Positions 1 through 64,000 of a DNA stretch of 64,000 nt are shown here, in pieces. Position 1 is the first letter of the stretch, and every line of letters starts with the position of its first letter. Source of the DNA: Deltaproteobacteria bacterium GWC2_55_46 (GTDB lineage Bacteria > Desulfobacterota > GWC2-55-46); the NCBI GenBank assembly GCA_001595385.3, contig LVEI03000001.1, forward strand, positions 2,423,344 to 2,487,343, read 5' to 3'. The position numbers and the translations under genes were made by a program. The notes under the pieces are model-generated. The model saw only the letters and a program-made list of their open reading frames with translations. It was not told the DNA's origin and searched no databases.

Positions 1-1
1 G

Positions 2-376
2 CGCAGGCGCGGCGGGGGCAGCATCATAAACCTGGGCTCCATATACGGGGTCGCGGCCCCGGATTTCTCGATATACGAGGGCACAGGGATGACCATGCCG
101 GCCGCGTACTCCGCGATAAAGGCAGGGCTCTTAGGGCTCACAAGGTACATGGCTTCGTACTATGGCAGTTTTAACGTCAGGGCGAACTGCGTCTCCCCGG
201 GCGGCGTCTTGGACGGCCAGCCCCGGAGGTTCGTAAAAAAATACTGCTCCAAGGTGCCGCAGGGCAGGATGGCCTCGCCGGGAGATATCGTAGGGGCGGT
301 GGTATTCCTGGCCTCAGAAGCATCGTCATACGTGACGGGGCAGAACATAGTGGTCGACGGAGGGTTTACGATCTGA
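2..376 (+). CDS. Short-chain dehydrogenase/reductase, 5'-truncated
   Basis: This is the C-terminal 124 residues of an SDR-family NAD(P)-dependent oxidoreductase; the Rossmann start lies upstream of the window. The fragment shows the strand with the catalytic serine (INLGSIYG), the catalytic YSAIK (Y-x3-K) pair, and the typical SDR tail with FLASEASSYVTGQ and VVDGG. The stop overlaps the next start as TGATG. SDRs beside Gfo/Idh/MocA and CMP-sugar synthetase genes recur in nonulosonic-acid (legionaminic/pseudaminic-type) clusters, so a role in making such a sugar is likely. The substrate cannot be read from the fragment. Confidence 0.9.
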   Translation, partial: RRRGGGSIINLGSIYGVAAPDFSIYEGTGMTMPAAYSAIKAGLLGLTRYMASYYGSFNVRANCVSPGGVLDGQPRRFVKKYCSKVPQGRMASPGDIVGAVVFLASEASSYVTGQNIVVDGGFTI

Positions 377-1344
377 TGCTCAACGCGCTCGTGGTCGGAT
401 ACGGCTCAGCCGGCAAGAGGCACCTGCGAAACCTGCTCAGGCTGGAGTGCATAGGAGGGGTGGCGGTCTGCACCGGCATGCCAGGCGCTGAGAGCGACCC
501 GAGGGTGAGGTTCATAAGCTCGCTTGGTGAGGCGGAATCCAGGGGTTCGATTGAAAATGGGTTTGACTTCGCCATCGTCGCCAATGAGACGGGCAGGCAC
601 ATGGAGACCGCGATAGAGCTTGCTGGAAGGGGCATCGATCTCCTGATAGAGAAGCCGCTGTCTAATAGCCTCGATGGGGTCGAAGTCCTCGAGGACGCGG
701 TCAGGCAGAGGGGGCTTAAGGTGGGAGTCGCGTACAACTTCAGATTTCTGGGAGCGCTCGGCAGGGTAAAGGAGGAGCTTCGAAAGAAGACTATCGGCGA
801 GGCGCTCTTCGCGAGGATAGAGGCCGGCCAGTACCTCCCTGCGTGGAGACCGGGACGAGACTACAGGCGCTCCTACAGCGCGAGCAGGGCAAGGGGCGGA
901 GGGGTGACGCTGGATCTCTCCCATGAGATCGATTACATGCGCTATCTCTTCGGGGAGCCGGTCGAGTGGAAGGTCATCAGGTCAAAGGCTGGCTCCCTCG
1001 ACATTGACTCCGAGGACGTCTTCGAGGGCGTTTACAGGTTCACGAACGGCTTTGTCTGCAGCGTCCATCTCGACTACCTCCGCAGCGAGAAGAGGAGGAT
1101 GATAAGCATAACAGGGAGTAACGGAGCGATCGAGTGCGACCTGGCTGGCGCGCGTCTGAGAGCTGTGAGGGAGGGCCGGAGCGAGGATATGGGCACGCCG
1201 GCGATCTTTGACCTTGAGCAGTCCTACATGGACGAGCTCGTCCATTTCATCGGTTCCGTTGACAACGGCAGGAACCCAGGGCCGGGCCTCGAGGACGGCA
1301 TAGCCGCGCTCAGGCTCATTGAGGACTCTCATGTACATGGCTAA
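376..1344 (+). CDS. Gfo/Idh/MocA-family sugar oxidoreductase
   Basis: A 322-residue NAD(P)-dependent sugar oxidoreductase of normal family length. The N-terminal Rossmann motif GYGSAG (residues 9-14) binds the nucleotide. The family EKP signature is at about 92-94, with its lysine expected to act in catalysis, and a histidine in the segment DLSHEIDYM (about 180-188) matches the usual active-site position. Start and stop overlap both neighbours, so it is coupled to the SDR and the cytidylyltransferase. It probably oxidises or reduces a nucleotide-linked or free sugar in acidic-sugar biosynthesis; the exact substrate is unknown. Confidence 0.9.
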   Translation: MLNALVVGYGSAGKRHLRNLLRLECIGGVAVCTGMPGAESDPRVRFISSLGEAESRGSIENGFDFAIVANETGRHMETAIELAGRGIDLLIEKPLSNSLDGVEVLEDAVRQRGLKVGVAYNFRFLGALGRVKEELRKKTIGEALFARIEAGQYLPAWRPGRDYRRSYSASRARGGGVTLDLSHEIDYMRYLFGEPVEWKVIRSKAGSLDIDSEDVFEGVYRFTNGFVCSVHLDYLRSEKRRMISITGSNGAIECDLAGARLRAVREGRSEDMGTPAIFDLEQSYMDELVHFIGSVDNGRNPGPGLEDGIAALRLIEDSHVHG

Positions 1345-2035
1345 AAAGGTGCTTTGCGTAATACCGGCCAGGAGCGGCTCGAAGGGGCTTCCGGGGAAGA
1401 ATATAAAAGAGCTTATGGGCAAGCCCCTGCTGGCCTACTCGATAGAGCACGCGAAGGCCTCGAAGTACATAGACAGGATCGTCGTCTCTACAGACGGCCT
1501 GGAGATAGCCGGGGTGGCCTTGAGGCACGGGGCCGAGGTGCCTTTCTTGCGCCCCAATGAACTCGCCGGAGACCAGAGCAGCACGATAGACGCGCTACTT
1601 CATGCGGTAGAAGAGGTCGAGGGGAGCGGATACGGCTTTGACTACCTGGTGCTACTGCACGTTACGACACCGCTCCGAAGCGCTGAGGACGTGGACGCCT
1701 GCATAGAGCTCCTCGCCGGGACCAACGCCGAGAGCGTTTTCTCAGTGACCGAGGCGCACAGGAACCCCTACTTCAACATGGTCGAGGTAAGTGACGGGAG
1801 GGTCAGCCTGGTAAAACCCGGTAACTTCGTCTCAAGGCAGACTGCTCCGCGGGTATTCGACATGAACTCTTCCATATACGTCTGGAAGAAGGACGCGCTC
1901 AAGGAGAAGAAGGCCGTGATCCTTGACAAGACCGCCATCTACATGATGCCGAGGGAGAGGTCTATAGACATCGACGACGGACTGGACTTCAGGATCGCCG
2001 AGATGATCCTCAAGGAGGGCGCGGAGGTTGCCTAA
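1331..2035 (+). CDS. Acylneuraminate cytidylyltransferase family (CMP-nonulosonate synthetase), copy 1
   Basis: About 234 residues, the usual length of NeuA/LegF/PseF-type enzymes that activate a 2-keto-3-deoxy acidic sugar with CTP. The nucleotide-binding signature PARSGSKGLPGKN lies at about residues 12-24, and the acidic segment DIDDGLDF near the C-terminus fits the metal-binding region. I chose ATG 1331 because a GAGGA sequence sits about six bases upstream; ATG 1337 and an upstream TTG at 1319 are alternatives. It overlaps the preceding oxidoreductase and is followed by the sugar-amidation trio, which suggests a legionaminic- or pseudaminic-like product carrying an amidino group. Confidence 0.88.
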   Translation: MYMAKKVLCVIPARSGSKGLPGKNIKELMGKPLLAYSIEHAKASKYIDRIVVSTDGLEIAGVALRHGAEVPFLRPNELAGDQSSTIDALLHAVEEVEGSGYGFDYLVLLHVTTPLRSAEDVDACIELLAGTNAESVFSVTEAHRNPYFNMVEVSDGRVSLVKPGNFVSRQTAPRVFDMNSSIYVWKKDALKEKKAVILDKTAIYMMPRERSIDIDDGLDFRIAEMILKEGAEVA

Positions 2036-2879
2036 GATAGTAAGGATTATACCGAGGCTTGACATAAAAGGGCCGAACCTGGTCAAGGGGATACACCTTG
2101 AAGGATTAAGGGTGCTTGGCAGGCCGGAGTCCTTCGCGAGGCATTATTACGAGAACGGGGCTGATGAGATCATATACATCGACGTTGTGGCGAGCCTGTA
2201 TGAGAGGAACAGCCTTAAGGATATTATCTCCAGGACCGCCAGAGAGGCATTCATACCGATCACGGTCGGCGGCGGTCTGAGGACTTTGAGCGACATCAGG
2301 GAAGCTCTGAGAGCTGGCGCGGACAAGGTATCGCTTAATACGGCTGCCATAAGAAACCCGCTCATAGTAAGGGAAGCGGCGAGGATGTTCGGCTCTTCGA
2401 CAATAGTGTTGTCGATCGAAGCTATAAGGCATTCAGACGGGCGCTACTTCGCCTATACCGATAATGGCAGGGAGTTTTCCGGACAGGAGGCGCTGGCCTG
2501 GGCCAGGAGGGCGGAAGAGCTTGGCGCGGGAGAGATACTGTTGACCTCGATCGATAGAGAGGGCACGGGGGCAGGGTTCGACATTGAGCTTACGCGTTTG
2601 ATCTCGGAGGCTGTTTCTATACCTGTGGTCGCCTGCGGAGGCGCCGGCGGCCCCTGCGATATAGCCGATGTAATAACCGAAGGGAAAGCTGACGCGGTGG
2701 CGATAGCGTCGGTCCTGCACTACGAATATATAGATAACGCGAATATGAGGGAACCGGCAGGCGTTGAGGGCAATACAGAGTTCCTTAAGAGCAATAAGGG
2801 GTTTTCGAAAATAAAGCATTCCGGTCTCATGGAGATAAAAGGGCTTCTTGCTTCGAAGGGGATAGAATGCAGGATATGA
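2028..2879 (+). CDS. HisF-like cyclase subunit of a sugar-amidation system (WbuZ/HisF2-like)
   Basis: A 283-residue TIM-barrel protein with clear HisF features: RLDIK at 10-14 (first catalytic aspartate), VGGGLR at 80-85, LLTSIDREGTGAGFD at about 171-185, and VACGGAGG. The second catalytic aspartate of true HisF (SIDA context) is a glutamate here (SIEA, about residue 131). There are no other his genes nearby. It starts at TTG 2028, overlapping the upstream stop, with AAGGAGGG about ten bases ahead, and it overlaps the HisH-like gene. In O-antigen clusters this pair works with a PP-loop amidotransferase to place amidino or amide groups on sugars, so that role is inferred rather than histidine synthesis. 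Confidence 0.85.
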   Translation: MPKIVRIIPRLDIKGPNLVKGIHLEGLRVLGRPESFARHYYENGADEIIYIDVVASLYERNSLKDIISRTAREAFIPITVGGGLRTLSDIREALRAGADKVSLNTAAIRNPLIVREAARMFGSSTIVLSIEAIRHSDGRYFAYTDNGREFSGQEALAWARRAEELGAGEILLTSIDREGTGAGFDIELTRLISEAVSIPVVACGGAGGPCDIADVITEGKADAVAIASVLHYEYIDNANMREPAGVEGNTEFLKSNKGFSKIKHSGLMEIKGLLASKGIECRI

Positions 2880-3550
2880 CCGCATCAATCAACAGGCCAA
2901 AGGTCGCGATAGTCGATTTCGGGCTCGGGAACCTCTTCAGCGTAAAGCTGGCATGCGAGACGGCTGGATTGGACCATGAAATAACCAACGACCGACGCGT
3001 CATAGAGAGATCTGACGCGATGATATTGCCGGGTGTGGGCGCCTTTGGCGAGGCTATGGCAACACTTGAAAGCCACGGCCTCGTGACTTGCATAATGGAT
3101 TTTATAGCCAGCGGAAGGGCGTTTTTAGGCATCTGCCTCGGCATGCAGCTTTTGATGAGCGAAAGCGAGGAGTTCGGCAGGCATAAGGGTATCGGGTTTA
3201 TAGACGGCCGGGTAGTCAGGTTTAACAACTTGAACGGAGAGGAGCTGGTAAAGGTGCCGCAGATCGGGTGGAACAGGATCTTTAGCGAAGGACAAAGGTG
3301 GGAAGAGACACATTTGAACGGCATACCCGATGGGGCATACATGTACTTTGTCCACTCCTATTACGCGATACCGTCCGACCCTCGCAACGTCCTGTCAGTT
3401 ACTGATTACGGAGGGCGGCGGTATTGCTCTGGCGTCTCAAAGGACAACGTGACCGCGTTTCAGTTTCATCCGGAAAAGAGCGGGGTCCAGGGGATCAAGA
3501 TATATACCAACTGGGCATTGAACATAAAGAGGCAAATGGAAGCGATATGA
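2867..3550 (+). CDS. HisH-like glutamine amidotransferase subunit (WbuY/HisH2-like)
   Basis: A 227-residue class I glutamine amidotransferase. The nucleophile cysteine is in FLGICLGMQLL (C90), and the histidine and glutamate of the triad are in FQFHPEKSG (H201, E203). The first residues before KVAIVDFGLGN are poorly conserved, so a slightly later start is possible. It overlaps both the HisF-like gene and the next gene (ATGA). It should release ammonia from glutamine and channel it to the HisF-like partner for sugar amidation. The domain assignment is firm; the pathway role comes from the neighbourhood. Confidence 0.87.
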   Translation: MQDMTASINRPKVAIVDFGLGNLFSVKLACETAGLDHEITNDRRVIERSDAMILPGVGAFGEAMATLESHGLVTCIMDFIASGRAFLGICLGMQLLMSESEEFGRHKGIGFIDGRVVRFNNLNGEELVKVPQIGWNRIFSEGQRWEETHLNGIPDGAYMYFVHSYYAIPSDPRNVLSVTDYGGRRYCSGVSKDNVTAFQFHPEKSGVQGIKIYTNWALNIKRQMEAI

Positions 3551-4809
3551 GATTGGAAGCAAGATACGGACTCCCTTCAGAGGTGAAGTTCTGCAATAGG
3601 TGTGTCATCTCCAACCAGAGGCCTGCCTCGAGCATCGAGTTCAGGCATACTCCGGATAAAAAGCACAGGACCATGCACTTCGATGACGAGGGCATCTGCG
3701 ACGCCTGCAGGGTAGCCGAGGTGAAGGAACAGACCGATTGGCAGAGCAGGGAAGAGGAATTGTTGAGGCTCCTGGACAGGCACAGGAAGACCGATGGGAG
3801 GTATGATTGCATCGTGCCCGGCAGCGGAGGCAAGGACAGCGTCTATGCCGCGCATGTGCTGAAGTATAAATACGGCATGAACCCCCTTACGGTTACCTGG
3901 CCCCCGATACTCTACACGGATTACGGTCACAGCAACTTCAAGAACTGGATAGAGGTCGGGGGCTTTGACAACCTGACCTTCAAGCAAAACGGCAAGGTCA
4001 TGCGCTTACTTACAAGGCTCTCTATCGAGAATCTGCTGCATCCTTTTCAGACATTTATTCTCGGGCAGAAGAACCTGGCGCCGAAGCTCGCCGCCCTCTA
4101 TAGGATCCCGCTTGTCATCTATGGCGAGAATGAGGCTGAATACGGGAACCCTATAGCGGACAACTCGAACTCTATTCGTGACAAGTCCTATTACACCATG
4201 AAAAACCTTGGAGAAGTCTGCCTGGGCGGGGTCCCCATGCCCAGGCTTGTAGATGATTACGGCCTCAGGCTATCAGAGCTGATGGCGTTCATGCCTGTTG
4301 AGGCCGCGGAGATAGAGAAGGTCAATTTAGAGGTCCATTATCTTGGATACTACCTCAAGTGGGTGCCGCAGGAGTGCTACTACTATGCCGTTGAGCATAC
4401 GAACTTCCAGGCGAGGCCTTTCAGGACACAGGGCACATACAGCAAATACAACAGTATCGACGATAAAATCGACGACCTCCATTATTATACCACCTATATT
4501 AAATTCGGCATCGGCAGGGCAACATACGATGCCTCGCAGGAAATAAGGAACCGGCATCTGACACGCGATGAAGGGGTCGCGCTGGTTAAAAGGTTCGACG
4601 GGGAATTCCCGGACAGGTATTTCAAGGAAGTCATGGACTATATCGGGATGAAGCCTGAGAGGTTTTTAGAGCTGTGCGACACTTTCAGGTCGCCTCATCT
4701 CTGGAAAAAGACCGGAGGCGAATGGCGCCTGAGGCACACGGTCTGGGGCGGGGGCACGGACGATTATGACGAAAAGGGGTCTTATGAAAAACGTGGTCAT
4801 ACAGGCTGA
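3547..4809 (+). CDS. N-acetyl sugar amidotransferase (PseA/WbpG/LfnA type)
   Basis: A 420-residue PP-loop ATPase. Two CxxC pairs (CNRC 16-19, CDAC 51-54) probably bind zinc, and the ATP-binding PP-loop PGSGGKDS is at 91-98. This layout is that of enzymes that adenylate an N-acetyl group of a sugar and displace it with ammonia to give an acetamidino group. I chose ATG 3547, which overlaps the HisH-like stop as ATGA; the reading frame extends upstream, but that part lies inside the previous gene. It completes the HisF/HisH/amidotransferase trio. The modified sugar is probably the nonulosonic acid made by the flanking genes. Confidence 0.9.
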   Translation: MRLEARYGLPSEVKFCNRCVISNQRPASSIEFRHTPDKKHRTMHFDDEGICDACRVAEVKEQTDWQSREEELLRLLDRHRKTDGRYDCIVPGSGGKDSVYAAHVLKYKYGMNPLTVTWPPILYTDYGHSNFKNWIEVGGFDNLTFKQNGKVMRLLTRLSIENLLHPFQTFILGQKNLAPKLAALYRIPLVIYGENEAEYGNPIADNSNSIRDKSYYTMKNLGEVCLGGVPMPRLVDDYGLRLSELMAFMPVEAAEIEKVNLEVHYLGYYLKWVPQECYYYAVEHTNFQARPFRTQGTYSKYNSIDDKIDDLHYYTTYIKFGIGRATYDASQEIRNRHLTRDEGVALVKRFDGEFPDRYFKEVMDYIGMKPERFLELCDTFRSPHLWKKTGGEWRLRHTVWGGGTDDYDEKGSYEKRGHTG

Positions 4810-5773
4810 CTCGAACTTCCACAACATAGCGGGCGCTCAAACGCCGGGCGACGGCGCATACGCGGAGTACCGCAGGAAGTGGAGGGAGTGGCCGGAGCGG
4901 TTTTTCGTTGGGGACTTTCCGCTATTCATAGACGTCGAGGTCTCAAGCGGCTGCAACCTCAAATGCCCGTTCTGCGCTCATACGCACAAAAGGGGCGCGG
5001 TCGCGGCGGGGCTCATGGACCGAGTGGTCTTCGGGAGGATAATCGACGAGGGCGCGGAGAACGGGCTCTACGGGGTAAAGTTCAACATAAGGGGAGAGCC
5101 GCTAACGCACACGGAGGTAGCCGGGTTCGCGGCTTACGCCAAGCGCAAGGGCATGAGGGACGTATACTTCAACACGAACGCGATGCTTTTGACCGAAGAG
5201 GTCTCGCGCGCCCTCATAGACGCCGGCCTTGACAGGATCTCGGTATCTTTCGAGGGCTACAGCAAGGATGTTTACGAGAGTTACAGGGTCGGCGCCGAGT
5301 TCGACACGGTAGTGAGGAACGTAGAGGCCCTCCAGGGACTTAAAAAGAGGCTCAACGTCTCGCACCCGAAGGTAAGGGTGCAGACCGTGCTCTTGCCCGA
5401 GCTTGAGGGGCAGGTCGACGGCTACAGGGCCTTTTGGGAAGGAAGGGCGGACGAGGTCGCGTTCATCGACTACCAGGAGATGGGATTTAAGAGGAAGGGA
5501 GTGGAGTACCCATGGGCGTGCCCTCAGCTCTGGCAGAGGATGGCCGTATTCTGGGACGGCACCATACTGCCGTGCAACCACGACTTCGAGGCGCTGAACT
5601 CGCTCGGCAATGTGAACTCCACGTCCATAAGGCGGGCATGGCATTCCCCGGAGCTTAACAGGATGAGGGAGGCGCACAGGGCCGGGCTCGCCCACAGGAT
5701 AGCCGCCTGCGACGGGTGCTACCTGAGGGACAGCGAGACCATCAAATTAAAGACTTTGGAGAAGGCAAGATGA
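4784..5773 (+). CDS. Radical SAM/SPASM-domain enzyme in the sugar cluster
   Basis: A 329-residue radical SAM protein. The iron-sulfur motif CNLKCPFC (C57, C61, C64) binds the SAM cluster. The C-terminal part has SPASM-like cysteines in ACPQLWQ, FWDGTILPCNHD and CDGCY, with a LGNV segment between them. The start at ATG 4784 has AAAGGGG upstream and overlaps the amidotransferase by 26 bases; the 3' end overlaps the next cytidylyltransferase (ATGA). SPASM enzymes modify peptides, sugars and cofactors. Coupling to sugar-amidation and CMP-sugar genes suggests an unusual sugar modification such as epimerisation, dehydrogenation or deoxygenation, but the chemistry cannot be read here. Confidence 0.87.
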   Translation: MKNVVIQADSNFHNIAGAQTPGDGAYAEYRRKWREWPERFFVGDFPLFIDVEVSSGCNLKCPFCAHTHKRGAVAAGLMDRVVFGRIIDEGAENGLYGVKFNIRGEPLTHTEVAGFAAYAKRKGMRDVYFNTNAMLLTEEVSRALIDAGLDRISVSFEGYSKDVYESYRVGAEFDTVVRNVEALQGLKKRLNVSHPKVRVQTVLLPELEGQVDGYRAFWEGRADEVAFIDYQEMGFKRKGVEYPWACPQLWQRMAVFWDGTILPCNHDFEALNSLGNVNSTSIRRAWHSPELNRMREAHRAGLAHRIAACDGCYLRDSETIKLKTLEKAR

Positions 5774-6498
5774 TAGTGGCCATCCTGATCGGGAGGAAGG
5801 GCAGCAAGGGGCTGCCGGATAAAAACGTCTACCCCATCCTCGGCAGGCCGTCCGCATATTATCCCATGATGGCCGCGAAGGGCTGCAAGCAAATAGACCG
5901 GCTGTACATCTCAACGGATGACGAGCTCCTGATGGAGCTTGGGGTCAAATGCGGCGCTGAGATAATACAAAGGCCGCAGGAGCTCTGCACCGACCAGGCC
6001 CTTGGCGAGCACGTATTTGTCCATGCCTATAACCACGTAAAGGCCGCTGCCGGCGGGGTTGAGATAGCGGTCCTTCTTATGTGCAACGCCGTGACCGTCT
6101 CGCCTAAGATACTCTCCGAGGGCATAACGGCCCTGAGGGAAAACCCCGAGCTCGACTCAGCTGTGACGGTATCGAGGTACAACATGTGGAGTCCCTTGAG
6201 GGCCCGGAAGGTCGGCCCCGACGGGCTGCTGCACCCCTTTGTGCCGTTCGAGCTCTTCGGGGACCCGGCCAAGCTCAACTGCGACAGGGACTCGCAGGGT
6301 GACGTCTGGTTCGCGGACATGGGCGCTTCAATAGTGCGTGGCAGGTGCCTGGAGCGCCTGGACGAGGGGCTCCTGCCGCAGAAGTGGATGGGAAGGAAGA
6401 TATACCCTCTCAGGCAGTGGGGAGGGCTCGATGTCGATTTCGAGTGGCAGATACCCCAGGCCGAGTTCTGGCTCAGGAAGAACTGGTCCGGTTTATAG
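5770..6498 (+). CDS. Acylneuraminate cytidylyltransferase family, copy 2
   Basis: A 242-residue member of the CMP-nonulosonate synthetase family. The CTP-binding signature is GRKGSKGLPDKN (8-19), slightly different from the PAR-GSKG form of copy 1. The C-terminal segment LDVDFEWQ supplies acidic residues. ATG 5770 overlaps the radical SAM stop by four bases, which implies co-expression. It may activate a different acidic sugar, possibly the product of the radical SAM enzyme. A divergent paralogue for the same sugar is the alternative. Confidence 0.85.
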   Translation: MIVAILIGRKGSKGLPDKNVYPILGRPSAYYPMMAAKGCKQIDRLYISTDDELLMELGVKCGAEIIQRPQELCTDQALGEHVFVHAYNHVKAAAGGVEIAVLLMCNAVTVSPKILSEGITALRENPELDSAVTVSRYNMWSPLRARKVGPDGLLHPFVPFELFGDPAKLNCDRDSQGDVWFADMGASIVRGRCLERLDEGLLPQKWMGRKIYPLRQWGGLDVDFEWQIPQAEFWLRKNWSGL

Positions 6499-6516
6499 GG
6501 CGGGAAAGGAGTCTGC

Positions 6517-7611
6517 GTGCCGCGACTTAAAAAACACCTTGAGCGCTTATACAGGGTGAACCTCGATCATAGGTCGAGGAGGGGATATATGCGCCTGGAT
6601 ATGAACGAGGGCCTGCCCGGGCTTCCGGAGGGTGTCGTGAAGGAGGCGCTTTGCGGGATGGACGGTGAGTTCCTCTCATCATATCCGGAGTACGGGGAGT
6701 TCATCGGCAAGATCTCCTGTCATAACGGCATCGCGCCAGAGAATATCTGCCTGTCGAACGGCTCTGACGCGGCGATAAAGTACATATTCGACGCGTTCGT
6801 CTCGTCAGGCGACCGAGTCCTTCTGACAGACCCGTCATTCGCGATGTATAAGGTCTACTGCGAAATGACAGGAGCCGAGACGGTTACCGCAGAGTACGCC
6901 GGTTTCAGCTTTCCCATAGAGAATTTCATGGAGAAGCTCTCAGAAGGGGTCAGCATGGCGGTGGTCGTCAACCCGAATAACCCTTCGGGTTCCGTGATCG
7001 GAGAGGGCGACCTCGACATGATAATCGCTCTGGCCGAGAAGAACGACACGCTCCTGGTGATAGACGAGGCGTACTTTTACTTCCACCCGGAAACGGCGAT
7101 CTCAAAGGCGGCTGTCAGCAAGAACGTTATCGTGCTGAGGACCTTCTCAAAGCTTTGCTCCATGGCGGCCCTGAGGCTCGGATATGCCGCTGCCTGCCCT
7201 GAGATAATAGATGGGCTCAGGCGGGTGAGGCCCACCTTTGACGTCAACGCCGTTGCCGTGAGGCTCGCGGATCGCATACTGGACGAGCCGGGTCTGATAC
7301 CAGGGCTTGTGCGCTCGGCGGAGCTGGGCAAAGAGTATCTCCTCGAACGGCTCTCTTCGAAGGGGATAGAGTGCAGGGGAGGGCGCGCCAACTTCGTACT
7401 TATAAGGTGTCCCGGCATGGTCGGGCCACTCATGAAGGCCCTCGAAGAGAGAAAGATACTGGTCGGAGGCGGCTTCAAACAGCCATTCCTCCGGGATTAT
7501 ATAAGGGTGACGGTCGGGGACGCCGGGCTCATGGAGACGTTCTGCCGCGAGTTCCTCGAAGTCTGGGAGGCGGCCTCAGCTCCGTTCTGTAAAAAGGCGG
7601 TATGCGAATGA
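6517..7611 (+). CDS. Class I/II PLP aminotransferase (HisC-like fold)
   Basis: A 364-residue fold-type I aminotransferase resembling histidinol-phosphate aminotransferases. Visible motifs are NPNNPSG (152-158), VIDEAYF (about 181-187, PLP-ring aspartate D183) and TFSKLCSMAALRLGY, with the Schiff-base lysine at K212. The start is GTG 6517, with GGAAAGGAG six bases upstream. There are no other histidine-biosynthesis genes. HisC-like enzymes also occur in surface-sugar and phosphonate clusters, so it may aminate a sugar or an amino-acid-like decoration. It overlaps the downstream GNAT, which may acylate the new amino group. Confidence 0.85.
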   Translation: MPRLKKHLERLYRVNLDHRSRRGYMRLDMNEGLPGLPEGVVKEALCGMDGEFLSSYPEYGEFIGKISCHNGIAPENICLSNGSDAAIKYIFDAFVSSGDRVLLTDPSFAMYKVYCEMTGAETVTAEYAGFSFPIENFMEKLSEGVSMAVVVNPNNPSGSVIGEGDLDMIIALAEKNDTLLVIDEAYFYFHPETAISKAAVSKNVIVLRTFSKLCSMAALRLGYAAACPEIIDGLRRVRPTFDVNAVAVRLADRILDEPGLIPGLVRSAELGKEYLLERLSSKGIECRGGRANFVLIRCPGMVGPLMKALEERKILVGGGFKQPFLRDYIRVTVGDAGLMETFCREFLEVWEAASAPFCKKAVCE

Positions 7612-8168
7612 AAGACATTTTTCTGGAGGCCGCAGGCATATACCTCAGGCCGCCACGGGAGGAGGACCTCGAAGGGGACTGGTACGGCTGGCTTAACGAC
7701 ATGGCCGTCACCAGGTTCCAGAACAAGGGCATCTTCCCCAATACGAGGGAGAAGCAGAGGGAGTACTACAACTTTGTCATGGGCAGCAAGAACGACGTGG
7801 TATTCGCCATCGTCGAGAAGGAAGGCGACAGGCACATAGGCTCGGTGGGCCTCCACAAAATAGACTGGGTCCACAGGAGCGCGGAGCTGGGCATAGTCAT
7901 AGGCGAGCGTGGCTCCTGGGGCAAGGGCTATGGCAAGGCCGCATGGGGCCTTATAACCGGGTACGGGTTCAATGTCCTCAACCTGCACCGGATCTACGCC
8001 ATAGTGATGGAGGGCAACCTTGGCTCGGTCAGGTGCGCGGAGGAGAACGGGTTCAGGAAGGAAGGCGAGATAAGGGACTTCTTCTACAAGAACGGCGCGT
8101 ATCACAGGGTCCTTTACTTCAACGCCATCAGGGAAGACTTCGAGAGAAAGGATGGCCGGAGGCCATAG
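7602..8168 (+). CDS. GNAT-family N-acetyltransferase (RimJ/RimL type)
   Basis: About 188 residues. The N-terminus (IYLRPPREEDLEG) is typical of RimJ/RimL-like acetyltransferases, and the acetyl-CoA-binding segment is around GERGSWGKGYGKAAWG. The later segment LNLHRIYAIVMEGNLGSVR, with an asparagine-rich turn, also matches the family. Two possible ATGs (7602, and 7608 as ATGA overlap) precede it. In sugar loci such enzymes acylate amino-sugars, so acylation of the product of the upstream aminotransferase is plausible. The substrate is not determined. Confidence 0.85.
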   Translation: MRMKDIFLEAAGIYLRPPREEDLEGDWYGWLNDMAVTRFQNKGIFPNTREKQREYYNFVMGSKNDVVFAIVEKEGDRHIGSVGLHKIDWVHRSAELGIVIGERGSWGKGYGKAAWGLITGYGFNVLNLHRIYAIVMEGNLGSVRCAEENGFRKEGEIRDFFYKNGAYHRVLYFNAIREDFERKDGRRP

Positions 8169-8174
8169 AGGAAT

Positions 8175-9269
8175 ATGACGGAATTCGCCAAGCCATTGCG
8201 CATAGCGGAAGAGATCGTGATGGTCGACGGGCTGTGGAGGAGCGGGAAGGCCATCCTCGGGCCTGTGCTCGGGTGCTTTGAGAGGGTCGAGAGGCAGAGG
8301 CTGGAGCACGTCTATGAGTATCTGTGCACGATGCACATGAACGGGAAGATCGACACGGCAGCCGCCGTGACGCTCATGAGGATCTTCTCGGACCTGGCTG
8401 TCTACAACACCATGATCTCAAGGGAGGCAAACCTGAGGTTCTTCGACGAGACCGGCCTTTTCAACAACCCTGGTTCTCTTAAGTACATAGCGAGGCTTTT
8501 CCGCGACGACGGGGACGCGGTGATGGAGAGGATCAAGAGTGAAAGGCCGATACTTCAGCTGATGACCCACATGATCTTCCCCGGGGTGGACCTTGCCTTC
8601 AAGGCCTTCGGTAAAAGGCTCAAGGTCATAGAGATGGCTCGCCACCCGCTGTACATGATCGAGGGCTGGCATGGTTACATCGACAGATGCGGGAGCGACC
8701 CCCGCGAGTTCACGCTCTGGATAGAGCACGCCGGCAAGCGCATGCCATGGTTCGCGTCCGGGTGGGAAGAGCGGTTCATGAGTTTGGGAAAGGTAGACAG
8801 GGTAATCCATTCGATAAAGTGGTTCATGGACAGAAGCGATGAGGTCATGAACGCGCTCGGCCCGGCTGAAAGGGCGCAGGTGCTCGTTATCCCGTTCGAG
8901 AGGTTCGTCATAGACCCATATCCGTACCTGGTCGAGATCGAGTCCTTCCTCGGGACAAGGGCTACCCCGGCTGTCGAGAAGGCCCTCAGGAGGCAGAAAT
9001 GCCCGAGGAAGCATATTTCAGAAGGCAGGGCTCACAGCAGGTGGGGCGGGAAACCGCCTCAAATGGACGACATCGATGACTACAGGAGGCGCGCACGGTT
9101 CGTAGGAGACAACGCCAGCGGCGAGGCCCTCGACGCGCTCGAAGAGATGTCGCTGAGATACGAGGAGAGATTCGGCCTCAAAAGGCAATCCCCGTGGAAC
9201 CTGGTCAGGGGATCTTCCCTCGCTGAGGCCGCGCCAGTCCGCATGAATCTCGGGGGGTCAAAGGGTTAG
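8175..9269 (+). CDS. Sulfotransferase-like protein
   Basis: A 364-residue cytoplasmic protein. The N-terminal segment VDGLWRSGKAIL (about 18-29) resembles the loop of sulfotransferases that binds the 5'-phosphosulfate of PAPS. The later segment MARHPLYMIEGW, with its Arg-His-Pro, matches the 3'-phosphate-binding R-x-P region. The rest is not well conserved to my eye. It stands between a GNAT and a long glycan protein, with only a one-base gap to the latter. Sulfation of a polysaccharide is the most likely role. It could instead be a degenerate P-loop glycan protein, so confidence is moderate. Confidence 0.6.
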   Translation: MTEFAKPLRIAEEIVMVDGLWRSGKAILGPVLGCFERVERQRLEHVYEYLCTMHMNGKIDTAAAVTLMRIFSDLAVYNTMISREANLRFFDETGLFNNPGSLKYIARLFRDDGDAVMERIKSERPILQLMTHMIFPGVDLAFKAFGKRLKVIEMARHPLYMIEGWHGYIDRCGSDPREFTLWIEHAGKRMPWFASGWEERFMSLGKVDRVIHSIKWFMDRSDEVMNALGPAERAQVLVIPFERFVIDPYPYLVEIESFLGTRATPAVEKALRRQKCPRKHISEGRAHSRWGGKPPQMDDIDDYRRRARFVGDNASGEALDALEEMSLRYEERFGLKRQSPWNLVRGSSLAEAAPVRMNLGGSKG

Positions 9270-9270
9270 G

Positions 9271-11187
9271 ATGAGGGAAGAAGCCAAGGAAAAGACGCTG
9301 CTGGTCCTGCTCGAGAACGGGGCTGAATATGAGGAGTTCCGGAAGGCAGAGACAGGCTACGGCGGCTACAGGTTGGTAGTCTGCGCCCTGAACCCGTTCG
9401 CGGCGCATTACTGCGAGCAGGAGGGCATACCCTTCATCATGCCGGAGGAGTGTTTCACCGGCGACGATGCCGCATACCAGGAAGAGTCCGAGGCAAGGAT
9501 AAAGAATCTTGTTGAACTGCTGAACAGGTACTGTTCGGAGAGGTCGGTAAAGGAGACGGGTTTCCCGCTGGAGATGGGAAATTATTTTTTCCTGCAGCTT
9601 TACGTCGTGATCGGCAGCCTGCATTTCAAATGCTATCTCGTAAGCAAGGTCGTGGAATGGGTGCGTCCCGATCTCATCGTCTCATTCGTGGCCGATGGAC
9701 CGGGCGGCCTTTTTCTCGGCTTCAGGTCAAACCCGCTTGTGAATGCCTTTCACGGTCTCTTGCTCAACTCTCCATATAAGGACAGATGCATATTTATAAA
9801 GTACGCCATGCCCAGTAAGGACGGGGTAGGAACTGGGCTTGTGACAAGGGTTAGAAGCGCGGCCAGGGCCGCGCTTACGAAGGCCGCCCCTTTGCACAGG
9901 TATTATTATCTCAGGCGAAACGGGATAGACCCCTTCGCGGGGCTTCTGAGACTCAAGAAAAAAAGGGCGCTGGTCGTCGGCTCGCTATACAACTGGAAGC
10001 ATGTGCTCGGCAGAGCGCCAGTAGCCGGGAACGTCCGGGTGAGCTGGCGAGGCGCCGAGGATATCCCCGGGAAAGGTGGCGGCCAGGACAGGGACATCTT
10101 CAGGGAATGGCTCGGCTGGGAGAACGAGTTCCTCGGCTTCGATCTTTCCCCGCTCTTGTCCGAGCAGATGAGGATGATCGAGGCTACCTTTGAAGAGCTG
10201 ATGAGGTCGACCCAGCGAGAGCTCAGCGAGATGAAAAAGGTCGACATAGTCCTTTCATCCGCCTTCTCGTACCCGAGGCAGAACCATCTGGCGAGCGTGG
10301 CCAAGTTCCTGGGTAAGCCCGTTGTCCTCTACCAGCACGGCGAGATGAACCTTTACAGGGACGCCCTCTTTACCAGCGCAACCGAGTTGCTTTACTCCGA
10401 CTATTATCTTTCTTTCGGGGAGGGTGTCAACGGCAAGTATTCGGGCTACGAGGGCACTCACAGATATTTCAAGAAGGCGGTGGCTGTGGGCTCAGCCTCT
10501 TTAGACAGGCTCAAGGGCCCCTGCGGCCCCGGGAGCTACATCCTTTACGCCACTGGCAAATACCTTCTCAACTCCCACCCGTTCATATTCACGACCGGGA
10601 TAGACAGCAGGCTATACAGGGCTCAGAAGGCGATACTCTCCTACCTTGAAAGGCTTCTTGCGGAAAAGGGGCAGGAGGCCGTCTGGAAGCTCAACAACAC
10701 GCCTGTCCACAGCGAGGTGCCGCTCAGGGCCCACGGGGTAAGGACGGTTCACTTCGAGAAGAGCTTCGTGGAGCTATTGAGGGACGCAAGGGCGGTTATA
10801 CTCGACGCGCCAGCCACGACCTGCCTTGAGGTATGCGTCACCGAAAAGCCGCTATTTGTGCTCATGAACAGGAGCAGGTGGCTGCCAGAGGCCGAGAGCC
10901 TCATTAAGAGAAGGGCGGTGGTAGCCTATACGCCTGAGGAGCTGGTCGAGAAGATCGACCGTTACATCACGCAAGGCGCTTACGAGGCCGACCTCCGCGA
11001 CAGGGAGTTCATCAAACGGTACGGGACCCACCTGGACGACGGCGGGTCTGCCGCGAGGTCGACGGAGTTCATAAGGTCGATATTGGAGGCGAGGTCGGCT
11101 GTCGAGGAGGCCGGTAGCGATTGCCTCGAAGGGAAGCTGGAGGCCGGGGCTGCCGCGCTCTGTGCCGGCAACCGGAGGAGACCTTGA
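9271..11187 (+). CDS. Long GT-B-like surface-carbohydrate biosynthesis protein
   Basis: 638 residues with no signal peptide or clear membrane segment. The first half is unfamiliar. The C-terminal third, around YILYATGKYLL, AVILDAPATTCLEVC and KPLFVLMNRSRW, has the look of the nucleotide-binding domain of GT-B glycosyltransferases or CDP-glycerol glycerophosphotransferase-like enzymes. It starts one base after the sulfotransferase-like stop and overlaps wzx by four bases (TTGA). A shorter relative in general layout is encoded at 16159-17889. It is probably a glycosyl- or polyol-phosphate transferase; the assignment rests on pattern recognition only. Confidence 0.55.
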   Translation: MREEAKEKTLLVLLENGAEYEEFRKAETGYGGYRLVVCALNPFAAHYCEQEGIPFIMPEECFTGDDAAYQEESEARIKNLVELLNRYCSERSVKETGFPLEMGNYFFLQLYVVIGSLHFKCYLVSKVVEWVRPDLIVSFVADGPGGLFLGFRSNPLVNAFHGLLLNSPYKDRCIFIKYAMPSKDGVGTGLVTRVRSAARAALTKAAPLHRYYYLRRNGIDPFAGLLRLKKKRALVVGSLYNWKHVLGRAPVAGNVRVSWRGAEDIPGKGGGQDRDIFREWLGWENEFLGFDLSPLLSEQMRMIEATFEELMRSTQRELSEMKKVDIVLSSAFSYPRQNHLASVAKFLGKPVVLYQHGEMNLYRDALFTSATELLYSDYYLSFGEGVNGKYSGYEGTHRYFKKAVAVGSASLDRLKGPCGPGSYILYATGKYLLNSHPFIFTTGIDSRLYRAQKAILSYLERLLAEKGQEAVWKLNNTPVHSEVPLRAHGVRTVHFEKSFVELLRDARAVILDAPATTCLEVCVTEKPLFVLMNRSRWLPEAESLIKRRAVVAYTPEELVEKIDRYITQGAYEADLRDREFIKRYGTHLDDGGSAARSTEFIRSILEARSAVEEAGSDCLEGKLEAGAAALCAGNRRRP

Positions 11188-12713
11188 TAAGGGCAAGGTA
11201 TTTCAGCAAATTCACCAACAACCTTATCGGCCTTATAAACGGGGGGGTAAGCGCTGTTATAGTGCCCAAGTCGCTCGGGCCAGCCGGTTACGGAGATTTC
11301 AACTTTCTCAGGGACAGCTTCGAGGGCATGGTCAACACGATAGACCTCAACTCATCCAACGCGCACTTCGTCTACACGTCGCGCTTGAGCGACAGCAGGA
11401 GGGTCAACCTCTTCCAATTCTACATAACAATGCTGGTTGGCGTGCTCCTCATCACGCTGGTGACCGCGCTGTACGTCACAGGTAAAACGGGGCTTTTCTG
11501 GCCAGGCCAGGAGACAGCCTACATCTACGCCGGGGCGGTCTTCTGCTATCTGAGCTATCTCGCCACGAACCTGACCAACCTCTCTGACAGCAAGGGGCTG
11601 ACGGTAGTAACCGAGAGGTACAGGCGAGTCTTCTCGCTTGCCGCCATGGCGGTCCTCATCGCGCTCTTTCTCGTGAGCTGGCTCGACCTCAGGGCCTATT
11701 TCATCTACGTAATGGCCATGCAGGCCTTGATGACAGTTACCTTCGCGTTCATCCTAAGGAGAAGTGGGGCATTCGACTTCCGTCTGAGGAAGATGACACT
11801 GGATGAGTTGAAGGAGGTCTCAGGGCACTTTTACAGGTACTCGGCCCCGCTGGTGGTCGTCCTCTTCGTCGGCTTCGCCATTAATTACTTCGACAGGTGG
11901 TTCCTGCAGCTGATAGGCGGGTCGGTAACACAGGGTTATTACAGCCTGAGCCTAAGGCTGGCAACGGTGAGTATCCTTTTCACGAGCGCCATGACGCCTA
12001 TATTCATGCAGACCGTGGCGAAGGCCCACGCCCAGGGCGAAAGCGCCAAGATAAGCGCGATATTCCGCAAAATAGGCGTCTTTTATTTTACCGCTGCCTT
12101 CATCTCCATCTTCTTCTCGTTCCATTCGAGGGAGGTCGTCGAGCTTATCGGCGGAGCCGCATACTCGGGCGCCGTCGTTCCAATGACCGTGATGATGCTG
12201 TATCCCATACACCAGACCTACGGACGTTTCTGCGGAGCGGTCCTGCTCTCGACTGAAAGGACTGACCTCTACAGGAACATAACCGTATTCACCTCGCTCG
12301 CCGGAGTGCCCTTGAGCTTCATACTGCTCGCGCCGGAGTCGTATTTCGGGTTAGACCTTGGCGCCACAGGCCTGGCCCTCAAGACAGTCGCCGTGCAGGC
12401 CTTGAGCGTTAACCTGATGCTCTTCGCGGCATGCAGGATAACGGGGCAGCCTTTTATGGCCTTCTTTTCGCGGCAGGCAGCGGTCATCGCGCTCCTCGCT
12501 CTGCTTGGCTTCGCGTCCTCGGCGGCCGGGGCGGCACTCTTCGGCGCCCCTGGCAAGGCAGGCTCGGCGTTGCGGCTATTATCCTCTGGGTCGGTCTATC
12601 TGCCCTTGGCCCTCCTCCTCTGCCTTGCGTTTCCGGGCTTGCTGGGAGTTTCGAGGGAGGAGCTGAACGAATATTTCACGGCTTTTCTTAGGTACATCGG
12701 GAAGAGGGGTTGA
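11184..12713 (+). CDS. wzx: Oligosaccharide flippase (MOP/Wzx family)
   Basis: About 509 residues with a dozen or more hydrophobic segments spread over the whole length, as in polysaccharide-transporter (PST) flippases. The N-terminal segment GGVSAVIVPKSLGPAGYGDFN is characteristic of the family, with a short loop followed by G-P-x-x-Y/F-G. The reading frame is open further upstream, but a TTG at 11184 with GGAGGAG seven to eleven bases ahead, overlapping the previous stop as TTGA, is the best start. It should flip undecaprenyl-linked repeat units across the inner membrane for polymerisation by the Wzy-like protein at 32018. Confidence 0.88.
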   Translation: MIRARYFSKFTNNLIGLINGGVSAVIVPKSLGPAGYGDFNFLRDSFEGMVNTIDLNSSNAHFVYTSRLSDSRRVNLFQFYITMLVGVLLITLVTALYVTGKTGLFWPGQETAYIYAGAVFCYLSYLATNLTNLSDSKGLTVVTERYRRVFSLAAMAVLIALFLVSWLDLRAYFIYVMAMQALMTVTFAFILRRSGAFDFRLRKMTLDELKEVSGHFYRYSAPLVVVLFVGFAINYFDRWFLQLIGGSVTQGYYSLSLRLATVSILFTSAMTPIFMQTVAKAHAQGESAKISAIFRKIGVFYFTAAFISIFFSFHSREVVELIGGAAYSGAVVPMTVMMLYPIHQTYGRFCGAVLLSTERTDLYRNITVFTSLAGVPLSFILLAPESYFGLDLGATGLALKTVAVQALSVNLMLFAACRITGQPFMAFFSRQAAVIALLALLGFASSAAGAALFGAPGKAGSALRLLSSGSVYLPLALLLCLAFPGLLGVSREELNEYFTAFLRYIGKRG

Positions 12714-12718
12714 TCGAG

Positions 12719-13486
12719 ATGAGAAAGCTATATTCACTAAACGCGCCATATGACGGACTGGGCCAGCAATTCAGGCTCACACCGCTTGAGGAATGGGGTG
12801 CTAACTACAGCGCCTTCGTTACCGGGATAGATTCCCGCGAGGACTACGAAAGGTTATTCAGCGGGTATGACGAAGGGAAGTACCACCGCGCCCTCCTCCA
12901 TAGCCTGTACGGGCAGAGCAGTAAGATACTCGTGCTCGGGGCAGGCAACGGCTTAAGCGATTATGACTTCTACACGGCTTATCCTGATAAGGAGATAAGC
13001 CTGAGCGATATCTCCGACGGGGTCCTGAGGAAGATAAGCCCATTTTACGGGTTCAGGGCCATGAAGATAGATTCAAGGAATATAACGCTTCCAGACGGAT
13101 CGCATGACCTCGTATATACGCTTGCCTCCGAGTACTTCTTCAGCGACAGCGATTACCTCAGGATGCTCTCCGAGGCGGCCAGGGTCTTGAAGCCCGGTGG
13201 CCATCTGCTGGTCTCCACGGTCTGCCTTGAGGAGCCCAGGAAGGCAACGCTCAAGGGCTCGGTCCTTGGCGTCATCTCCGAGAGGCCGCTACTGTGGGTG
13301 CTCGTGAATAAGTTAAGGGGTATAAACCTGAAATGGACCGGATATATACGTTCCCTCGACGACCATGCGGGGGTCTTAAGTCGCGTAGATGGGCTTAAGC
13401 TTGAAAGGGTGGAGCTGGATTACGGCTCTACCGGAGGGAAGCTCAAGTCAACGGCGTTCCTGCTGAGGAAGAGATATGGCTCGTAG
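12719..13486 (+). CDS. SAM-dependent methyltransferase (class I)
   Basis: About 255 residues. The Rossmann SAM-binding motif is ILVLGAGNGLSDYDF, with a downstream acidic pair (SLSDIS), the segment LPDGSHDLVYT, and VLKPGGHLLVS, which is motif typical of class I methyltransferases. ATG 12719 is preferred because AGAGGGG lies nine bases upstream; a TTG at 12710 overlapping the wzx stop is possible. It overlaps the next cytidylyltransferase gene. It probably methylates a sugar or a precursor in this locus. Confidence 0.85.
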   Translation: MRKLYSLNAPYDGLGQQFRLTPLEEWGANYSAFVTGIDSREDYERLFSGYDEGKYHRALLHSLYGQSSKILVLGAGNGLSDYDFYTAYPDKEISLSDISDGVLRKISPFYGFRAMKIDSRNITLPDGSHDLVYTLASEYFFSDSDYLRMLSEAARVLKPGGHLLVSTVCLEEPRKATLKGSVLGVISERPLLWVLVNKLRGINLKWTGYIRSLDDHAGVLSRVDGLKLERVELDYGSTGGKLKSTAFLLRKRYGS

Positions 13487-14168
13487 AAAATCGGTCGCGG
13501 CCATAGTGCCGATGAAGGGGCACAGCGAGAGGGTGCCGTCAAAGAATGTGAGGGAGTTTTCCGGAAAGCCGCTGCTGTTCTGGGTCCTGAACGAGCTTGA
13601 AAGCGTCAAAGAGTTGAGCGGGATATATGTCGATACCGACAGCCCGGTTATAAAAGGGCTCGTGAGGGAGCACTTCGGCTCGGTCGAGATCATAGACAGG
13701 CCGCGGCGCATATGCGGTGACACGGTACCGATGAACAGCATAATAGCGCACGACATCTCAATCATAGAGGCGGATGTCTTCCTGCAGACGCATGTCACGA
13801 ACCCGCTCGTAATGGCCGGCACCTTCAGCCGGGCGATCAAGGCCTATTTCGAGGCCGTGCGCGGGGAATATGATTCGCTCTTTTCGGTTGACATGCTTCG
13901 TTCGAGGCTCTACGACAGCTGGGCCAGGCCTCTGAACCACGATCCTGCTAACCTCATAAGGACGCAGGACCTCGAACCATTGTACGTAGAGAACTCCAAT
14001 TTTTATATCTTCTCGAGAGAGGCCTTTGAAAGTACCTCTTCGAGGATAGGCCGGAGGCCTTACATGTACGTCGTGCCCAAGCTCGAGTCCATGGACATAG
14101 ACGACGAGGACGATTTCAGGCTCGCCGAGAGTCTCTTCAGGCAGTCCGGCGGTGGCCGCCATGGCTAG
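13476..14168 (+). CDS. Acylneuraminate cytidylyltransferase family, copy 3
   Basis: A 230-residue member of the CMP-sugar synthetase family, with the nucleotide-binding signature PMKGHSERVPSKN (about 12-24). The usual GSKG stretch is replaced by GHSERV, a subtype seen among more distant members. The acidic motif MDIDDEDDF near the C-terminus is intact. It overlaps the methyltransferases on both sides. As the third copy in 14 kb, it probably activates a different acidic sugar, such as a Kdo-like or modified nonulosonic acid. Substrate specificity cannot be told from sequence alone. Confidence 0.82.
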   Translation: MARRKSVAAIVPMKGHSERVPSKNVREFSGKPLLFWVLNELESVKELSGIYVDTDSPVIKGLVREHFGSVEIIDRPRRICGDTVPMNSIIAHDISIIEADVFLQTHVTNPLVMAGTFSRAIKAYFEAVRGEYDSLFSVDMLRSRLYDSWARPLNHDPANLIRTQDLEPLYVENSNFYIFSREAFESTSSRIGRRPYMYVVPKLESMDIDDEDDFRLAESLFRQSGGGRHG

Positions 14169-15210
14169 CCCGCTCTTCAAAAGGTGCAGGGCCGACGGCG
14201 TGCCGGCCTTCAGGCTCAACGGTGTGCACCGTGAATACCGGGCCATCCTTATCGAGCGCATACGGAGCGGTAGTATTGCCCTCGACCAGGCTGGGCCGTG
14301 CCTTTGCGGCACCCTGAGATTCATGTCTGTCTCCGAGAAGGACAGGTTCGGGCTACCGTTCGCGAACAGGATATGCGTTGACTGCGGGCTTTTATCCGTC
14401 AACCCGAAGATCTCGGCAGGGTCGCTCCCCGCTTATTACGCGGATGTATATCATCCCCTCATATGCGGTGTGAGGCCCGGCGTGGTCATCGAGGACCTCG
14501 TGAACGAGGACCAGGGGTCGAGGATATTCTCTTTCATGGAGGGGCTCATCGTCCGGGGCCGGGCAAAGGTATGCGACGTCGGGGCAGCGAGCGGCTCCAC
14601 TCTCCTCGGGTTCAGTGAGATAGCGCGCCTCAGAGGCATCAGCGCGGAGCTTTTCGCCTGCGAGTACGAGGAGAACTATCTCAGCCATGCCAGGCATAAC
14701 GGGATAAACGCCGTAAGGGGAGGGGTTGAGTCGCTGGCTCAGTTCGGGACCAGGTTCGACATAATGATATTAAGCCATGTCTTTGAGCACTTCTACAATC
14801 CGCTTGAGGAACTCGGGCGCATCAGGGGGCTTCTTGCCGAAGGCGGGCTGCTTTACATAGAGCTCCCTGGCGTGATGGATATCTCCGGCTACGGCAACGA
14901 CATACTCCAGTACCTCGTGCACGCGCATAACTACAACTTCAACCTTGACTCCTTAAGCGGCGTGCTCGCTATGGAGGGTTTTACGCTCGTAAAGGGGGAC
15001 GAGACGGTACGGGCGGTCTTCAGGATGGGCGGGCGCGCCTCGCGCGCTCTCGCCAGGGACAATCACCGCAGGATAATAGAGTACCTTAACTACGCGGAGC
15101 AAAAGAGGGTGAGCCCTTCGGGGGTGAGGAGGCTCAAGCGCCTCGCCTGGGAATCATACTACAGGGCCGGGGCGCTTCTGTCGCCTTTCCCGGCAGCGAG
15201 GCAGGTTTGA
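14161..15210 (+). CDS. Class I methyltransferase with N-terminal Cys motif
   Basis: About 349 residues. The N-terminal region has paired cysteines (CLCG, then CVDCG) that look like a small zinc-binding knuckle, as in sugar C-methyltransferase-like proteins. It is followed by a SAM domain with VCDVGAASGSTLLG, the acidic FACEYEE and the catalytic-region segment LSHVFEHFYNPLEEL. I chose ATG 14161, which overlaps the previous stop; the frame is open at GTG 14152. The combination suggests methylation of a nucleotide sugar or glycan. It is separated from the next methyltransferase by seven bases. Confidence 0.8.
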   Translation: MASPLFKRCRADGVPAFRLNGVHREYRAILIERIRSGSIALDQAGPCLCGTLRFMSVSEKDRFGLPFANRICVDCGLLSVNPKISAGSLPAYYADVYHPLICGVRPGVVIEDLVNEDQGSRIFSFMEGLIVRGRAKVCDVGAASGSTLLGFSEIARLRGISAELFACEYEENYLSHARHNGINAVRGGVESLAQFGTRFDIMILSHVFEHFYNPLEELGRIRGLLAEGGLLYIELPGVMDISGYGNDILQYLVHAHNYNFNLDSLSGVLAMEGFTLVKGDETVRAVFRMGGRASRALARDNHRRIIEYLNYAEQKRVSPSGVRRLKRLAWESYYRAGALLSPFPAARQV

Positions 15211-15217
15211 AAATAAT

Positions 15218-16159
15218 ATGGACCGCATAGAGATAATAGAGCCGTCTTTGCTTGAGGACCGCTGGCGGCTCGGCCTGATCGACCGCTGGAAGCGGCTACT
15301 CGGCATTGAGGTAGGCTGGCATTACGATCTGGACATAATATGGATACTCAGATACCTGGAAGGGATCGGCCTAAAAAGGGGCTCGCTGGTCCTCGATGCC
15401 GGAGCTGGCAATGGGTTACTGCAGTTCATACTGGCCTCTCTCGGCTACAACGTGCTGAGCGTCGATTTCGCCGAGAGGGAGGCGCCGTTGGCCGCCTCCA
15501 GGATATTCAGGATAGAGCGCCGCGATGGCGCAAGGTCCACGACCGACAACCCGTATGCTGGCTTCATCAGGCACAGGCGGGCAGGCGGGATGAGCGCTGG
15601 GAGGGCCTTGAAAGGGCTCAGTAGCCCGGGCAGGGCGCTTGGGGCCGTATCGAAGGCCGTCTGGAGTAGAGTGGACCCCGCACTCCTGCGCGAGGTCTTT
15701 TCAAGGAAGAGGAGGTCCTACGGCAGCTTGACCTATGTGAAGAGCGATTTTACCGATATGCGTGAGTTTGAGGACGCCTCGATAGACTGCATCGTATCGG
15801 TTTCCGCCATTGAGCACAACCGCGTATCTGACATGAAGAAGTCAGTGGACGAGTTCACAAGAATATTGAAGCCCGGCTCGGCCATGCTCGTCACCACGAG
15901 CGCGGCCAGGCAGGACTGGTACTTCAAGGCCTGCGAGGGCTGGTGCCTGAGCTACCGGACGCTTAGCGAGGTATTTTCGATAGGCTGCTGCCTTTCCAAC
16001 TTCGAGCGTTATGACGAGATATTTGAGAGCATAAGGGGCTCGCAAGTGTTAAGGCGCAGGGTATCGAGGCTTTATTCCACCAACGGCGACAACGGGCTGC
16101 CATGGGGCGTTTACGACCCCAAGTACCAACCCGTTGGCGTTCTCAAGAGGGCACGCTGA
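15218..16159 (+). CDS. SAM-dependent methyltransferase (class I)
   Basis: 313 residues. The SAM-binding motif VLDAGAGNGLLQFIL (about 59-73) is followed by the acidic VLSVDF strand. An internal Arg/Gly-rich insertion separates it from the second half of the domain, which has DASIDCIVSVSAIEHN and ILKPGSAMLVTT. It overlaps the next gene as TGATG. The long insertion is unusual for a simple methyltransferase and may provide acceptor recognition. It is probably a glycan or nucleotide-sugar methyltransferase. Confidence 0.82.
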   Translation: MDRIEIIEPSLLEDRWRLGLIDRWKRLLGIEVGWHYDLDIIWILRYLEGIGLKRGSLVLDAGAGNGLLQFILASLGYNVLSVDFAEREAPLAASRIFRIERRDGARSTTDNPYAGFIRHRRAGGMSAGRALKGLSSPGRALGAVSKAVWSRVDPALLREVFSRKRRSYGSLTYVKSDFTDMREFEDASIDCIVSVSAIEHNRVSDMKKSVDEFTRILKPGSAMLVTTSAARQDWYFKACEGWCLSYRTLSEVFSIGCCLSNFERYDEIFESIRGSQVLRRRVSRLYSTNGDNGLPWGVYDPKYQPVGVLKRAR

Positions 16160-17889
16160 TGGCTTACAGGCTTGAGATATACGGCGGCCGCGGGGCCGGG
16201 CAGGTAGAGGTGGACTGCCTCGGCCATCGCTTCAGGAAACCAGGGCCGGAAGAGCTGAAGGAATATATCGAGTTCTTCTCCGGCATCGTCGGGAAGAACC
16301 ACCGGAGGCTCAAGTTCGTCGTCTCGGATACTCTTACGAGAGTAGAGGGAAGGACGTATTTCTTCGACAGGCTCTCCAGGTATCTCCAACTGCTCGAAAT
16401 CGTGGAATCAGAGGAGAGGACGGTCGTAATAACGAACCTTGACAGGACGCTCCTCAAGGCACTTTCAAGGCAACTCCGTGAAAGGGGCGTTCCGCACAGG
16501 TCGTTTGGGCCTGGCGCGGCGAGCGAGGCTCAAAGGCTTCTGAGGTTCCCGCTCAGGGTCATATTCATGCTCTTTGGCGACATCGCCTCCATACTCATAT
16601 CCGCCCTCTTCCAGGCAAGGCTTAAAGATGCCTGGTATCACAGCCTTATCCTGAGTTTTTACGACTACAGGTGCAGCCGGGACGGCTCCTACGTGGACGC
16701 CTATTTCCAGCCGCTGATAGAACATCTCATAAGGCAGGGCAGGAGCGTTGCCGTCCTCAGCACGCCAATAACGGCCGGCAGCCCAAAGAGGCTCCTGAAA
16801 TACATGCGCGGCGTCCGGAAAGCCCTGAGAGAATTCGAGGGCCTTGCCAAGCCCTGCGAGGTCGTCTTCTACTACCGTCTCCTGAGGCCCGCTGGAGTGC
16901 TGATGGCTTATATGAGGGGGCTCTCGGGCCTCATAAGGCTTAGGGAGAAGGTTCATTACAGTGGGCGGGACATAACATTTCTCCTAAGCCTGTCGCTCTT
17001 CGAGGACTACCTTTCGTGCCAGTGGGCCTACGCCTGGAAGCAGTACTATCTTTTCAGGCGGCTTTTCAGGGCTTACGGCTTTGACAATGTCATCTACCCT
17101 TACGAGAACCATCCCTGGGAGAAGCTCCTTGTGACGGCCAGGAACGTGTCCGGGTCGAAGGCGAGGATAACGGCCTTCCAGCATACGAGCATATCTTTTA
17201 AGCTCCTGCAGTACTTTCCCGGCAGCCATGAAAGGTATTTACCTTTCTATCCTGACAGGATACTCGCCGCCGGAGATATACTCAGGGACGTAATGAACGA
17301 GGTGGGCTCTTACAGGGAAGGGCTTGTCCAGTCCGGCTGCGCTCTCAGGCACGATTACCTGTTCGGGGGCCGGAACGCCAAAATCAAAAAGGGGCCAACG
17401 TGGAAGATAGCGTACGCCTTCTCCTTCGACACGAAGGTCTATCCAGGCGTCATTGAGAGGCTCGCGGAGGCGCTAGGGGGGACCAGATACACGGTCTATC
17501 TGAAGATCCATCCGCTTGTGCCGGAGCAGGACGTGATAAGAACGGAACTTCCGGCCAACCTGGTGCCTGCCAAGAACATGAGATGGGAGGAGCTTTTCAG
17601 GGAGATAGACATACTCCTCTATGACGACAACTCCCTGGGGATAGAGGCGTTGAAGTACGGGGTAGAGGTGGCCTACTTCGGCCTGGCAGACGGGATATAC
17701 AATTGCGACCGGCTGTTCAAATATGAAAGGGGCAAGACGGTAATAAACTCGGTAGAAGAGCTAAGGTCATTTGTAAGGGATTATTACGCCAGAGCGGGAT
17801 GGTCCGAAGATCGGGACGAGTACTCGATGCGATACCTGCATAGCTACTTTCTGCCTATTACAGAGGAAAGGTTGGAGAAGTTCGCTTGA
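16159..17889 (+). CDS. Long GT-B-like surface-carbohydrate biosynthesis protein, second member
   Basis: About 576 residues from ATG 16159, which overlaps the preceding stop; the frame is open upstream but inside the other gene. No signal peptide. The C-terminal domain contains KIAYAFSFDTKVYPG, YLKIHPLVPEQD and the segment around DILLYDDNSLGIEALKYG, which together look like the sugar-nucleotide or CDP-polyol-binding half of GT-B enzymes. The gene at 9271 has a comparable plan. It is the last gene before a 139-base gap, so it may end one transcription unit. Function is tentative: a glycosyl- or glycerophosphotransferase. Confidence 0.55.
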   Translation: MAYRLEIYGGRGAGQVEVDCLGHRFRKPGPEELKEYIEFFSGIVGKNHRRLKFVVSDTLTRVEGRTYFFDRLSRYLQLLEIVESEERTVVITNLDRTLLKALSRQLRERGVPHRSFGPGAASEAQRLLRFPLRVIFMLFGDIASILISALFQARLKDAWYHSLILSFYDYRCSRDGSYVDAYFQPLIEHLIRQGRSVAVLSTPITAGSPKRLLKYMRGVRKALREFEGLAKPCEVVFYYRLLRPAGVLMAYMRGLSGLIRLREKVHYSGRDITFLLSLSLFEDYLSCQWAYAWKQYYLFRRLFRAYGFDNVIYPYENHPWEKLLVTARNVSGSKARITAFQHTSISFKLLQYFPGSHERYLPFYPDRILAAGDILRDVMNEVGSYREGLVQSGCALRHDYLFGGRNAKIKKGPTWKIAYAFSFDTKVYPGVIERLAEALGGTRYTVYLKIHPLVPEQDVIRTELPANLVPAKNMRWEELFREIDILLYDDNSLGIEALKYGVEVAYFGLADGIYNCDRLFKYERGKTVINSVEELRSFVRDYYARAGWSEDRDEYSMRYLHSYFLPITEERLEKFA

Positions 17890-18028
17890 AATAGTAACAG
17901 TCAACCAGGGAAGCTTTCTCCAGTTGAACCACCGGCTGTCTGCAATTCCTCCTCGCGCCGTTTCCTGTCCTGAACCTCTCTTTCCGATACAACGCCGTTT
18001 CCCTGACACAAGGTTTAGAGATTTTCAT
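17890..18028 (+). other. Intergenic break within the polysaccharide locus
   Basis: This 139-base gap is the longest in the first 43 kb. It is richer in A+T and pyrimidines than its surroundings and contains no gene that I can support. Given the otherwise overlapping genes, it may hold a terminator or internal promoter for the aldolase-led block. I could not identify a clear -35/-10 pair or a terminator hairpin with a T-run. Confidence 0.4.
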
Positions 18029-18820
18029 ATGAATGTAACGAAGGACAAAAGGCCAGGCCTCAAAGAGAGGCTCGCCTCAGGCGAGGTCGTCCTTGGCTCG
18101 TGGATAACGCTGGGGCACCCGGCCGTGGCAGAAATACTGGCCTCTGCCGGTTTTGACTGGCTCGCGGTGGATATGGAGCATTCCGCCATCACCATGCACC
18201 AGGCGCAGCAGCTTATCCAGGTAATCGAGTTAAGCGGGACGGTCCCACTCGTCAGAATAAGCGAGAATAATGAGTGCCTCATAAAGAGGGCCATGGACGC
18301 TGGCGCGCACGGGGTCATAGTGCCGATGGTCAACTCCGGGGAGGATGCCGCGAGGGCGGTAAGGGCGGTGCATTATCCGCCCTCAGGTACAAGGGGCGTC
18401 GGGCTTGCGCGGGCCCAGGGCTACGGGTTCGCCTTCAAGGAGTACAGGGAATGGCTCGCTGCGAATTCCATCGTGGTGGCGCAGATAGAGCACATAGACG
18501 CGGTTGAGAACCTCGAGGAGATCCTCTCAACCGATGGGGTCGACGCTTTCATCGTGGGGCCGTATGACCTTTCGGGCTCGCTCGGCAGGCCAGGCGAGTT
18601 CGACCACCCTGACGTCTTAAGCGCGCTTCAAAAGGTAAGGGAGACCGCGACGCGTATGGGGAGCGTGGCCGGGTTCCATGTCATACCACCTGATTGGACG
18701 GAGGTCGAAAGGAAGATAGCGGAAGGCTATAGGTTCATAGGTTTCAGTCTTGACACGCTTTTCCTCGGCACTACAAGCCGGGAGGGTCTCAAAAAGATAA
18801 GAGGGGACGGACAAAGATGA
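18029..18820 (+). CDS. HpcH/HpaI-family aldolase
   Basis: About 264 residues, standard for class II pyruvate-dependent aldolases of the HpcH/HpaI family. The segment WLAVDMEHSAI carries the family D-x-E-H signature, GAHGVIVPMVNS supports the barrel, and IEHIDAVENLEEI with FIVGPYDLSGSLG contains the metal-binding acidic residues and the characteristic GPxDLS turn. ATG 18029 was chosen because conservation starts soon after it; the upstream extension is not conserved. It overlaps the 2-hydroxyacid dehydrogenase (ATGA-type). It probably joins pyruvate (or a relative) to an aldehyde, giving a 2-keto-3-deoxy acid for a special sugar. Confidence 0.85.
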   Translation: MNVTKDKRPGLKERLASGEVVLGSWITLGHPAVAEILASAGFDWLAVDMEHSAITMHQAQQLIQVIELSGTVPLVRISENNECLIKRAMDAGAHGVIVPMVNSGEDAARAVRAVHYPPSGTRGVGLARAQGYGFAFKEYREWLAANSIVVAQIEHIDAVENLEEILSTDGVDAFIVGPYDLSGSLGRPGEFDHPDVLSALQKVRETATRMGSVAGFHVIPPDWTEVERKIAEGYRFIGFSLDTLFLGTTSREGLKKIRGDGQR

Positions 18821-19788
18821 TGATGAAGAAGGTGCTTATATCAACGACGTCATTCGGAAAGCACGACTATACGCCCGTAGATCTCCTTACACAGTCCGGC
18901 TTCGAGCCTGTCATGAACCCATACGGCAGGACGTTGAGGCGCGACGAGGTCATCGACCTCGCGTCAGGGGCCTCGGGCATCATCGCCGGGACAGAACCGC
19001 TGGATCGGACTGTACTTGAAAAGCTGCCAGGGCTGAGGATCATTTCGCGCTGCGGGGCCGGGCTCGATAATGTCGACATGGCCGCCGCGAGGAGGTTCGG
19101 GGTAGAGGTCTACAGCACGCCGTATGGCCCGACGCTCGCGGTTGCAGAGCTTACGGTCGCCCTCGCCCTCAACCTCATGAGGAGGGTAACCGAGATGGAC
19201 CGCGAGATAAGGGCTGGCATGTGGCAGAAGATGATGGGGAGCCTCTTGAGCGGAAAGCGCCTTGGCATTTTAGGCTTCGGGAGGATCGGCAGGAAGGTGG
19301 CTGAGCTGATGCTGCCCTTCGGGGTCGATATCTTTTACTGCGACCCGTGCCGCGCAAAGGACGAGCCAGGCTGCAGGGCGGCTGGACTCAGGGAGCTATT
19401 GTCATGGGCAGAGATAGTCACGGTTCACGCGGCTCCGCCGGGTACGGCAAAGAGGGTGATCGGCAAGGCGGAGCTGGCCCTCATGAGGCAAGGCTCATGC
19501 CTCATAAACACCTCCAGGGGAGGCGTCGTGGATGAGGCGGCTCTTTACGAGGCGCTCATCGAGAAGCGCATCTCTGGCGCGGCCCTCGATGTCTTCGAGG
19601 AGGAGCCCTATTCGGGACGGCTGAGAGAGCTGAAGAACGTCATACTGACACCTCACATAGGTTCTTACGCGAAGGAGGCCAGGGTGGGCATGGAGCTTGC
19701 GGCTGTCAACAACCTGCTGGCAGGCTTCGGGGTAGGCGCGCCAGTTAACAGGCGTCAGAGCGCGGTGGCAGGAGGCTCGCCTATATGA
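18817..19788 (+). CDS. D-isomer-specific 2-hydroxyacid dehydrogenase
   Basis: 323 residues, without the C-terminal ACT domain of many SerA enzymes. Visible are IISRCGAGLDNVD, the NAD-binding LGILGFGRIGRKVAEL, the INTSRGGVVDEAAL strand with the catalytic arginine region, and the histidine in LTPHIGSY. It overlaps the aldolase upstream and the HAD phosphatase downstream by four bases. It may reduce or oxidise the 2-keto acid made by the aldolase. Phosphoglycerate dehydrogenase activity is possible, but the context argues for sugar-acid chemistry. Confidence 0.85.
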   Translation: MMMKKVLISTTSFGKHDYTPVDLLTQSGFEPVMNPYGRTLRRDEVIDLASGASGIIAGTEPLDRTVLEKLPGLRIISRCGAGLDNVDMAAARRFGVEVYSTPYGPTLAVAELTVALALNLMRRVTEMDREIRAGMWQKMMGSLLSGKRLGILGFGRIGRKVAELMLPFGVDIFYCDPCRAKDEPGCRAAGLRELLSWAEIVTVHAAPPGTAKRVIGKAELALMRQGSCLINTSRGGVVDEAALYEALIEKRISGAALDVFEEEPYSGRLRELKNVILTPHIGSYAKEARVGMELAAVNNLLAGFGVGAPVNRRQSAVAGGSPI

Positions 19789-20462
19789 TCAAGGCGATCG
19801 TATTTGACTTCGACGGCGTGCTTGTCGAGTCCGCCGGGATAAAGACCAGGGCGGTCAGGGAGCTTTTCTCAGAGTGGCCCCACGCGGTGGAGGAGATGGT
19901 GGAGTATCATCTCGCGAACATGGGGGTGTCGAGGTACGAGAAGTTCAGGCACTTCTACGAGAACGTCCTTGGCGAGGAATATACCGAGGAGGCGGGCCTG
20001 GAGCTCGGCAGGAGATTCTCGAAACTGGTCTACCACGAGGTTTTAAGGGCCCCGTTAGTGGATGGTTCGGCCGAGATGCTCAGGGACAATCACTGCGAGT
20101 ACCTCATGTTCATAGCCTCCGGCACGCCACATGAAGAGCTTAACGATATCGTGGCGGCAAGAGGGCTACATGCTTATTTCAGGGGTGTCTTCGGGAGCCC
20201 GAAGAAAAAAGCGGAGATACTCCGCTCGATAATTGCCGGGCACGGGCTCTTTGGGAACGAGGTCGTCTTCGTGGGCGACGCTACCACCGACATGAGGGCC
20301 GCGAAGCAGGCTGGGACGTATTTCATAGCGAGGGTGTCTGGCGCTGAAAGCGCGCTCCTCTACGAGAGACACCGGGTACGGGACATGACAGGGCTGGTCG
20401 ATGCGGTAAGGGCTCTCGACGCGCAGTGGCCCTATAAGGAGGCGGTATGGAAAAGGCGGTAG
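19785..20462 (+). CDS. HAD-superfamily phosphatase (phosphoglycolate phosphatase-like)
   Basis: 225 residues with all HAD motifs: the nucleophile in VFDFDGVLVES (motif I, near the N-terminus), the serine/threonine in IASGTP (motif II), the lysine around SPKKKAEIL (motif III) and VFVGDATTDMRAA (motif IV). A helical cap lies between motifs I and II, as in subclass I. It is coupled to the dehydrogenase (ATGA) and to the epimerase gene. It probably dephosphorylates an intermediate in the aldolase/dehydrogenase branch; the exact substrate is unknown. Confidence 0.87.
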   Translation: MIKAIVFDFDGVLVESAGIKTRAVRELFSEWPHAVEEMVEYHLANMGVSRYEKFRHFYENVLGEEYTEEAGLELGRRFSKLVYHEVLRAPLVDGSAEMLRDNHCEYLMFIASGTPHEELNDIVAARGLHAYFRGVFGSPKKKAEILRSIIAGHGLFGNEVVFVGDATTDMRAAKQAGTYFIARVSGAESALLYERHRVRDMTGLVDAVRALDAQWPYKEAVWKRR

Positions 20463-21370
20463 TTTTCGGCGGGGCCGGGTTCCTCGGAAGCCATGTGGCC
20501 GACGAGCTGACCAGGGCCGGGTATGACGTAGTCATATTCGACAAGCGGTATTCCCAATACCTTCAGCAAGGGCAGACCATGCTGGTGGGGGACATCCTGG
20601 ACGCCGGGCAGATCAGGGACGCGGTGAAGGGCGCTCAATACGTCTATAACTTTGCGGGGCTGGCTGACATAGAGGAGTGCAAGGCGAGGCCCATAGACAC
20701 GATAAAGCTCAACATACTCGGCAACTCGATGATACTCGACGCGGCCCGCTCCGAGAGGATCGAGAGGTTCGTCTTCGCGAGCACCATGTACGTCTACAGC
20801 GACGCGGGGGCCTTCTACAGGGTGAGCAAGCAGGCGTGTGAGCTGATAATCGAGGACTACAGCCGTTTGCACGCGCTGCCGTACACGATCCTCCGGTACG
20901 GCTCACTGTACGGCGAACGCTCAGACAGCAGAAATAGCGTCTATCGAATAATCAGGGAGGCCCTCACAGAGGAGAAGATCACTTACTACGGCACCGGTGA
21001 GGAGGAAAGGGAGTTCCTTCATGTGAAGGACGCGGCCAGGACGAGCGTGGAGGTCCTCGGGGGCGCGTTCAGGAACGAGTGCGTCATCGTCACCGGACAG
21101 AAGGTTATGAAGTACCGGGAGTTCCTCGAGATGATATCCGAGATGCTCAAGGGGAAGGTGACGATCGAGTACCGGCAGAAGAAGCTCGACACCCACTACA
21201 GGATAACGCCGTACACCTTCGACCCCAAGTTCGCCAAGAAGATGTCGCCGGAGCAGCATGTCGACCTCGGCCAGGGGCTGATACACTGCATGAATCAGAT
21301 CTACAACGAGCTAAACGAGGAGAGGAAGTCATCGTTGAGGATAGCCCTCGGGGGCAATGACTTCTGCTGA
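20447..21370 (+). CDS. NAD-dependent sugar epimerase/dehydratase (extended SDR)
   Basis: 307 residues. The dinucleotide-binding motif GGAGFLGSHVADEL is near the N-terminus. The catalytic triad is visible as the FASTMYVYSD serine/threonine strand and the YRVSK (Y-x3-K) helix. LRYGSLYGER matches the substrate-domain signature of UDP-sugar epimerases. It overlaps both neighbours and is followed by a DegT aminotransferase. Together they may make a 4-keto and then a 4-amino sugar, or epimerise a nucleotide sugar. Confidence 0.85.
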   Translation: MEKAVVFGGAGFLGSHVADELTRAGYDVVIFDKRYSQYLQQGQTMLVGDILDAGQIRDAVKGAQYVYNFAGLADIEECKARPIDTIKLNILGNSMILDAARSERIERFVFASTMYVYSDAGAFYRVSKQACELIIEDYSRLHALPYTILRYGSLYGERSDSRNSVYRIIREALTEEKITYYGTGEEEREFLHVKDAARTSVEVLGGAFRNECVIVTGQKVMKYREFLEMISEMLKGKVTIEYRQKKLDTHYRITPYTFDPKFAKKMSPEQHVDLGQGLIHCMNQIYNELNEERKSSLRIALGGNDFC

Positions 21371-22514
21371 CGGAGAGACTATGCCTGAAAGAATCAGACT
21401 GTCGAGGTCATCCGTGGGGGAGCTTGAGAAGACGGCTCTCTCCGGTGTCATCGACCAGGACTACCTGGGGATGGGGAGCTTCGTGAGGGAGTTCGAGGAG
21501 GCGATCGGTGAATGGTTGAGCGCAGGCACCCAGGCGGTATGCGTAAGCTCCGGTACGGCGGCGTTGCACCTCGCCACAGAGGCGTGCGTGCCTCCCGGCG
21601 CAGAGGTGCTCGTGCAGTCACTCACCTTCGTGGCGAGCTTCCAGGCGATAAGCGCGGCCGGTGCCGTTCCGGTGCCATGCGAGGTCGACCCCGCCACATG
21701 CACCGTTGACATCAAGGACGCCGAGAGAAAACTGACTGGAAGGACGAGGGCCATCATGCCGGTACATTACGCAGGCAGGCCAGGCGAACTCGAAGAAGTC
21801 TACAGGTTCGCGCAAAGGCACGGGTTGCGCGTCATCGAGGACGCCGCCCACGCCTTCGGAAGCGTCTACAAGGGGAGGAAGATCGGATCCTTCGGCGACA
21901 TCGTCTGCTTCAGCTTTGACGGGATCAAGAACATAACCTCAGGTGAGGGCGGTGCCGTTGTGACGGCAGACGCCGAGGTGGCAAGCCGCGTGAAGGACGC
22001 GAGGCTGCTTGGGGTCAGAAACGACAGCGAGAAAAGATACCGGGGGGCGCGCAGCTGGGAGTTTGACGTGGCGCGACAGGGCTACAGGTACCATATGAGC
22101 AACCTGTTCGCCGCCATCGGCGCTGTCCAGCTCAAAAGGCTCGATGGCGAGTTCGCTCCGGCGCGCCAGAGGCTCGCGAGGGCCTATCACGAGGCGCTCC
22201 GCTGGATTCCCTGGATAGCCCTCTTCCCCGACGATTATGCGGAGATCGTTCCGCATATCTTCCCTGTGAGGGTCCTCGGCGGAAGGAGGGATTCGCTCCG
22301 TGAGCATCTGGCGAATTGCGGGGTGGAAAGCGGGGTCCATTATTACCCCAACCACCTGCTGAGCTTCTACGGGGGCAGGGCCGGTGAGCTTCCTGTGACT
22401 GAGAGGCTCTTTGGCGAGCTTCTCTCCCTCCCCCTTCACCCGGGGCTCACCGAAGCCCAGCAGGGGAGCGTGATAGAGGGTATAAAGGAATTTTATTCGG
22501 CGAGGCGGCCATGA
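21357..22514 (+). CDS. DegT/DnrJ/EryC1-family sugar aminotransferase
   Basis: 385 residues from ATG 21357, or 377 from ATG 21381, which has GGAGAG just ahead. The PLP-binding pattern is standard: CVSSGTAALHLA, VIEDAAHAFGS (aspartate to the pyridine nitrogen) and CFSFDGIKNITSGEGG with the Schiff-base lysine. The lysine shows it is an aminotransferase rather than an RfbH-like 3-dehydrase, in which it is replaced by histidine. It overlaps rfbF by four bases. It probably aminates a keto-sugar, possibly the CDP-4-keto-6-deoxy sugar made by RfbG. Confidence 0.88.
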   Translation: MTSADGETMPERIRLSRSSVGELEKTALSGVIDQDYLGMGSFVREFEEAIGEWLSAGTQAVCVSSGTAALHLATEACVPPGAEVLVQSLTFVASFQAISAAGAVPVPCEVDPATCTVDIKDAERKLTGRTRAIMPVHYAGRPGELEEVYRFAQRHGLRVIEDAAHAFGSVYKGRKIGSFGDIVCFSFDGIKNITSGEGGAVVTADAEVASRVKDARLLGVRNDSEKRYRGARSWEFDVARQGYRYHMSNLFAAIGAVQLKRLDGEFAPARQRLARAYHEALRWIPWIALFPDDYAEIVPHIFPVRVLGGRRDSLREHLANCGVESGVHYYPNHLLSFYGGRAGELPVTERLFGELLSLPLHPGLTEAQQGSVIEGIKEFYSARRP

Positions 22515-23284
22515 AGACAGTCATACTTGCAGGGGGGCTTGGCACGAGGCTTAGCGAGGAGACGGTAATAAAGCCCAAGCCTATAGTGGAGATCGGTGGC
22601 AGGCCGATACTCTGGCATATCATGAGCATATACTCTGCCCACGGCTTCAATGAGTTCGTAATCGCCCTGGGCTATAAGGGAGGCATGATAAAGGAATACT
22701 TCCTCAACTACTATTACCACCATAGCGACATCACCGTAGACTTGAGGACCGGCAAGATAGAGGCTGGAGGCAACGGACGGAAGGATTGGGTCGTTCAACT
22801 CGTCGACACCGGCGCGAACTCCATGACCGGGGGACGGCTCTGGAGGCTCAGGGACCGGCTCGGCGATGGTACGTTCATGCTCACGTACGGGGACGGTGTC
22901 GGAAACGTTGACATCGCGAGACTGGTCGAGTTCCACAGGTCCCATGGCAGGCTTGCCACGATAACCGTGGTAAGGCCGTCGGCCAGGTTCGGCGAGGTCA
23001 GGTTCAACGGAAATCTCGACGAGATCACTGATTTCAAGGAGAAGCCGCAGACAGGCGAAGGCTGGATAAACGGCGGGTTCTTCGTATTCGAGCCTGGGGT
23101 CTTCGACTACCTTGGCGGGGACGATGCCGTACTTGAGGGCGACCCGCTTGAGAACCTCGCCAGGGACAGGCAGCTCATGGCCTTCAGGCACGAGGGCTTC
23201 TGGCAGTGCATGGACACGCTCAGGGACAAGCAGCTGCTGGAGAGGTCGTGGGAGAGCGGAAAGGCAGGGTGGAAGGTATGGTGA
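22511..23284 (+). CDS. rfbF: Glucose-1-phosphate cytidylyltransferase
   Basis: 257 residues, the canonical length for RfbF/DdhA. The nucleotidyltransferase signature LAGGLGTRLSEETVIKPKP is at the N-terminus, followed by HIMSIYSAHGFNEFVIALGY. The metal-binding aspartate is in MLTYGDGVGNVD. It converts glucose-1-phosphate and CTP to CDP-glucose. It overlaps the aminotransferase (ATGA) and rfbG, so the CDP-hexose branch is co-translated. Confidence 0.93.
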   Translation: MKTVILAGGLGTRLSEETVIKPKPIVEIGGRPILWHIMSIYSAHGFNEFVIALGYKGGMIKEYFLNYYYHHSDITVDLRTGKIEAGGNGRKDWVVQLVDTGANSMTGGRLWRLRDRLGDGTFMLTYGDGVGNVDIARLVEFHRSHGRLATITVVRPSARFGEVRFNGNLDEITDFKEKPQTGEGWINGGFFVFEPGVFDYLGGDDAVLEGDPLENLARDRQLMAFRHEGFWQCMDTLRDKQLLERSWESGKAGWKVW

Positions 23285-24405
23285 CGGCGCTTGGTCATGG
23301 CCCTGCAATTTTCAAAGGCAGCTACAGTGGCAGGAGGGTCCTTATAACAGGCCACACCGGGTTCAAGGGCTCGTGGCTTACCATATGGCTTTCTTCGCTC
23401 GGGGCCAGGGTGGCCGGGTATTCGGCCTACCTGCCATCTGAGCCGTCCAACTTCTCGGTCTGCGGCCTCAGGCGCAGGACCGAGAGCTTTGAGGGCGACG
23501 TCCGGGACATCGAAAGGCTTTCAAGGGTCTTCGACGAGTTCCGGCCCGAGGTCGTCTTCCATCTCGCCGCTCAGCCTATCGTAAGGAGGTCCTACGCCGA
23601 CCCCAAGCTCACATTCGATACCAACGTGGGCGGCACGGTTAACGTGCTCGAATGCATACGGCGGTCCGGGTCGGTCATGGCCGCAGTCATAGTCACCAGT
23701 GATAAATGCTACGAGAACCTCGAGTGCGTGTGGGGCTACAGGGAGAACGACAGGCTCGGGGGTTCCGACCCATACAGCGCCTCAAAGGCCTGTGCCGAGA
23801 TCGCCGCGAGCGCGTATGCCAGGTCGTTTAAGTCGGAGTTTCCAAGGGTTTCGACGGCAAGGGCCGGCAACGTGATAGGCGGCGGGGATTGGGCGGAGTC
23901 ACGGATCATACCGGACTGTGTAAGGGCGTGGTCCGTTGGAAGGGAGGCCATTGTGAGGAACCCTGCCTCGACCAGGCCATGGCAGCACGTCTTGGAGCCC
24001 TTGAGCGGCTATCTCTGGCTCGGGGCCAATCTCCTCTGCTCTGCCAGGTTCCACGGCGAGGCCTTCAACTTCGGTCCTGACCAGAAGGTCAACAAGTCGG
24101 TATCCGAGCTGATCGAGCTCTTCTTGAGCTCGTGGGGCAGGGCGGGCTGGGGGCATGAACGGGCGGAGGCTGGGGGTAAGGAGTGCAAGCTGCTCAAGCT
24201 CTCATGCGACAAGTCCTTACACGAGCTCAACTGGCGCGCAGTGCTCTCATTCGAGGAGACTGTCAGGCTCACGGCCGAGTGGTACAGGTCGTACTACTCC
24301 GGGGCAGAAGACATGTACGAAGTTACGGCTGGGCAGATAGAGCGTTACGTCGGGGAGGCCGCGAGGCAGGGCCTTACATGGGCCATGCAAGAGGAGCTCG
24401 CATGA
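23278..24405 (+). CDS. rfbG: CDP-glucose 4,6-dehydratase
   Basis: About 375 residues from ATG 23278, which overlaps the rfbF stop; the frame is open upstream inside rfbF. Signature segments are VLITGHTGFKGSWLTIWL (NAD-binding), FHLAAQPIVRRSY, TSDKCYEN, and SDPYSASKACAE with the catalytic Y-x3-K. This pattern is specific for CDP-glucose 4,6-dehydratases, which yield CDP-4-keto-6-deoxyglucose. The product can feed the 3,5-epimerase-like protein downstream and the aminotransferase upstream. No RfbH/AscC-like dehydrase is seen nearby. Confidence 0.93.
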   Translation: MVTALGHGPAIFKGSYSGRRVLITGHTGFKGSWLTIWLSSLGARVAGYSAYLPSEPSNFSVCGLRRRTESFEGDVRDIERLSRVFDEFRPEVVFHLAAQPIVRRSYADPKLTFDTNVGGTVNVLECIRRSGSVMAAVIVTSDKCYENLECVWGYRENDRLGGSDPYSASKACAEIAASAYARSFKSEFPRVSTARAGNVIGGGDWAESRIIPDCVRAWSVGREAIVRNPASTRPWQHVLEPLSGYLWLGANLLCSARFHGEAFNFGPDQKVNKSVSELIELFLSSWGRAGWGHERAEAGGKECKLLKLSCDKSLHELNWRAVLSFEETVRLTAEWYRSYYSGAEDMYEVTAGQIERYVGEAARQGLTWAMQEELA

Positions 24406-24854
24406 TCGAGGGGCTAAGGACCGAACTCCTCGGCCAGTTCGCCGACCACAGGGGCAGGGTCATGCACATGCTTAGAAACGATTCTCCCATGTTCGAGGGC
24501 TTTGGCGAGATCTACTTCTCGATAGTGAACCCGGGCAAGGTGAAGGCGTGGAAAAGGCACCTCAGGATGACCCAGCACTTTGCGGTCCCTGTAGGGAGGA
24601 TAAGGCTCGTCGTCTACGACGGACGTGAGGGCTCGCCCACCTTCGGCTCAATCGAGGTCATCGAAACGGGCGAGGTCGATTACATGCTCATTCGGATACC
24701 GCCGCTACTCTGGTACGGCTTCATGGGCATATCCAGCGGCCCGGCCCTCATCGCCAACTGCACGGACATCCCGCACAGCCCTGAGGAGTCTGAAAGGATG
24801 GATATGGATAGCGCAATGATCGAATACGATTGGGGGTCGGATGACCATGAATAA
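24402..24854 (+). CDS. dTDP-4-dehydrorhamnose 3,5-epimerase-like cupin (RfbC-like)
   Basis: A 150-residue cupin. The segment VKAWKRHLRMTQHFAVPVGRI carries the histidines and arginine typical of RmlC-type epimerases, and YMLIRIPPLLWYGFMGIS matches the second cupin strand region. I chose ATG 24402, which overlaps the rfbG stop as ATGA; the long upstream extension is within rfbG in another frame. Located directly after rfbG, it probably epimerises the CDP-4-keto-6-deoxy sugar at C3 and/or C5. It ends inside the next gene. Confidence 0.82.
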   Translation: MIEGLRTELLGQFADHRGRVMHMLRNDSPMFEGFGEIYFSIVNPGKVKAWKRHLRMTQHFAVPVGRIRLVVYDGREGSPTFGSIEVIETGEVDYMLIRIPPLLWYGFMGISSGPALIANCTDIPHSPEESERMDMDSAMIEYDWGSDDHE

Positions 24855-25788
24855 AGAGTTCCCCAGGGTAAGCGTGATCATGAACTGCCTGAACGGGCAG
24901 GAGTACCTTAGGGAGGCTATAGACAGCGTCTACGCCCAGACCTATGGCTCATGGGAGATAGTCTTCTGGGACAACGCCTCCACCGACGGGAGCGCGGACA
25001 TCGCCAGGGGTTATGACGGAAGGCTCAGGTACTTCCGTAACCCCTTAACCGAGCCTCTCGGCAAAGCCAGGAACAGGGCGATCAAGGCCTCCAGGGGCGA
25101 GTTCATCGCCTTCCTCGACTGCGACGACCTCTGGATGGCAGAGAAGCTTGAAAGGCAGGTGCCGCTGTTCGACAGGGACCCAGGGGTGGGGCTTGTCTAC
25201 TCGGACACGGTCTTTTTTAACTCCAGGGGCGACGAGCGGCGTATATACGAGAAGGACAAGCCGCCGAAGGGGCGTATCTTCAGTGAACTCCTTACGGATT
25301 ATTTCCTCTCCATGGAGACGGTCATCCTCAGGAGGAAGGCGCTTGAAGGGCTCGGCGAATGGTTTGACGAAAGGCTTAGCATGAACGAGGAGGCCGACCT
25401 CTTTACCAGGATAGCCCATGGCTGGGAGGCGGATTACGTCGATGAGCCGCTCGCGAAGTGGCGGGTCCATCCGGGGAGCCTTACATGGACAAAAAAAGAG
25501 CTTTTCGCCGTGGAGTCCCAGATGGTGATCGAGAAATACCTGAGGATATTCCCGGGCTTCGAGAGGGAGTACGGAGAAGAGGTCGACAGGGTGAGGCTCA
25601 GGATAACAAAACAGAGGTTCATGAACCAATGGGAGAAGGGGGACACCGGGCTCAGGGGCTCGCTCAGGGGCTACATAAGGAAGGACCCCAAGGCGCTCGC
25701 TCTTTACATGGCCTCGTTCCTGCCATACAGGGCTGCAGGAAAGTTCATCGGATACTACAGGAGGTACCGGGGCCATGTTGAGCCTTGA
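24841..25788 (+). CDS. Family 2 glycosyltransferase
   Basis: 315 residues with the GT-A fold pattern: VSVIMNCLNGQEYLREAIDS at the N-terminus, FWDNASTDGS, and the metal-binding DCDDLW (DxD). A further conserved segment is RLSMNEEADLFTRIAHG. No membrane segments are visible. It overlaps the epimerase-like gene by 14 bases and the next aminotransferase by 14 bases. It probably adds one residue, perhaps the CDP-derived sugar, to the lipid-linked repeat unit. Confidence 0.88.
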   Translation: MTMNKEFPRVSVIMNCLNGQEYLREAIDSVYAQTYGSWEIVFWDNASTDGSADIARGYDGRLRYFRNPLTEPLGKARNRAIKASRGEFIAFLDCDDLWMAEKLERQVPLFDRDPGVGLVYSDTVFFNSRGDERRIYEKDKPPKGRIFSELLTDYFLSMETVILRRKALEGLGEWFDERLSMNEEADLFTRIAHGWEADYVDEPLAKWRVHPGSLTWTKKELFAVESQMVIEKYLRIFPGFEREYGEEVDRVRLRITKQRFMNQWEKGDTGLRGSLRGYIRKDPKALALYMASFLPYRAAGKFIGYYRRYRGHVEP

Positions 25789-26752
25789 AGAAATATTCGA
25801 GGGCAGGGATGTGGCCTTCTTCGGTTACGCCAGAACGGCCCTGGAGTACGGCTACAGGTACCTCGGGCTAAAGGCCGGGGACGAGGTCCTGTATCCCGAC
25901 CTCATATGCGATGTCGCGATGGTCCCATGCAGGCGGCTCGGGCTCAATGTCGGCTTCTACAGGATAAACGACTCACTGGAGACTGACATCGCGGATCTCG
26001 AAAGGCAGGTGACAGGCAGCACCAGGGCCATCCTGGCTGTACACTACTTCGGCTTCCCGCAAAGGCGACTCGATTCTCTCAAGGGGCTTTGCAGGAGGCG
26101 CGGTCTTTACCTTATAGAGGACAACGCCCATAGCTTCTTAAGCAGCCCAGGTGGGAGATTCCTCGGCTTCACCGGCGACATTTCTATTTACAGCTTCAGA
26201 AAGACCGTGCCGGTCGTAAACGGCGCGGCACTGCTGGTGAACCGGCACTTCAATGGCGGAGACGACACGTGGGATGTGAAGCTTGCAGGCGAGATGCTCC
26301 CGCCGGAGAAGAGAATTAGGAGGATAAGGGGGCGTCTTAAATTGTTTGAGGCGAAATACCGTGTTCCACTGAGCAGGCTCCGGAGGACGGGGCTCCATGT
26401 GCTCCCGCACGGCGCTACCGAATACGAAACACTTGACTACAAGGCCGACGAGTGGAGCATGTCGGTGCTCCGGGATTACCCCTACGCCAGGGAGATAACA
26501 AGAAGAAGGGACAATTTCCGCAGATGGGTAGACAGGCTCACCCCGCTTGGCCTTGTCCCTGTCAAGGAGCTCGAAAGCGGCACGGTGCCCATGTGCTGCC
26601 CCATGTACTCAAGCGAACGGGACCGCTGGCTTGAGCGCTATCTCGGGAAGGGCTACAGGGTAAGCCCCTGGCCGACGCTTCCGAGAGAAGTGAGCAGGAA
26701 GGGTGGGGGCGCGGTTGATATCTGGAAGAGGCTAATAACATTCCCGGTTTGA
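25775..26752 (+). CDS. DegT/DnrJ/EryC1-like PLP enzyme, short form
   Basis: 325 residues, shorter than typical DegT proteins of about 370-400. It shows YARTALEYGYRYLGLKAGDEV, ILAVHYFGFPQR, LIEDNAHSF (PLP-ring aspartate) and IYSFRKTVPVVNGAALLV, where the lysine would bind PLP. The canonical glycine-rich T-x-G-E-G-G stretch is replaced by a V-V-N-G segment, and the C-terminus is shortened. Related short forms occur in polysaccharide loci. It is either an aminotransferase for a sugar or a diverged member. Confidence 0.78.
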   Translation: MLSLEEIFEGRDVAFFGYARTALEYGYRYLGLKAGDEVLYPDLICDVAMVPCRRLGLNVGFYRINDSLETDIADLERQVTGSTRAILAVHYFGFPQRRLDSLKGLCRRRGLYLIEDNAHSFLSSPGGRFLGFTGDISIYSFRKTVPVVNGAALLVNRHFNGGDDTWDVKLAGEMLPPEKRIRRIRGRLKLFEAKYRVPLSRLRRTGLHVLPHGATEYETLDYKADEWSMSVLRDYPYAREITRRRDNFRRWVDRLTPLGLVPVKELESGTVPMCCPMYSSERDRWLERYLGKGYRVSPWPTLPREVSRKGGGAVDIWKRLITFPV

Positions 26753-26758
26753 GGTGAG

Positions 26759-27865
26759 ATGACTTTACGAATAGAGATATACGAGGCCCCCGAGGCCTTT
26801 CTCGCCTTGAGGGAGCGCTGGCGAGGGATAGCCGAAGGTGAAGGGCAGCTCTTCTCCGGCCCAGAATGGCACTGGGCCTGGTGGAAGGCCTTCGGCGGCA
26901 GGGCGTTGTTCTACGCGGGCTTTGACGGCGGCCGCCTCGTCGGGGTCTGGCCGTTCTGCCTGAGACGGGCCTCGTTCAAGGATTTTTACGGGAGAATAGC
27001 CGAGACATTATCTGGCAGGAGCGCTGATTACGGCTTGCCGGCGATAGAAAAGGGCTTTGAGGCGACGTTCGTAAGATCGGTCATAGAGGACCTGATGGAG
27101 AAGGCAGGCAGAAGGACGCTCATCGAATTCCCTCACCTGCCATTGGGCCATCCTTCTACTTCCGCCTTGGCGTCGTACATCCGGGAAAGCGGGATGAGGA
27201 CAGTAGAATCAGAGACGGTCTGCCCGGTGCTCGAGTTCGGGGCTGACAGTGCCTCCACCGAAAGGTCATGGAAGAGGACGCATCGCGCGGACCTCAGAAG
27301 GCAGAGGAGGAGACTTGAGGAGATAGGTACGTTGAGACTCAATATCCCCGGCGGGAAGGAGGAGGCTGTCGAGCTTCTGCCATCTTTTTTCAGCATGCAT
27401 ACCGCTGAGTGGAGGGCGCGCAGGTTCAACCTCAAGTTCCTCGACCACAGGATGAGGGATTTTTGCGGGAACCTCGTTGATGGCCTATATGGCAAGGGGC
27501 TCCACTTCTCGTTTTTATCATGCGGCGCGGAAGTAATAAGCATGCACCTGGGCTTTCTCTCCCATGGCTGGCTTCTGTGGTATATGCCTGCCTATGACAC
27601 CGCCTTTGAGAAATACTCTCCGGGCAAGGTCCACCTGCACATGCTGACAGAGCTTGGGCAAAGGCAGGGATGGAAGGGTATCGATTTTCTTCAGGGCGAC
27701 GAGGCCTACAAGCTACAGTGGAGCAACGGCAGGGTCGAGACAAGCTCCTTCACTTGCTCCAGGGCATGGTCGATCCAGTATTCCTGGCTCATCTGGGCTA
27801 AGCCATGGCTCATAGATAACTTCGGGGAGATCTACAGGCGACTTAAGTCCGCAGGAGTGTCCTGA
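26759..27865 (+). CDS. FemAB/CelD-like acyltransferase (GNAT fold)
   Basis: 368 residues. The N-terminus (GPEWHWAWWKAFGG, LFYAGFDGGRLVGVWPF) and the C-terminal domain (FFSMHTAEWRARRFN, HLGFLSHGWLLWYMPAYDTAFEKYSPG, GIDFLQGDEAYKLQWSN) match the Acetyltransf_6/FemAB-like family called CelD or BioF2 in polysaccharide and exosortase-linked loci. It probably transfers an acyl or aminoacyl group to a sugar amine. It is next to a polysaccharide deacetylase, which could expose such an amine. Family assignment is from remembered motifs. Confidence 0.78.
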   Translation: MTLRIEIYEAPEAFLALRERWRGIAEGEGQLFSGPEWHWAWWKAFGGRALFYAGFDGGRLVGVWPFCLRRASFKDFYGRIAETLSGRSADYGLPAIEKGFEATFVRSVIEDLMEKAGRRTLIEFPHLPLGHPSTSALASYIRESGMRTVESETVCPVLEFGADSASTERSWKRTHRADLRRQRRRLEEIGTLRLNIPGGKEEAVELLPSFFSMHTAEWRARRFNLKFLDHRMRDFCGNLVDGLYGKGLHFSFLSCGAEVISMHLGFLSHGWLLWYMPAYDTAFEKYSPGKVHLHMLTELGQRQGWKGIDFLQGDEAYKLQWSNGRVETSSFTCSRAWSIQYSWLIWAKPWLIDNFGEIYRRLKSAGVS

Positions 27866-27866
27866 G

Positions 27867-28841
27867 ATGGTCATGCCGGCAGCTGCCAGAGTTGTGAATG
27901 GAGGGCTCACGATAATAAGCAGGGTGCGCCCGGTCCCGAAGGGCTACGCGATACTCCTCTACCACAGGCTCCACGAGGACGATTCGGTTGATGCCCCGTT
28001 CCTGTCAATAGGCGCCACTGTTTTCTCTTCGCAGATGGAATGGCTGAAAGAGAGGGCGGCGGTGGTAACCCTCTCCGAGCTGGTCTCGATGGTAAAGGCG
28101 CGGAAAAATCCGGATAAGCTCTACGCGGCGCTCACCTTTGACGACGGCTACCAGGACGTTTTACGGGTCGGTCTTCCGCTTTTCAGGAGGCACTCTGTGC
28201 CGGTGACCTTTTTCATCTCCACCTCGTTCATCGACGACCACTCAAGGATGTCGTGGTGGGATACGCTCCAAGGCGCGGGCATAGGCGCGCGCCAGATATC
28301 CAGGGCCTCGGAGAAGATAAAGTACTCCGGTCTTCCGGTAGAAGACGCCCTCGTTGGGCGCGGGCCTTCCCTCGGCAGCTCTGCTCATAACGGCTTTGCC
28401 AGCTGGGATGAGCTGCGTGCCGCCGCTGGAAGCGGGTATGTGGAAGTAGGCGGCCATACGGTGACCCACCCGGTGCTCTCAAGGGGCGGGCTCTACGAAG
28501 TACGGGAGTGCAAGGCGAGGCTGGAAGATGAGCTTGGAAAAAGAACGAGGTTTTTCGCCTACCCGTTCGGTGGGGTGAGGGACGTGTCGGCACGGGCGGC
28601 TGAGTGCGTAAGAAGCGCCGGGTTCGAGGCGGCCGTGACGACCTTCGGCGGCTTCAACAAGCCAGGAGATGACGCCTTCCTTCTGAGGAGGATAAAGTTC
28701 ATGGGCCATGGCCTGGGAGATTTCGCGGTAAGCGTCAGCACCGGGGATATAAAGAGGCATATCAACAGAGCATACGCGGCTTTGACCGCGCTGCGGGGGC
28801 CGGGCCTGGGTTCTGGAAAAAAGACCGAGGATGGAAGGTAA
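27867..28841 (+). CDS. Polysaccharide deacetylase (NodB/CE4 family)
   Basis: 324 residues. It has the NodB motifs: TFDDGYQD (motif 1 with the catalytic aspartate and metal aspartate), the H-x3-H metal ligands in GGHTVTHPVLS (motif 2), and the arginine/proline strand around FFAYPFGG (motif 3). There is no obvious signal peptide, so it may act in the cytoplasm on lipid-linked intermediates. It is placed two bases after the acyltransferase. De-N-acetylation followed by a new acylation is a plausible two-step change. Confidence 0.87.
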   Translation: MVMPAAARVVNGGLTIISRVRPVPKGYAILLYHRLHEDDSVDAPFLSIGATVFSSQMEWLKERAAVVTLSELVSMVKARKNPDKLYAALTFDDGYQDVLRVGLPLFRRHSVPVTFFISTSFIDDHSRMSWWDTLQGAGIGARQISRASEKIKYSGLPVEDALVGRGPSLGSSAHNGFASWDELRAAAGSGYVEVGGHTVTHPVLSRGGLYEVRECKARLEDELGKRTRFFAYPFGGVRDVSARAAECVRSAGFEAAVTTFGGFNKPGDDAFLLRRIKFMGHGLGDFAVSVSTGDIKRHINRAYAALTALRGPGLGSGKKTEDGR

Positions 28842-28860
28842 GGGAAGGGAAGGAGGACTG

Positions 28861-30015
28861 ATGAAGGTATTGATACTTGGAGGAGACGGGTATCTCGGCT
28901 GGCCGACCGCAATGGCGTTCGCGGCAAGGGGGCATGAGGTCTCCGTCATAGACAACTACTTCAGGCGAAGGATCGCTATAGAGACGCGCTCAGAGGCGCT
29001 CCTGCCAAACCCGTGCCTCATCGAGAGGACCGAGATATTCCATTCGCTCACAGGCTTCAAGGTGCGCTCCGAGATAGGCGACTGCACCGATTACAGGACC
29101 CTTTCAAGGGTCTTTAGAGACGCAAGGCCGGATGCCGTCGTGCACTACGCGGAGCAGCCCTCGGCGCCTTACTCGATGATAAACCACGAGTGCGCGAGCA
29201 GGACGCTTAATAACAACCTGAACAGCACCCTCAACCTGATATGGGCCGTACTTGAGCACGCGCCAGAGTGCCACATAATAAAGCTCGGCACCATGGGCGA
29301 GTACGGAACACCGAACATAGACATTGAGGAAGGCTGGATAGATATAGAGCACAACGGCAGGAAGGACAGGTTCCTCTACCCAAGACAGGCCGGAAGCCTC
29401 TATCACACCACGAAGGTGCTCGATACAGACCTCCTGTACTTTTATACGCGCATATATGGCATCCGGGTGACCGATCTCATGCAGGGGCCGGTCTACGGGA
29501 TCGCGACACCGGAATCGGAGCTTGGCGACAGGCTCATGCCGAACTTCCACTACGACGACATCTTCGGGACAGTTGTGAACAGGTTCCTTGTCCAGGCCGC
29601 TGCCGGGGTCCCGCTCACCGTCTACGGCAAGGGCGGCCAGACCCGCGGGTACATAAATTTGAATGACACCATCCAGTGTGTGGAGCTTTCGATGCTGAAC
29701 CCTCCAAAGAAGGGGGAGCTTCGCATATTCAACCAGTTCACGGAGAAGTTCACCGTAAACGAGCTGGCCTCAAAGGTGAAAGAGGCTGGCAGGCGCCTGG
29801 GGCTCAAGGTGAACGTGACCCGGATAGAGAACCCGAGGCAGGAAAAGGAAGAGCACTATTATAACGTCAGGCACGACGGCCTCTTTAAGCTCAGGCTAAA
29901 ACCCAACTACATGACAGAAGAGCTGCTCGCAGGCATTTTGGAGAAGATCATAAAGCACAGGACGCGTATAGACGAGCGCAAGCTCATGCCGAGGGTAAGA
30001 TGGAAGGCGGCTTGA
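28861..30015 (+). CDS. sqdB: UDP-sulfoquinovose synthase
   Basis: 384 residues from ATG 28861, with GGAAGGAGG just upstream. The NAD-binding motif is LILGGDGYLGWPTA. The family-specific segment LGTMGEYGTPNIDIEEG (about 142-158) holds the catalytic threonine (T144), and YHTTK (Y181, K185) gives the Y-x3-K pair; these positions closely match the plant SQD1 enzyme as I remember it. HYAEQPSAPYSM is also diagnostic. It makes UDP-6-sulfo-quinovose from UDP-glucose and sulfite. Placed among glycosyltransferases without an sqdX/sqdD-like lipid gene that I recognise, it may supply a sulfonated sugar to the polysaccharide. Confidence 0.9.
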   Translation: MKVLILGGDGYLGWPTAMAFAARGHEVSVIDNYFRRRIAIETRSEALLPNPCLIERTEIFHSLTGFKVRSEIGDCTDYRTLSRVFRDARPDAVVHYAEQPSAPYSMINHECASRTLNNNLNSTLNLIWAVLEHAPECHIIKLGTMGEYGTPNIDIEEGWIDIEHNGRKDRFLYPRQAGSLYHTTKVLDTDLLYFYTRIYGIRVTDLMQGPVYGIATPESELGDRLMPNFHYDDIFGTVVNRFLVQAAAGVPLTVYGKGGQTRGYINLNDTIQCVELSMLNPPKKGELRIFNQFTEKFTVNELASKVKEAGRRLGLKVNVTRIENPRQEKEEHYYNVRHDGLFKLRLKPNYMTEELLAGILEKIIKHRTRIDERKLMPRVRWKAA

Positions 30016-30968
30016 AGTGGCTTATAACAGGCGGGTGCGGCTTTATCGGCTCAAGTCTCGTAGCGAGACTTCTTGAGACTGGCGGGGCAAGCGCGATAAG
30101 GGTGCTCGACAACATCTCCACCGGCACCATGGAAGCGCTCGATGAGGCGCGCGGCGCTCTCGATGCCGCGACAGTTGAGTTTGTAAAGGCAGACGTAGGC
30201 GACCCGGACGCCTGCCGGGAGAGCGCGAAGGGCATGGACATCGTCGTCCACCTCGCGGCCTCTACAGGCGTTCCGCGCTCGGTCGATGACCCAAGGAAGG
30301 ATATGGAGAGCAACGTAGTAGGGACCTTCAACATGCTGGAGGCGGCAAGGGAAATGGGCGCTGGGGCCTTCGTCTTCGCCTCGTCGAGCGCGCCGCTCGG
30401 GGCCCAGGACCCTCCGATGCACGAAGAAAGGGCATGCCGTCCGATGTCGCCGTACGGGGCCGGCAAGCTCGCCGGCGAGGGCTACTGCTCCGCCTTTTTC
30501 TGGGCCTACGGCCTCAAGACCGTATCTCTCAGGTTCGGGAACGTCTACGGGCCGCGCTCGGCACACAAGACGAGCGTTGTGGCGCGTTTTTTCAGGCAGG
30601 CTCTCACCGGTGAGGAGATCGTCATCTACGGGGACGGCGAGCATACCAGGGACTTCATATACGTAGACGATCTCGTAAGCGCGGTCGTCCTCTCAGCCGG
30701 ATCTGGCGCCGGCGGAGAGCTCTTTCAGATCGCTACATCCAGAGAGACGAGCATTAACGAGATAGCCTTCAAGGTGAGGGGGATCGTCGAGAGCGGGACT
30801 GGAATGAGAGTTGGCCTGAGGCACGAGCGCGGCCTGCAGGGCGAGATGAAAAGGAACTATTCGGACATCTCGAAGGCCAGGCGGCTCTTGGGATTTTCAC
30901 CGCAGGTCGATATCGACGATGGGCTAAGGAGGACATTTGAATATTTCAAACGCCACGAGCTCAGGTGA
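30000..30968 (+). CDS. NAD-dependent UDP-sugar epimerase (GalE/WbpP-like)
   Basis: 322 residues of extended SDR type. The N-terminal GGCGFIGSSLVARLL binds NAD. FASSSAPLG holds the catalytic serine strand, SPYGAGKLAGEGY holds Y-x3-K, and LRFGNVYGPRSAHKTSVVARF is a typical epimerase signature. HTRDFIYVDDLV is also conserved. It overlaps sqdB by 16 bases, so the two are coupled. It may epimerise UDP-glucose, UDP-GlcNAc or UDP-sulfoquinovose; the substrate is not known. Confidence 0.88.
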   Translation: MEGGLKWLITGGCGFIGSSLVARLLETGGASAIRVLDNISTGTMEALDEARGALDAATVEFVKADVGDPDACRESAKGMDIVVHLAASTGVPRSVDDPRKDMESNVVGTFNMLEAAREMGAGAFVFASSSAPLGAQDPPMHEERACRPMSPYGAGKLAGEGYCSAFFWAYGLKTVSLRFGNVYGPRSAHKTSVVARFFRQALTGEEIVIYGDGEHTRDFIYVDDLVSAVVLSAGSGAGGELFQIATSRETSINEIAFKVRGIVESGTGMRVGLRHERGLQGEMKRNYSDISKARRLLGFSPQVDIDDGLRRTFEYFKRHELR

Positions 30969-30971
30969 TCC

Positions 30972-32060
30972 ATGGGTTTAAGGGTGCTCTGTATAGTCTC
31001 GATACTGCCGCCATATCCTGGCGGCGCCGCGGTCTGTTTCGGTAACATTTTGCAGGAGCTGGCCCACGGCCATGAAGATGACCTGGAAAGTGTTGTCGTT
31101 CTTACAGAGAAGGGCTGCCTGCGTGACTACGGCGGCGCTGTGAGAGTTCACGACAGGCTCTTCAGGTACGATTCAACCGGACTCAACAACAGGAGCTTTT
31201 TCAAGCAGCTCCTCAATTACCTCATAATCCTTTTCTACATCCTCTTCGCGAGAAAGGAGATGGTCCATATACACGCGAGGTACGTCTACGCCAGATACAT
31301 AGGCAGGGTAGTGTGGCTCGCGCTCCTGGTAACGCGCGCGAAGGTGGTCGTCGACATCCGTGACAGGTTCTACACGAACTTCGGCTTTGGCCATAACTTC
31401 CTGGTCTGTTCGAGGGAGCTTGAGGAGTTCTACGGCTGGATAGGAAAAAAGGAGTTCCTGCCCATACCGATGAGCTTCCCTGAATTGAGAAAAGATATCG
31501 AGATGGGACATCGGGTCGCATACATCGGGGCGATAGTCGAGAACAAAGGCGTAATCGAGCTCCTCGACGGCTATGCGCAATATCTCAAGGAGTCGAAAGA
31601 CCCGTTGGAGCTCCACATATGGGGGCAGAACACCCTGGGTGGAAGATTTGAGGAGAAGGCCAGGATGTGCGGGGCCGTCTACCACGGCGCGGCCGCTCCC
31701 GGGGAGGTCTTCGACAGGATACTTGAGTCCAAGGCGGTCATACTCCCGTCGAGCTCAGAAGGGATGCCGAGGGTGCTCCTTGAGACGATCTGCTGCAAAA
31801 GGGCCTTCATATGCCATTCCAGCGTAAAGTCGCTGGCAAGTCTTCTCCCGGAGGGGTTCGTCTTGAAAGAGATAACCCCACGGGAGATAAAGAGGGCGTT
31901 TTTTGAGGTCGAGGCGCACAAAGGGGAGGTCTGCTGCCAATACGACCTGCTCTCGCATTCGCGCGCGCTCGTTGCCTCAGGGCTTATCGGCTTTTACAAA
32001 AGGGTGCTTTCAAAGGAATGGAAACAAAAGGAAAGATACTCGATCAAGCTGACGGAATAA
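30972..32060 (+). CDS. Family 4-like (GT-B) glycosyltransferase
   Basis: 362 residues. The N-terminus (LRVLCIVSILPPYPGGAAVCFG) is typical of GT4 proteins with a glycine-rich acceptor loop. The C-terminal half shows YIGAIVENKGVIELLDGYAQYL and the E-x7-E type segment around ILPSSSEGMPRVLLETICC, which binds the donor nucleotide. The GT starts three bases after the epimerase gene and overlaps the polymerase gene by 43 bases. It probably extends the repeat unit, possibly with the sulfoquinovose-type sugar. Confidence 0.87.
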   Translation: MGLRVLCIVSILPPYPGGAAVCFGNILQELAHGHEDDLESVVVLTEKGCLRDYGGAVRVHDRLFRYDSTGLNNRSFFKQLLNYLIILFYILFARKEMVHIHARYVYARYIGRVVWLALLVTRAKVVVDIRDRFYTNFGFGHNFLVCSRELEEFYGWIGKKEFLPIPMSFPELRKDIEMGHRVAYIGAIVENKGVIELLDGYAQYLKESKDPLELHIWGQNTLGGRFEEKARMCGAVYHGAAAPGEVFDRILESKAVILPSSSEGMPRVLLETICCKRAFICHSSVKSLASLLPEGFVLKEITPREIKRAFFEVEAHKGEVCCQYDLLSHSRALVASGLIGFYKRVLSKEWKQKERYSIKLTE

Positions 32061-33361
32061 ACTTCACCCTGGTAATCCTCTTCATAGTAACCGTCTTCCT
32101 GGCCTCCTCCGTCAAGATCGCTATGATGAACACCACATCTCTGGTGGCGATGGTGATGTTCGTCGTATTCATCATGAACAGCCTCTTAAGGGGCAGGTTT
32201 ACTCTCGCGAACCACCAGGTGCAGAAGGGGATGTGCGCCCTGTTTATCTGGGCGGCTGTCTCGCTTTTCCTCAGTAAGATCGACCCCGCCAAGGCCTTTC
32301 CCTCTGACGTGTACTCATACGCCTGGGCCAGCGGCCTGTCCTCGCCTGGGATGCGGGGCTATTCCTTCCTCATAAGGCTCTTCCTCTCGATGATGGCGAT
32401 CAACTTCATAATAGACGCGGTCAACACCGAGAGGCGTTTTTTCAAGGCCCTTAACTTTTTTCTGCTCTTCTATTTCGCGGTCTGCCTGTATGTGCTGGCC
32501 CAATACCTGCTTCTTGTGCTCTTGGGGGTGCAGATAGGAGAGCTGAGGCCGTCCGCCATGGAGACACTGACGCGCACCGGGGGCTATATAGGCGAATCGA
32601 GCAACCTTGCCGGGCTGCTCGTAAGCGGTTTTTTCCTGACCGTGGCCTTTGCCGCCAGGAGGCACGCCAGGATATGGTTCCCGAGGTGGGTCCTCATGGC
32701 CATGTGCGCCGCGGCAATCGTCGGCATCATCTCGACTTACTCGGCCGCCTGGATACTCTCGGCCATGTTGGCGGCAGCTGTCGCAGGCGCTAAATACCTG
32801 GGGAGGAAAGAGCTATCCGTAATCGCCGTCTGCGCCATTGCAGTGGTGGCGGTCTTCCACGCCGAGATATACGAGACAGTATTCAGGAAGACGTTCATCC
32901 AGTTCTCCTATATCAACGTGAGGAGCGCTTCCTGGACGGCAGGGCTCGCGATATTCCTTGATAACATTCAGACCGGGGTGGGGATAGGGCAGAGCGTCTT
33001 TTTTGCTCCCACCTATCTCAGGGACATAGCCGTAAACTACTTCATCGTGCCGGAGACCTTCCTTAGCCTCTTCCTCGCCTCCCGCTTCCCGCCCATGAAC
33101 ACATACATACAATGGATGGCGGAGACAGGCACGGTCGGGCTCGCATTGCTCATATACGTCTTTTACCTCGTATACCGCTCAGGGGCGCGGATTTCAAGGC
33201 CAGAGCATACGCTAATAGTCAAATTCGGGCTGGGGGCCGCGCTCATGGCAACCGTCGTGGCCGCCAACGCGGCCCCTGATTACCTTTACGTGGGCTTCTT
33301 GAACTTTCTTGCCTCCATGTATGTGGCGGGTGGACGGTTATTCGCCCGGGAGTCGTCATGA
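32018..33361 (+). CDS. O-antigen polymerase/ligase-like membrane protein (Wzy)
   Basis: 447 residues with about eleven hydrophobic segments across the protein and a long periplasmic loop in the second half, the plan of Wzy polymerases and WaaL ligases. Near the C-terminus, PPMNTYIQWMAETGTVGLALL resembles the H/N-x-Y-L-x-x-x-x-E-x-G segment of this superfamily. It lies inside a Wzx/Wzz cluster, so polymerase is favoured over ligase. The start ATG 32018 has AAAGGA upstream and lies within the previous gene. Confidence 0.8.
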   Translation: METKGKILDQADGINFTLVILFIVTVFLASSVKIAMMNTTSLVAMVMFVVFIMNSLLRGRFTLANHQVQKGMCALFIWAAVSLFLSKIDPAKAFPSDVYSYAWASGLSSPGMRGYSFLIRLFLSMMAINFIIDAVNTERRFFKALNFFLLFYFAVCLYVLAQYLLLVLLGVQIGELRPSAMETLTRTGGYIGESSNLAGLLVSGFFLTVAFAARRHARIWFPRWVLMAMCAAAIVGIISTYSAAWILSAMLAAAVAGAKYLGRKELSVIAVCAIAVVAVFHAEIYETVFRKTFIQFSYINVRSASWTAGLAIFLDNIQTGVGIGQSVFFAPTYLRDIAVNYFIVPETFLSLFLASRFPPMNTYIQWMAETGTVGLALLIYVFYLVYRSGARISRPEHTLIVKFGLGAALMATVVAANAAPDYLYVGFLNFLASMYVAGGRLFARESS

Positions 33362-33987
33362 AGGGCGCCAGGCGCTTTAAGCTCGCGTTAGTGGCGGTGG
33401 CTGCGGTGATATTCCTGCTCGTGTACCACAGGGCGGTGTTTGATCTGCCGGCGAGGGCGCTCTTTGTCGATACCGGTCCCGGCACAGGCAACGATGCCAT
33501 AGTCTGCCTTTCGGGGGCTGAGACCGAAAGAGTCGAGCACTGTCTGGAACTGTACAGGAAGGGGCTCGCCGGGGTCGTGGTCGTCACCGGCGGAGGTCTG
33601 GAAAAGGGACTTGTCTTTTACCGGGAGGGAAGGTCCCTTGCCTCCATTTCGAGGGACTGGCTTTCAAGCCACGGCGTGCCAGAAGGGAGCATCACGACGA
33701 TAGAGGAGGGGACGAGCACCTATGAAGAGGCGCTCGCGGTCCGTGAGTTCGCTGTTGCGAAGGGGCTCAAGTCCATCGTGGTAGTAAGCTCGCCGTACCA
33801 CATGAGGAGGGTCTCTCTGGTCTTCAGGAACGTTTTCGGCGGAAGCGGCGTCTCTCTTGGCTTCTCCCCGGCGAGGCCCTTTGATGAGGGGCTCTCTGGT
33901 TGGTGGAAGGAAGAAGGCCTGGTGGCTAACGTATGCCTGGAATACATGAAGCTGATCGTCTACGCGGCGAAGGGGTACCTGTTTTGA
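33358..33987 (+). CDS. DUF218/YdcF-SanA-ElyC family protein
   Basis: 209 residues with one N-terminal membrane segment (LALVAVAAVIFLLVYH), so it is probably anchored with a periplasmic domain. The DUF218 fold is recognised from DAIVCLSGAETERVEHCLELYRKG, VVVTGGG, IEEGTSTYEEA and VVSSPYHMRRV. Family members affect envelope or undecaprenyl-phosphate metabolism, but the reaction is not well defined. It overlaps the polymerase (ATGA) and the GT9 gene (TTGA), so it is part of the operon. Confidence 0.85.
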   Translation: MKGARRFKLALVAVAAVIFLLVYHRAVFDLPARALFVDTGPGTGNDAIVCLSGAETERVEHCLELYRKGLAGVVVVTGGGLEKGLVFYREGRSLASISRDWLSSHGVPEGSITTIEEGTSTYEEALAVREFAVAKGLKSIVVVSSPYHMRRVSLVFRNVFGGSGVSLGFSPARPFDEGLSGWWKEEGLVANVCLEYMKLIVYAAKGYLF

Positions 33988-35204
33988 GGCGGGCCGCGTT
34001 TTTTTCAAGGGCGGTTGCCATGTCCGGCGCCTCGGCTCTTCAGGCCCTGGCACACGTACTGCTTGAGAGGTTCTTCCCTGTGAGGGGGGAGATACGGAGG
34101 CTGCTGGTCATACAGCTTGGTCAGATAGGCGATTATGTCCTTACAGAGCCTTTCCTGAGGGCCGTAAAAGATGGTGGCAGGGGCGAGGTAACGGTGGCGG
34201 TGCTCCTCGATTCGATAAACGCCGACCTGTGCGCCGCCAGTGGGGTGGCCGACGAGGTCATAACCTATAACTCAAGGAAGTATACCAGGGGCACTGAGAG
34301 CTTCTTTCCTGCCGCTGAGCTCGGCAGAGCCCGTTATGATGCGGCCGTATGGCTGAGGGGCGACATGAAGGCATTCGCCTGGCTACTGAAAAGACGGCTC
34401 AGGTTCGTGAGCGCGGCCAAGTACCCGCTTCCGCTCAGGCGCTCCTGGTCCCCCGTTATTACCGGAAAGCCGGCGCAAGGCAGGTCCATGCACTATGCCG
34501 AATGCCTTGAAGACCTCTTCGGGCAGCTCTTCCCCGGCAGGCCCGGCATCTCCCGCGTCAACGCGGCGAGTCATCGCGAAGCGGCGTGCGAAAGGGTCTT
34601 CGTTCACATCGGATCGGGCAACGCCCTCAGAAGATGGCCGGCCGTGAGATACGCGGAACTGTGCAGGATGCTCCTCGAACGGGACGGCGCTACAAGGATA
34701 ACCCTCGTCGGTTCAGGGGCCGACGATGCCGTGGCGCTGCCAATAATGGATGCGCTTGTCGAGTACGGCGGCAGGGTCGAGAACCTGTGCGGCAGGATCG
34801 AGCTTACCGGGCTTAAGGGTCTCCTTTCAACAGGGGCGCTCTATATAGGTTTAGACAGCGGCCCGATGCACATAGCGGCCTCCGCCGGGATACCGATAGT
34901 AGCCATGATGGGCCCCCAGTCGCCCAAGGTATTCAGGCCATTGGGGACGCAGGATATTAACGTCGTCTACAAGGATTTTTTCTGTTCTCCATGCTGGCAG
35001 TTCTATTGCCTTCATAGAGCAAACGGGGCTGGGGCGTGCGTGCTGGCGATCTCGGCCGGCGAGGTCTTCAGGGCGGCTTCCAGTATCCTCGAAAGCAAGG
35101 ACGCCGGAGGGGCGACGGACGGTGATGAACTGATATCAAAGCGCGTCGGCGGTTCGCTGAGGCCGCGAAGGAGGGGAAAGAGTGAAGGTGCTGCTTCTTT
35201 ATAA
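33984..35204 (+). CDS. Family 9 glycosyltransferase (heptosyltransferase-like)
   Basis: About 406 residues from TTG 33984, with AGGGG eight bases upstream and TTGA overlap; ATG 34020 is an alternative. It shows LLVIQLGQIGDYVLTEPFLRAV, the hallmark N-terminal motif of ADP-heptose:LPS heptosyltransferases, and the C-terminal donor-binding region GLDSGPMHIAASAGIPIVAMMGPQSP. A late Cys segment (FFCSPCWQFYC) is also typical of the family. It acts in the cytoplasm on the growing glycan. The donor may be heptose or another sugar. Confidence 0.88.
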   Translation: MRRAAFFSRAVAMSGASALQALAHVLLERFFPVRGEIRRLLVIQLGQIGDYVLTEPFLRAVKDGGRGEVTVAVLLDSINADLCAASGVADEVITYNSRKYTRGTESFFPAAELGRARYDAAVWLRGDMKAFAWLLKRRLRFVSAAKYPLPLRRSWSPVITGKPAQGRSMHYAECLEDLFGQLFPGRPGISRVNAASHREAACERVFVHIGSGNALRRWPAVRYAELCRMLLERDGATRITLVGSGADDAVALPIMDALVEYGGRVENLCGRIELTGLKGLLSTGALYIGLDSGPMHIAASAGIPIVAMMGPQSPKVFRPLGTQDINVVYKDFFCSPCWQFYCLHRANGAGACVLAISAGEVFRAASSILESKDAGGATDGDELISKRVGGSLRPRRRGKSEGAASL

Positions 35205-36624
35205 CGTCTATTCCGACGAGCTTGGATCGAGCAGGCCGCCGTTGGGAACGGGCTACCTTGCGGAAGCGCTTGAGGCCGCCGGAGTCGATTATGACGTTAT
35301 CGATATGAAACTGGGGTATTCGGAGAAGGACGTGATCGAGAGGATCGGCCGGGGAAGATACGATTGCGTTGGGGTAAGTGTCTACACGGTCGGGCACAAG
35401 AAGTTCTTCGCCCTGTTGAAGACTGTGAAGGAGAGCTATCCGTCGGTCACCACCGTCGCTGGCGGGCCGCACATAACGATACTCGGCGCTCAGGTCCTCG
35501 AGGAGTACCCTGAGATCGACCTCGCCTTTGCCGGAGAGGCCGAGCAGTCCTTTGTGAGCTTCTGCAAGGGAGAGGAACTGAGGCGCATACCAGGGCTTAT
35601 CTACAGGGACGGCGGAAAAGTCGTCTCCGGCATGCCTTTTGAGAGGCCAACAGGCCTCGACAGCATCAGGTGGCCCAGGTACGGAAAATTCGAGCTCCAC
35701 AGGTACGCCAACGAGATAGGCGTCATCACCTCACGCGGCTGCCCGTACCCGTGCATATTTTGCTCGGTAGGCCTCACGCTAGGGAAAAAGGTAAGGGTGC
35801 GCTCCATACATGGCATAGGCGACGAGCTTGAATACTGGTACGGCAGGGGGAAGAGGATATTCAACTTTCTCGACGACAACTTTACCTTCTACAGGGAAAG
35901 GGTCTTCGATCTGTGCGACGAGATCGAGAGCAGGGGCCTCAAGGGGCTTACACTCAGGGCGTCCAACGGCATAAGGGCTGACCGTGTCGACAGGGAGATG
36001 CTCTTAAAGATGAAGCAGGCGGGTTTCAGGAGCTTCGGCATAGGCGTGGAGGCCGGCAACGACAAGGTCCTCAAGGCCCTCAGGAAGGGCGAGAGCATGG
36101 AGCAGATAGAGAACGCTATTAAGTTGAGCTGCGAGCTTGGCTTCGAGGTCTCGCTCTTTTTCGTCTACGGCACGCCGGGCGAGACCATGGGGGACATAGA
36201 AGACTCGATAAGGGTCGCCAGGAAGTACCCGGTCCTGAAGGCCGATTTTTATAACCTCATACCCTTTCCCGGCACCGAGCTATGGAAATGGGTGGAGGAG
36301 AAGAGGGCCTGGACCGGAGAGCCGATGGAGCTTTTGGACAGCATGGACAAGAACTTGAGGTTCTCCAGGGGCACGGGAAAGCCGTTCTTCACGACAGCAG
36401 AGCTCGGTACGGAAGACAGGCTTGCGCTTGCGGAAAGGCTGAGGGAGACGACCCTCGACATACAGAAGAAGGGTGTGGAGCGCATCTTCAAAAGGTACGG
36501 GGCGCTAAAGTACCCGCTGGCCTATCTCGCCTCCACCATCTTCTTTCAGAGGCTTTTTTTCAACAACAACCTCATAAGGAAGCTCTCGGATAAGGTGCGG
36601 TACCGTGGCGCGGGGGCCGCTTAA
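35182..36624 (+). CDS. B12-binding domain radical SAM protein, copy 1
   Basis: 480 residues, starting at GTG 35182 inside the GT9 gene. The N-terminal half is a cobalamin-binding-type Rossmann fold (PLGTGYLAEALEAAG, VAGGPHITILG). The usual D-x-H-x-x-G base-off motif is not visible, as in many such proteins. The radical SAM motif is CPYPCIFC (C-x3-C-x2-C), followed by FLDDNFTFYRERV and FGIGVEAGND. It may carry out methylation or another radical reaction on a glycan or lipid intermediate; related enzymes serve hopanoid, bacteriochlorophyll and antibiotic pathways. Confidence 0.87.
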   Translation: MKVLLLYNVYSDELGSSRPPLGTGYLAEALEAAGVDYDVIDMKLGYSEKDVIERIGRGRYDCVGVSVYTVGHKKFFALLKTVKESYPSVTTVAGGPHITILGAQVLEEYPEIDLAFAGEAEQSFVSFCKGEELRRIPGLIYRDGGKVVSGMPFERPTGLDSIRWPRYGKFELHRYANEIGVITSRGCPYPCIFCSVGLTLGKKVRVRSIHGIGDELEYWYGRGKRIFNFLDDNFTFYRERVFDLCDEIESRGLKGLTLRASNGIRADRVDREMLLKMKQAGFRSFGIGVEAGNDKVLKALRKGESMEQIENAIKLSCELGFEVSLFFVYGTPGETMGDIEDSIRVARKYPVLKADFYNLIPFPGTELWKWVEEKRAWTGEPMELLDSMDKNLRFSRGTGKPFFTTAELGTEDRLALAERLRETTLDIQKKGVERIFKRYGALKYPLAYLASTIFFQRLFFNNNLIRKLSDKVRYRGAGAA

Positions 36625-36640
36625 TGAGAAGGAGAGCAGG

Positions 36641-38104
36641 ATGAGGATACTTCTTTTGAACCCGCCCTTTCTGCCGAGGTATTCGCGCTTTTCAAGGAGC
36701 CCGGCGGTCACAAAGAGCGGGACGATATATTACCCGATCTGGCATGCGTACGCGGCAGGGCTTCTTGAGAGGGCAGGGCACGAGGTGATGCTCGTGGACG
36801 CGCCGGCAAGAGGGCTCAGCAGGGAGGAGTGCTACAGGCTGGCCGGTGAGTTCATGCCTGAGATGACGGTAGTCTATACGTCGACCCCAAGCATCTACAA
36901 CGACGTCGAGGTGGCTTCCTGCGTCAAGGAGCGCCTGCCAGGCACCTTTACAGTCTTGACCGGTCCCCACGTCTCTGCCCTTCCTGAGGAATCGCTGGCG
37001 CTCGACCAGAGGGTGGACGCGGTTGCGCGCCTCGAATACGACCTTACGCTCGTTGACCTAGCCGCAAGGCTTCTTGATGGAAGCCACGCCGCCACGCAGG
37101 GCCTTACGTTGAGGGTGGACGGCTCGATACGCTCAAACCTGGACAGGCCGTATTTGCAGGATATGGACTCGTTGCCCTTCGTCTCAGAGGTCTACAAGAG
37201 GCATTTGAGGATAGAAGATTATTTCTACGCGCATTGCAGATATCCGGTCGTCTCCATCTTCACGAGCAGGGGGTGCAACGCGAGGTGTGTTTACTGCGTC
37301 TACCCTCAGCAGGCCTTTGGCAGAAGGCAGAGGCAGAGGAGCCCGGAGAGCATCGTGGCAGAGTTCGAGTACATAGAAAAGGAGCTGCCTCAGGCGAGGG
37401 AGGTCCTCATAGATGACGACACCTTCTCCGTAAGCCAGGAGCACACGTTAGAGTTTTGCGAGCTGATGGCCAAAAAGCGGATAAGGCTGCCGTGGACGGT
37501 CGAGTGCCGCGCCAACCTGGGCTTTGAGACCATGCGGGCCATGAAGAGGGCCGGTTGCAGGCTCATCGTCGCAGGCTTCGAGAGCGCCGACGACACGGTC
37601 CTGAGGAAGATGAGGAAGGGAGTTACAGTTGAGCGCATGCGGCGTTTCTCCCAGGACGCGAAGAGGGCTGGCGTAATGCTCCACGCCTGCTTCATGGCAG
37701 GGAACATGGGGGAGACCAGGGAGACGTTGATGAAGTCGCTGGCGTTCGCGAAGGAGCTTGGCGCGGACACCTGCCAGTTCTTCCCCCTGATGGTCTATCC
37801 CGGGACCGAGGCTTACAGGTGGGCCGAGGAGAATAGCTATCTGACCACGAGGGACTTTAGAGAGTGGCTTACCCCGGAGGGCCTTCACAACTGCGTGGTG
37901 AGCACGCCTGAGCTTGCCGCCCGTGACCTTGTTGATTTCTGCGACCGCGCCAGGCGGAGCTATTACCTCGGGCCAAAGTACATCATGTACAAGCTCAAGC
38001 AGGGCATGAGAGACCCTCAGGAGCTAAAGAAGACGATCAAATCCGCCAGGATCTTCGCCAGGTATCTTTTCAGGAGAGCGGGGGGCCGGGCAGAGGGAGG
38101 GTAA
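36641..38104 (+). CDS. B12-binding domain radical SAM protein, copy 2
   Basis: About 487 residues from ATG 36641, which has GAAGGAGA upstream; the open frame begins earlier at GTG 36605. The N-terminal cobalamin-type domain includes IWHAYAAGLLERAGHEVMLVD and VLTGPHVSALPEE. The cluster motif is CNARCVYC, and VLIDDDTFSVSQEH and IVAGFESADD are typical of the subfamily. It is a neighbour and probably a distant relative of copy 1. The pair between two glycosyltransferases suggests two consecutive radical modifications of the glycan or carrier lipid. Confidence 0.87.
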   Translation: MRILLLNPPFLPRYSRFSRSPAVTKSGTIYYPIWHAYAAGLLERAGHEVMLVDAPARGLSREECYRLAGEFMPEMTVVYTSTPSIYNDVEVASCVKERLPGTFTVLTGPHVSALPEESLALDQRVDAVARLEYDLTLVDLAARLLDGSHAATQGLTLRVDGSIRSNLDRPYLQDMDSLPFVSEVYKRHLRIEDYFYAHCRYPVVSIFTSRGCNARCVYCVYPQQAFGRRQRQRSPESIVAEFEYIEKELPQAREVLIDDDTFSVSQEHTLEFCELMAKKRIRLPWTVECRANLGFETMRAMKRAGCRLIVAGFESADDTVLRKMRKGVTVERMRRFSQDAKRAGVMLHACFMAGNMGETRETLMKSLAFAKELGADTCQFFPLMVYPGTEAYRWAEENSYLTTRDFREWLTPEGLHNCVVSTPELAARDLVDFCDRARRSYYLGPKYIMYKLKQGMRDPQELKKTIKSARIFARYLFRRAGGRAEGG

Positions 38105-38105
38105 G

Positions 38106-39263
38106 ATGTTTGAGCTGATCTTCTGGGCCGGTCTTTCGGTCCTGGTCTACGCGTACATCGGGTATCCGGCTGTCCTTTTCGTCCTCAGCCGGGCGCTCAA
38201 GAGTGAAATGCCGACAGAGGGCGCCCCGGCTGCTGGCCTTCCTACTGTAGCCGTCCTCATAGCCGCTTACAACGAGGAGAGGAATATAAGGGCGAAGATA
38301 GAAAACGCGCTCGCAATGGAGTACCCGGGGAGCCTGCTCAATGTCTGGGTCGCCTCCGACGGCTCGACCGATTCCACAAACGCGATAGCGAGGTCTATGG
38401 CCGCGGAAGACCCAAGGCTACATCTGATCGAGTTCCCGCGCACCGGGAAGTCCGGGGTCTTAAACATGGCCATGCGCCCTATAAAGAGCGAGATAGTCCT
38501 CTTTACCGACGCGAACACGGAATGCGCAAGGGACTCTCTCCGGCTCATCGTGAGGCGTTTTGCCGACCGGCGTGTCGGATGCGTATGCGGGAGGCTCGTC
38601 TACAGGAACCCCGGCGGGATAGTCAGCGGAAAGGGCGAGAGCGCCTACTGGAGGTACGAGACCGCAATAAAGAGGCTTGAAAGCCGGCTCGGCTACATCT
38701 CCGGGGCGAACGGCGCGCTCTACGCCATCAGGCGGCGTCTCTTCGAGCCGCTGCCGGCCGGGACCATCAACGACGACTTCATTATCTCCATGAGGGTCGT
38801 GGCCAGCGGTTACATGAGCGTATACGAGGTGGGCGCGGTCGCTTACGAGGATGTCGCGATGAACGCCGCGGGGGAGTTCATGAGGCACGTACGGGACGGG
38901 GCAGGGCACTATATAGCCGTCTGGCATCTCGCTTCCCTCCTCAATCCGCTGCTTGGCTTGAGGGCCTTCATCTACTGGTCGCACAGGGTCTTCAGGTGGG
39001 CAGCTCCATTTATCCTCCCGGCCCTTTTCATCATGAACGCCTTCCTTCTCGACAGCGCGCTATACAGATGGACCTTCGCGCTCCAGGCCGCTTTTTACGG
39101 GGCCGCGGCGCTTGGGCTCATTGGCCTGCAAAGAAGAGGGCTGCCTTTTCTTGTCCACGCGCCGTTTTATTTCTGCAACCTCAACCTTGCGCTCTTCATC
39201 GGCTTCTTGAAGGCCGTATCCGGCAGGCAGAGGATGACATGGGAAAGGACTGAGAGGGCTTGA
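38106..39263 (+). CDS. Membrane family 2 glycosyltransferase
   Basis: 385 residues. An N-terminal hydrophobic helix is followed by a GT-A domain with VAVLIAAYNEERNIRAKI, WVASDGSTDST, the DxD-like FTDANTE, and INDDFIISMRV (the acid/base E/D-D region). Three or so membrane segments follow at the C-terminus, ending in a short tail. This matches processive or polyprenol-type GT2 enzymes. It ends in a TGATG overlap with the WecA-like gene. It probably acts at the membrane early in glycan assembly. Confidence 0.87.
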   Translation: MFELIFWAGLSVLVYAYIGYPAVLFVLSRALKSEMPTEGAPAAGLPTVAVLIAAYNEERNIRAKIENALAMEYPGSLLNVWVASDGSTDSTNAIARSMAAEDPRLHLIEFPRTGKSGVLNMAMRPIKSEIVLFTDANTECARDSLRLIVRRFADRRVGCVCGRLVYRNPGGIVSGKGESAYWRYETAIKRLESRLGYISGANGALYAIRRRLFEPLPAGTINDDFIISMRVVASGYMSVYEVGAVAYEDVAMNAAGEFMRHVRDGAGHYIAVWHLASLLNPLLGLRAFIYWSHRVFRWAAPFILPALFIMNAFLLDSALYRWTFALQAAFYGAAALGLIGLQRRGLPFLVHAPFYFCNLNLALFIGFLKAVSGRQRMTWERTERA

Positions 39264-40246
39264 TGGTCTTTCTTTATGCCGTTATAGGACTTCTGGGCGG
39301 CGCTGCCGGCGCGGCGCTTGTATACAGGTTTGGCCGTGCCTTCGGTCTTGTGGATATGCCTAATGAACGGAGTTCCCATACAGAGCCCACGCCGAGGGGC
39401 GCAGGCCTCGGCATAGCTGCCGCGTCTGTTGCCGCCGCGAGCCTCCAGGGTGAGCCGCTCCTTGCCTTCGCGCTTGCCTCTGTCGGGGGGCTTGGCCTTG
39501 TCGAGGACATGGCCGGCCTGTCCATTAAGGTCCGCCTTCCGGCGCATCTTGCCCTGTCGCTCTTGCTCGCTATATCTGCCCTCGGCCTGCCGGAAACGTT
39601 CCCGGGGCTCGGGGTAGTGATCTTCTGGGTGGTATTCCTCGCCGGCACAGCTAACTTCTACAACTTCATGGACGGCATTAACGGCATGGCAGGCCTCATG
39701 GGTGTAGCTGCCTTTGGGATGCTGGCCCTCTACGCCTATCTTGCCGGCGCGGGCCTCTTCGCGCTGGCGCTTGTCCCCATCTTCGCCTGCCTGGGCTTTC
39801 TGCCGTTCAACCTCCCCAGGGCGCGGGTCTTTATGGGGGATACCGGCAGCCTGTCGCTGGGCTTCCTCTTCGCCGCCCTCGTCATGAGGATGTCTGCCGG
39901 AACAGGGTCGTTCATGGGCATGGCGGCCTTCCTGGGCATCTTCTATGCCGACGCCATTATCACCATAGCCGTAAGGCTTGTGAAGGGCGATAACATCTTC
40001 ATGGCACACAGGGGCCACCTCTATCAGTACATCTCCAACGAGCTTGGCGTGGCGCACTGGAAGGTCTCTTTAGGCTACGCCAGCGCGCAGGCGGCCCTCG
40101 GCGCGGCGGCGCTGTTGTCGTTGCCGGGCGGGGGCGCGCTCCGTCTTGCCGCCGCGTTCGCGCTCCTCGCGGCGGTTGTCTACAAGTCGATAAAGTGCCT
40201 GCCCTCGAAGGGCAGGGCAATCCAGAAAACAGAAGGTAATCTATGA
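39263..40246 (+). CDS. WecA/MraY-family UDP-sugar:undecaprenyl-phosphate sugar-1-phosphate transferase
   Basis: About 327 residues with some ten membrane segments. It has the family's cytoplasmic-loop motifs: VDMPNERSSHTEPTPRGAGL, NFYNFMDGINGMAG (aspartates of the active site), VFMGDTGSLSLGF, and MAHRGHLYQ with the H-x-G-H loop. These identify a WbpL/WecA-type initiating transferase. It starts the repeat unit by moving a sugar-1-phosphate, probably GlcNAc- or a 6-deoxy-HexNAc-1-phosphate, to undecaprenyl phosphate. It overlaps the WbpM-like gene (ATGA). Confidence 0.9.
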   Translation: MVFLYAVIGLLGGAAGAALVYRFGRAFGLVDMPNERSSHTEPTPRGAGLGIAAASVAAASLQGEPLLAFALASVGGLGLVEDMAGLSIKVRLPAHLALSLLLAISALGLPETFPGLGVVIFWVVFLAGTANFYNFMDGINGMAGLMGVAAFGMLALYAYLAGAGLFALALVPIFACLGFLPFNLPRARVFMGDTGSLSLGFLFAALVMRMSAGTGSFMGMAAFLGIFYADAIITIAVRLVKGDNIFMAHRGHLYQYISNELGVAHWKVSLGYASAQAALGAAALLSLPGGGALRLAAAFALLAAVVYKSIKCLPSKGRAIQKTEGNL

Positions 40247-42234
40247 AAAAGAAGGTCCTGAGTATCCTCACCCCGAGCCCTGCCAAAAGGCTCTCATTTT
40301 TCTTCATGACGGACGTACTGGCGCTGGCCGCGACCCTGTATCTTTCGTTCCAGCTTAGATTCGACTTCGCCATGGACGCAGAGCGCTGGCGCGTCTTTCT
40401 CTACGCGCTCCCGTTCTTTATCGTGGCCAAGCTATTCGTCTTCGGCTCGTTCAGGGTCTACAGGATGACATGGAGGTATGTGGGGTTAGAGGACATGCTG
40501 AGGATACTCAGCGCGGTAGCCGTCGCTGAGCTTGTCCTGATGGTAATAATGCTGCTGCTCCTGCCAGAGATGCCAGGACTTAGCCGGCGGCTGCATCCGG
40601 GCGCGCCGACTCTACCCAGGTCGATCTTCCTCATAGACGGGGCGCTCTCGATACTCTTCTTCTCCGGGCTCAGGATATCGAAGAGGGTGGTACTCGACAT
40701 ACTGCACAAGAACCTGAAGAGGAGGAACTGCAGGAAGACCCTGATAATAGGGGCAGGGGACACGGGCGAGATGATACTGAGGGATATCCTCAGGCAGAAG
40801 AGGCCGGAGTTCTGCCCAGTGGGCTTCATAGACAATGACAGAAATAAGATAGGCTGTTCCATCCACGGCCTAAGGGTGCTCAGCGGCATGGAAAGCTTGA
40901 AGGAGGTCATAACTGTCCACAAGGTAGAGCTGGTCATAATAGCCATCCCGACGCTCGGCCGCAAGGAGCTCAAGGCCATCTTCGACACCGCCAGGGAGCT
41001 CGTCGATTCCATAAAGATAGTCCCAAGGATATACGACTTCCACCAGCCGACCATAAACCTCAAGAGCCTTGAGGAGATAAAGATCGAGGACCTCATCGGC
41101 AGGCAGGCTGTTGAGATAGACCGAGAGAGCGTTACCAGGTTCATAAGGAAAAAAGTGGTCCTCGTAACCGGCGCGGGAGGGTCGATTGGCTCGGAGATAG
41201 TCCGGCAGGTGGCCGCCTACCAGCCAGAAAGGGTCGTCCTGTTCGACATCGATGAGACCGAGCTCCACAACATGGAGATGGCGCTGAGGAGAGCATATCC
41301 GAGGTATTTCAGGGCAAGGAAGAACGTCCCTGGAGTGGCGGCGATGAACACGCCTGAAAAGTTCGCTTTCGTTGTCGGCGACGTCAGGAACCGGGAGAGG
41401 GTAAATGCGGTCATGAGGGCATACAGGCCGGATATAGTCTATCACGCCGCGGCCTACAAGCATGTGCCGATGATGGAGTCCAACCCGGAGGAGGCCGTCA
41501 GGGTCAATATGTTCGGGACCTACGAGATGGCCAGCGCCGCCGTCGCTCACGTGGTGAAGAAGTTCGTCATGATCTCCAGCGACAAGGCCGTGAGGCCGAC
41601 GAGCGTGATGGGCGCGACCAAGAGGATGGCGGAGAACATATGCCGCTCCTTCGGAGGCGGCGATACTTCCTTCGTCTCTGTTCGCTTCGGCAACGTCCTC
41701 GGAAGCCGCGGAAGCGTGCTGCCACTTTTCATGGACCAGCTGAGGGCCGGCGGCCCGCTCACGGTCACCGACAAGGAGGTCAAGAGATACTTCATGACAA
41801 TACCGGAGGCGACCTCGCTGGTGCTGCAGGCTTCTGTTATAGGCAGGTGCGGTGAGATACTCGTCCTCGACATGGGCAAGCCTGTGAGGATCGCCGAGCT
41901 CGCCGAGGAGCTTATAAGGCTTAACGGCCTCGAACCCTACAGGGACATAGATATCGAGTTCGTGGGCCTGAGGCCGGGCGAGAAGCTCTATGAGGAAATA
42001 TTCACGAACGAGGAGATACAGGGCGCGAGCGCCCACGAAAAGATATTCATGGCCAGGAACACGAGGCGGCATCAGCTCGGCGAAATAGAGCGGATACTTG
42101 GCGAGTTCGAGGACGGTATGGAAATGGACGGCTCGGGCGAGACGTTGAGGATGCTTCTCAGAAAATACGTTGAGCATATGGCCGAGGGGAAGGGGCACCT
42201 GAGGCCCGCGTCTTCACAAGGAGGTATCTACTAA
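40243..42234 (+). CDS. CapD/WbpM-like UDP-HexNAc 4,6-dehydratase with N-terminal membrane domain
   Basis: 663 residues. Four hydrophobic helices at the N-terminus are followed by a first Rossmann domain (LIIGAGDTGEMIL) and a second catalytic SDR domain (VVLVTGAGGSIGSEIV). The SDR domain has the family-typical M-x3-K active-site pattern in SVMGATKRMAE and the segment YHAAAYKHVPMMESNP. Proteins of this plan make UDP-4-keto-6-deoxy-HexNAc from UDP-GlcNAc. It is coupled to the WecA-like transferase, an arrangement seen in O-antigen clusters such as that of Pseudomonas, so its product may be the first sugar. Confidence 0.9.
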   Translation: MKKKVLSILTPSPAKRLSFFFMTDVLALAATLYLSFQLRFDFAMDAERWRVFLYALPFFIVAKLFVFGSFRVYRMTWRYVGLEDMLRILSAVAVAELVLMVIMLLLLPEMPGLSRRLHPGAPTLPRSIFLIDGALSILFFSGLRISKRVVLDILHKNLKRRNCRKTLIIGAGDTGEMILRDILRQKRPEFCPVGFIDNDRNKIGCSIHGLRVLSGMESLKEVITVHKVELVIIAIPTLGRKELKAIFDTARELVDSIKIVPRIYDFHQPTINLKSLEEIKIEDLIGRQAVEIDRESVTRFIRKKVVLVTGAGGSIGSEIVRQVAAYQPERVVLFDIDETELHNMEMALRRAYPRYFRARKNVPGVAAMNTPEKFAFVVGDVRNRERVNAVMRAYRPDIVYHAAAYKHVPMMESNPEEAVRVNMFGTYEMASAAVAHVVKKFVMISSDKAVRPTSVMGATKRMAENICRSFGGGDTSFVSVRFGNVLGSRGSVLPLFMDQLRAGGPLTVTDKEVKRYFMTIPEATSLVLQASVIGRCGEILVLDMGKPVRIAELAEELIRLNGLEPYRDIDIEFVGLRPGEKLYEEIFTNEEIQGASAHEKIFMARNTRRHQLGEIERILGEFEDGMEMDGSGETLRMLLRKYVEHMAEGKGHLRPASSQGGIY

Positions 42235-43140
42235 ATGGGATCGGAAGGGAAGGCTCTCGAAAAAGAGATAAACCTCGTCGATTACTGGCAGGTGATATGG
42301 GCGAGGAAGCTCTTGATAATCATGGTCGCGGCCGTCTTGACGGCCGTGACCGCCATTTACTCGCTTACGATAGAAGACATCTACCAGGCCAGGGCGGTAA
42401 TAATGCCGGTGAACCGGAGGGCCGACGCCAACTCCGGCCTCTCCACGCTCGCGCAGCAGTTCGGAGGGCTCTCTCTGCCGGCATCGGCGTCTTCATCCGA
42501 GATACTTAGCCTCCTTAAGTCAAATCAGCTCCGCGAGCGCGCCATTAACGAGTATGGACTTATGCGGGAGCTCTTTCCCGTGAAGCCTGACGGAGAGAGG
42601 GCGGCTGGCTACACCGGATTGATCAAGGCAGCCATGGCCGCGGTGAGACCTGGAGCGAAGGCGGGCATGGGGAGCGCCCCAACTGTCTGGGACGGCATAA
42701 GAAAGCTCGATTCCATGCTGACGATAAATTTCGATATAAAGGAGAACACGATAACCGTAACATCGAGGCACACCGACCCCAGGGTAGCGGCAAAGGTCGT
42801 GGAGAGCATGCTGGCAGCGCTAATGGACCACATGAGCGGCGAGGCGAAAAGGATAGCCAGGATAAACAAGAAGTACCTCGAAAACCAGCTCTACTCTACC
42901 GCGGACCCTATCATCAGGCAGAAGATATACAACCTCATAGCACAGCAGATAGAGACGTCGATGATGTCGGAGATGAAGGAGAACTTCGCCTTCACTATGA
43001 TAGACTCTCCAAGGGAGCCTGACAGGAAGGTATTCCCGGACAGGAAGAAGATAGTCAAGATAGGCTCGCTCATTTCTTTATTTACCGGGATATCTTTCGG
43101 ATTCCTGGTCGAGTACAGGGGCAGGCGCAAGTCGCTTTAG
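42235..43140 (+). CDS. wzz: Wzz-family chain-length determinant
   Basis: 301 residues with the classic two-membrane-helix plan: the first at about 22-42 (LLIIMVAAVLTAVTAIYSL) and the second near the C-terminus (KIGSLISLFTGISFGFLVEY). The latter is preceded by the proline-rich DSPREPDRKVFPDR. The periplasmic part is helical. A perfect AAGGAGGT ribosome-binding site sits ten bases before the ATG, and there is no gap after the dehydratase stop. No tyrosine-kinase domain is attached. It sets the O-chain length with the Wzy-like polymerase and closes the polysaccharide locus. Confidence 0.9.
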   Translation: MGSEGKALEKEINLVDYWQVIWARKLLIIMVAAVLTAVTAIYSLTIEDIYQARAVIMPVNRRADANSGLSTLAQQFGGLSLPASASSSEILSLLKSNQLRERAINEYGLMRELFPVKPDGERAAGYTGLIKAAMAAVRPGAKAGMGSAPTVWDGIRKLDSMLTINFDIKENTITVTSRHTDPRVAAKVVESMLAALMDHMSGEAKRIARINKKYLENQLYSTADPIIRQKIYNLIAQQIETSMMSEMKENFAFTMIDSPREPDRKVFPDRKKIVKIGSLISLFTGISFGFLVEYRGRRKSL

Positions 43141-43512
43141 ACTCTACTGTCTGTCATGGGGAGGGTTAAAAAATAAGGGGCCGCTCCAATCCGCGCTGCC
43201 CCTTATATTATGGCGGAGCGAGGTGGATTCTATCGTTCCTTGCTTGCGTTCTACCGGGATTAGAATTATGGTTATAAACTTGATGGTCCGTTTGAATAAA
43301 AAGCTGTAACGTGCCATTCTGTCGGTTTTTTTTAAAATCCTAGTGGTCTTTTTCTAATCTTGGCCCCATTCGTCTATTCCTTCCTTTTCTCCCCTTAAAT
43401 CAATGCATGCGGCATGGTCATCCCGCCTTATTGTCTGGAAAAATATGTTGTTTTCTGTTATCTTCGCACCCTATTTAGGATCGATCCCCTTGATAATGCC
43501 TATAGCGCCGAT
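43141..43512 (+). other. Intergenic region between wzz and the Dlt-like operon
   Basis: This 370-base stretch is clearly AT-richer than the flanking genes and separates two operons. It begins with a GC hairpin (see 43173-43206) and contains a run of eight T at about 43327-43334. It must hold the promoter for the downstream operon, but I found no well-spaced -35/-10 pair or sigma-54 site. The reading frame of the next gene is open back to 43414, so part of it may be coding. Confidence 0.5.
43173..43206. terminator. Hairpin after wzz, candidate bidirectional terminator
   Basis: A perfect nine-base stem, ATAAGGGGC (43173-43181) with GCCCCTTAT (43198-43206), encloses a 16-base loop. On the plus strand no T-run follows, but an A-run precedes it (43168-43173), so the minus-strand transcript would end in U-rich sequence. 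It lies 32 bases after the wzz stop. The position suggests it ends the polysaccharide operon, perhaps inefficiently, or guards against antisense transcription. Confidence 0.5.
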
Positions 43513-44448
43513 ATGAGCTTGAAGTCTTACCCGTCATCTTTGAGGAGCAGGTCAGGATGGTCAGAGCTGCTTGAACTGAAAAGGACGTTCGAGCCGCACG
43601 TCCATCAGATAGAGCCTACAAACAGCTGCCCCTATTCGTGTATTATGTGTCCGAGGCCCGCCCGCATGGAGCGTGAGGTCGGGTTTATGGATATCGAACT
43701 CTTCCACAAGATAATCGATGAGATATCCGGTTTTTCAGAGCCGGTCCGAAAAAAGGAGATAGAGCTTTTCCATTTCGGAGAATCGCTCCTCCACCCTCTG
43801 ATCGACGAGATGGCCGGATATGCCTCCGGTAAAGGCCTGAATATCACCCTTTCCGTAAACGCCCCGGAGCTTTCCCCCCGGCTGCTGGATAGGCTTGCCG
43901 CAAGCGGCCCATGCAGGATCATAATATCGTTCGACGGGTACGACGAAGAAAGCTATAGGGAGATACGCGGGAAGGGCGCGGATTATGAATTGGCCTTGGC
44001 AAACCTTGAATATGCCGCGGGCCTTGTAAGATCTGTCCTTGCCGGCACAAAGATCTCCGTCAGGATAATACGCCTCAACAGGAACAACCCGCGGATAGAG
44101 GACTTCAGGCGCCATTGGGAGTCCCTTGGGCTTCCGGTAGAGGTGCGCGAGTTCTTCCCGTGGACTGAAAAAGAGCTTACATCCCTTGGTCTGGTCCAGA
44201 AATACCCGCCTTTCATGCCCTGTCCCTTTCCCTGGCAATATCTTGTCGTGCAATGGGACGGCACCGTCGTGCCGTGCTGCAGGGATTACAACGGCGTCAA
44301 TCCCATGGGTAATGTCAGGAGCTTATCCCTTAAGGAGATATGGAACAGCGCGCTGTACGCTGACTTCAGGAGGCAGCACCGCACCGGAGAGTATGGCGGC
44401 AACGCTTTTTGCAGTGAATGCATGAATATTTTTTACACAGAGGGATAG
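43513..44448 (+). CDS. Radical SAM/SPASM enzyme leading the Dlt-like operon
   Basis: About 311 residues from ATG 43513; the frame is open to ATG 43414, and no strong ribosome-binding site decides the start. The cluster motif CPYSCIMC is near residue 40. The C-terminal SPASM region shows MPCPFPWQYLVVQWDG, VVPCCRDYNG, MGNVRSLSLKEIWN and FCSECMNIF. It overlaps the ligase gene (TAGTG). Its place at the head of an acyl-activating and MBOAT operon suggests it makes or modifies the acyl donor, or modifies a sugar that accepts it. Neither is shown by the sequence. Confidence 0.85.
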   Translation: MSLKSYPSSLRSRSGWSELLELKRTFEPHVHQIEPTNSCPYSCIMCPRPARMEREVGFMDIELFHKIIDEISGFSEPVRKKEIELFHFGESLLHPLIDEMAGYASGKGLNITLSVNAPELSPRLLDRLAASGPCRIIISFDGYDEESYREIRGKGADYELALANLEYAAGLVRSVLAGTKISVRIIRLNRNNPRIEDFRRHWESLGLPVEVREFFPWTEKELTSLGLVQKYPPFMPCPFPWQYLVVQWDGTVVPCCRDYNGVNPMGNVRSLSLKEIWNSALYADFRRQHRTGEYGGNAFCSECMNIFYTEG

Positions 44449-46016
44449 TGCTGGAGTCTGTTTTACAGAGGGGAGTCGCCCCTGAAGCGTCTGTCAGGGA
44501 GACCGTTTGCGAGGTCTTTGAGAAGGCCGTTCGTCACCATGGGGCAAATCCGCTCATAATCTTCGACGACGGCAGCTCTTTGAGCTACTCTGATGCCGGT
44601 GCTCTTGCGGCAGATATCGCGGGGCGATTGCAAGGCGTTGGCGTTGGCAAGGGCGACAGGGTACTCTCGGTTTCCGCCGCATCTGCTGAAGCGGCGCTCG
44701 TATTCTGGGCATGTATGCTTATTGGCGCGGTCTTCATCCCGGTGGACGGCCGCATACAGCCCGATAAGCTCTCCAAGGTCTTCAAAAGCACAGCCCCAAA
44801 AATAGTCTTCACAGGCCATGGATGGGCAGGCGCGTTTTCGGGTGTCAAGGTCGTCTCGTATTCCGCGGAGAGCGGCGTGGCGCATGGATCCCGGTTTCAC
44901 GAGTTCCTTGATGAGAGTGGCTCTGATTACCGTCCGGAGCCCGTCTCGCCAGCGGACGACGCGGTAGTCCTTTTCACCTCCGGCACCTCTGGCGAGCCAA
45001 ACGGTATTGTGCTCTCTCATGGCGCGCTTTCCGGAAGCGCGCGCCTGATGGCCGAGACCTATCAGTGGGGGCCCGAAGACAGGGTCTTCTCTATCGGGGA
45101 TTTTCATACCATGAGCGGGTTGAGAAACACGTGTGTCGCGACATTCTACCCCGGGGCCTCTTTCATAATCGCTCCCCAGGACTTAAGGGCAAGCGGCCCT
45201 GCATGCTCGGTCCTCATGGAAAGACTTGGCGCGACAATATTATGCGCTGTCCCGGCCTTCCTCGCCCAGTTCACCAGATTCCAGGAGAAGATATCAGGCG
45301 GGTTTGCAAAAAGCCTCAGGTTTGTCATGTGCACGGGGACTCTCCTTACGCCCTCTATCGTTGAATCTTTTGAAGAGCGCTACAAAAGGAGAGTGTTGAA
45401 TTATTACGGCCTGACAGAGACATCCGGGCTTTGCATAGGCGTTATTCCGGGGATGAAAAGGGAATACCCGGGCTCAATCGGCGTGCCTCTCGGCTGTTCG
45501 GTCATGATTGCCGGGCCTGACGGCAGGGAAGCTGCTCCAGGAGCCGCGGGAGAGCTTTTCATACGGACTGAGAACATCATGAGCGGCTATTATAACGACC
45601 CGTCCTTGACGGAGAAGGCTATCGTTGGCGGCTGGTTCAGGACAAAGGATTTCTGCCGCCAGGAGCCTGATGGCTCGATAGAGCTTCTGGGGCGCGTTGA
45701 TGACGCCTTCAAGGACCTGAGGGGAGAGCTTGTGCACCCATCCGAGATAGAGTCGGTCCTTGAGGCTTCTCCCCTTGCGCTCGAGGCTGCGGTCTGCGGC
45801 TTTGAAGCGGAAGACGGCCGCCCCGCGTCGGCGGCTTTCGTAGTCGCCAGTGAGAACGGGGTAGATGAAAAGGGGCTTGCAAGCGAATTGCGCCGCCAGG
45901 CGTTCGCCGCGCTTGGCCCTTACAGGACACCCGCTATTTTCATGGTCGTTGACTCGCTCCCAAGGGGGACGAACGGAAAGATACTTAGAAGAAAACTGAG
46001 GGAGACACTGCCATGA
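44448..46016 (+). CDS. AMP-forming acyl/aryl ligase (adenylating enzyme), without carrier domain
   Basis: About 522 residues from GTG 44448, which overlaps the radical SAM stop; the frame is open from ATG 44418. Adenylation motifs are VLFTSGTSGEPNGIVLSHG (A3 P-loop), NYYGLTETSGL (A5), WFRTKDFCRQ (A7), VDDAFKDLRGE (A8) and the terminal lysine in RGTNGKILRRKL (A10). The A4 area (GDFHTMSGL) lacks the FDxS pattern of alpha-amino-acid adenylating domains, so a plain carboxylic acid is more likely. It overlaps the next ligase by four bases. It activates an acid as acyl-AMP for transfer to a carrier or CoA. Confidence 0.85.
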   Translation: MLESVLQRGVAPEASVRETVCEVFEKAVRHHGANPLIIFDDGSSLSYSDAGALAADIAGRLQGVGVGKGDRVLSVSAASAEAALVFWACMLIGAVFIPVDGRIQPDKLSKVFKSTAPKIVFTGHGWAGAFSGVKVVSYSAESGVAHGSRFHEFLDESGSDYRPEPVSPADDAVVLFTSGTSGEPNGIVLSHGALSGSARLMAETYQWGPEDRVFSIGDFHTMSGLRNTCVATFYPGASFIIAPQDLRASGPACSVLMERLGATILCAVPAFLAQFTRFQEKISGGFAKSLRFVMCTGTLLTPSIVESFEERYKRRVLNYYGLTETSGLCIGVIPGMKREYPGSIGVPLGCSVMIAGPDGREAAPGAAGELFIRTENIMSGYYNDPSLTEKAIVGGWFRTKDFCRQEPDGSIELLGRVDDAFKDLRGELVHPSEIESVLEASPLALEAAVCGFEAEDGRPASAAFVVASENGVDEKGLASELRRQAFAALGPYRTPAIFMVVDSLPRGTNGKILRRKLRETLP

Positions 46017-47812
46017 GCCGTATCGTATCTGTCTTTGAAAACGCTGAAACAGTGAAGCCGGGAAAGCCCATGATGGTGACATCCGGCGGCGAGCTCACGT
46101 ACGGAGCGCTCCTTGAGCGCACGGCGAGGCTTACGGGACTGTTAAGAAAAGACGGCATATCAGCGGGCGACAGGGCTATAGTGTCGAGCAGGGATGACAT
46201 CGAGGCCGTTTGCGCCTTCATAGGACTCGCGCGTAACGGCATAGCCGCCGTGATGCTCGACGCGCGCTTGCCTTCCCCGGAATGGTCTGCTCTCGCGGAG
46301 GCGGCGAAGGCGAGATGCGCCTTTGTCGATGCTGATATCATTGGGCGGGCAGAAAAGACCACAGCTGTGTATGGGTTCGCCAAGACGGTCACAAAGGCCG
46401 GCATGCTTGGCAGGCTGCTTAAAAGGGAGAGGGCCGAGTACCCATCGTTCCTAGAAGGAATAGAGCCTGCCGACCCGCCAGGCGAGGTCGATGGAAGTCT
46501 CGACGCGTACATAATGTTCACTTCAGGGACGACCTCGCGCCCCAAGGGTGTAAGAATAAGCCATAAGGCCCTTTTTTCCCATCTCGGCACCCTTTCAAGG
46601 CAATTCGGCCTATGCGATGGGTCAAGGATACTGAACGTCCTGCCGCTAAACCATGCGGACGGTTTCGTCCAGGGACCACTGGCTGCCCTCTATAATCGCG
46701 CCACCGTATACAGGCCGATGGAATTCAGCATACAAAGGCTTACGGAACTCATGGACGCTGTCTACAGGGACCGGATAACCCACTTCGTCGCTGTCCCAGC
46801 GATGCTCTCGCTCATCCACAGGCTCGGCCAGGGCTCTGAGGAGAGCTTTACCACGGGGGACTTGCTGGCCGTCATCTCCACCGCCGGGTATCTTGAAAAA
46901 GAGCTCTGGGAGGGGTTCGAAAATAAGTTCATGGTCAGGGTGTCGAATGTCTACGGGCTTACGGAGACCGTGGCAGGAGGGCTTTTCAGCGGCCCCGGAG
47001 ACGCTGACCGCCGTGTAGGGACGGTTGGAAGGCCTGTGGACTGCGAGGCTATGATAGTCATCGAAGACGGCTCTCCCGCACCGGACGGGGAGCCTGGCGA
47101 GCTGCTTTTAAGGGGTGATAACGTCATGACCGGATATTTCGAGGATGACGAGGCAACAGGCCATGCGCTAAAGGACGGCTGGCTTCGCACAGGCGATATC
47201 GCGGTAGGGGAAGACGGTTTCTTCAGGATAGCCGGGAGGAAGAAGAACATCATCATCACCGGCGGACTGAATGTCCAGCCGGAGGAGGTTACCGAGGCCC
47301 TAAAGTCCCACGCCGATGTCCTGGAAGCGGTCACCTTCGGCGTCGAGGACAATACCTGGGGAGAGCTGGTGGCCTCCTGCGTAGTCCTCTCGCCCGGCGC
47401 GCGCGTTGGCCCTCCCGAGCTTGCTGATTGGTGCCGGGCAAGGGTGGCGCACTACAAGGTGCCCCATCGCATACATGTCTTTCAGGAACTTCCGAAGGGG
47501 CCTTCAGGCAAGGTGATCGTACCGGTGGCAAAGAAGATGGCCATGGAAGCCGGTTCGTCGGAGAAGACGTCCGGCAATTCGATCAGAGAGAAGGTATTGG
47601 GCGCCGCCGCGTCCACCTTCAAGGCGCCGGTCCATGAACTCTCAGAGTACTCGACCGCAGCGGATGTGGCGGGCTGGGACTCGCTTGCCCACCTTCAGTT
47701 CGTGGTTGCCCTTGAAGAGGCCTTTGATATAAGGCTGGAATCGGCTGACATAATCAGGATCGAGTCTATAGGCGAGGCTGAAAGGATTGTAGGTGAGAAG
47801 CTCTCGGTCTGA
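46013..47812 (+). CDS. AMP-forming ligase fused to an acyl-carrier domain (DltA-DltC-like)
   Basis: 599 residues. The adenylation domain (about 1-500) has IMFTSGTTSRPKGVRISH (A3), VYGLTETVAGG (A5), WLRTGDIAVGE (A7), GRKKNIIITGG (A8) and PKGPSGKVI (A10 lysine). The C-terminal 80 residues form a carrier domain with GWDSLAHLQ, where S557 would carry phosphopantetheine. The A4 area LPLNHADGFVQG is acyl-CoA-ligase-like. The fusion puts DltA- and DltC-like functions in one protein. It is coupled to the SGNH gene downstream (overlap 20 bases), so it should load the acyl group for the MBOAT step. Confidence 0.87.
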   Translation: MSRIVSVFENAETVKPGKPMMVTSGGELTYGALLERTARLTGLLRKDGISAGDRAIVSSRDDIEAVCAFIGLARNGIAAVMLDARLPSPEWSALAEAAKARCAFVDADIIGRAEKTTAVYGFAKTVTKAGMLGRLLKRERAEYPSFLEGIEPADPPGEVDGSLDAYIMFTSGTTSRPKGVRISHKALFSHLGTLSRQFGLCDGSRILNVLPLNHADGFVQGPLAALYNRATVYRPMEFSIQRLTELMDAVYRDRITHFVAVPAMLSLIHRLGQGSEESFTTGDLLAVISTAGYLEKELWEGFENKFMVRVSNVYGLTETVAGGLFSGPGDADRRVGTVGRPVDCEAMIVIEDGSPAPDGEPGELLLRGDNVMTGYFEDDEATGHALKDGWLRTGDIAVGEDGFFRIAGRKKNIIITGGLNVQPEEVTEALKSHADVLEAVTFGVEDNTWGELVASCVVLSPGARVGPPELADWCRARVAHYKVPHRIHVFQELPKGPSGKVIVPVAKKMAMEAGSSEKTSGNSIREKVLGAAASTFKAPVHELSEYSTAADVAGWDSLAHLQFVVALEEAFDIRLESADIIRIESIGEAERIVGEKLSV

Positions 47813-48713
47813 GGCGCGCCCGCTCCTGTGCGCGCCGCCGCTATATGTATGGTTCATCGTCGCTGCCATGCTGGCAGCTCTTTTTTTCGCAAGCCTGCCA
47901 GCCTTCAACCGCTATAACGTCGATGAAATTGGATTTTCTGAGGCCTCTGCCGGCAGACTCGGCTCTTTTCGGGGAAGGCATGGGGAAAAAGGCTTGAGGG
48001 TGCTCGCCATCGGCAGCTCTCTTATGGGAAAGGCGGTCTTTTTTGACGGCAGGATGGAGGCGCTGGCCAAGAGGCAGGGGCTCACGGGGATCGAGTTCAT
48101 GCGCATCAGCCGTCCCGACGGCGACCTCTCTACCTTCATGCCGCTTTTGAGCGATATGGCGGAGGCCGCGCCGGATATTATCCTGATCGAATCAGACAGC
48201 GTTTTCTACGACCGGCATATGGTCAAGAACGCCTTTGCAAGGGAGTACATGAGTTTTCTAAAGGCCATGCTCATGGAAAGCCTCAAGTCAAAGAGGCCGG
48301 TATTCCCCAAGCCGGAACAGGTCTTCATTGAAAATGACTTCGACCTTCCCGTAAAGTCTCGCCTGAACAAGGTGTCGCTCGACGAGACCCTCCTTAAATG
48401 GGATCAGAGGTCTTTGGCCGATATCGAAGAGATAGCCCCTTTTTTTAGCGATTTAGCGCGTAGAGGCATCAAGGCCGTGCTGGTCAGCATACCAAGGCAT
48501 CCGGAGTTTGAGAGGCTGGCGGGAGGCCATGGCCCGGAGACCGCTGTGCTCCAAAAGAGGCTTGAGCGTTATTACGGCGTTAAATCGATAAGCTTTCAAG
48601 GTGAGGCCGGGGCTGAATGCTACTCGGACCATGCCCATCTCAACGGAGAAGGGCGCTTGAGATTTTCACTCTGGCTTATAGAGGTGCTTAAAGGGGGCAG
48701 AGGCGTAGTATGA
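47793..48713 (+). CDS. Membrane-anchored SGNH/DltD-like protein
   Basis: 306 residues from GTG 47793. A single N-terminal membrane helix (about 17-37) is followed by an extracytoplasmic domain. RVLAIGSSLMGKA (GSS at 74-76) matches the serine block of SGNH/DltD proteins. The C-terminal CYSDHAHLNGEGRLRFS, with D279 and H282, matches the D-x-x-H block. It overlaps the carrier-ligase and the MBOAT gene (ATGA). By analogy with DltD, it would receive or direct the acyl group onto the envelope polymer outside the membrane. Confidence 0.8.
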   Translation: MRSSRSEARPLLCAPPLYVWFIVAAMLAALFFASLPAFNRYNVDEIGFSEASAGRLGSFRGRHGEKGLRVLAIGSSLMGKAVFFDGRMEALAKRQGLTGIEFMRISRPDGDLSTFMPLLSDMAEAAPDIILIESDSVFYDRHMVKNAFAREYMSFLKAMLMESLKSKRPVFPKPEQVFIENDFDLPVKSRLNKVSLDETLLKWDQRSLADIEEIAPFFSDLARRGIKAVLVSIPRHPEFERLAGGHGPETAVLQKRLERYYGVKSISFQGEAGAECYSDHAHLNGEGRLRFSLWLIEVLKGGRGVV

Positions 48714-49849
48714 ACCTGGTCTCTGTTCAGATGCTCGGCTGGATAGCGGCGACGGTCGTCATCTTTTGGGCCGCTCCGCGTAGTCTTCAGCCCTATGTAG
48801 TTGCCGCTTCAAGCGCCCTTTTGCTTCTGTTCTTCTCGCCTGTCTCTCTCGCGGTGCTCTCTGTTTTTACCGTTCTTGGCTATGTCCCGATGAAATACGG
48901 GCGGCGATCGGCGGCAGGGGCGCTGGCAGCCGGCGGCGCCGTTGCGGCAATATTTCTATGGTTCAAGTCAGGGACCGCTTTTGGCGGGCCGCTTGTGCCG
49001 CTGGGGTTCGGGTTTTATACGCTGAGAGCCCTTCATTACTCGCTGGACTCAATAAAACGAACGCTCCCGCCGCATACCTTCGGGCAGTTTTTAAGCTACA
49101 TGTTCTTTCTCCCGACCGTTATCGCCGGTCCCATAAACAGGTTTCAGGATTTTCACAGGGAGCTGTCGCGAAGGAGGTTTGACAGGGGGCTTTTTTCAAA
49201 TGGATGCGAAAGGATCCTCTATGGTTTTTTTAAGGTCGTCGTGCTCGGCAACTACGAGGTCTCTCATATATTGCGCCTCAGGATCGAGGCCATGGAAGCG
49301 CGCCATGAGGTCCTTGCCTCATACCTTGACTGCGTCAGATACGGGCTCAACCTGTATTTTCAGTTCTCCGGATACTCGGATTTGGCCATCGGCTTTTCGA
49401 TGCTCCTCGGCTTCAGGATAGCCGAAAACTTCAATTACCCTTTTCTCGCGCGGAACATAGGCGAGTTCTGGAAAAGATGGCACATAACGCTTTCGAGCTG
49501 GTGCAGGGATTATGTCTACAAGATGGCCCTTTCCGCGAGCAGGCGGCCATGGGCCGCGGTAATGGCCTCAATGCTTGTTCTCGGGCTCTGGCACGAGCTG
49601 TCTCCAAGGTATCTTGCCTGGGGGGTCTATCACGGCGCGGGCATAGCGGTATGGCAGGGCTTCCAGAAGGTGAAGCAGGGTATTCCGGATATTCCGATGA
49701 TGAGTTTTGCAGGATGGAAGTACATAGCGGATGGAGCTTCTTATCTGCTGACTATTAACTTCGTGATACTCGGCTTTGCTATAACCAAGGAGCCTGACCT
49801 GGCTTCAGGGCTTAATGTGCTTGGAAAAATACTTTTTTTCTGGATTTGA
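48710..49849 (+). CDS. MBOAT-family acyltransferase (DltB/AlgI-like)
   Basis: 379 residues with about ten membrane segments. The family motifs are present: YMFFLPTVIAGPINRFQDF, YSDLAIGFSMLLGF, FWKRWHITLSSWCRDYVY (first conserved histidine) and LGLWHELSPRYLAWGVYHG (active-site histidine region). It overlaps the DltD-like gene by four bases and is followed three bases later by the 45-residue protein. It should pass an acyl group from the cytoplasmic carrier across the membrane onto a glycan. The N-terminal cytoplasmic extension is short compared with AlgI. Confidence 0.9.
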   Translation: MNLVSVQMLGWIAATVVIFWAAPRSLQPYVVAASSALLLLFFSPVSLAVLSVFTVLGYVPMKYGRRSAAGALAAGGAVAAIFLWFKSGTAFGGPLVPLGFGFYTLRALHYSLDSIKRTLPPHTFGQFLSYMFFLPTVIAGPINRFQDFHRELSRRRFDRGLFSNGCERILYGFFKVVVLGNYEVSHILRLRIEAMEARHEVLASYLDCVRYGLNLYFQFSGYSDLAIGFSMLLGFRIAENFNYPFLARNIGEFWKRWHITLSSWCRDYVYKMALSASRRPWAAVMASMLVLGLWHELSPRYLAWGVYHGAGIAVWQGFQKVKQGIPDIPMMSFAGWKYIADGASYLLTINFVILGFAITKEPDLASGLNVLGKILFFWI

Positions 49850-49852
49850 GGC

Positions 49853-49990
49853 ATGTACGGGTTCTTAAGAAAGTTTTTACCAAAAGCCACAGCAGATGCC
49901 CTCATCATCTTCTGGTACATACTGCTTATATTCCTTGTGATAGCGCTTTCTCATGGCGGACACGGCGAGTTCAGGTATCTTAATATATGA
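49853..49990 (+). CDS. 45-residue DltX-like single-pass membrane protein
   Basis: A short gene starting three bases after the MBOAT stop and ending at TGA 49990. The protein has a short basic start (MYGFLRKFLPK), one membrane helix (about 17-33: ALIIFWYILLIFLVIAL) and a polar tail, SHGGHGEFRYLNI. The last six residues, FRYLNI, fit FxYxx[hydrophobic], close to the C-terminal FxYxxF of DltX, a protein of about 47-50 residues from Gram-positive dlt operons that works with the MBOAT DltB. Size, topology, gene position and tail all agree. Gene start has weak ribosome-binding sequence (GGATTTGAGG). Confidence 0.72.
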   Translation: MYGFLRKFLPKATADALIIFWYILLIFLVIALSHGGHGEFRYLNI

Positions 49991-49993
49991 ACG

Positions 49994-50020
49994 TTGGACT
50001 TCACCCGGTTTTGTAGACAG
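49994..50020. repeat. Probable terminal inverted repeat of an IS3-family element
   Basis: About 27 bases that look like the end of an IS3-type element, with the inner part TTTTGTAGACAG directly abutting the transposase stop. It begins four bases after the DltX-like stop codon. The matching repeat at the other end was not found before the kinase gene at 50426, so the element is one-ended and decayed. Confidence 0.5.
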
Positions 50021-50149
50021 TTATTCTTTGCCTGAAGAAGCCATCTCGACGTCGTAAGGGCTGACATGTCCGAGGTGGCTGTGACGCCTGGTCCTATTGT
50101 AGAAGATCTCGATATAGTCGAAGAGGTCGGCTTTCGCCTCCTCCCTGGA
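50021..50149 (-). pseudogene. IS3-family transposase (OrfB) C-terminal remnant
   Basis: Reading the minus strand from 50149 to the stop at 50021 gives a 42-residue tail with REEAKADLFDYIEIFYN, then RRHSHLGHVSPYDVE. This is the well-known end of the integrase-type transposase of IS3-family elements. No DDE core and no OrfA are present upstream; the frame runs into unrelated sequence. It is therefore a truncated relic, the only minus-strand coding trace I support in the window. Confidence 0.82.
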
Positions 50150-50425
50150 GAAAAGAAAAGATATTTTAGGCACTGGATGCGCCACGGCAGGAAAGAGCAA
50201 CCCCGGTCATTGGGAATGCCAGCGGCTCGTAAGGACAGCTGAAGTTCCCCTTTGCAAAACATCTCCAAAAGGATATAATGTGTTCAATCTCATATAAGCC
50301 GTATTTTGCTGGTTTCCACTTCACGTTATTTCCAACACCTCATCCATTGCCGCTACTCCAGTTGACAAAGAAAATCCAAACCGGCGTACAGCGGCACACA
50401 CCCTTATTCCGATAGTTTTATAAAA
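50150..50425. other. AT-rich spacer between the IS relic and the sensor kinase
   Basis: About 276 bases without a gene I can support. The base composition is lower in GC than the genes around it. It may include further eroded IS sequence, but nothing readable remains. It holds a good sigma-70-type promoter candidate (50251-50279) for the two-component system. No ribosome-binding site is obvious before the TTG start at 50426. Confidence 0.5.
50251..50279 (+). promoter_or_regulatory. Candidate sigma-70 promoter for the two-component system
   Basis: A perfect -10 hexamer TATAAT (50274-50279) is preceded at exactly 17 bases by TTTGCA (50251-50256), a four-of-six match to the -35 consensus. Transcription would start near 50286, giving a leader of about 140 bases before the kinase gene. 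It lies downstream of the IS relic and points at the kinase. Confidence 0.5.
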
Positions 50426-51877
50426 TTGATCTCCGCAGTACAAAAGCTGAGCGCCGTATCAGAAGCCTCCTCCGACGGCATAATGGTAATCGGCCGCGAC
50501 ATGAGGGTCCTCTGGGCCAACCATGTATTTGAGAAGTGGGTGGGGCTCAACGACCTCAAGGGCGTGCCGTGCCATTCCGTTTACAGGAACGAGAACACCT
50601 GCAGCGGGTGTCCCGCAAAGGAAGCACTGGGCGGAAAAGGACCCCGGAAAGGTGGTGTCGTCTCATTCCGGAACGCCTCAGGGGAGGAGCTTTACGTGGA
50701 GGTTACAGCCGCGCCGGTCAGGGACAGGAAAGGTGAACTGGCCGGGATAGCTGAAGTCGCCAGAGAAATCACAAGGGAAGTGGCCCTTGAATCCAGGCTC
50801 AATGAAAGCCGGGAGCGGCTCAGGACGATAATAGACGCGATAGGGGACGGCATCTCCGTAATTGACAGAGATTACACGATAGACCGCGTCAACATGTCGC
50901 TGCTAAGGATGTTCAAAAAAAAGGATTTTGCCGAGGTCAGGGGTAGGAAGTGCTTTTCAGAGTACTTCAGGAATGAAAGGGTCTGCAGCCATTGCCATGC
51001 GGAAAGCACGTTTGAGAGCGGCACTCCGGCTCACTTCAAGAGCATCTTGCATGACGGGGAGGAGAAGGTAGTCCTTGATATCTCCATATTCCCCATGATG
51101 GACCGGGAAAACAGGATTGTAAATGTCATCGAGTATTTCAGGGATATAACCGGAACGGTCAACCTTGAGGAGCAGGTCCTCCATTCCGAGCGCCTCGCCG
51201 CCATAGGTGAACTGGCAGCGGGGATAGCCCATGAGCTCAGAAACCCCCTCGGCAACATAAGCGCCTCTATCCAGCACTGTTTCAAACAGCACGGGCAAGG
51301 TCTTCCGGAAAATATAAAGAACCACCTTTCCATGATACTCAGGAACTCCGAGAACGCCGACAGGATCATTCAGGAGCTTCTGGATTTCTCGAAACCCTCC
51401 GATTTTGCCGCATTCAGGCTCGGGCGGGTGGAAAAGGTGCTGGAGAAGGCCTGCGCCCTCGCCATGAGCCGGTGCGCCAGGCAGAAGGTAACGGTCCGGG
51501 TAAAACTCCAGCGTAATCTGCCGCTGCTGCTTATAGACGAGAAAGGCCTTGAGGGCTGTTTCCTGAACTTCATCATAAATGCCCTTGACGCAATGCCCCA
51601 GGGGGGCGGGATGACCGTAAAGGCGTTCCTTGACCCGCGAATCAGAGAACTCGCGGTCGCGTTTGAGGACACCGGGGTCGGGATACCTGAAGAGCAACGC
51701 GGCCGGATATTCGACCCTTTTTTCACGACAAAATCAAACGGCACTGGTCTTGGCCTTTCCATAGCCCATAACGTGATAAACAACCACAATGGCAGGATAG
51801 AGGTAAAAAGCGCAGCAGGCAAGGGTACGAAGATAACAATCTTCCTTCCTGTCCCGGAGGAGTGCGGCAAAAGATGA
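50426..51877 (+). CDS. PAS-domain sensor histidine kinase
   Basis: About 483 residues, soluble, from TTG 50426 (start uncertain). Two PAS domains (about 10-115 and 130-245) each carry three cysteines in the same arrangement: C49, C59, C62 and C176, C187, C190. The phosphoacceptor is H269 in GIAHELRNPLGN. The ATPase domain has NFIINALDAM, FEDTGVGIPEEQ and GTGLGLSIAHN. It overlaps the NtrC-type regulator gene as ATGA. It should phosphorylate that regulator in response to a cytoplasmic cue, perhaps redox or metal, and so control the gas-vesicle genes. Confidence 0.9.
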   Translation: MISAVQKLSAVSEASSDGIMVIGRDMRVLWANHVFEKWVGLNDLKGVPCHSVYRNENTCSGCPAKEALGGKGPRKGGVVSFRNASGEELYVEVTAAPVRDRKGELAGIAEVAREITREVALESRLNESRERLRTIIDAIGDGISVIDRDYTIDRVNMSLLRMFKKKDFAEVRGRKCFSEYFRNERVCSHCHAESTFESGTPAHFKSILHDGEEKVVLDISIFPMMDRENRIVNVIEYFRDITGTVNLEEQVLHSERLAAIGELAAGIAHELRNPLGNISASIQHCFKQHGQGLPENIKNHLSMILRNSENADRIIQELLDFSKPSDFAAFRLGRVEKVLEKACALAMSRCARQKVTVRVKLQRNLPLLLIDEKGLEGCFLNFIINALDAMPQGGGMTVKAFLDPRIRELAVAFEDTGVGIPEEQRGRIFDPFFTTKSNGTGLGLSIAHNVINNHNGRIEVKSAAGKGTKITIFLPVPEECGKR

Positions 51878-53262
51878 GCGATAGAAAAAATCTGATATTC
51901 ATAGTCGATGATAACAAGGACATGCGCCTGATCCTTTCCGATGTCCTGCGTTCAGAGGGGTACGAAGTATGCGTATGCAGCAGCCCTAAGACCTGTCTCA
52001 AGGAGTTCGAGACCATGCGCCCCTCGCTTGTCCTGCTCGATTTTAAACTGCCCGAGATGGACGGGCTCGAACTCCTCAAGGAGCTTAAGGCAAGGGACGA
52101 GGACCTTATGGTCGTAATGCTTACGGCCTATGGCGAGATCAAGAGCGCGGTCCAGGCAATGAAGCTCGGCGCCTTCGATTACGTTACAAAGCCCTTCAAT
52201 AACGAGGAACTGGTGCTGATAATCAGGAATGCGCTCAAGACCGGCAGCCTTGCAAGGGAGGTGGCCAGCCTCAAGACCAGGCTCGAGCAGTGCCGTCCTT
52301 ATCCTGAGGGAGTGATGAGCGACTCTCCTCAGTTCAGGCAGGTCCTGAACCAGGTTTTTCTAATAGCCCCAACGGATGTCACCGTAATCCTGCAGGGAGA
52401 GAGCGGCACCGGCAAAGAGCTTCTCGCCAGGATGATCCACGATAACAGCTCGAGAAGAAATAAGCCCTTTGTGGCCATCGACTGCGGTGCGCTGCCTGAG
52501 ACCCTGGCGGAAAGCGAGCTTTTCGGCTACGAGAAAGGCGCCTTTTCAGGGGCGGATGCAAGGAAAGAGGGCCAGTTCGAGCTGGCAAACGGAGGGACCC
52601 TTTTCCTGGACGAGATAACGAACCTTTCCGAATCGGTGCAATCGAAACTCCTGCGGGTGCTCCAGGACCGCAAGGTCCATCTTCTTGGCGGCAAAAGGGA
52701 TTTCGAGTTGGACGTCAGGATAATGGCGGCCACTAACGTGGACTTCCTCTCCGAGGTGAATGCCGGCAGGTTCAGAAACGACCTTTACCACAGGCTAAAC
52801 GAGTTCAACATCCATATACCGGCCCTAAGGGACAGGGGCGAGGACGTTCCAGCGCTGGCAAGCTATTTCCTCGGACTTGCCGCAAAGGAGTTCCGGAAGG
52901 AGGTGAAGGAGTTTTCCTGCGAGGCCATGGAGGTCCTCCTCAATTATAATTGGCCCGGCAATATCCGCGAGCTCCGCAATGCCATCCGGAGGGCCGCGCT
53001 TCTTGAGGGTTCGGACCAGATAACGCCCGCTGCCCTGCCTCCCGAAATCGTGAAAAAGACGATGAGTCTTGAATGCAAAGAGCTGCTCGGGACCGGCACA
53101 TCCCTGAATAAGATAACAAGGACGCTTTCAAGGAATGTCGAGCGGGATATAATCTCAAAAGCCCTTTCTGAGACTAAAAACAATAAGACCAGGGCAGCCA
53201 AGATGCTTGGGATCGACAGGATGACCCTGTATTCGAAGATGAAATTACTTGGACTCGGATAG
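51874..53262 (+). CDS. NtrC-family sigma-54-dependent response regulator
   Basis: 462 residues from ATG 51874 (ATGA overlap). The receiver has the acidic pair D12/D13, phosphoacceptor D56 (LLDFKLPEMDG), T84 and K106. The AAA domain has Walker A GESGTGKE (175-182), Walker B LFLDEI, and the sigma-54 contact loop as GAFSGA (222-227), with serine in place of the usual threonine. The C-terminus is a Fis-type helix-turn-helix (NKTRAAKMLGIDRMTLYSK). The next gene is gvpA, 347 bases on, behind a strong sigma-54 site, so it is the likely activator of the gas-vesicle operon. Confidence 0.93.
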   Translation: MSDRKNLIFIVDDNKDMRLILSDVLRSEGYEVCVCSSPKTCLKEFETMRPSLVLLDFKLPEMDGLELLKELKARDEDLMVVMLTAYGEIKSAVQAMKLGAFDYVTKPFNNEELVLIIRNALKTGSLAREVASLKTRLEQCRPYPEGVMSDSPQFRQVLNQVFLIAPTDVTVILQGESGTGKELLARMIHDNSSRRNKPFVAIDCGALPETLAESELFGYEKGAFSGADARKEGQFELANGGTLFLDEITNLSESVQSKLLRVLQDRKVHLLGGKRDFELDVRIMAATNVDFLSEVNAGRFRNDLYHRLNEFNIHIPALRDRGEDVPALASYFLGLAAKEFRKEVKEFSCEAMEVLLNYNWPGNIRELRNAIRRAALLEGSDQITPAALPPEIVKKTMSLECKELLGTGTSLNKITRTLSRNVERDIISKALSETKNNKTRAAKMLGIDRMTLYSKMKLLGLG

Positions 53263-53267
53263 GACTG

Positions 53268-53321
53268 TAAGGGCGGCCTTATAGTATGTAGAGACTGCTC
53301 TACGCTTCCGGGCTTCCCGGA
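53268..53321. promoter_or_regulatory. Cluster of three inverted repeats, candidate enhancer sites
   Basis: Three short palindromes follow the regulator stop: TAAGG-4-CCTTA (53268-53281), GTAGAG-4-CTCTAC (53288-53303) and TCCGGG-3-CCCGGA (53307-53321). They lie 89 to 142 bases upstream of the sigma-54 promoter, the usual distance for dimer-binding enhancers of NtrC-type activators. The first could instead be a weak hairpin ending the regulator transcript. No experimental site is known to me. Confidence 0.45.
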
Positions 53322-53409
53322 CAGCCACGCCCTCGATTTAAAATAAAAGAAGGCCCCGAAAATCAGTTGATCTTGTGAAAATTTGTCTTTCCCCCCTCCC
53401 TGGCTTTTC

Positions 53410-53424
53410 TGGCACGGTTGTTGC
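53410..53424 (+). promoter_or_regulatory. Sigma-54 (RpoN) promoter of the gas-vesicle operon
   Basis: TGGCACGGTTGTTGC matches the consensus TGGCAC-N5-TTGC perfectly, with GG (53411-53412) and GC (53423-53424) separated by ten bases. Transcription would start near 53436, about 174 bases before gvpA. An NtrC-family activator gene ends 147 bases upstream. This is the clearest promoter in the window. Confidence 0.88.
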
Positions 53425-53474
53425 TCTTACCTATCTTCAAATCAATCAACATGACAATCACCGAATAAGGCGGG

Positions 53475-53496
53475 CGGCGCCTGAGTAAAGGCGCCG
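53475..53496 (+). promoter_or_regulatory. GC hairpin in the gvpA leader
   Basis: A seven-base all-GC stem, CGGCGCC (53475-53481) with GGCGCCG (53490-53496), encloses the loop TGAGTAAA. It lies about 40 bases into the predicted leader RNA. With no T-run after it, it is more likely an RNA-stabilising or regulatory stem than a terminator. The rest of the 347-base region before gvpA holds the promoter, the palindromes and no gene. Confidence 0.55.
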
Positions 53497-53609
53497 TGAT
53501 TCAAACCTGCCTGAAGTACGAAAGCAAGCTGCCGGATTTGTCGGGTCGTTGGTCAAAGCGCGGCCTTACACAGCGGCAGGATCTCAAACCGGAAAGGAGG
53601 TGAAAGATC

Positions 53610-53825
53610 ATGGCAGTCGAGAAAACGATGGCGTCTTCAAGCCTCGTGGAAGTGGTAGACCGCATCCTTGACAAGGGGATAGTCATAGATGCCTGGGCCA
53701 GGGTTTCCCTGGTAGGCATCGAGCTCCTTGCAATCGAGGCAAGGGTGGTATGCTCCTCCGTCGAGACCTTCCTCAAGTACGCTGAGGCGATAGGTCTCAC
53801 GGCAACAGAGTCAGCCACTGCCTGA
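53610..53825 (+). CDS. gvpA: Gas vesicle structural protein GvpA
   Basis: 71 residues, the right size for the main gas-vesicle shell protein. The conserved core is plain: [37 protein letters not shown] and [12 protein letters not shown], the two-strand and helix pattern of GvpA. A perfect AAAGGAGGTG ribosome-binding site precedes the ATG, as expected for a highly made protein. It is the first gene behind the sigma-54 promoter. A hairpin follows at 53854. Two further GvpA-family genes are at 60428 and 62948. Confidence 0.95.
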
Positions 53826-53853
53826 CGGCGATGATCTTGGCATCCTTGGGGTT

Positions 53854-53879
53854 TAGAGGGCGCCCCTTGACCCCCTCTA
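53854..53879 (+). promoter_or_regulatory. Hairpin between gvpA and the rest of the operon
   Basis: TAGAGGG (53854-53860) pairs with CCCTCTA (53873-53879) over a 12-base loop, 29 bases after the gvpA stop. No T-run follows. In other gas-vesicle operons structural gvpA message outnumbers downstream messages, so a processing or partial-termination stem at this point is reasonable. The gap from 53826 to 53933 holds no other gene I support. Confidence 0.5.
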
Positions 53880-53933
53880 CCGAGAGCGCCTCAAGCATGC
53901 CCCGGATCATCCCGCGAAGAAAAGGGAAGGGAT

Positions 53934-54557
53934 ATGGACCATTCAGAGTCTGTGATGGAAGCCGGGCTTCAGATAGTAAGGTCTTTCGAGAAAAGCGCCG
54001 CCGCTCTGATAGATCTTGTAAAGGAAACCGCTGGCTGCCTTGAGGAGGAGTGCTCGGAGCAGGATGCTATGCTGAGAGAGCTCAGGGACAAGCTGTCGAG
54101 AGAGGGGCTGAGAAAGAAGGACTTCGACGCCATCATGGGCCGCTTGCAGACCAGGGCCGGAGAACTCCGGGGAGAGATAAAGACTGCGATCGAGGCCTTT
54201 TTGAGGGAAGAAGGGGAGTTCGTGCGTTTTCTCGAGTCAATGGTGAACGGGACTTCAGAGACAACAGGGTATCTCGGCAGCGAAAGGCTCCCCAAGCTCA
54301 GGGAATGCGAGCACAGGGTGGCTGCTGTCCTTATGGAGCTTCAGATAGAGCAGGCTACATTAAATGGCGAGCTTAAACGGCTCCTCTCGATAAGAGAGGG
54401 CGTTAGCATAAAGGATTTCAAGTTTTCGGTCAGGACGCTAAAGCTCAGGCAGGATGAGAGCCGGGGCGCGATGGGCAGGGTGATCGAGGACTTCTACAGG
54501 GCCAGGCAGGATGTACTGGCCCGCTGGCAGGCCGTGTTCAGCGCCTGCAATGGATGA
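53934..54557 (+). CDS. Coiled-coil protein of the gas-vesicle operon, unrecognised family
   Basis: 207 residues, predicted almost wholly helical, rich in Glu, Lys, Arg and Leu, with a heptad-like pattern through most of its length. There is no signal peptide, membrane helix or catalytic motif. GGAAGGG lies just before the ATG. It contains three cysteines near residues 34-40 and around 130 (CLEEEC, ECEH). It sits between gvpA and gvpN, where other organisms often encode GvpC-like shell-strengthening proteins or other accessories. I do not recognise a family; shell-associated or scaffold roles are inference only. Confidence 0.6.
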   Translation: MDHSESVMEAGLQIVRSFEKSAAALIDLVKETAGCLEEECSEQDAMLRELRDKLSREGLRKKDFDAIMGRLQTRAGELRGEIKTAIEAFLREEGEFVRFLESMVNGTSETTGYLGSERLPKLRECEHRVAAVLMELQIEQATLNGELKRLLSIREGVSIKDFKFSVRTLKLRQDESRGAMGRVIEDFYRARQDVLARWQAVFSACNG

Positions 54558-54609
54558 TCATGCCGCTAAACTCCCCGGCGATTACCCGGGTAAAGACCAG
54601 GAGGATGCC

Positions 54610-55095
54610 ATGTCCATATTAGATGATTTCAGGTCGATGACTCACGAAATATCCGCTGCCTACGACATCAGGGCCGGTGAGCTCGCTTCCATCAAGCGGC
54701 ACATCCGCACCATGCTCGGCGACCTCAGGCGCACCCGGAGGGAAGAGTCCCGGAAGCTTGCCGCCGAGCGCAGGAAAGAGGTCGCACACATAAAAAAGCA
54801 GGTTGAAGGCATCAAGAAGGAGACCGCCAATTCCCTCAGGGACTTCAGGAAGACCACCCTTTCCGGCATCAAAATGGAGACCGAGGACCGCAAGGGTGAG
54901 GTGATCGACATGCTCGGGAGCTTCAGGAAGGATTTCATCGATGGATTCAGGAAAGAGATGGAGGGTATGACATCCGCCTGGGGGGACCTGGTACAGGGCC
55001 TCAGGGCCAAGAGAAACCAGGTGAGAACCGGGCAGAACCTGCCTGAGGCGAAGTCGGGAAAAAGGAAAAGGCATGTGGCAAATCGCGCCGCCTGA
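54610..55095 (+). CDS. Repeat-bearing basic helical protein, possible GvpC analogue
   Basis: 161 residues from ATG 54610, chosen because AGGAGG lies seven bases upstream; the frame is open further back. It is strongly helical and basic. Short repeats of the form hydrophobic-L-x-x-[FL]-R recur at about residues 3 (ILDDFR), 35 (MLGDLR), 75 (SLRDFR) and 101 (MLGSFR). Longer similarity holds between 35-58 and 75-98. GvpC is a helical protein of imperfect repeats that wraps the shell. The likeness is in design, not in recognisable sequence, so the function is a hypothesis. Confidence 0.6.
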   Translation: MSILDDFRSMTHEISAAYDIRAGELASIKRHIRTMLGDLRRTRREESRKLAAERRKEVAHIKKQVEGIKKETANSLRDFRKTTLSGIKMETEDRKGEVIDMLGSFRKDFIDGFRKEMEGMTSAWGDLVQGLRAKRNQVRTGQNLPEAKSGKRKRHVANRAA

Positions 55096-55147
55096 TCCTG
55101 TTACATGAACCGGTCCCAAGGACCTGAAAGATCATGGAGACAAACGC

Positions 55148-56149
55148 ATGCAAGATGAATTCACGACGGTGCTTGAGCCCCGGAAGATGCCCGATTTCGT
55201 TGAGACACCTTACATAAACGAGGTCACCGAGCGGGCCCTCGGCTATGTAAGGGCGGGCTTCCCGGTGCACTTCAGGGGCGTATCCGGAGCAGGAAAAACC
55301 ACTCTGGCCATGCACCTTGCCGCAAAGATCGGCAGGCCCGTGGTGATCCTCCACGGCGACGAGGAGCACTCCACCTCTGCCCTCGTGGGAGGCGAGCAGG
55401 GCTACAGGATGAGAAGGGTGGTGGACAACTTCATCCATTCGGTCCTCAAGACAGAGGAGAGCTTCCAGAAGACATGGGTGGACAGCCGCCTCACCCTCGC
55501 CTGCAAATGCGGTTTCACGCTTGTGTATGACGAGTTTACGCGCTCAAGGCCGGAGACGAACAATATCCTGCTCTCCATTCTTCAGGAGAGGGTCCTCGAC
55601 CTGCCTGCCACGCGTGATGGATATGTAAAGGTCAGTCCCCAGTTCTCAGCCATATTCACCAGCAACCCGGAGGAGTACGCGGGTGTGTACAGGAGCCAGG
55701 ACGCGCTCAGGGACAGGATGGTCACGCTTGACCTGGAGCACCCCGATAGGGAGACCGAGGTAGCGGTCACTATGGCGAAATCCGGGTTGCCCAAGGCTCA
55801 AGCCGAGCGGATTGTGGCGGTAGTGAGGGACTTGAGGGAGTCAGGAAAATGCGAGTTCGCGCCCACTGTCAGGGGTTGCATCATTATAGCGAAGACCCTG
55901 AGGATCAGGGGCGGTTCGGCCGACTCCGGTTGCGCGTCGTTCAGGGAGATCTGTGCCGACGTCCTTTCCTCCGAGTCCAGCCGGGTGGGCTCTATCGGGA
56001 ACACCAGGAAAGTCAGGAAGCTCGTAGGCGAGCTCATTGACAGGCACTGCGCCAAGGCGTCCCTGAAAGACCCGGGCCGCAAGGGGGCCGGTGAAAATGA
56101 CGGCGCGGGAGCAGGCCTGCGCTTGACGGCGATAAAGGGGGTTTCATGA
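55148..56149 (+). CDS. gvpN: Gas vesicle AAA+ ATPase GvpN
   Basis: 333 residues. Walker A is GVSGAGKTT (44-52) and Walker B is LVYDEF (125-130), with the MoxR/NorQ-like arrangement of GvpN. FVETPYINEVTERALGYVRAGFPVHFRG at the N-terminus and FTSNPEEYAGVY are diagnostic. The C-terminal tail after about 275 is variable. It overlaps the next small gene by four bases (ATGA). GvpN is an ATPase needed for growth of full-size vesicles. Confidence 0.93.
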   Translation: MQDEFTTVLEPRKMPDFVETPYINEVTERALGYVRAGFPVHFRGVSGAGKTTLAMHLAAKIGRPVVILHGDEEHSTSALVGGEQGYRMRRVVDNFIHSVLKTEESFQKTWVDSRLTLACKCGFTLVYDEFTRSRPETNNILLSILQERVLDLPATRDGYVKVSPQFSAIFTSNPEEYAGVYRSQDALRDRMVTLDLEHPDRETEVAVTMAKSGLPKAQAERIVAVVRDLRESGKCEFAPTVRGCIIIAKTLRIRGGSADSGCASFREICADVLSSESSRVGSIGNTRKVRKLVGELIDRHCAKASLKDPGRKGAGENDGAGAGLRLTAIKGVS

Positions 56150-56445
56150 AAAAGCAGATAGCCGGCCTCTCCAGCATGAGGACATGCCGGAAGGTGAAGA
56201 TAAGGTCGGCCATCGGGTCTTCCACCGGAGGCTATCTGGACCTGTACATCATGGACCTCGAGAGTAGAAGGTTCCAAAAGGAGCTCCTGACAGTGGAGAA
56301 ACGGAAGCGCTGGCTGGAGTCCGAGCTCAAGCGTCTCGGGAAAGAGCAGGAGCGCGTAAAGAAGGAGATGCCCCGGAGCAGCCCCCGGCCTTCAAGAACA
56401 AAGCCCCAGGGCAAGGCCCTGAAGACGATGATAATGGATTATTAG
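56146..56445 (+). CDS. Small GvpV-like gas-vesicle protein (tentative)
   Basis: 99 residues. A basic N-terminal part with KVKIRSAIGSSTGGYLDLYIM is followed by a charged helix, MDLESRRFQKELLTVEKRKRWLES, and a Pro/Lys/Arg-rich tail. The Y-L-x-L-Y turn followed by a coiled coil reminds me of cyanobacterial GvpV, but I cannot verify this. It is coupled to gvpN and abuts the gvpF/L gene (TAG then ATG). It is most likely an assembly accessory. Confidence 0.6.
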   Translation: MKKQIAGLSSMRTCRKVKIRSAIGSSTGGYLDLYIMDLESRRFQKELLTVEKRKRWLESELKRLGKEQERVKKEMPRSSPRPSRTKPQGKALKTMIMDY

Positions 56446-57192
56446 ATGGAGGAAGGCAGTTATCTGTATTGCATCATCGGGACCGGACAGGCGAGGAACT
56501 TCGGCCCTGTCGGCATAGGCGGCTGCAACGACGAGGTCTCGACCATAAGTTATGGAGACGTATCGTGCGTTATCAGCCGCTCCCCTCTCAAGGAATACGC
56601 CCTCTCCAGGGAGAACCTGCTCTGCCATCAGAGGGTGATAGAGACGGTGATGAAAGACTACACGGTCCTGCCGGTAAGGTTCTCGACCATATCGGCGAGC
56701 CCGGAGGATATAAGAGGTCTCCTCAGAAAAAGACTCCCGGAGTTCAGCGGCCTTTTGAAGCAGATGGACGGAAAGGTGGAACTGGGCCTCAAGGTCATCT
56801 GGAAGGAGATGGGGCTTATATACGGCGAGGTCCAGGAAGACCCGGAGATAAAGCGGGTCAAAGAGGATTTGGAGGGCAGGCGCGGCGGGACGCTTTATGA
56901 AAAGATAGGCCTTGGCAGGTCGGTAGAGGAAGCCCTTGGCAGGAAGAGGGACGACGAGGCCGATTCAATCGTCTCGGCCTTTAAAGGGCTGTATTCGGAT
57001 ATGAAGAGGAACAAGACCCACGGCGAGAGCATGTTACTGAACGCGGCCTTCCTGGTCGACAGGGCCTCAACAGGCGGGTTCGACGCCATAGTGCAGGACC
57101 TCGACCGGCAAATTGGCGGGAGGGTATTGCTCAAGTACGTGGGGCCTGTGCCCATATTCAATTTCGTCAACATTGTTGTCGAATGGAACTGA
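56446..57192 (+). CDS. Gas vesicle protein GvpF/GvpL family, copy 1
   Basis: 248 residues. The N-terminal SYLYCIIGTGQ, the middle RVIETVMKDYTVLPVRFSTI and the C-terminal segment VLLKYVGPVPIFNFVNIVVE are typical of GvpF/L. The family consists of a ferredoxin-like N-domain and a helical domain, and its members bind GvpA before or during assembly. It starts directly after the preceding stop and is followed by Hsp20. It is the first of three family members in this operon, and the only plain one with its length. Confidence 0.9.
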   Translation: MEEGSYLYCIIGTGQARNFGPVGIGGCNDEVSTISYGDVSCVISRSPLKEYALSRENLLCHQRVIETVMKDYTVLPVRFSTISASPEDIRGLLRKRLPEFSGLLKQMDGKVELGLKVIWKEMGLIYGEVQEDPEIKRVKEDLEGRRGGTLYEKIGLGRSVEEALGRKRDDEADSIVSAFKGLYSDMKRNKTHGESMLLNAAFLVDRASTGGFDAIVQDLDRQIGGRVLLKYVGPVPIFNFVNIVVEWN

Positions 57193-57205
57193 GAGGAGGA
57201 CGGCA

Positions 57206-59880
<2,675 letters not shown>

Positions 59881-59888
59881 AGGATAGC

Positions 59889-60140
59889 ATGGGTTTCCTG
59901 TTGGACGACATTATACTCTTCCCCGTCAAGGGTGTTGCCTGGATAGGGCAGCGGCTCAAGCAGGCGGCAGACGATGAGATGCTCGATAGCTCGAAGGTGC
60001 AGGGTGAGCTGATGGAGCTTCAGATCCAGTTTGAGCTCGGCGCCATATCGGAAGAGGAGTACGCCAGGAGGGAAGGCGAACTCCTCGAGAGACTTGAAGA
60101 GATTAAAAGGCTTAAAGAACGGGCCTCGGGAGGCGAATGA
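59889..60140 (+). CDS. gvpG: Gas vesicle protein GvpG
   Basis: 83 residues, standard for GvpG. MGFLLDDIILFPVKGVAWIG at the N-terminus is the family's mark, followed by a charged helix with LQIQFELGAISEEEYARREGELLERLE. A GGA-rich sequence (AATAGAGGATAG) precedes it. GvpG is a minor protein required for vesicle formation that interacts with other accessory Gvps. Confidence 0.92.
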   Translation: MGFLLDDIILFPVKGVAWIGQRLKQAADDEMLDSSKVQGELMELQIQFELGAISEEEYARREGELLERLEEIKRLKERASGGE

Positions 60141-60153
60141 ACCGGAGAGAAAC

Positions 60154-60417
60154 ATGCCCATAAGCTTAAGCGAGATAATAATCAAGACGAGGAAGGAACT
60201 GCAAAGCATCACAGGCCTCGATGCCTCATCCACCGTAAAGACCGTGAGGGATGAGAAGGGCTGGCACATCTTCGTAGAGATGGTCGAGAAGCACTCCATC
60301 CCGGACGGTATGGATATCCTCGCCACCTATGAGGCTATCCTGGACCTCGATGGCAATCTGACGGAGTTCAGGCGCAGGGGCTTGCGCAAGCGCATGGACA
60401 CGGCGGTAACGGAATAG
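60154..60417 (+). CDS. gvpO: Gas vesicle protein GvpO
   Basis: 87 residues from ATG 60154, with GGAGAG just ahead; the frame is open upstream inside gvpG. The pattern ELQSITGLDASSTVKTVRDEKGWHIFVEMVEKHSIPDG and ATYEAILDLDGNLTEFRR is that of GvpO: a helix followed by a curled sheet. GvpO is essential for gas-vesicle formation in several bacteria and archaea. Confidence 0.9.
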   Translation: MPISLSEIIIKTRKELQSITGLDASSTVKTVRDEKGWHIFVEMVEKHSIPDGMDILATYEAILDLDGNLTEFRRRGLRKRMDTAVTE

Positions 60418-60427
60418 GGGCAATGGC

Positions 60428-60793
60428 ATGACGGTAAAGGCCGCGCATACAGAGTATACGATTCTGGATGTCGTTGACAGGATCCTCGACAAAGGGCTTG
60501 CCATAAACGCCGACATCTCCATCTCGATAGCGGGCACCGAACTGCTTGGGATAAAGATCCGGGCGGCGCTGGCGTCTTTTGAGACTGCCGCGAAGTACGG
60601 GCTTGAGTTCCCGAGCGGGGTTGAGCGGGGCAGCCCGGCCTGGCAGGATGCAGGGGTTTTGAAGGAGAGCTGTCCCGGCTGCGGCAAAAAGCAACCGGCC
60701 AGGGAACTCCTGGAGCAGCGCTGCCCCTGGTGCGGCTGGATGAGCGCGAGCGCAAAGGAGCGCGAAACGTCCTTGATAATGGAGCTGAAATGA
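60428..60793 (+). CDS. GvpA-family protein (GvpJ/GvpS-like) with a C-terminal zinc ribbon
   Basis: 121 residues. Residues 10-60 are a GvpA-type core ([38 protein letters not shown]). The extra C-terminal part contains CPGC (82-85) and CPWC (99-102), spaced as in a zinc ribbon, with SCPGCGKKQPARE before the second pair. Plain GvpA or GvpJ proteins do not carry this. It overlaps the GvpL-J gene (ATGA). It may be a minor tip or nucleation protein that also binds metal or a partner. Confidence 0.85.
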   Translation: MTVKAAHTEYTILDVVDRILDKGLAINADISISIAGTELLGIKIRAALASFETAAKYGLEFPSGVERGSPAWQDAGVLKESCPGCGKKQPARELLEQRCPWCGWMSASAKERETSLIMELK

Positions 60794-61818
60794 AAGCCCC
60801 GGTATTCTTTATTCATGGGATCGTAAGGGGGACCGGGGGCACAGCCCAACTTCCCGTTTTGAATTCTGCGGAAGTCCGCGCCCTGAACTATCGGGATATG
60901 GCCTGCCTGATCTCAGGCCCGTTCCCTGCCGGTCCGGCTGAGGGCACAAGTGCTCTCGCCGATATGCTTACAATGCACCATTCCGTCCTCGAGCAGGCGA
61001 TGGATAGGGCACGGGCGGTCCTGCCTGTCAAGATGGGGGCGAAGTTCACGTCAGACGGGCAGGTAGTGGACTTGATGGAGAGGGCATACACGGAATTCTC
61101 AAAGAGGCTCGATGTCCTCGAAGACAGGATCGAGGCGGATCTTACGGCGTATTGGCAGGATCTGGACGGGATGATAAAGGGGATAGCCGCAGTGGACGGG
61201 GAGATAACACTGCTCAGGGAAAGGATACAGGGCAGGCCGGCCAATGAGACGCTTGAAGAGAGGATCAGGGTCGGATCGGCCATAAAGGACAGGGTCGAGA
61301 AAAGGCGCGTGAAGGCGCAGTCTCTTATCCTGGAGAGGCTCGGTAAAGAGGTCTGCAGGTCCAGGGTGCTGGAGCTTGCGGATGACAGGATTGTCCTGAG
61401 CTGCGCCTTGCTGATAGATCGGAAAAAGTTGCAGGGCTTCGAGAAAGCCCTGGATGAGGTCAACTCCATCCTGGAAGAGAAGGTCCGGCTGAGGTATGTC
61501 TCTCCCCTGCCGCCGTACTCTTTTGCCATGCTGGAAGTGAAAGAGGCGGAGTATGAAGAGGTGCTCAGGGCGAAAAGCCTTTTCGGGCTCGGGGACGAGT
61601 TCACCCCTGCGGACATAAAGCAGGCATACCATAACATGGCCCTCGAACTCCATCCTGACAGCGACCAGGACAATGCGGCCCTCAATGCCGGGTTCGAGGA
61701 CGTTAAAAAGGCATACGAGGCGCTGAGGAACTTCTGCCAAAGCGGCAGATGCTCTTTCAGGCAAGGCGGTCTCCAGAGCTTCCTTTATATAGAAACCAGA
61801 GGCCAGGAGGCGGCCTGA
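60790..61818 (+). CDS. GvpF/L-family protein fused to a J domain
   Basis: 342 residues from ATG 60790. Residues 1-250 are a GvpF/L domain, seen from AVLPVKMGAKFTS in the middle and VRLRYVSPLPPYSFAMLEV at its end. Residues about 262-312 look like a J domain, with LFGLGDEFTPADIKQAYHNMA, the HPD signature (288-290), and FEDVKKAYEAL. HPD stimulates the ATPase of DnaK, and a dnaK lies 1.4 kb downstream. The protein therefore links a GvpA-binding module to a chaperone recruiter. The J domain is compact. Confidence 0.88.
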   Translation: MKAPVFFIHGIVRGTGGTAQLPVLNSAEVRALNYRDMACLISGPFPAGPAEGTSALADMLTMHHSVLEQAMDRARAVLPVKMGAKFTSDGQVVDLMERAYTEFSKRLDVLEDRIEADLTAYWQDLDGMIKGIAAVDGEITLLRERIQGRPANETLEERIRVGSAIKDRVEKRRVKAQSLILERLGKEVCRSRVLELADDRIVLSCALLIDRKKLQGFEKALDEVNSILEEKVRLRYVSPLPPYSFAMLEVKEAEYEEVLRAKSLFGLGDEFTPADIKQAYHNMALELHPDSDQDNAALNAGFEDVKKAYEALRNFCQSGRCSFRQGGLQSFLYIETRGQEAA

Positions 61819-61841
61819 GTGAAAGGCAGACGGTTGAAGAC

Positions 61842-62168
61842 ATGCCGATTGAGTTGAACGAAAAGAATATAAAAAAAGGGGTGCTGTCCCTTGTTCTGGC
61901 GCTCGTCGATATCCTGAGAGATGTACTTAAGCACCAGGCCGTAAGGAGAATGGAAGGCGGAAGGCTCTCCGGAGAAGAGGTCGAGAGGCTCGGCAGGGCG
62001 CTTAAGGACATCGACACAGCGGTCGAGGAGCTTAAAGAGGAACTCGGCATAATGGACGCTGTCCGGTCGGTCAGGGAAGGTCTTGACGGGGCTGTTGGCG
62101 AGGCGCTGGGAGCAGCCTTCGCGCAGGCGGAAATGAAGGGGAGCAATGCATATGCAGAAAAGGCCTGA
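61842..62168 (+). CDS. gvpK: Gas vesicle protein GvpK
   Basis: About 108 residues from ATG 61842; no strong ribosome-binding site is seen, and the frame is open upstream. The conserved helix KGVLSLVLALVDILRDVLKHQAVRRMEGG followed by GEEVERLGRALKDIDTAVEELKEELGI is diagnostic of GvpK. The C-terminal tail is variable. It overlaps the next gvpF/L gene. GvpK is an essential accessory protein in most gas-vesicle clusters. Confidence 0.9.
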   Translation: MPIELNEKNIKKGVLSLVLALVDILRDVLKHQAVRRMEGGRLSGEEVERLGRALKDIDTAVEELKEELGIMDAVRSVREGLDGAVGEALGAAFAQAEMKGSNAYAEKA

Positions 62169-62940
62169 GGAAAAAAAATATCCTCAGGGGAGCGCCTATC
62201 TTTACTGTGTTACCAGGGGCGAGGGCAGCCTGGCCGCCGGGATCCGGGGAATAGAGGCGGGAGAGATAAAAAGGGTCAGGGCCGGGGACCTCTCGGCCTT
62301 TGTCCAGGAGCCGTCGTTCATGCAGGGGCTTCCTGACAAGGCCCTGCTGGAGGAATGGATAGTCATCCACCACAGGACCATCGAGGCTGTTATCCTGGGC
62401 TTCGGGGCGGCCTTGCCATTCGGCTTCGGAAAGGTGCTGGCAGGCGAGGATGGAAAGTCTCCCGATGAGTTCCTGCTGGGGTGGCTCGCTGCGAATTATG
62501 AAGACCTGAAAGAGAAGCTGGACAGGGTCGAAGGAAGGGACGAGTACGGAGTACAGGTCTTCTGGGATGCACAGGCCGTTGCGCAAATGGTCTCATCCGG
62601 CCCGGAGATAAAAAAGATGGTTGATGAAGTGGCCTGGTGTTCGGAAGGGACGGCTTATCTTCAAGGCGAAAGGCTCAAGCGTGCGGTCCAGCACGCTATG
62701 GCCGAACTTGCGGGCAGCTATTTTGCAGAGATATATAGGGGCCTCGGCCCCTATTCCGACAGGATAAAGGTCGAACAGGTAAAAAAAGCAGCCGAAGGCA
62801 GGCAGATGATAGTGAACGTCTCATGCCTGGTAAGGCGGGAGAGCGCAGACGCGCTTGGAGAGTACCTCGGCAAGGTCGAAACCGAGCGCGGAGCGCAGGT
62901 GAGGTTTACCGGACCCTGGCCCCCGTACTCTTTTGTTTGA
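62146..62940 (+). CDS. Gas vesicle protein GvpF/GvpL family, copy 3
   Basis: 264 residues from ATG 62146 or 62152. After a short basic start, YPQGSAYLYCVTRGEG opens the GvpF/L N-domain. LEEWIVIHHRTIEAVI, LPFGFGKVLAG and the C-terminal VRFTGPWPPYSFV complete it. It lacks the J domain of copy 2. It overlaps gvpK upstream and is followed seven bases later by a GvpA-family gene. Confidence 0.9.
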   Translation: MHMQKRPEEKKYPQGSAYLYCVTRGEGSLAAGIRGIEAGEIKRVRAGDLSAFVQEPSFMQGLPDKALLEEWIVIHHRTIEAVILGFGAALPFGFGKVLAGEDGKSPDEFLLGWLAANYEDLKEKLDRVEGRDEYGVQVFWDAQAVAQMVSSGPEIKKMVDEVAWCSEGTAYLQGERLKRAVQHAMAELAGSYFAEIYRGLGPYSDRIKVEQVKKAAEGRQMIVNVSCLVRRESADALGEYLGKVETERGAQVRFTGPWPPYSFV

Positions 62941-62947
62941 GGCCGCA

Positions 62948-63196
62948 ATGATACCCGAAAACAGGCTTGAGTTTACGCTTTCTGACGCGCTTGACAGGCT
63001 CCTTGACAAAGGGCTGGTGATAAACGCGGATGTCATAATAACAGTCGCCGGAATCCCCCTTGTGGCTGTCGCATTGAGGGCGGCTATATCGGGAATGGAG
63101 ACCATGCTCGAATACGGAATGATGAGGGATTGGGACAGGAGCATAAGGGGTATTTGCCCTGAAGACCACATGGAGGGAGCATGGCAAAAGCGGTAG
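62948..63196 (+). CDS. GvpA-family minor protein (GvpJ/GvpM-like)
   Basis: 82 residues from ATG 62948; the frame also opens at TTG 62933. The GvpA-type core [38 protein letters not shown] is followed by a helix ([15 protein letters not shown]) and a short tail. It resembles the GvpJ/GvpM minor shell proteins rather than the main GvpA. It overlaps dnaK by 16 bases, so the chaperone is made with the vesicle proteins. Confidence 0.88.
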
Positions 63197-64000
63197 GCAT
63201 AGACCTTGGCACGACCTTTTCGGTCGCCGCATTCCTGGATGGGCAGGGAAGGCCTGTGGTCATCCCCGGCCCTGGCGGCAACAGGTTTACGCCCTCTGTG
63301 GTGGCGATACTCGAAAACGGGCAGAGGATAGCAGGTGCGCAGGCAAAGGACCGTGCTCTGATAGACCCTGAAAGAACGGTATTCTCGGTAAAGAGGAAGA
63401 TGGGCAGAAGGACTTACCTTGAGCTTGCCGGCTCTGAGGTGATCGCGCAGATAAAAAGGCGCATGGGATCGGACTTCAGGGTCAGCATCGGGGACAGGGA
63501 GTACACCCCTGAGGAGATATCTGCGGTGATTTTAAGGAAGCTCAAGGAGGATGCCGAACGGTATCTCGGAGCCGAGGTCAGGAAGGCGGTTGTAAGCGTG
63601 CCTGCCTATTTCAATATAACCCAGCGCCAGGCGACCCTGGACGCCGGGGCAATAGCAGGTCTTGATGTGATGAGGATAATAGACGAGCCAACGGCCGCTG
63701 CGCTTGCATACGGGGCTGACCTGGCCGGGGCCGAGACAATCATGGTCTGGGACCTTGGCGGCGGCACCTTTGACGTCTCGGTACTGGAGCTGGGGGACGG
63801 GGTCTTCGAGGTGAAGGGCGTTTGCGGTGATAACTGGCTTGGCGGAGACGATTATGACTCCAGGCTGGCCGGGCTAATAGCCGAGGGAATAGAAAAGGAA
63901 CATGGGGTTGACCCGAGGAAAGACGGCTCGGCGAATATCATGCTCAGGGAGCTTGCGGAGCAATGCAAGATGGAGCTTTCAAAAAAGACGGAGACGCGGG
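63181..64000 (+). CDS. dnaK: DnaK-family Hsp70, 3'-truncated by window end
   Basis: The first 273 residues of an Hsp70. The ATPase motifs are clear: [15 protein letters not shown] (phosphate 1), [29 protein letters not shown] (connect 1) and [17 protein letters not shown] (phosphate 2). GGAGGGAGC precedes the ATG, which lies inside the GvpA-family gene. The rest, with the peptide-binding domain, is outside the window. The operon position, the coupling and the J domain at 60790 suggest a gas-vesicle-dedicated Hsp70, not the housekeeping one. Confidence 0.92.

Follow-up and report, generated by a model that had tools for sequence, protein, structure and literature searches.

The window, i.e. 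the whole stretch of 64,000 nucleotides that was analysed, contains at positions 43513-49990 six genes, all on the plus strand, which encode, in this order, a radical SAM protein (rSAM), the ligases LIG1 and LIG2-ACP, an SGNH protein, an MBOAT protein and a microprotein of 45 aa. Such a coupled six-gene order had been claimed in the initial annotation and was confirmed, all six genes being found in the stated order on the same strand, with the Pfam domains in agreement. The features of the region are as follows:

43513..44448, + strand: radical SAM/SPASM protein, 311 aa (Pfam Radical_SAM and SPASM)
44418..46016, + strand: LIG1, stand-alone AMP-forming ligase, 532 aa (Pfam AMP-binding)
46013..47812, + strand: LIG2-ACP, AMP-forming ligase with a C-terminal carrier domain (Pfam AMP-binding and PP-binding)
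47793..48713, + strand: membrane-anchored SGNH protein in the DltD-like position (invariant residues, predicted SGNH fold)
48710..49849, + strand: short DltB-like MBOAT, 379 aa (PF03062)
49853..49990, + strand: DltX-like microprotein, 45 aa (one membrane helix, C-terminal F40-R-Y42-L-N-I)
50024..50200, - strand: IS-type integrase core remnant, rve_2 (Pfam E 6.8e-07), outside the operon

By their coordinates the genes overlap by 31 nt (rSAM/LIG1), 4 nt (LIG1/LIG2), 20 nt (LIG2/SGNH) and 4 nt (SGNH/MBOAT), and the MBOAT gene is separated from that of the 45-mer by 3 nt. The rSAM start originally placed at 43513 agrees with the start position of the homologues in the alignment, a longer start being possible at 43414. 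No family match was found in Pfam or NCBIfam for either the SGNH protein or the 45-mer.

The operon adjoins a polysaccharide locus of the lipopolysaccharide type. This locus also encodes a further SPASM radical SAM protein (4766-5773), which shares about 31% identity with the operon rSAM, and a B12-binding radical SAM protein (35182-36624). A foreign origin by composition was considered and rejected, the GC content being 55.8% in the operon versus 57.8% and 56.5% around it. On the downstream side, the rve_2 remnant stands between the operon and a two-component system, behind which there is a gas vesicle cluster (53610-62940) of GvpA, two GvpL/GvpF proteins and AAA ATPases; part of this cluster keeps its order in the family member G119. 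The genome of G119 shares the two-component and gas vesicle genes of this flank, and the operon does not precede them there; the lipopolysaccharide-side flank was not found in this genome, and so no exact empty site is claimed.

Distribution of the operon family

A single genome-collection scan with the MBOAT core as query returned 17 loci, 14 of which (L053-L066) contain the operon family, complete or partial. The other three (L067-L069) are ordinary MBOATs and were used as outgroups together with L114 and L115, a more distant MBOAT-ligase-sulfotransferase set. The latter (L114, 7535-12851; L115, 7568-12941) comes from two genomes that belong to the same order as Caulobacter ginsengisoli; its carrier was confirmed in L114, and it possibly represents another branch of the operon family.

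LIG2-ACP and MBOAT are present in all 14 loci, and LIG1 in 12 of them (L055 is truncated by the contig end, and L065 yielded none). The SGNH gene is located between LIG2 and MBOAT in nine loci (L053-L060 and L066) and upstream of LIG2 in L065; L061-L064 have no SGNH gene between LIG2 and MBOAT, and encode after the microprotein a protein of about 380-400 aa that is SGNH-like by eye only. The microprotein was found in 12/12 loci whose contig reaches that far, L054 and L055 ending earlier. Whole-genome searches added two further operons, L107 (genome G409) and the partial L108 (G542). The carriers span several phyla, with representatives in Deltaproteobacteria, Planctomycetota, Caulobacterales, Roseitalea, Oceaniradius and Acidimicrobiales. 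Since the core recurs in L053-L066 across several phyla, with Phe40 and Tyr42 of the 45-mer kept, the operon is not a chance association. Conservation of the gene order elsewhere had been set as the test of the original proposal; when run, it upheld the order of the core, though not the position of the rSAM gene, which moves around the core or is absent.

No second operon copy was found with the MBOAT and rSAM queries in the 198 genomes of the window's phylum, where only ordinary MBOATs and remote rSAMs were returned. The plasmid and viral collections yielded ordinary MBOATs only, with no match to the LIG1 query in plasmids and no operon relative in the peptide-pattern scans of the viral collection.

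The assumption that the acyl group goes to the neighbouring lipopolysaccharide-type polysaccharide is not supported, as the operons of the relatives stand among unrelated genes (L053, L057, L058, L066), the copy of genome G199 lies beside pilin-type genes, and in the window an IS-type integrase remnant lies just downstream. A link of the lipopolysaccharide locus to the operon was likewise rejected, this neighbourhood being absent in the relatives with flanks available.

MBOAT, microprotein and SGNH protein

The MBOAT protein (PF03062; His258 and His295) has DltB among solved sequences as its closest relative and scores 179 bits with the DltB equivalog model TIGR04091, for which the cut-off is 375, i.e. 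it is homologous yet outside the equivalog. In PatA, the invariant tyrosine of an FXYXXF motif near the C-terminus is acylated, and the same has been reviewed for DltX; the shuttle motif is carried by a separate microprotein in DltX and by the own C-terminus in other MBOATs (PMC12148441). The F-x-Y-x-x-hydrophobic pattern was found within the last 60 residues of all 26 ordinary MBOATs of the window's phylum versus only one of the 14 operon-family MBOATs (L058), where it lies inside an apparent membrane helix. The microprotein encoded after the MBOAT has F-x-Y in every copy read; the 45-mer of the window has one membrane helix and ends in FRYLNI, whose Phe40 and Tyr42 do not vary among the copies examined; it is thus a DltX-type microprotein with a C-terminal F-x-Y shuttle motif. 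The shuttle motif of this family sits, as in Dlt, on the microprotein and not on the MBOAT.

The SGNH protein has one N-terminal membrane helix. Its assignment, initially a guess from the sequence, is backed by the invariant Gly74, Ser76, Asp279 and His282 and by the predicted fold: the AlphaFold2 model (mean pLDDT 75) has SGNH hydrolases as structure matches, with DltD structures among the weaker Foldseek matches. All three components of an MBOAT-SGNH envelope acyltransferase, namely the MBOAT, the SGNH protein and the acyl-shuttle tyrosine, are present with their catalytic residues.

Ligases and carrier

In the alignment with homologues and controls, LIG1 has the A10 lysine 521 and an Arg236 that is invariant in the family. 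LIG2-ACP has the carrier serine Ser557 in GWDSL and an H-x-D-G motif with the invariant Asp216. The LIG1 of L056 (1932-3665) lacks the A10 catalytic lysine (GS replaces GK) and may have an altered role there. Among solved chains, LIG2 is nearest to acyl-CoA synthetases and LIG1 to a peptide synthetase adenylation domain.

The identification of either ligase as DltA was rejected: with the DltA model TIGR01734 they score 98 bits (LIG2) and 85 bits (LIG1), far below the cut-off of 560 and comparable to an unrelated ligase of the same genome (86 bits). The cargo is therefore probably not D-alanine, and the earlier expectation of another acyl group is in line with these scores. The reading of the substrate from the ligase pockets was abandoned. 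The invariant H-x-D-G of LIG2 is as in CaiC, but its Asp lies one alignment column off the amino-acid-binding Asp of EntF, and hence no amino or cationic substrate is claimed for LIG2.

Radical SAM enzyme

The rSAM has the cluster motif CxxxCxxC (Cys39, Cys43 and Cys46) and the SPASM cysteines 237, 255, 256, 300 and 303, all invariant in the alignment of homologues, with both Pfam matches above the cut-off. The nearest solved sequences are BtrN and DesII, which share with it the radical SAM and the SPASM or twitch domain; the BtrN match spans the SPASM part only, and the DesII match the core only. Full-length membership in the BtrN or DesII subfamily was rejected, all the listed NCBIfam equivalog and subfamily models remaining far below their cut-offs (e.g., DesII, 24 of 450 bits), with no model for BtrN among those compared. 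The best Foldseek matches of the predicted fold are sugar-type enzymes, including BtrN and DesII, but VIA-align ranks the peptide maturase SuiB equal to or above them, according to which the substrate may also be a peptide or a glycan. No characterised member of this subfamily was found.

A profile built from five copies retrieved full rSAM copies with 567-598 bits in the window genome and in those of L053, L054, L056, L057 and L058; the L055 genome has a partial copy, located where a contig starts. All seven carriers have the operon, nearby or on a contig fragment. Among the 193 genomes of the class of G201 the subfamily was found in G201 only, with the next rSAM at 208 bits versus about 570, and among the 198 genomes of the window's phylum in the window genome only, the others being remote. 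Thus, the rSAM is a sharply separated subfamily, present only together with this operon (seven genomes). More distant rSAM genes, about 36% identical and directly followed by an SGNH-like gene, occur in polysaccharide-type loci of the window's phylum (L126, 9601-12144; L127, 9444-11983).

The rSAM gene precedes LIG1 in the window, in L053 and in G199 (L054), where it overlaps the LIG1 start on another contig, like the window arrangement; it follows the microprotein on the same strand in L056 and L058 and on the opposite strand in L057. Its occurrence in seven genomes and three arrangements substantiates the earlier view of the gene as a real, conserved part of the operon. The ten other operon genomes (those of L059-L066, G409 and G542) have no rSAM, single absences being soft because several of the operon genomes are incomplete assemblies. 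The rSAM operons require two changes on the MBOAT tree and three on the ligase tree, and the rSAM-less L066 is the well-supported sister of L057, which has the gene; the position of this pair on the tree suggests that the rSAM was lost or replaced. The existence of operons without the rSAM, including the close sister L066, means that it is dispensable for the relay.

Putative exchangeable tailoring enzymes

The operons of L059 and L060 (Caulobacterales) are followed by a gene whose product combines a Trm112-like zinc ribbon with a methyltransferase-like domain, and in L107 (G409) LIG1 carries a 43% identical region as an N-terminal fusion. This protein appears to replace the rSAM in three of the ten rSAM-less operon genomes. 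The Trm112p and Methyltransf_11 matches are both under the Pfam cut-offs, and its possible identity as a methyltransferase is a weak assignment, to be taken as a lead. A sulfotransferase is encoded between LIG2 and MBOAT in L065, and the distant L114/L115 sets also carry one. The rSAM, the methyltransferase-like protein and the sulfotransferase seem to be exchangeable tailoring enzymes around a constant relay. The fusion in L107 links the exchangeable enzyme with activation of the acid and is the best hint that it participates in the acid supply.

Comparison with the known systems

The DltXABCD system for D-alanylation of teichoic acids in Gram-positive bacteria shares with the operon the short DltB-like MBOAT, the F-x-Y microprotein, the phosphopantetheine carrier, the adenylating ligase and the membrane SGNH protein, and the Dlt-like logic first proposed for the locus is supported. 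In contrast to DltXABCD, the operon has non-DltA ligases, a second ligase, an added rSAM, a microprotein encoded after the MBOAT and an SGNH protein without a DltD family match; there is no separate carrier protein DltC, the carrier being fused to LIG2, and the genome has a lipopolysaccharide-type locus. The dlt-like operons of Gram-negative bacteria such as Dickeya and Bordetella contain DltA homologues and are not known to include a radical SAM gene. In agreement with the initial annotation, which knew of no rSAM in the Gram-negative dlt-like operons, no paper linking a Dlt-type operon with a radical SAM gene was found in the literature searched, mostly outside the subscription journals.

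The O-acetylation systems of the PatA/PatB and AlgI/AlgX type in Gram-negative bacteria likewise pair an MBOAT with an SGNH protein and relay the acyl group by way of a tyrosine (PMC12148441), but they use the C-terminal motif of the MBOAT itself, without carrier or microprotein, and PatA uses acetyl-CoA, whereas the present operon has a carrier and bears the motif on the microprotein. As the MBOAT-SGNH pathways other than Dlt have neither a carrier protein nor a DltX-like microprotein (PMC12148441), the operon family described here extends the Dlt architecture.

Proposed pathway and its alternatives

The most probable function of the operon (with a probability of roughly 0.6) is a Dlt-type envelope acylation with a cargo other than D-alanine, in which an exchangeable enzyme would produce or alter the acyl group. 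LIG2 would activate a carboxylic acid with ATP and load it onto the phosphopantetheine of its own carrier domain. By homology with the proven DltBCDX relay, the MBOAT would then move the acyl group through the inner membrane and place it on Tyr42 of the microprotein. The SGNH protein would accept it from there on Ser76 and esterify an envelope polymer outside the membrane. An envelope acylation relay is indicated by the conserved core, the invariant Tyr and Phe, the absence of the motif from the MBOATs, the carrier serine and the SGNH fold, and its course from the carrier through the microprotein Tyr to the SGNH Ser, judged from homology and motifs, is very probable. The rSAM and LIG1 might form the cytoplasmic supply side, where the acid would be made, activated or remodelled before or during its carriage, and in sister operons the methyltransferase-like protein appears in the slot of the rSAM. 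The action of the rSAM on the acyl group, for which the small-molecule substrates of its nearest solved sequences, BtrN and DesII, speak, has an even chance or a little better.

An alternative with about one chance in four is that the rSAM modifies the acceptor, e.g., an envelope-polymer sugar or the nucleotide precursor of that sugar, with an ordinary acyl group. The substrates of BtrN and DesII, which are among both the nearest solved sequences and the best Foldseek matches, are an aminocyclitol and a nucleotide sugar, and polysaccharide-type loci harbour the distant rSAM relatives (about 36% identity), two of which stand beside an SGNH-like gene; however, in the relatives the operon itself is not found beside sugar or polymer genes, and the exchangeable protein is once fused to the acid ligase, not to a glycan enzyme. 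It is improbable that the acyl group goes to a secreted or lipid-linked small molecule of a natural-product pathway, with the MBOAT relay serving as export. Natural-product clusters typically contain a stand-alone ligase, a carrier and rSAM or methyltransferase genes, and the operon stands alone in its genomes, but none of the loci read has additional genes for biosynthesis or export linked to the operon, and the acceptors of the characterised MBOAT-SGNH pairs are polymers of the cell envelope or exopolysaccharides (PMC12148441, PMC9558356). A true dlt operon in a Gram-negative bacterium, with the rSAM as an accidental neighbour, is the least probable, for its DltB-like MBOAT and Dlt-like microprotein and carrier are outweighed by ligases at 98 and 85 bits against the DltA cut-off of 560 (86 for the unrelated ligase), by two ligases, a fused carrier and an SGNH protein with no DltD family match, and by the rSAM association kept in seven genomes.

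For the preferred pathway of envelope acylation with a non-D-alanine cargo, the presence of the carrier and microprotein together with different ligases in several phyla suggests a general role for the carrier-microprotein relay in the delivery of unusual acids. The operon context also assigns a defined biochemical setting to an uncharacterised rSAM subfamily, and the cultured carriers of the core, including Caulobacter ginsengisoli and Oceaniradius stylonematis, are a possible entry to finding the acids. Tentatively, and at somewhat less than even odds, the envelope acylation of Gram-negative bacteria may thus be modular, with a constant carrier-MBOAT-microprotein-SGNH relay and a swappable radical SAM enzyme, methyltransferase or sulfotransferase, by which different bacteria would place different, as yet undescribed, radical- or methyl-modified acids on their surface polymers.
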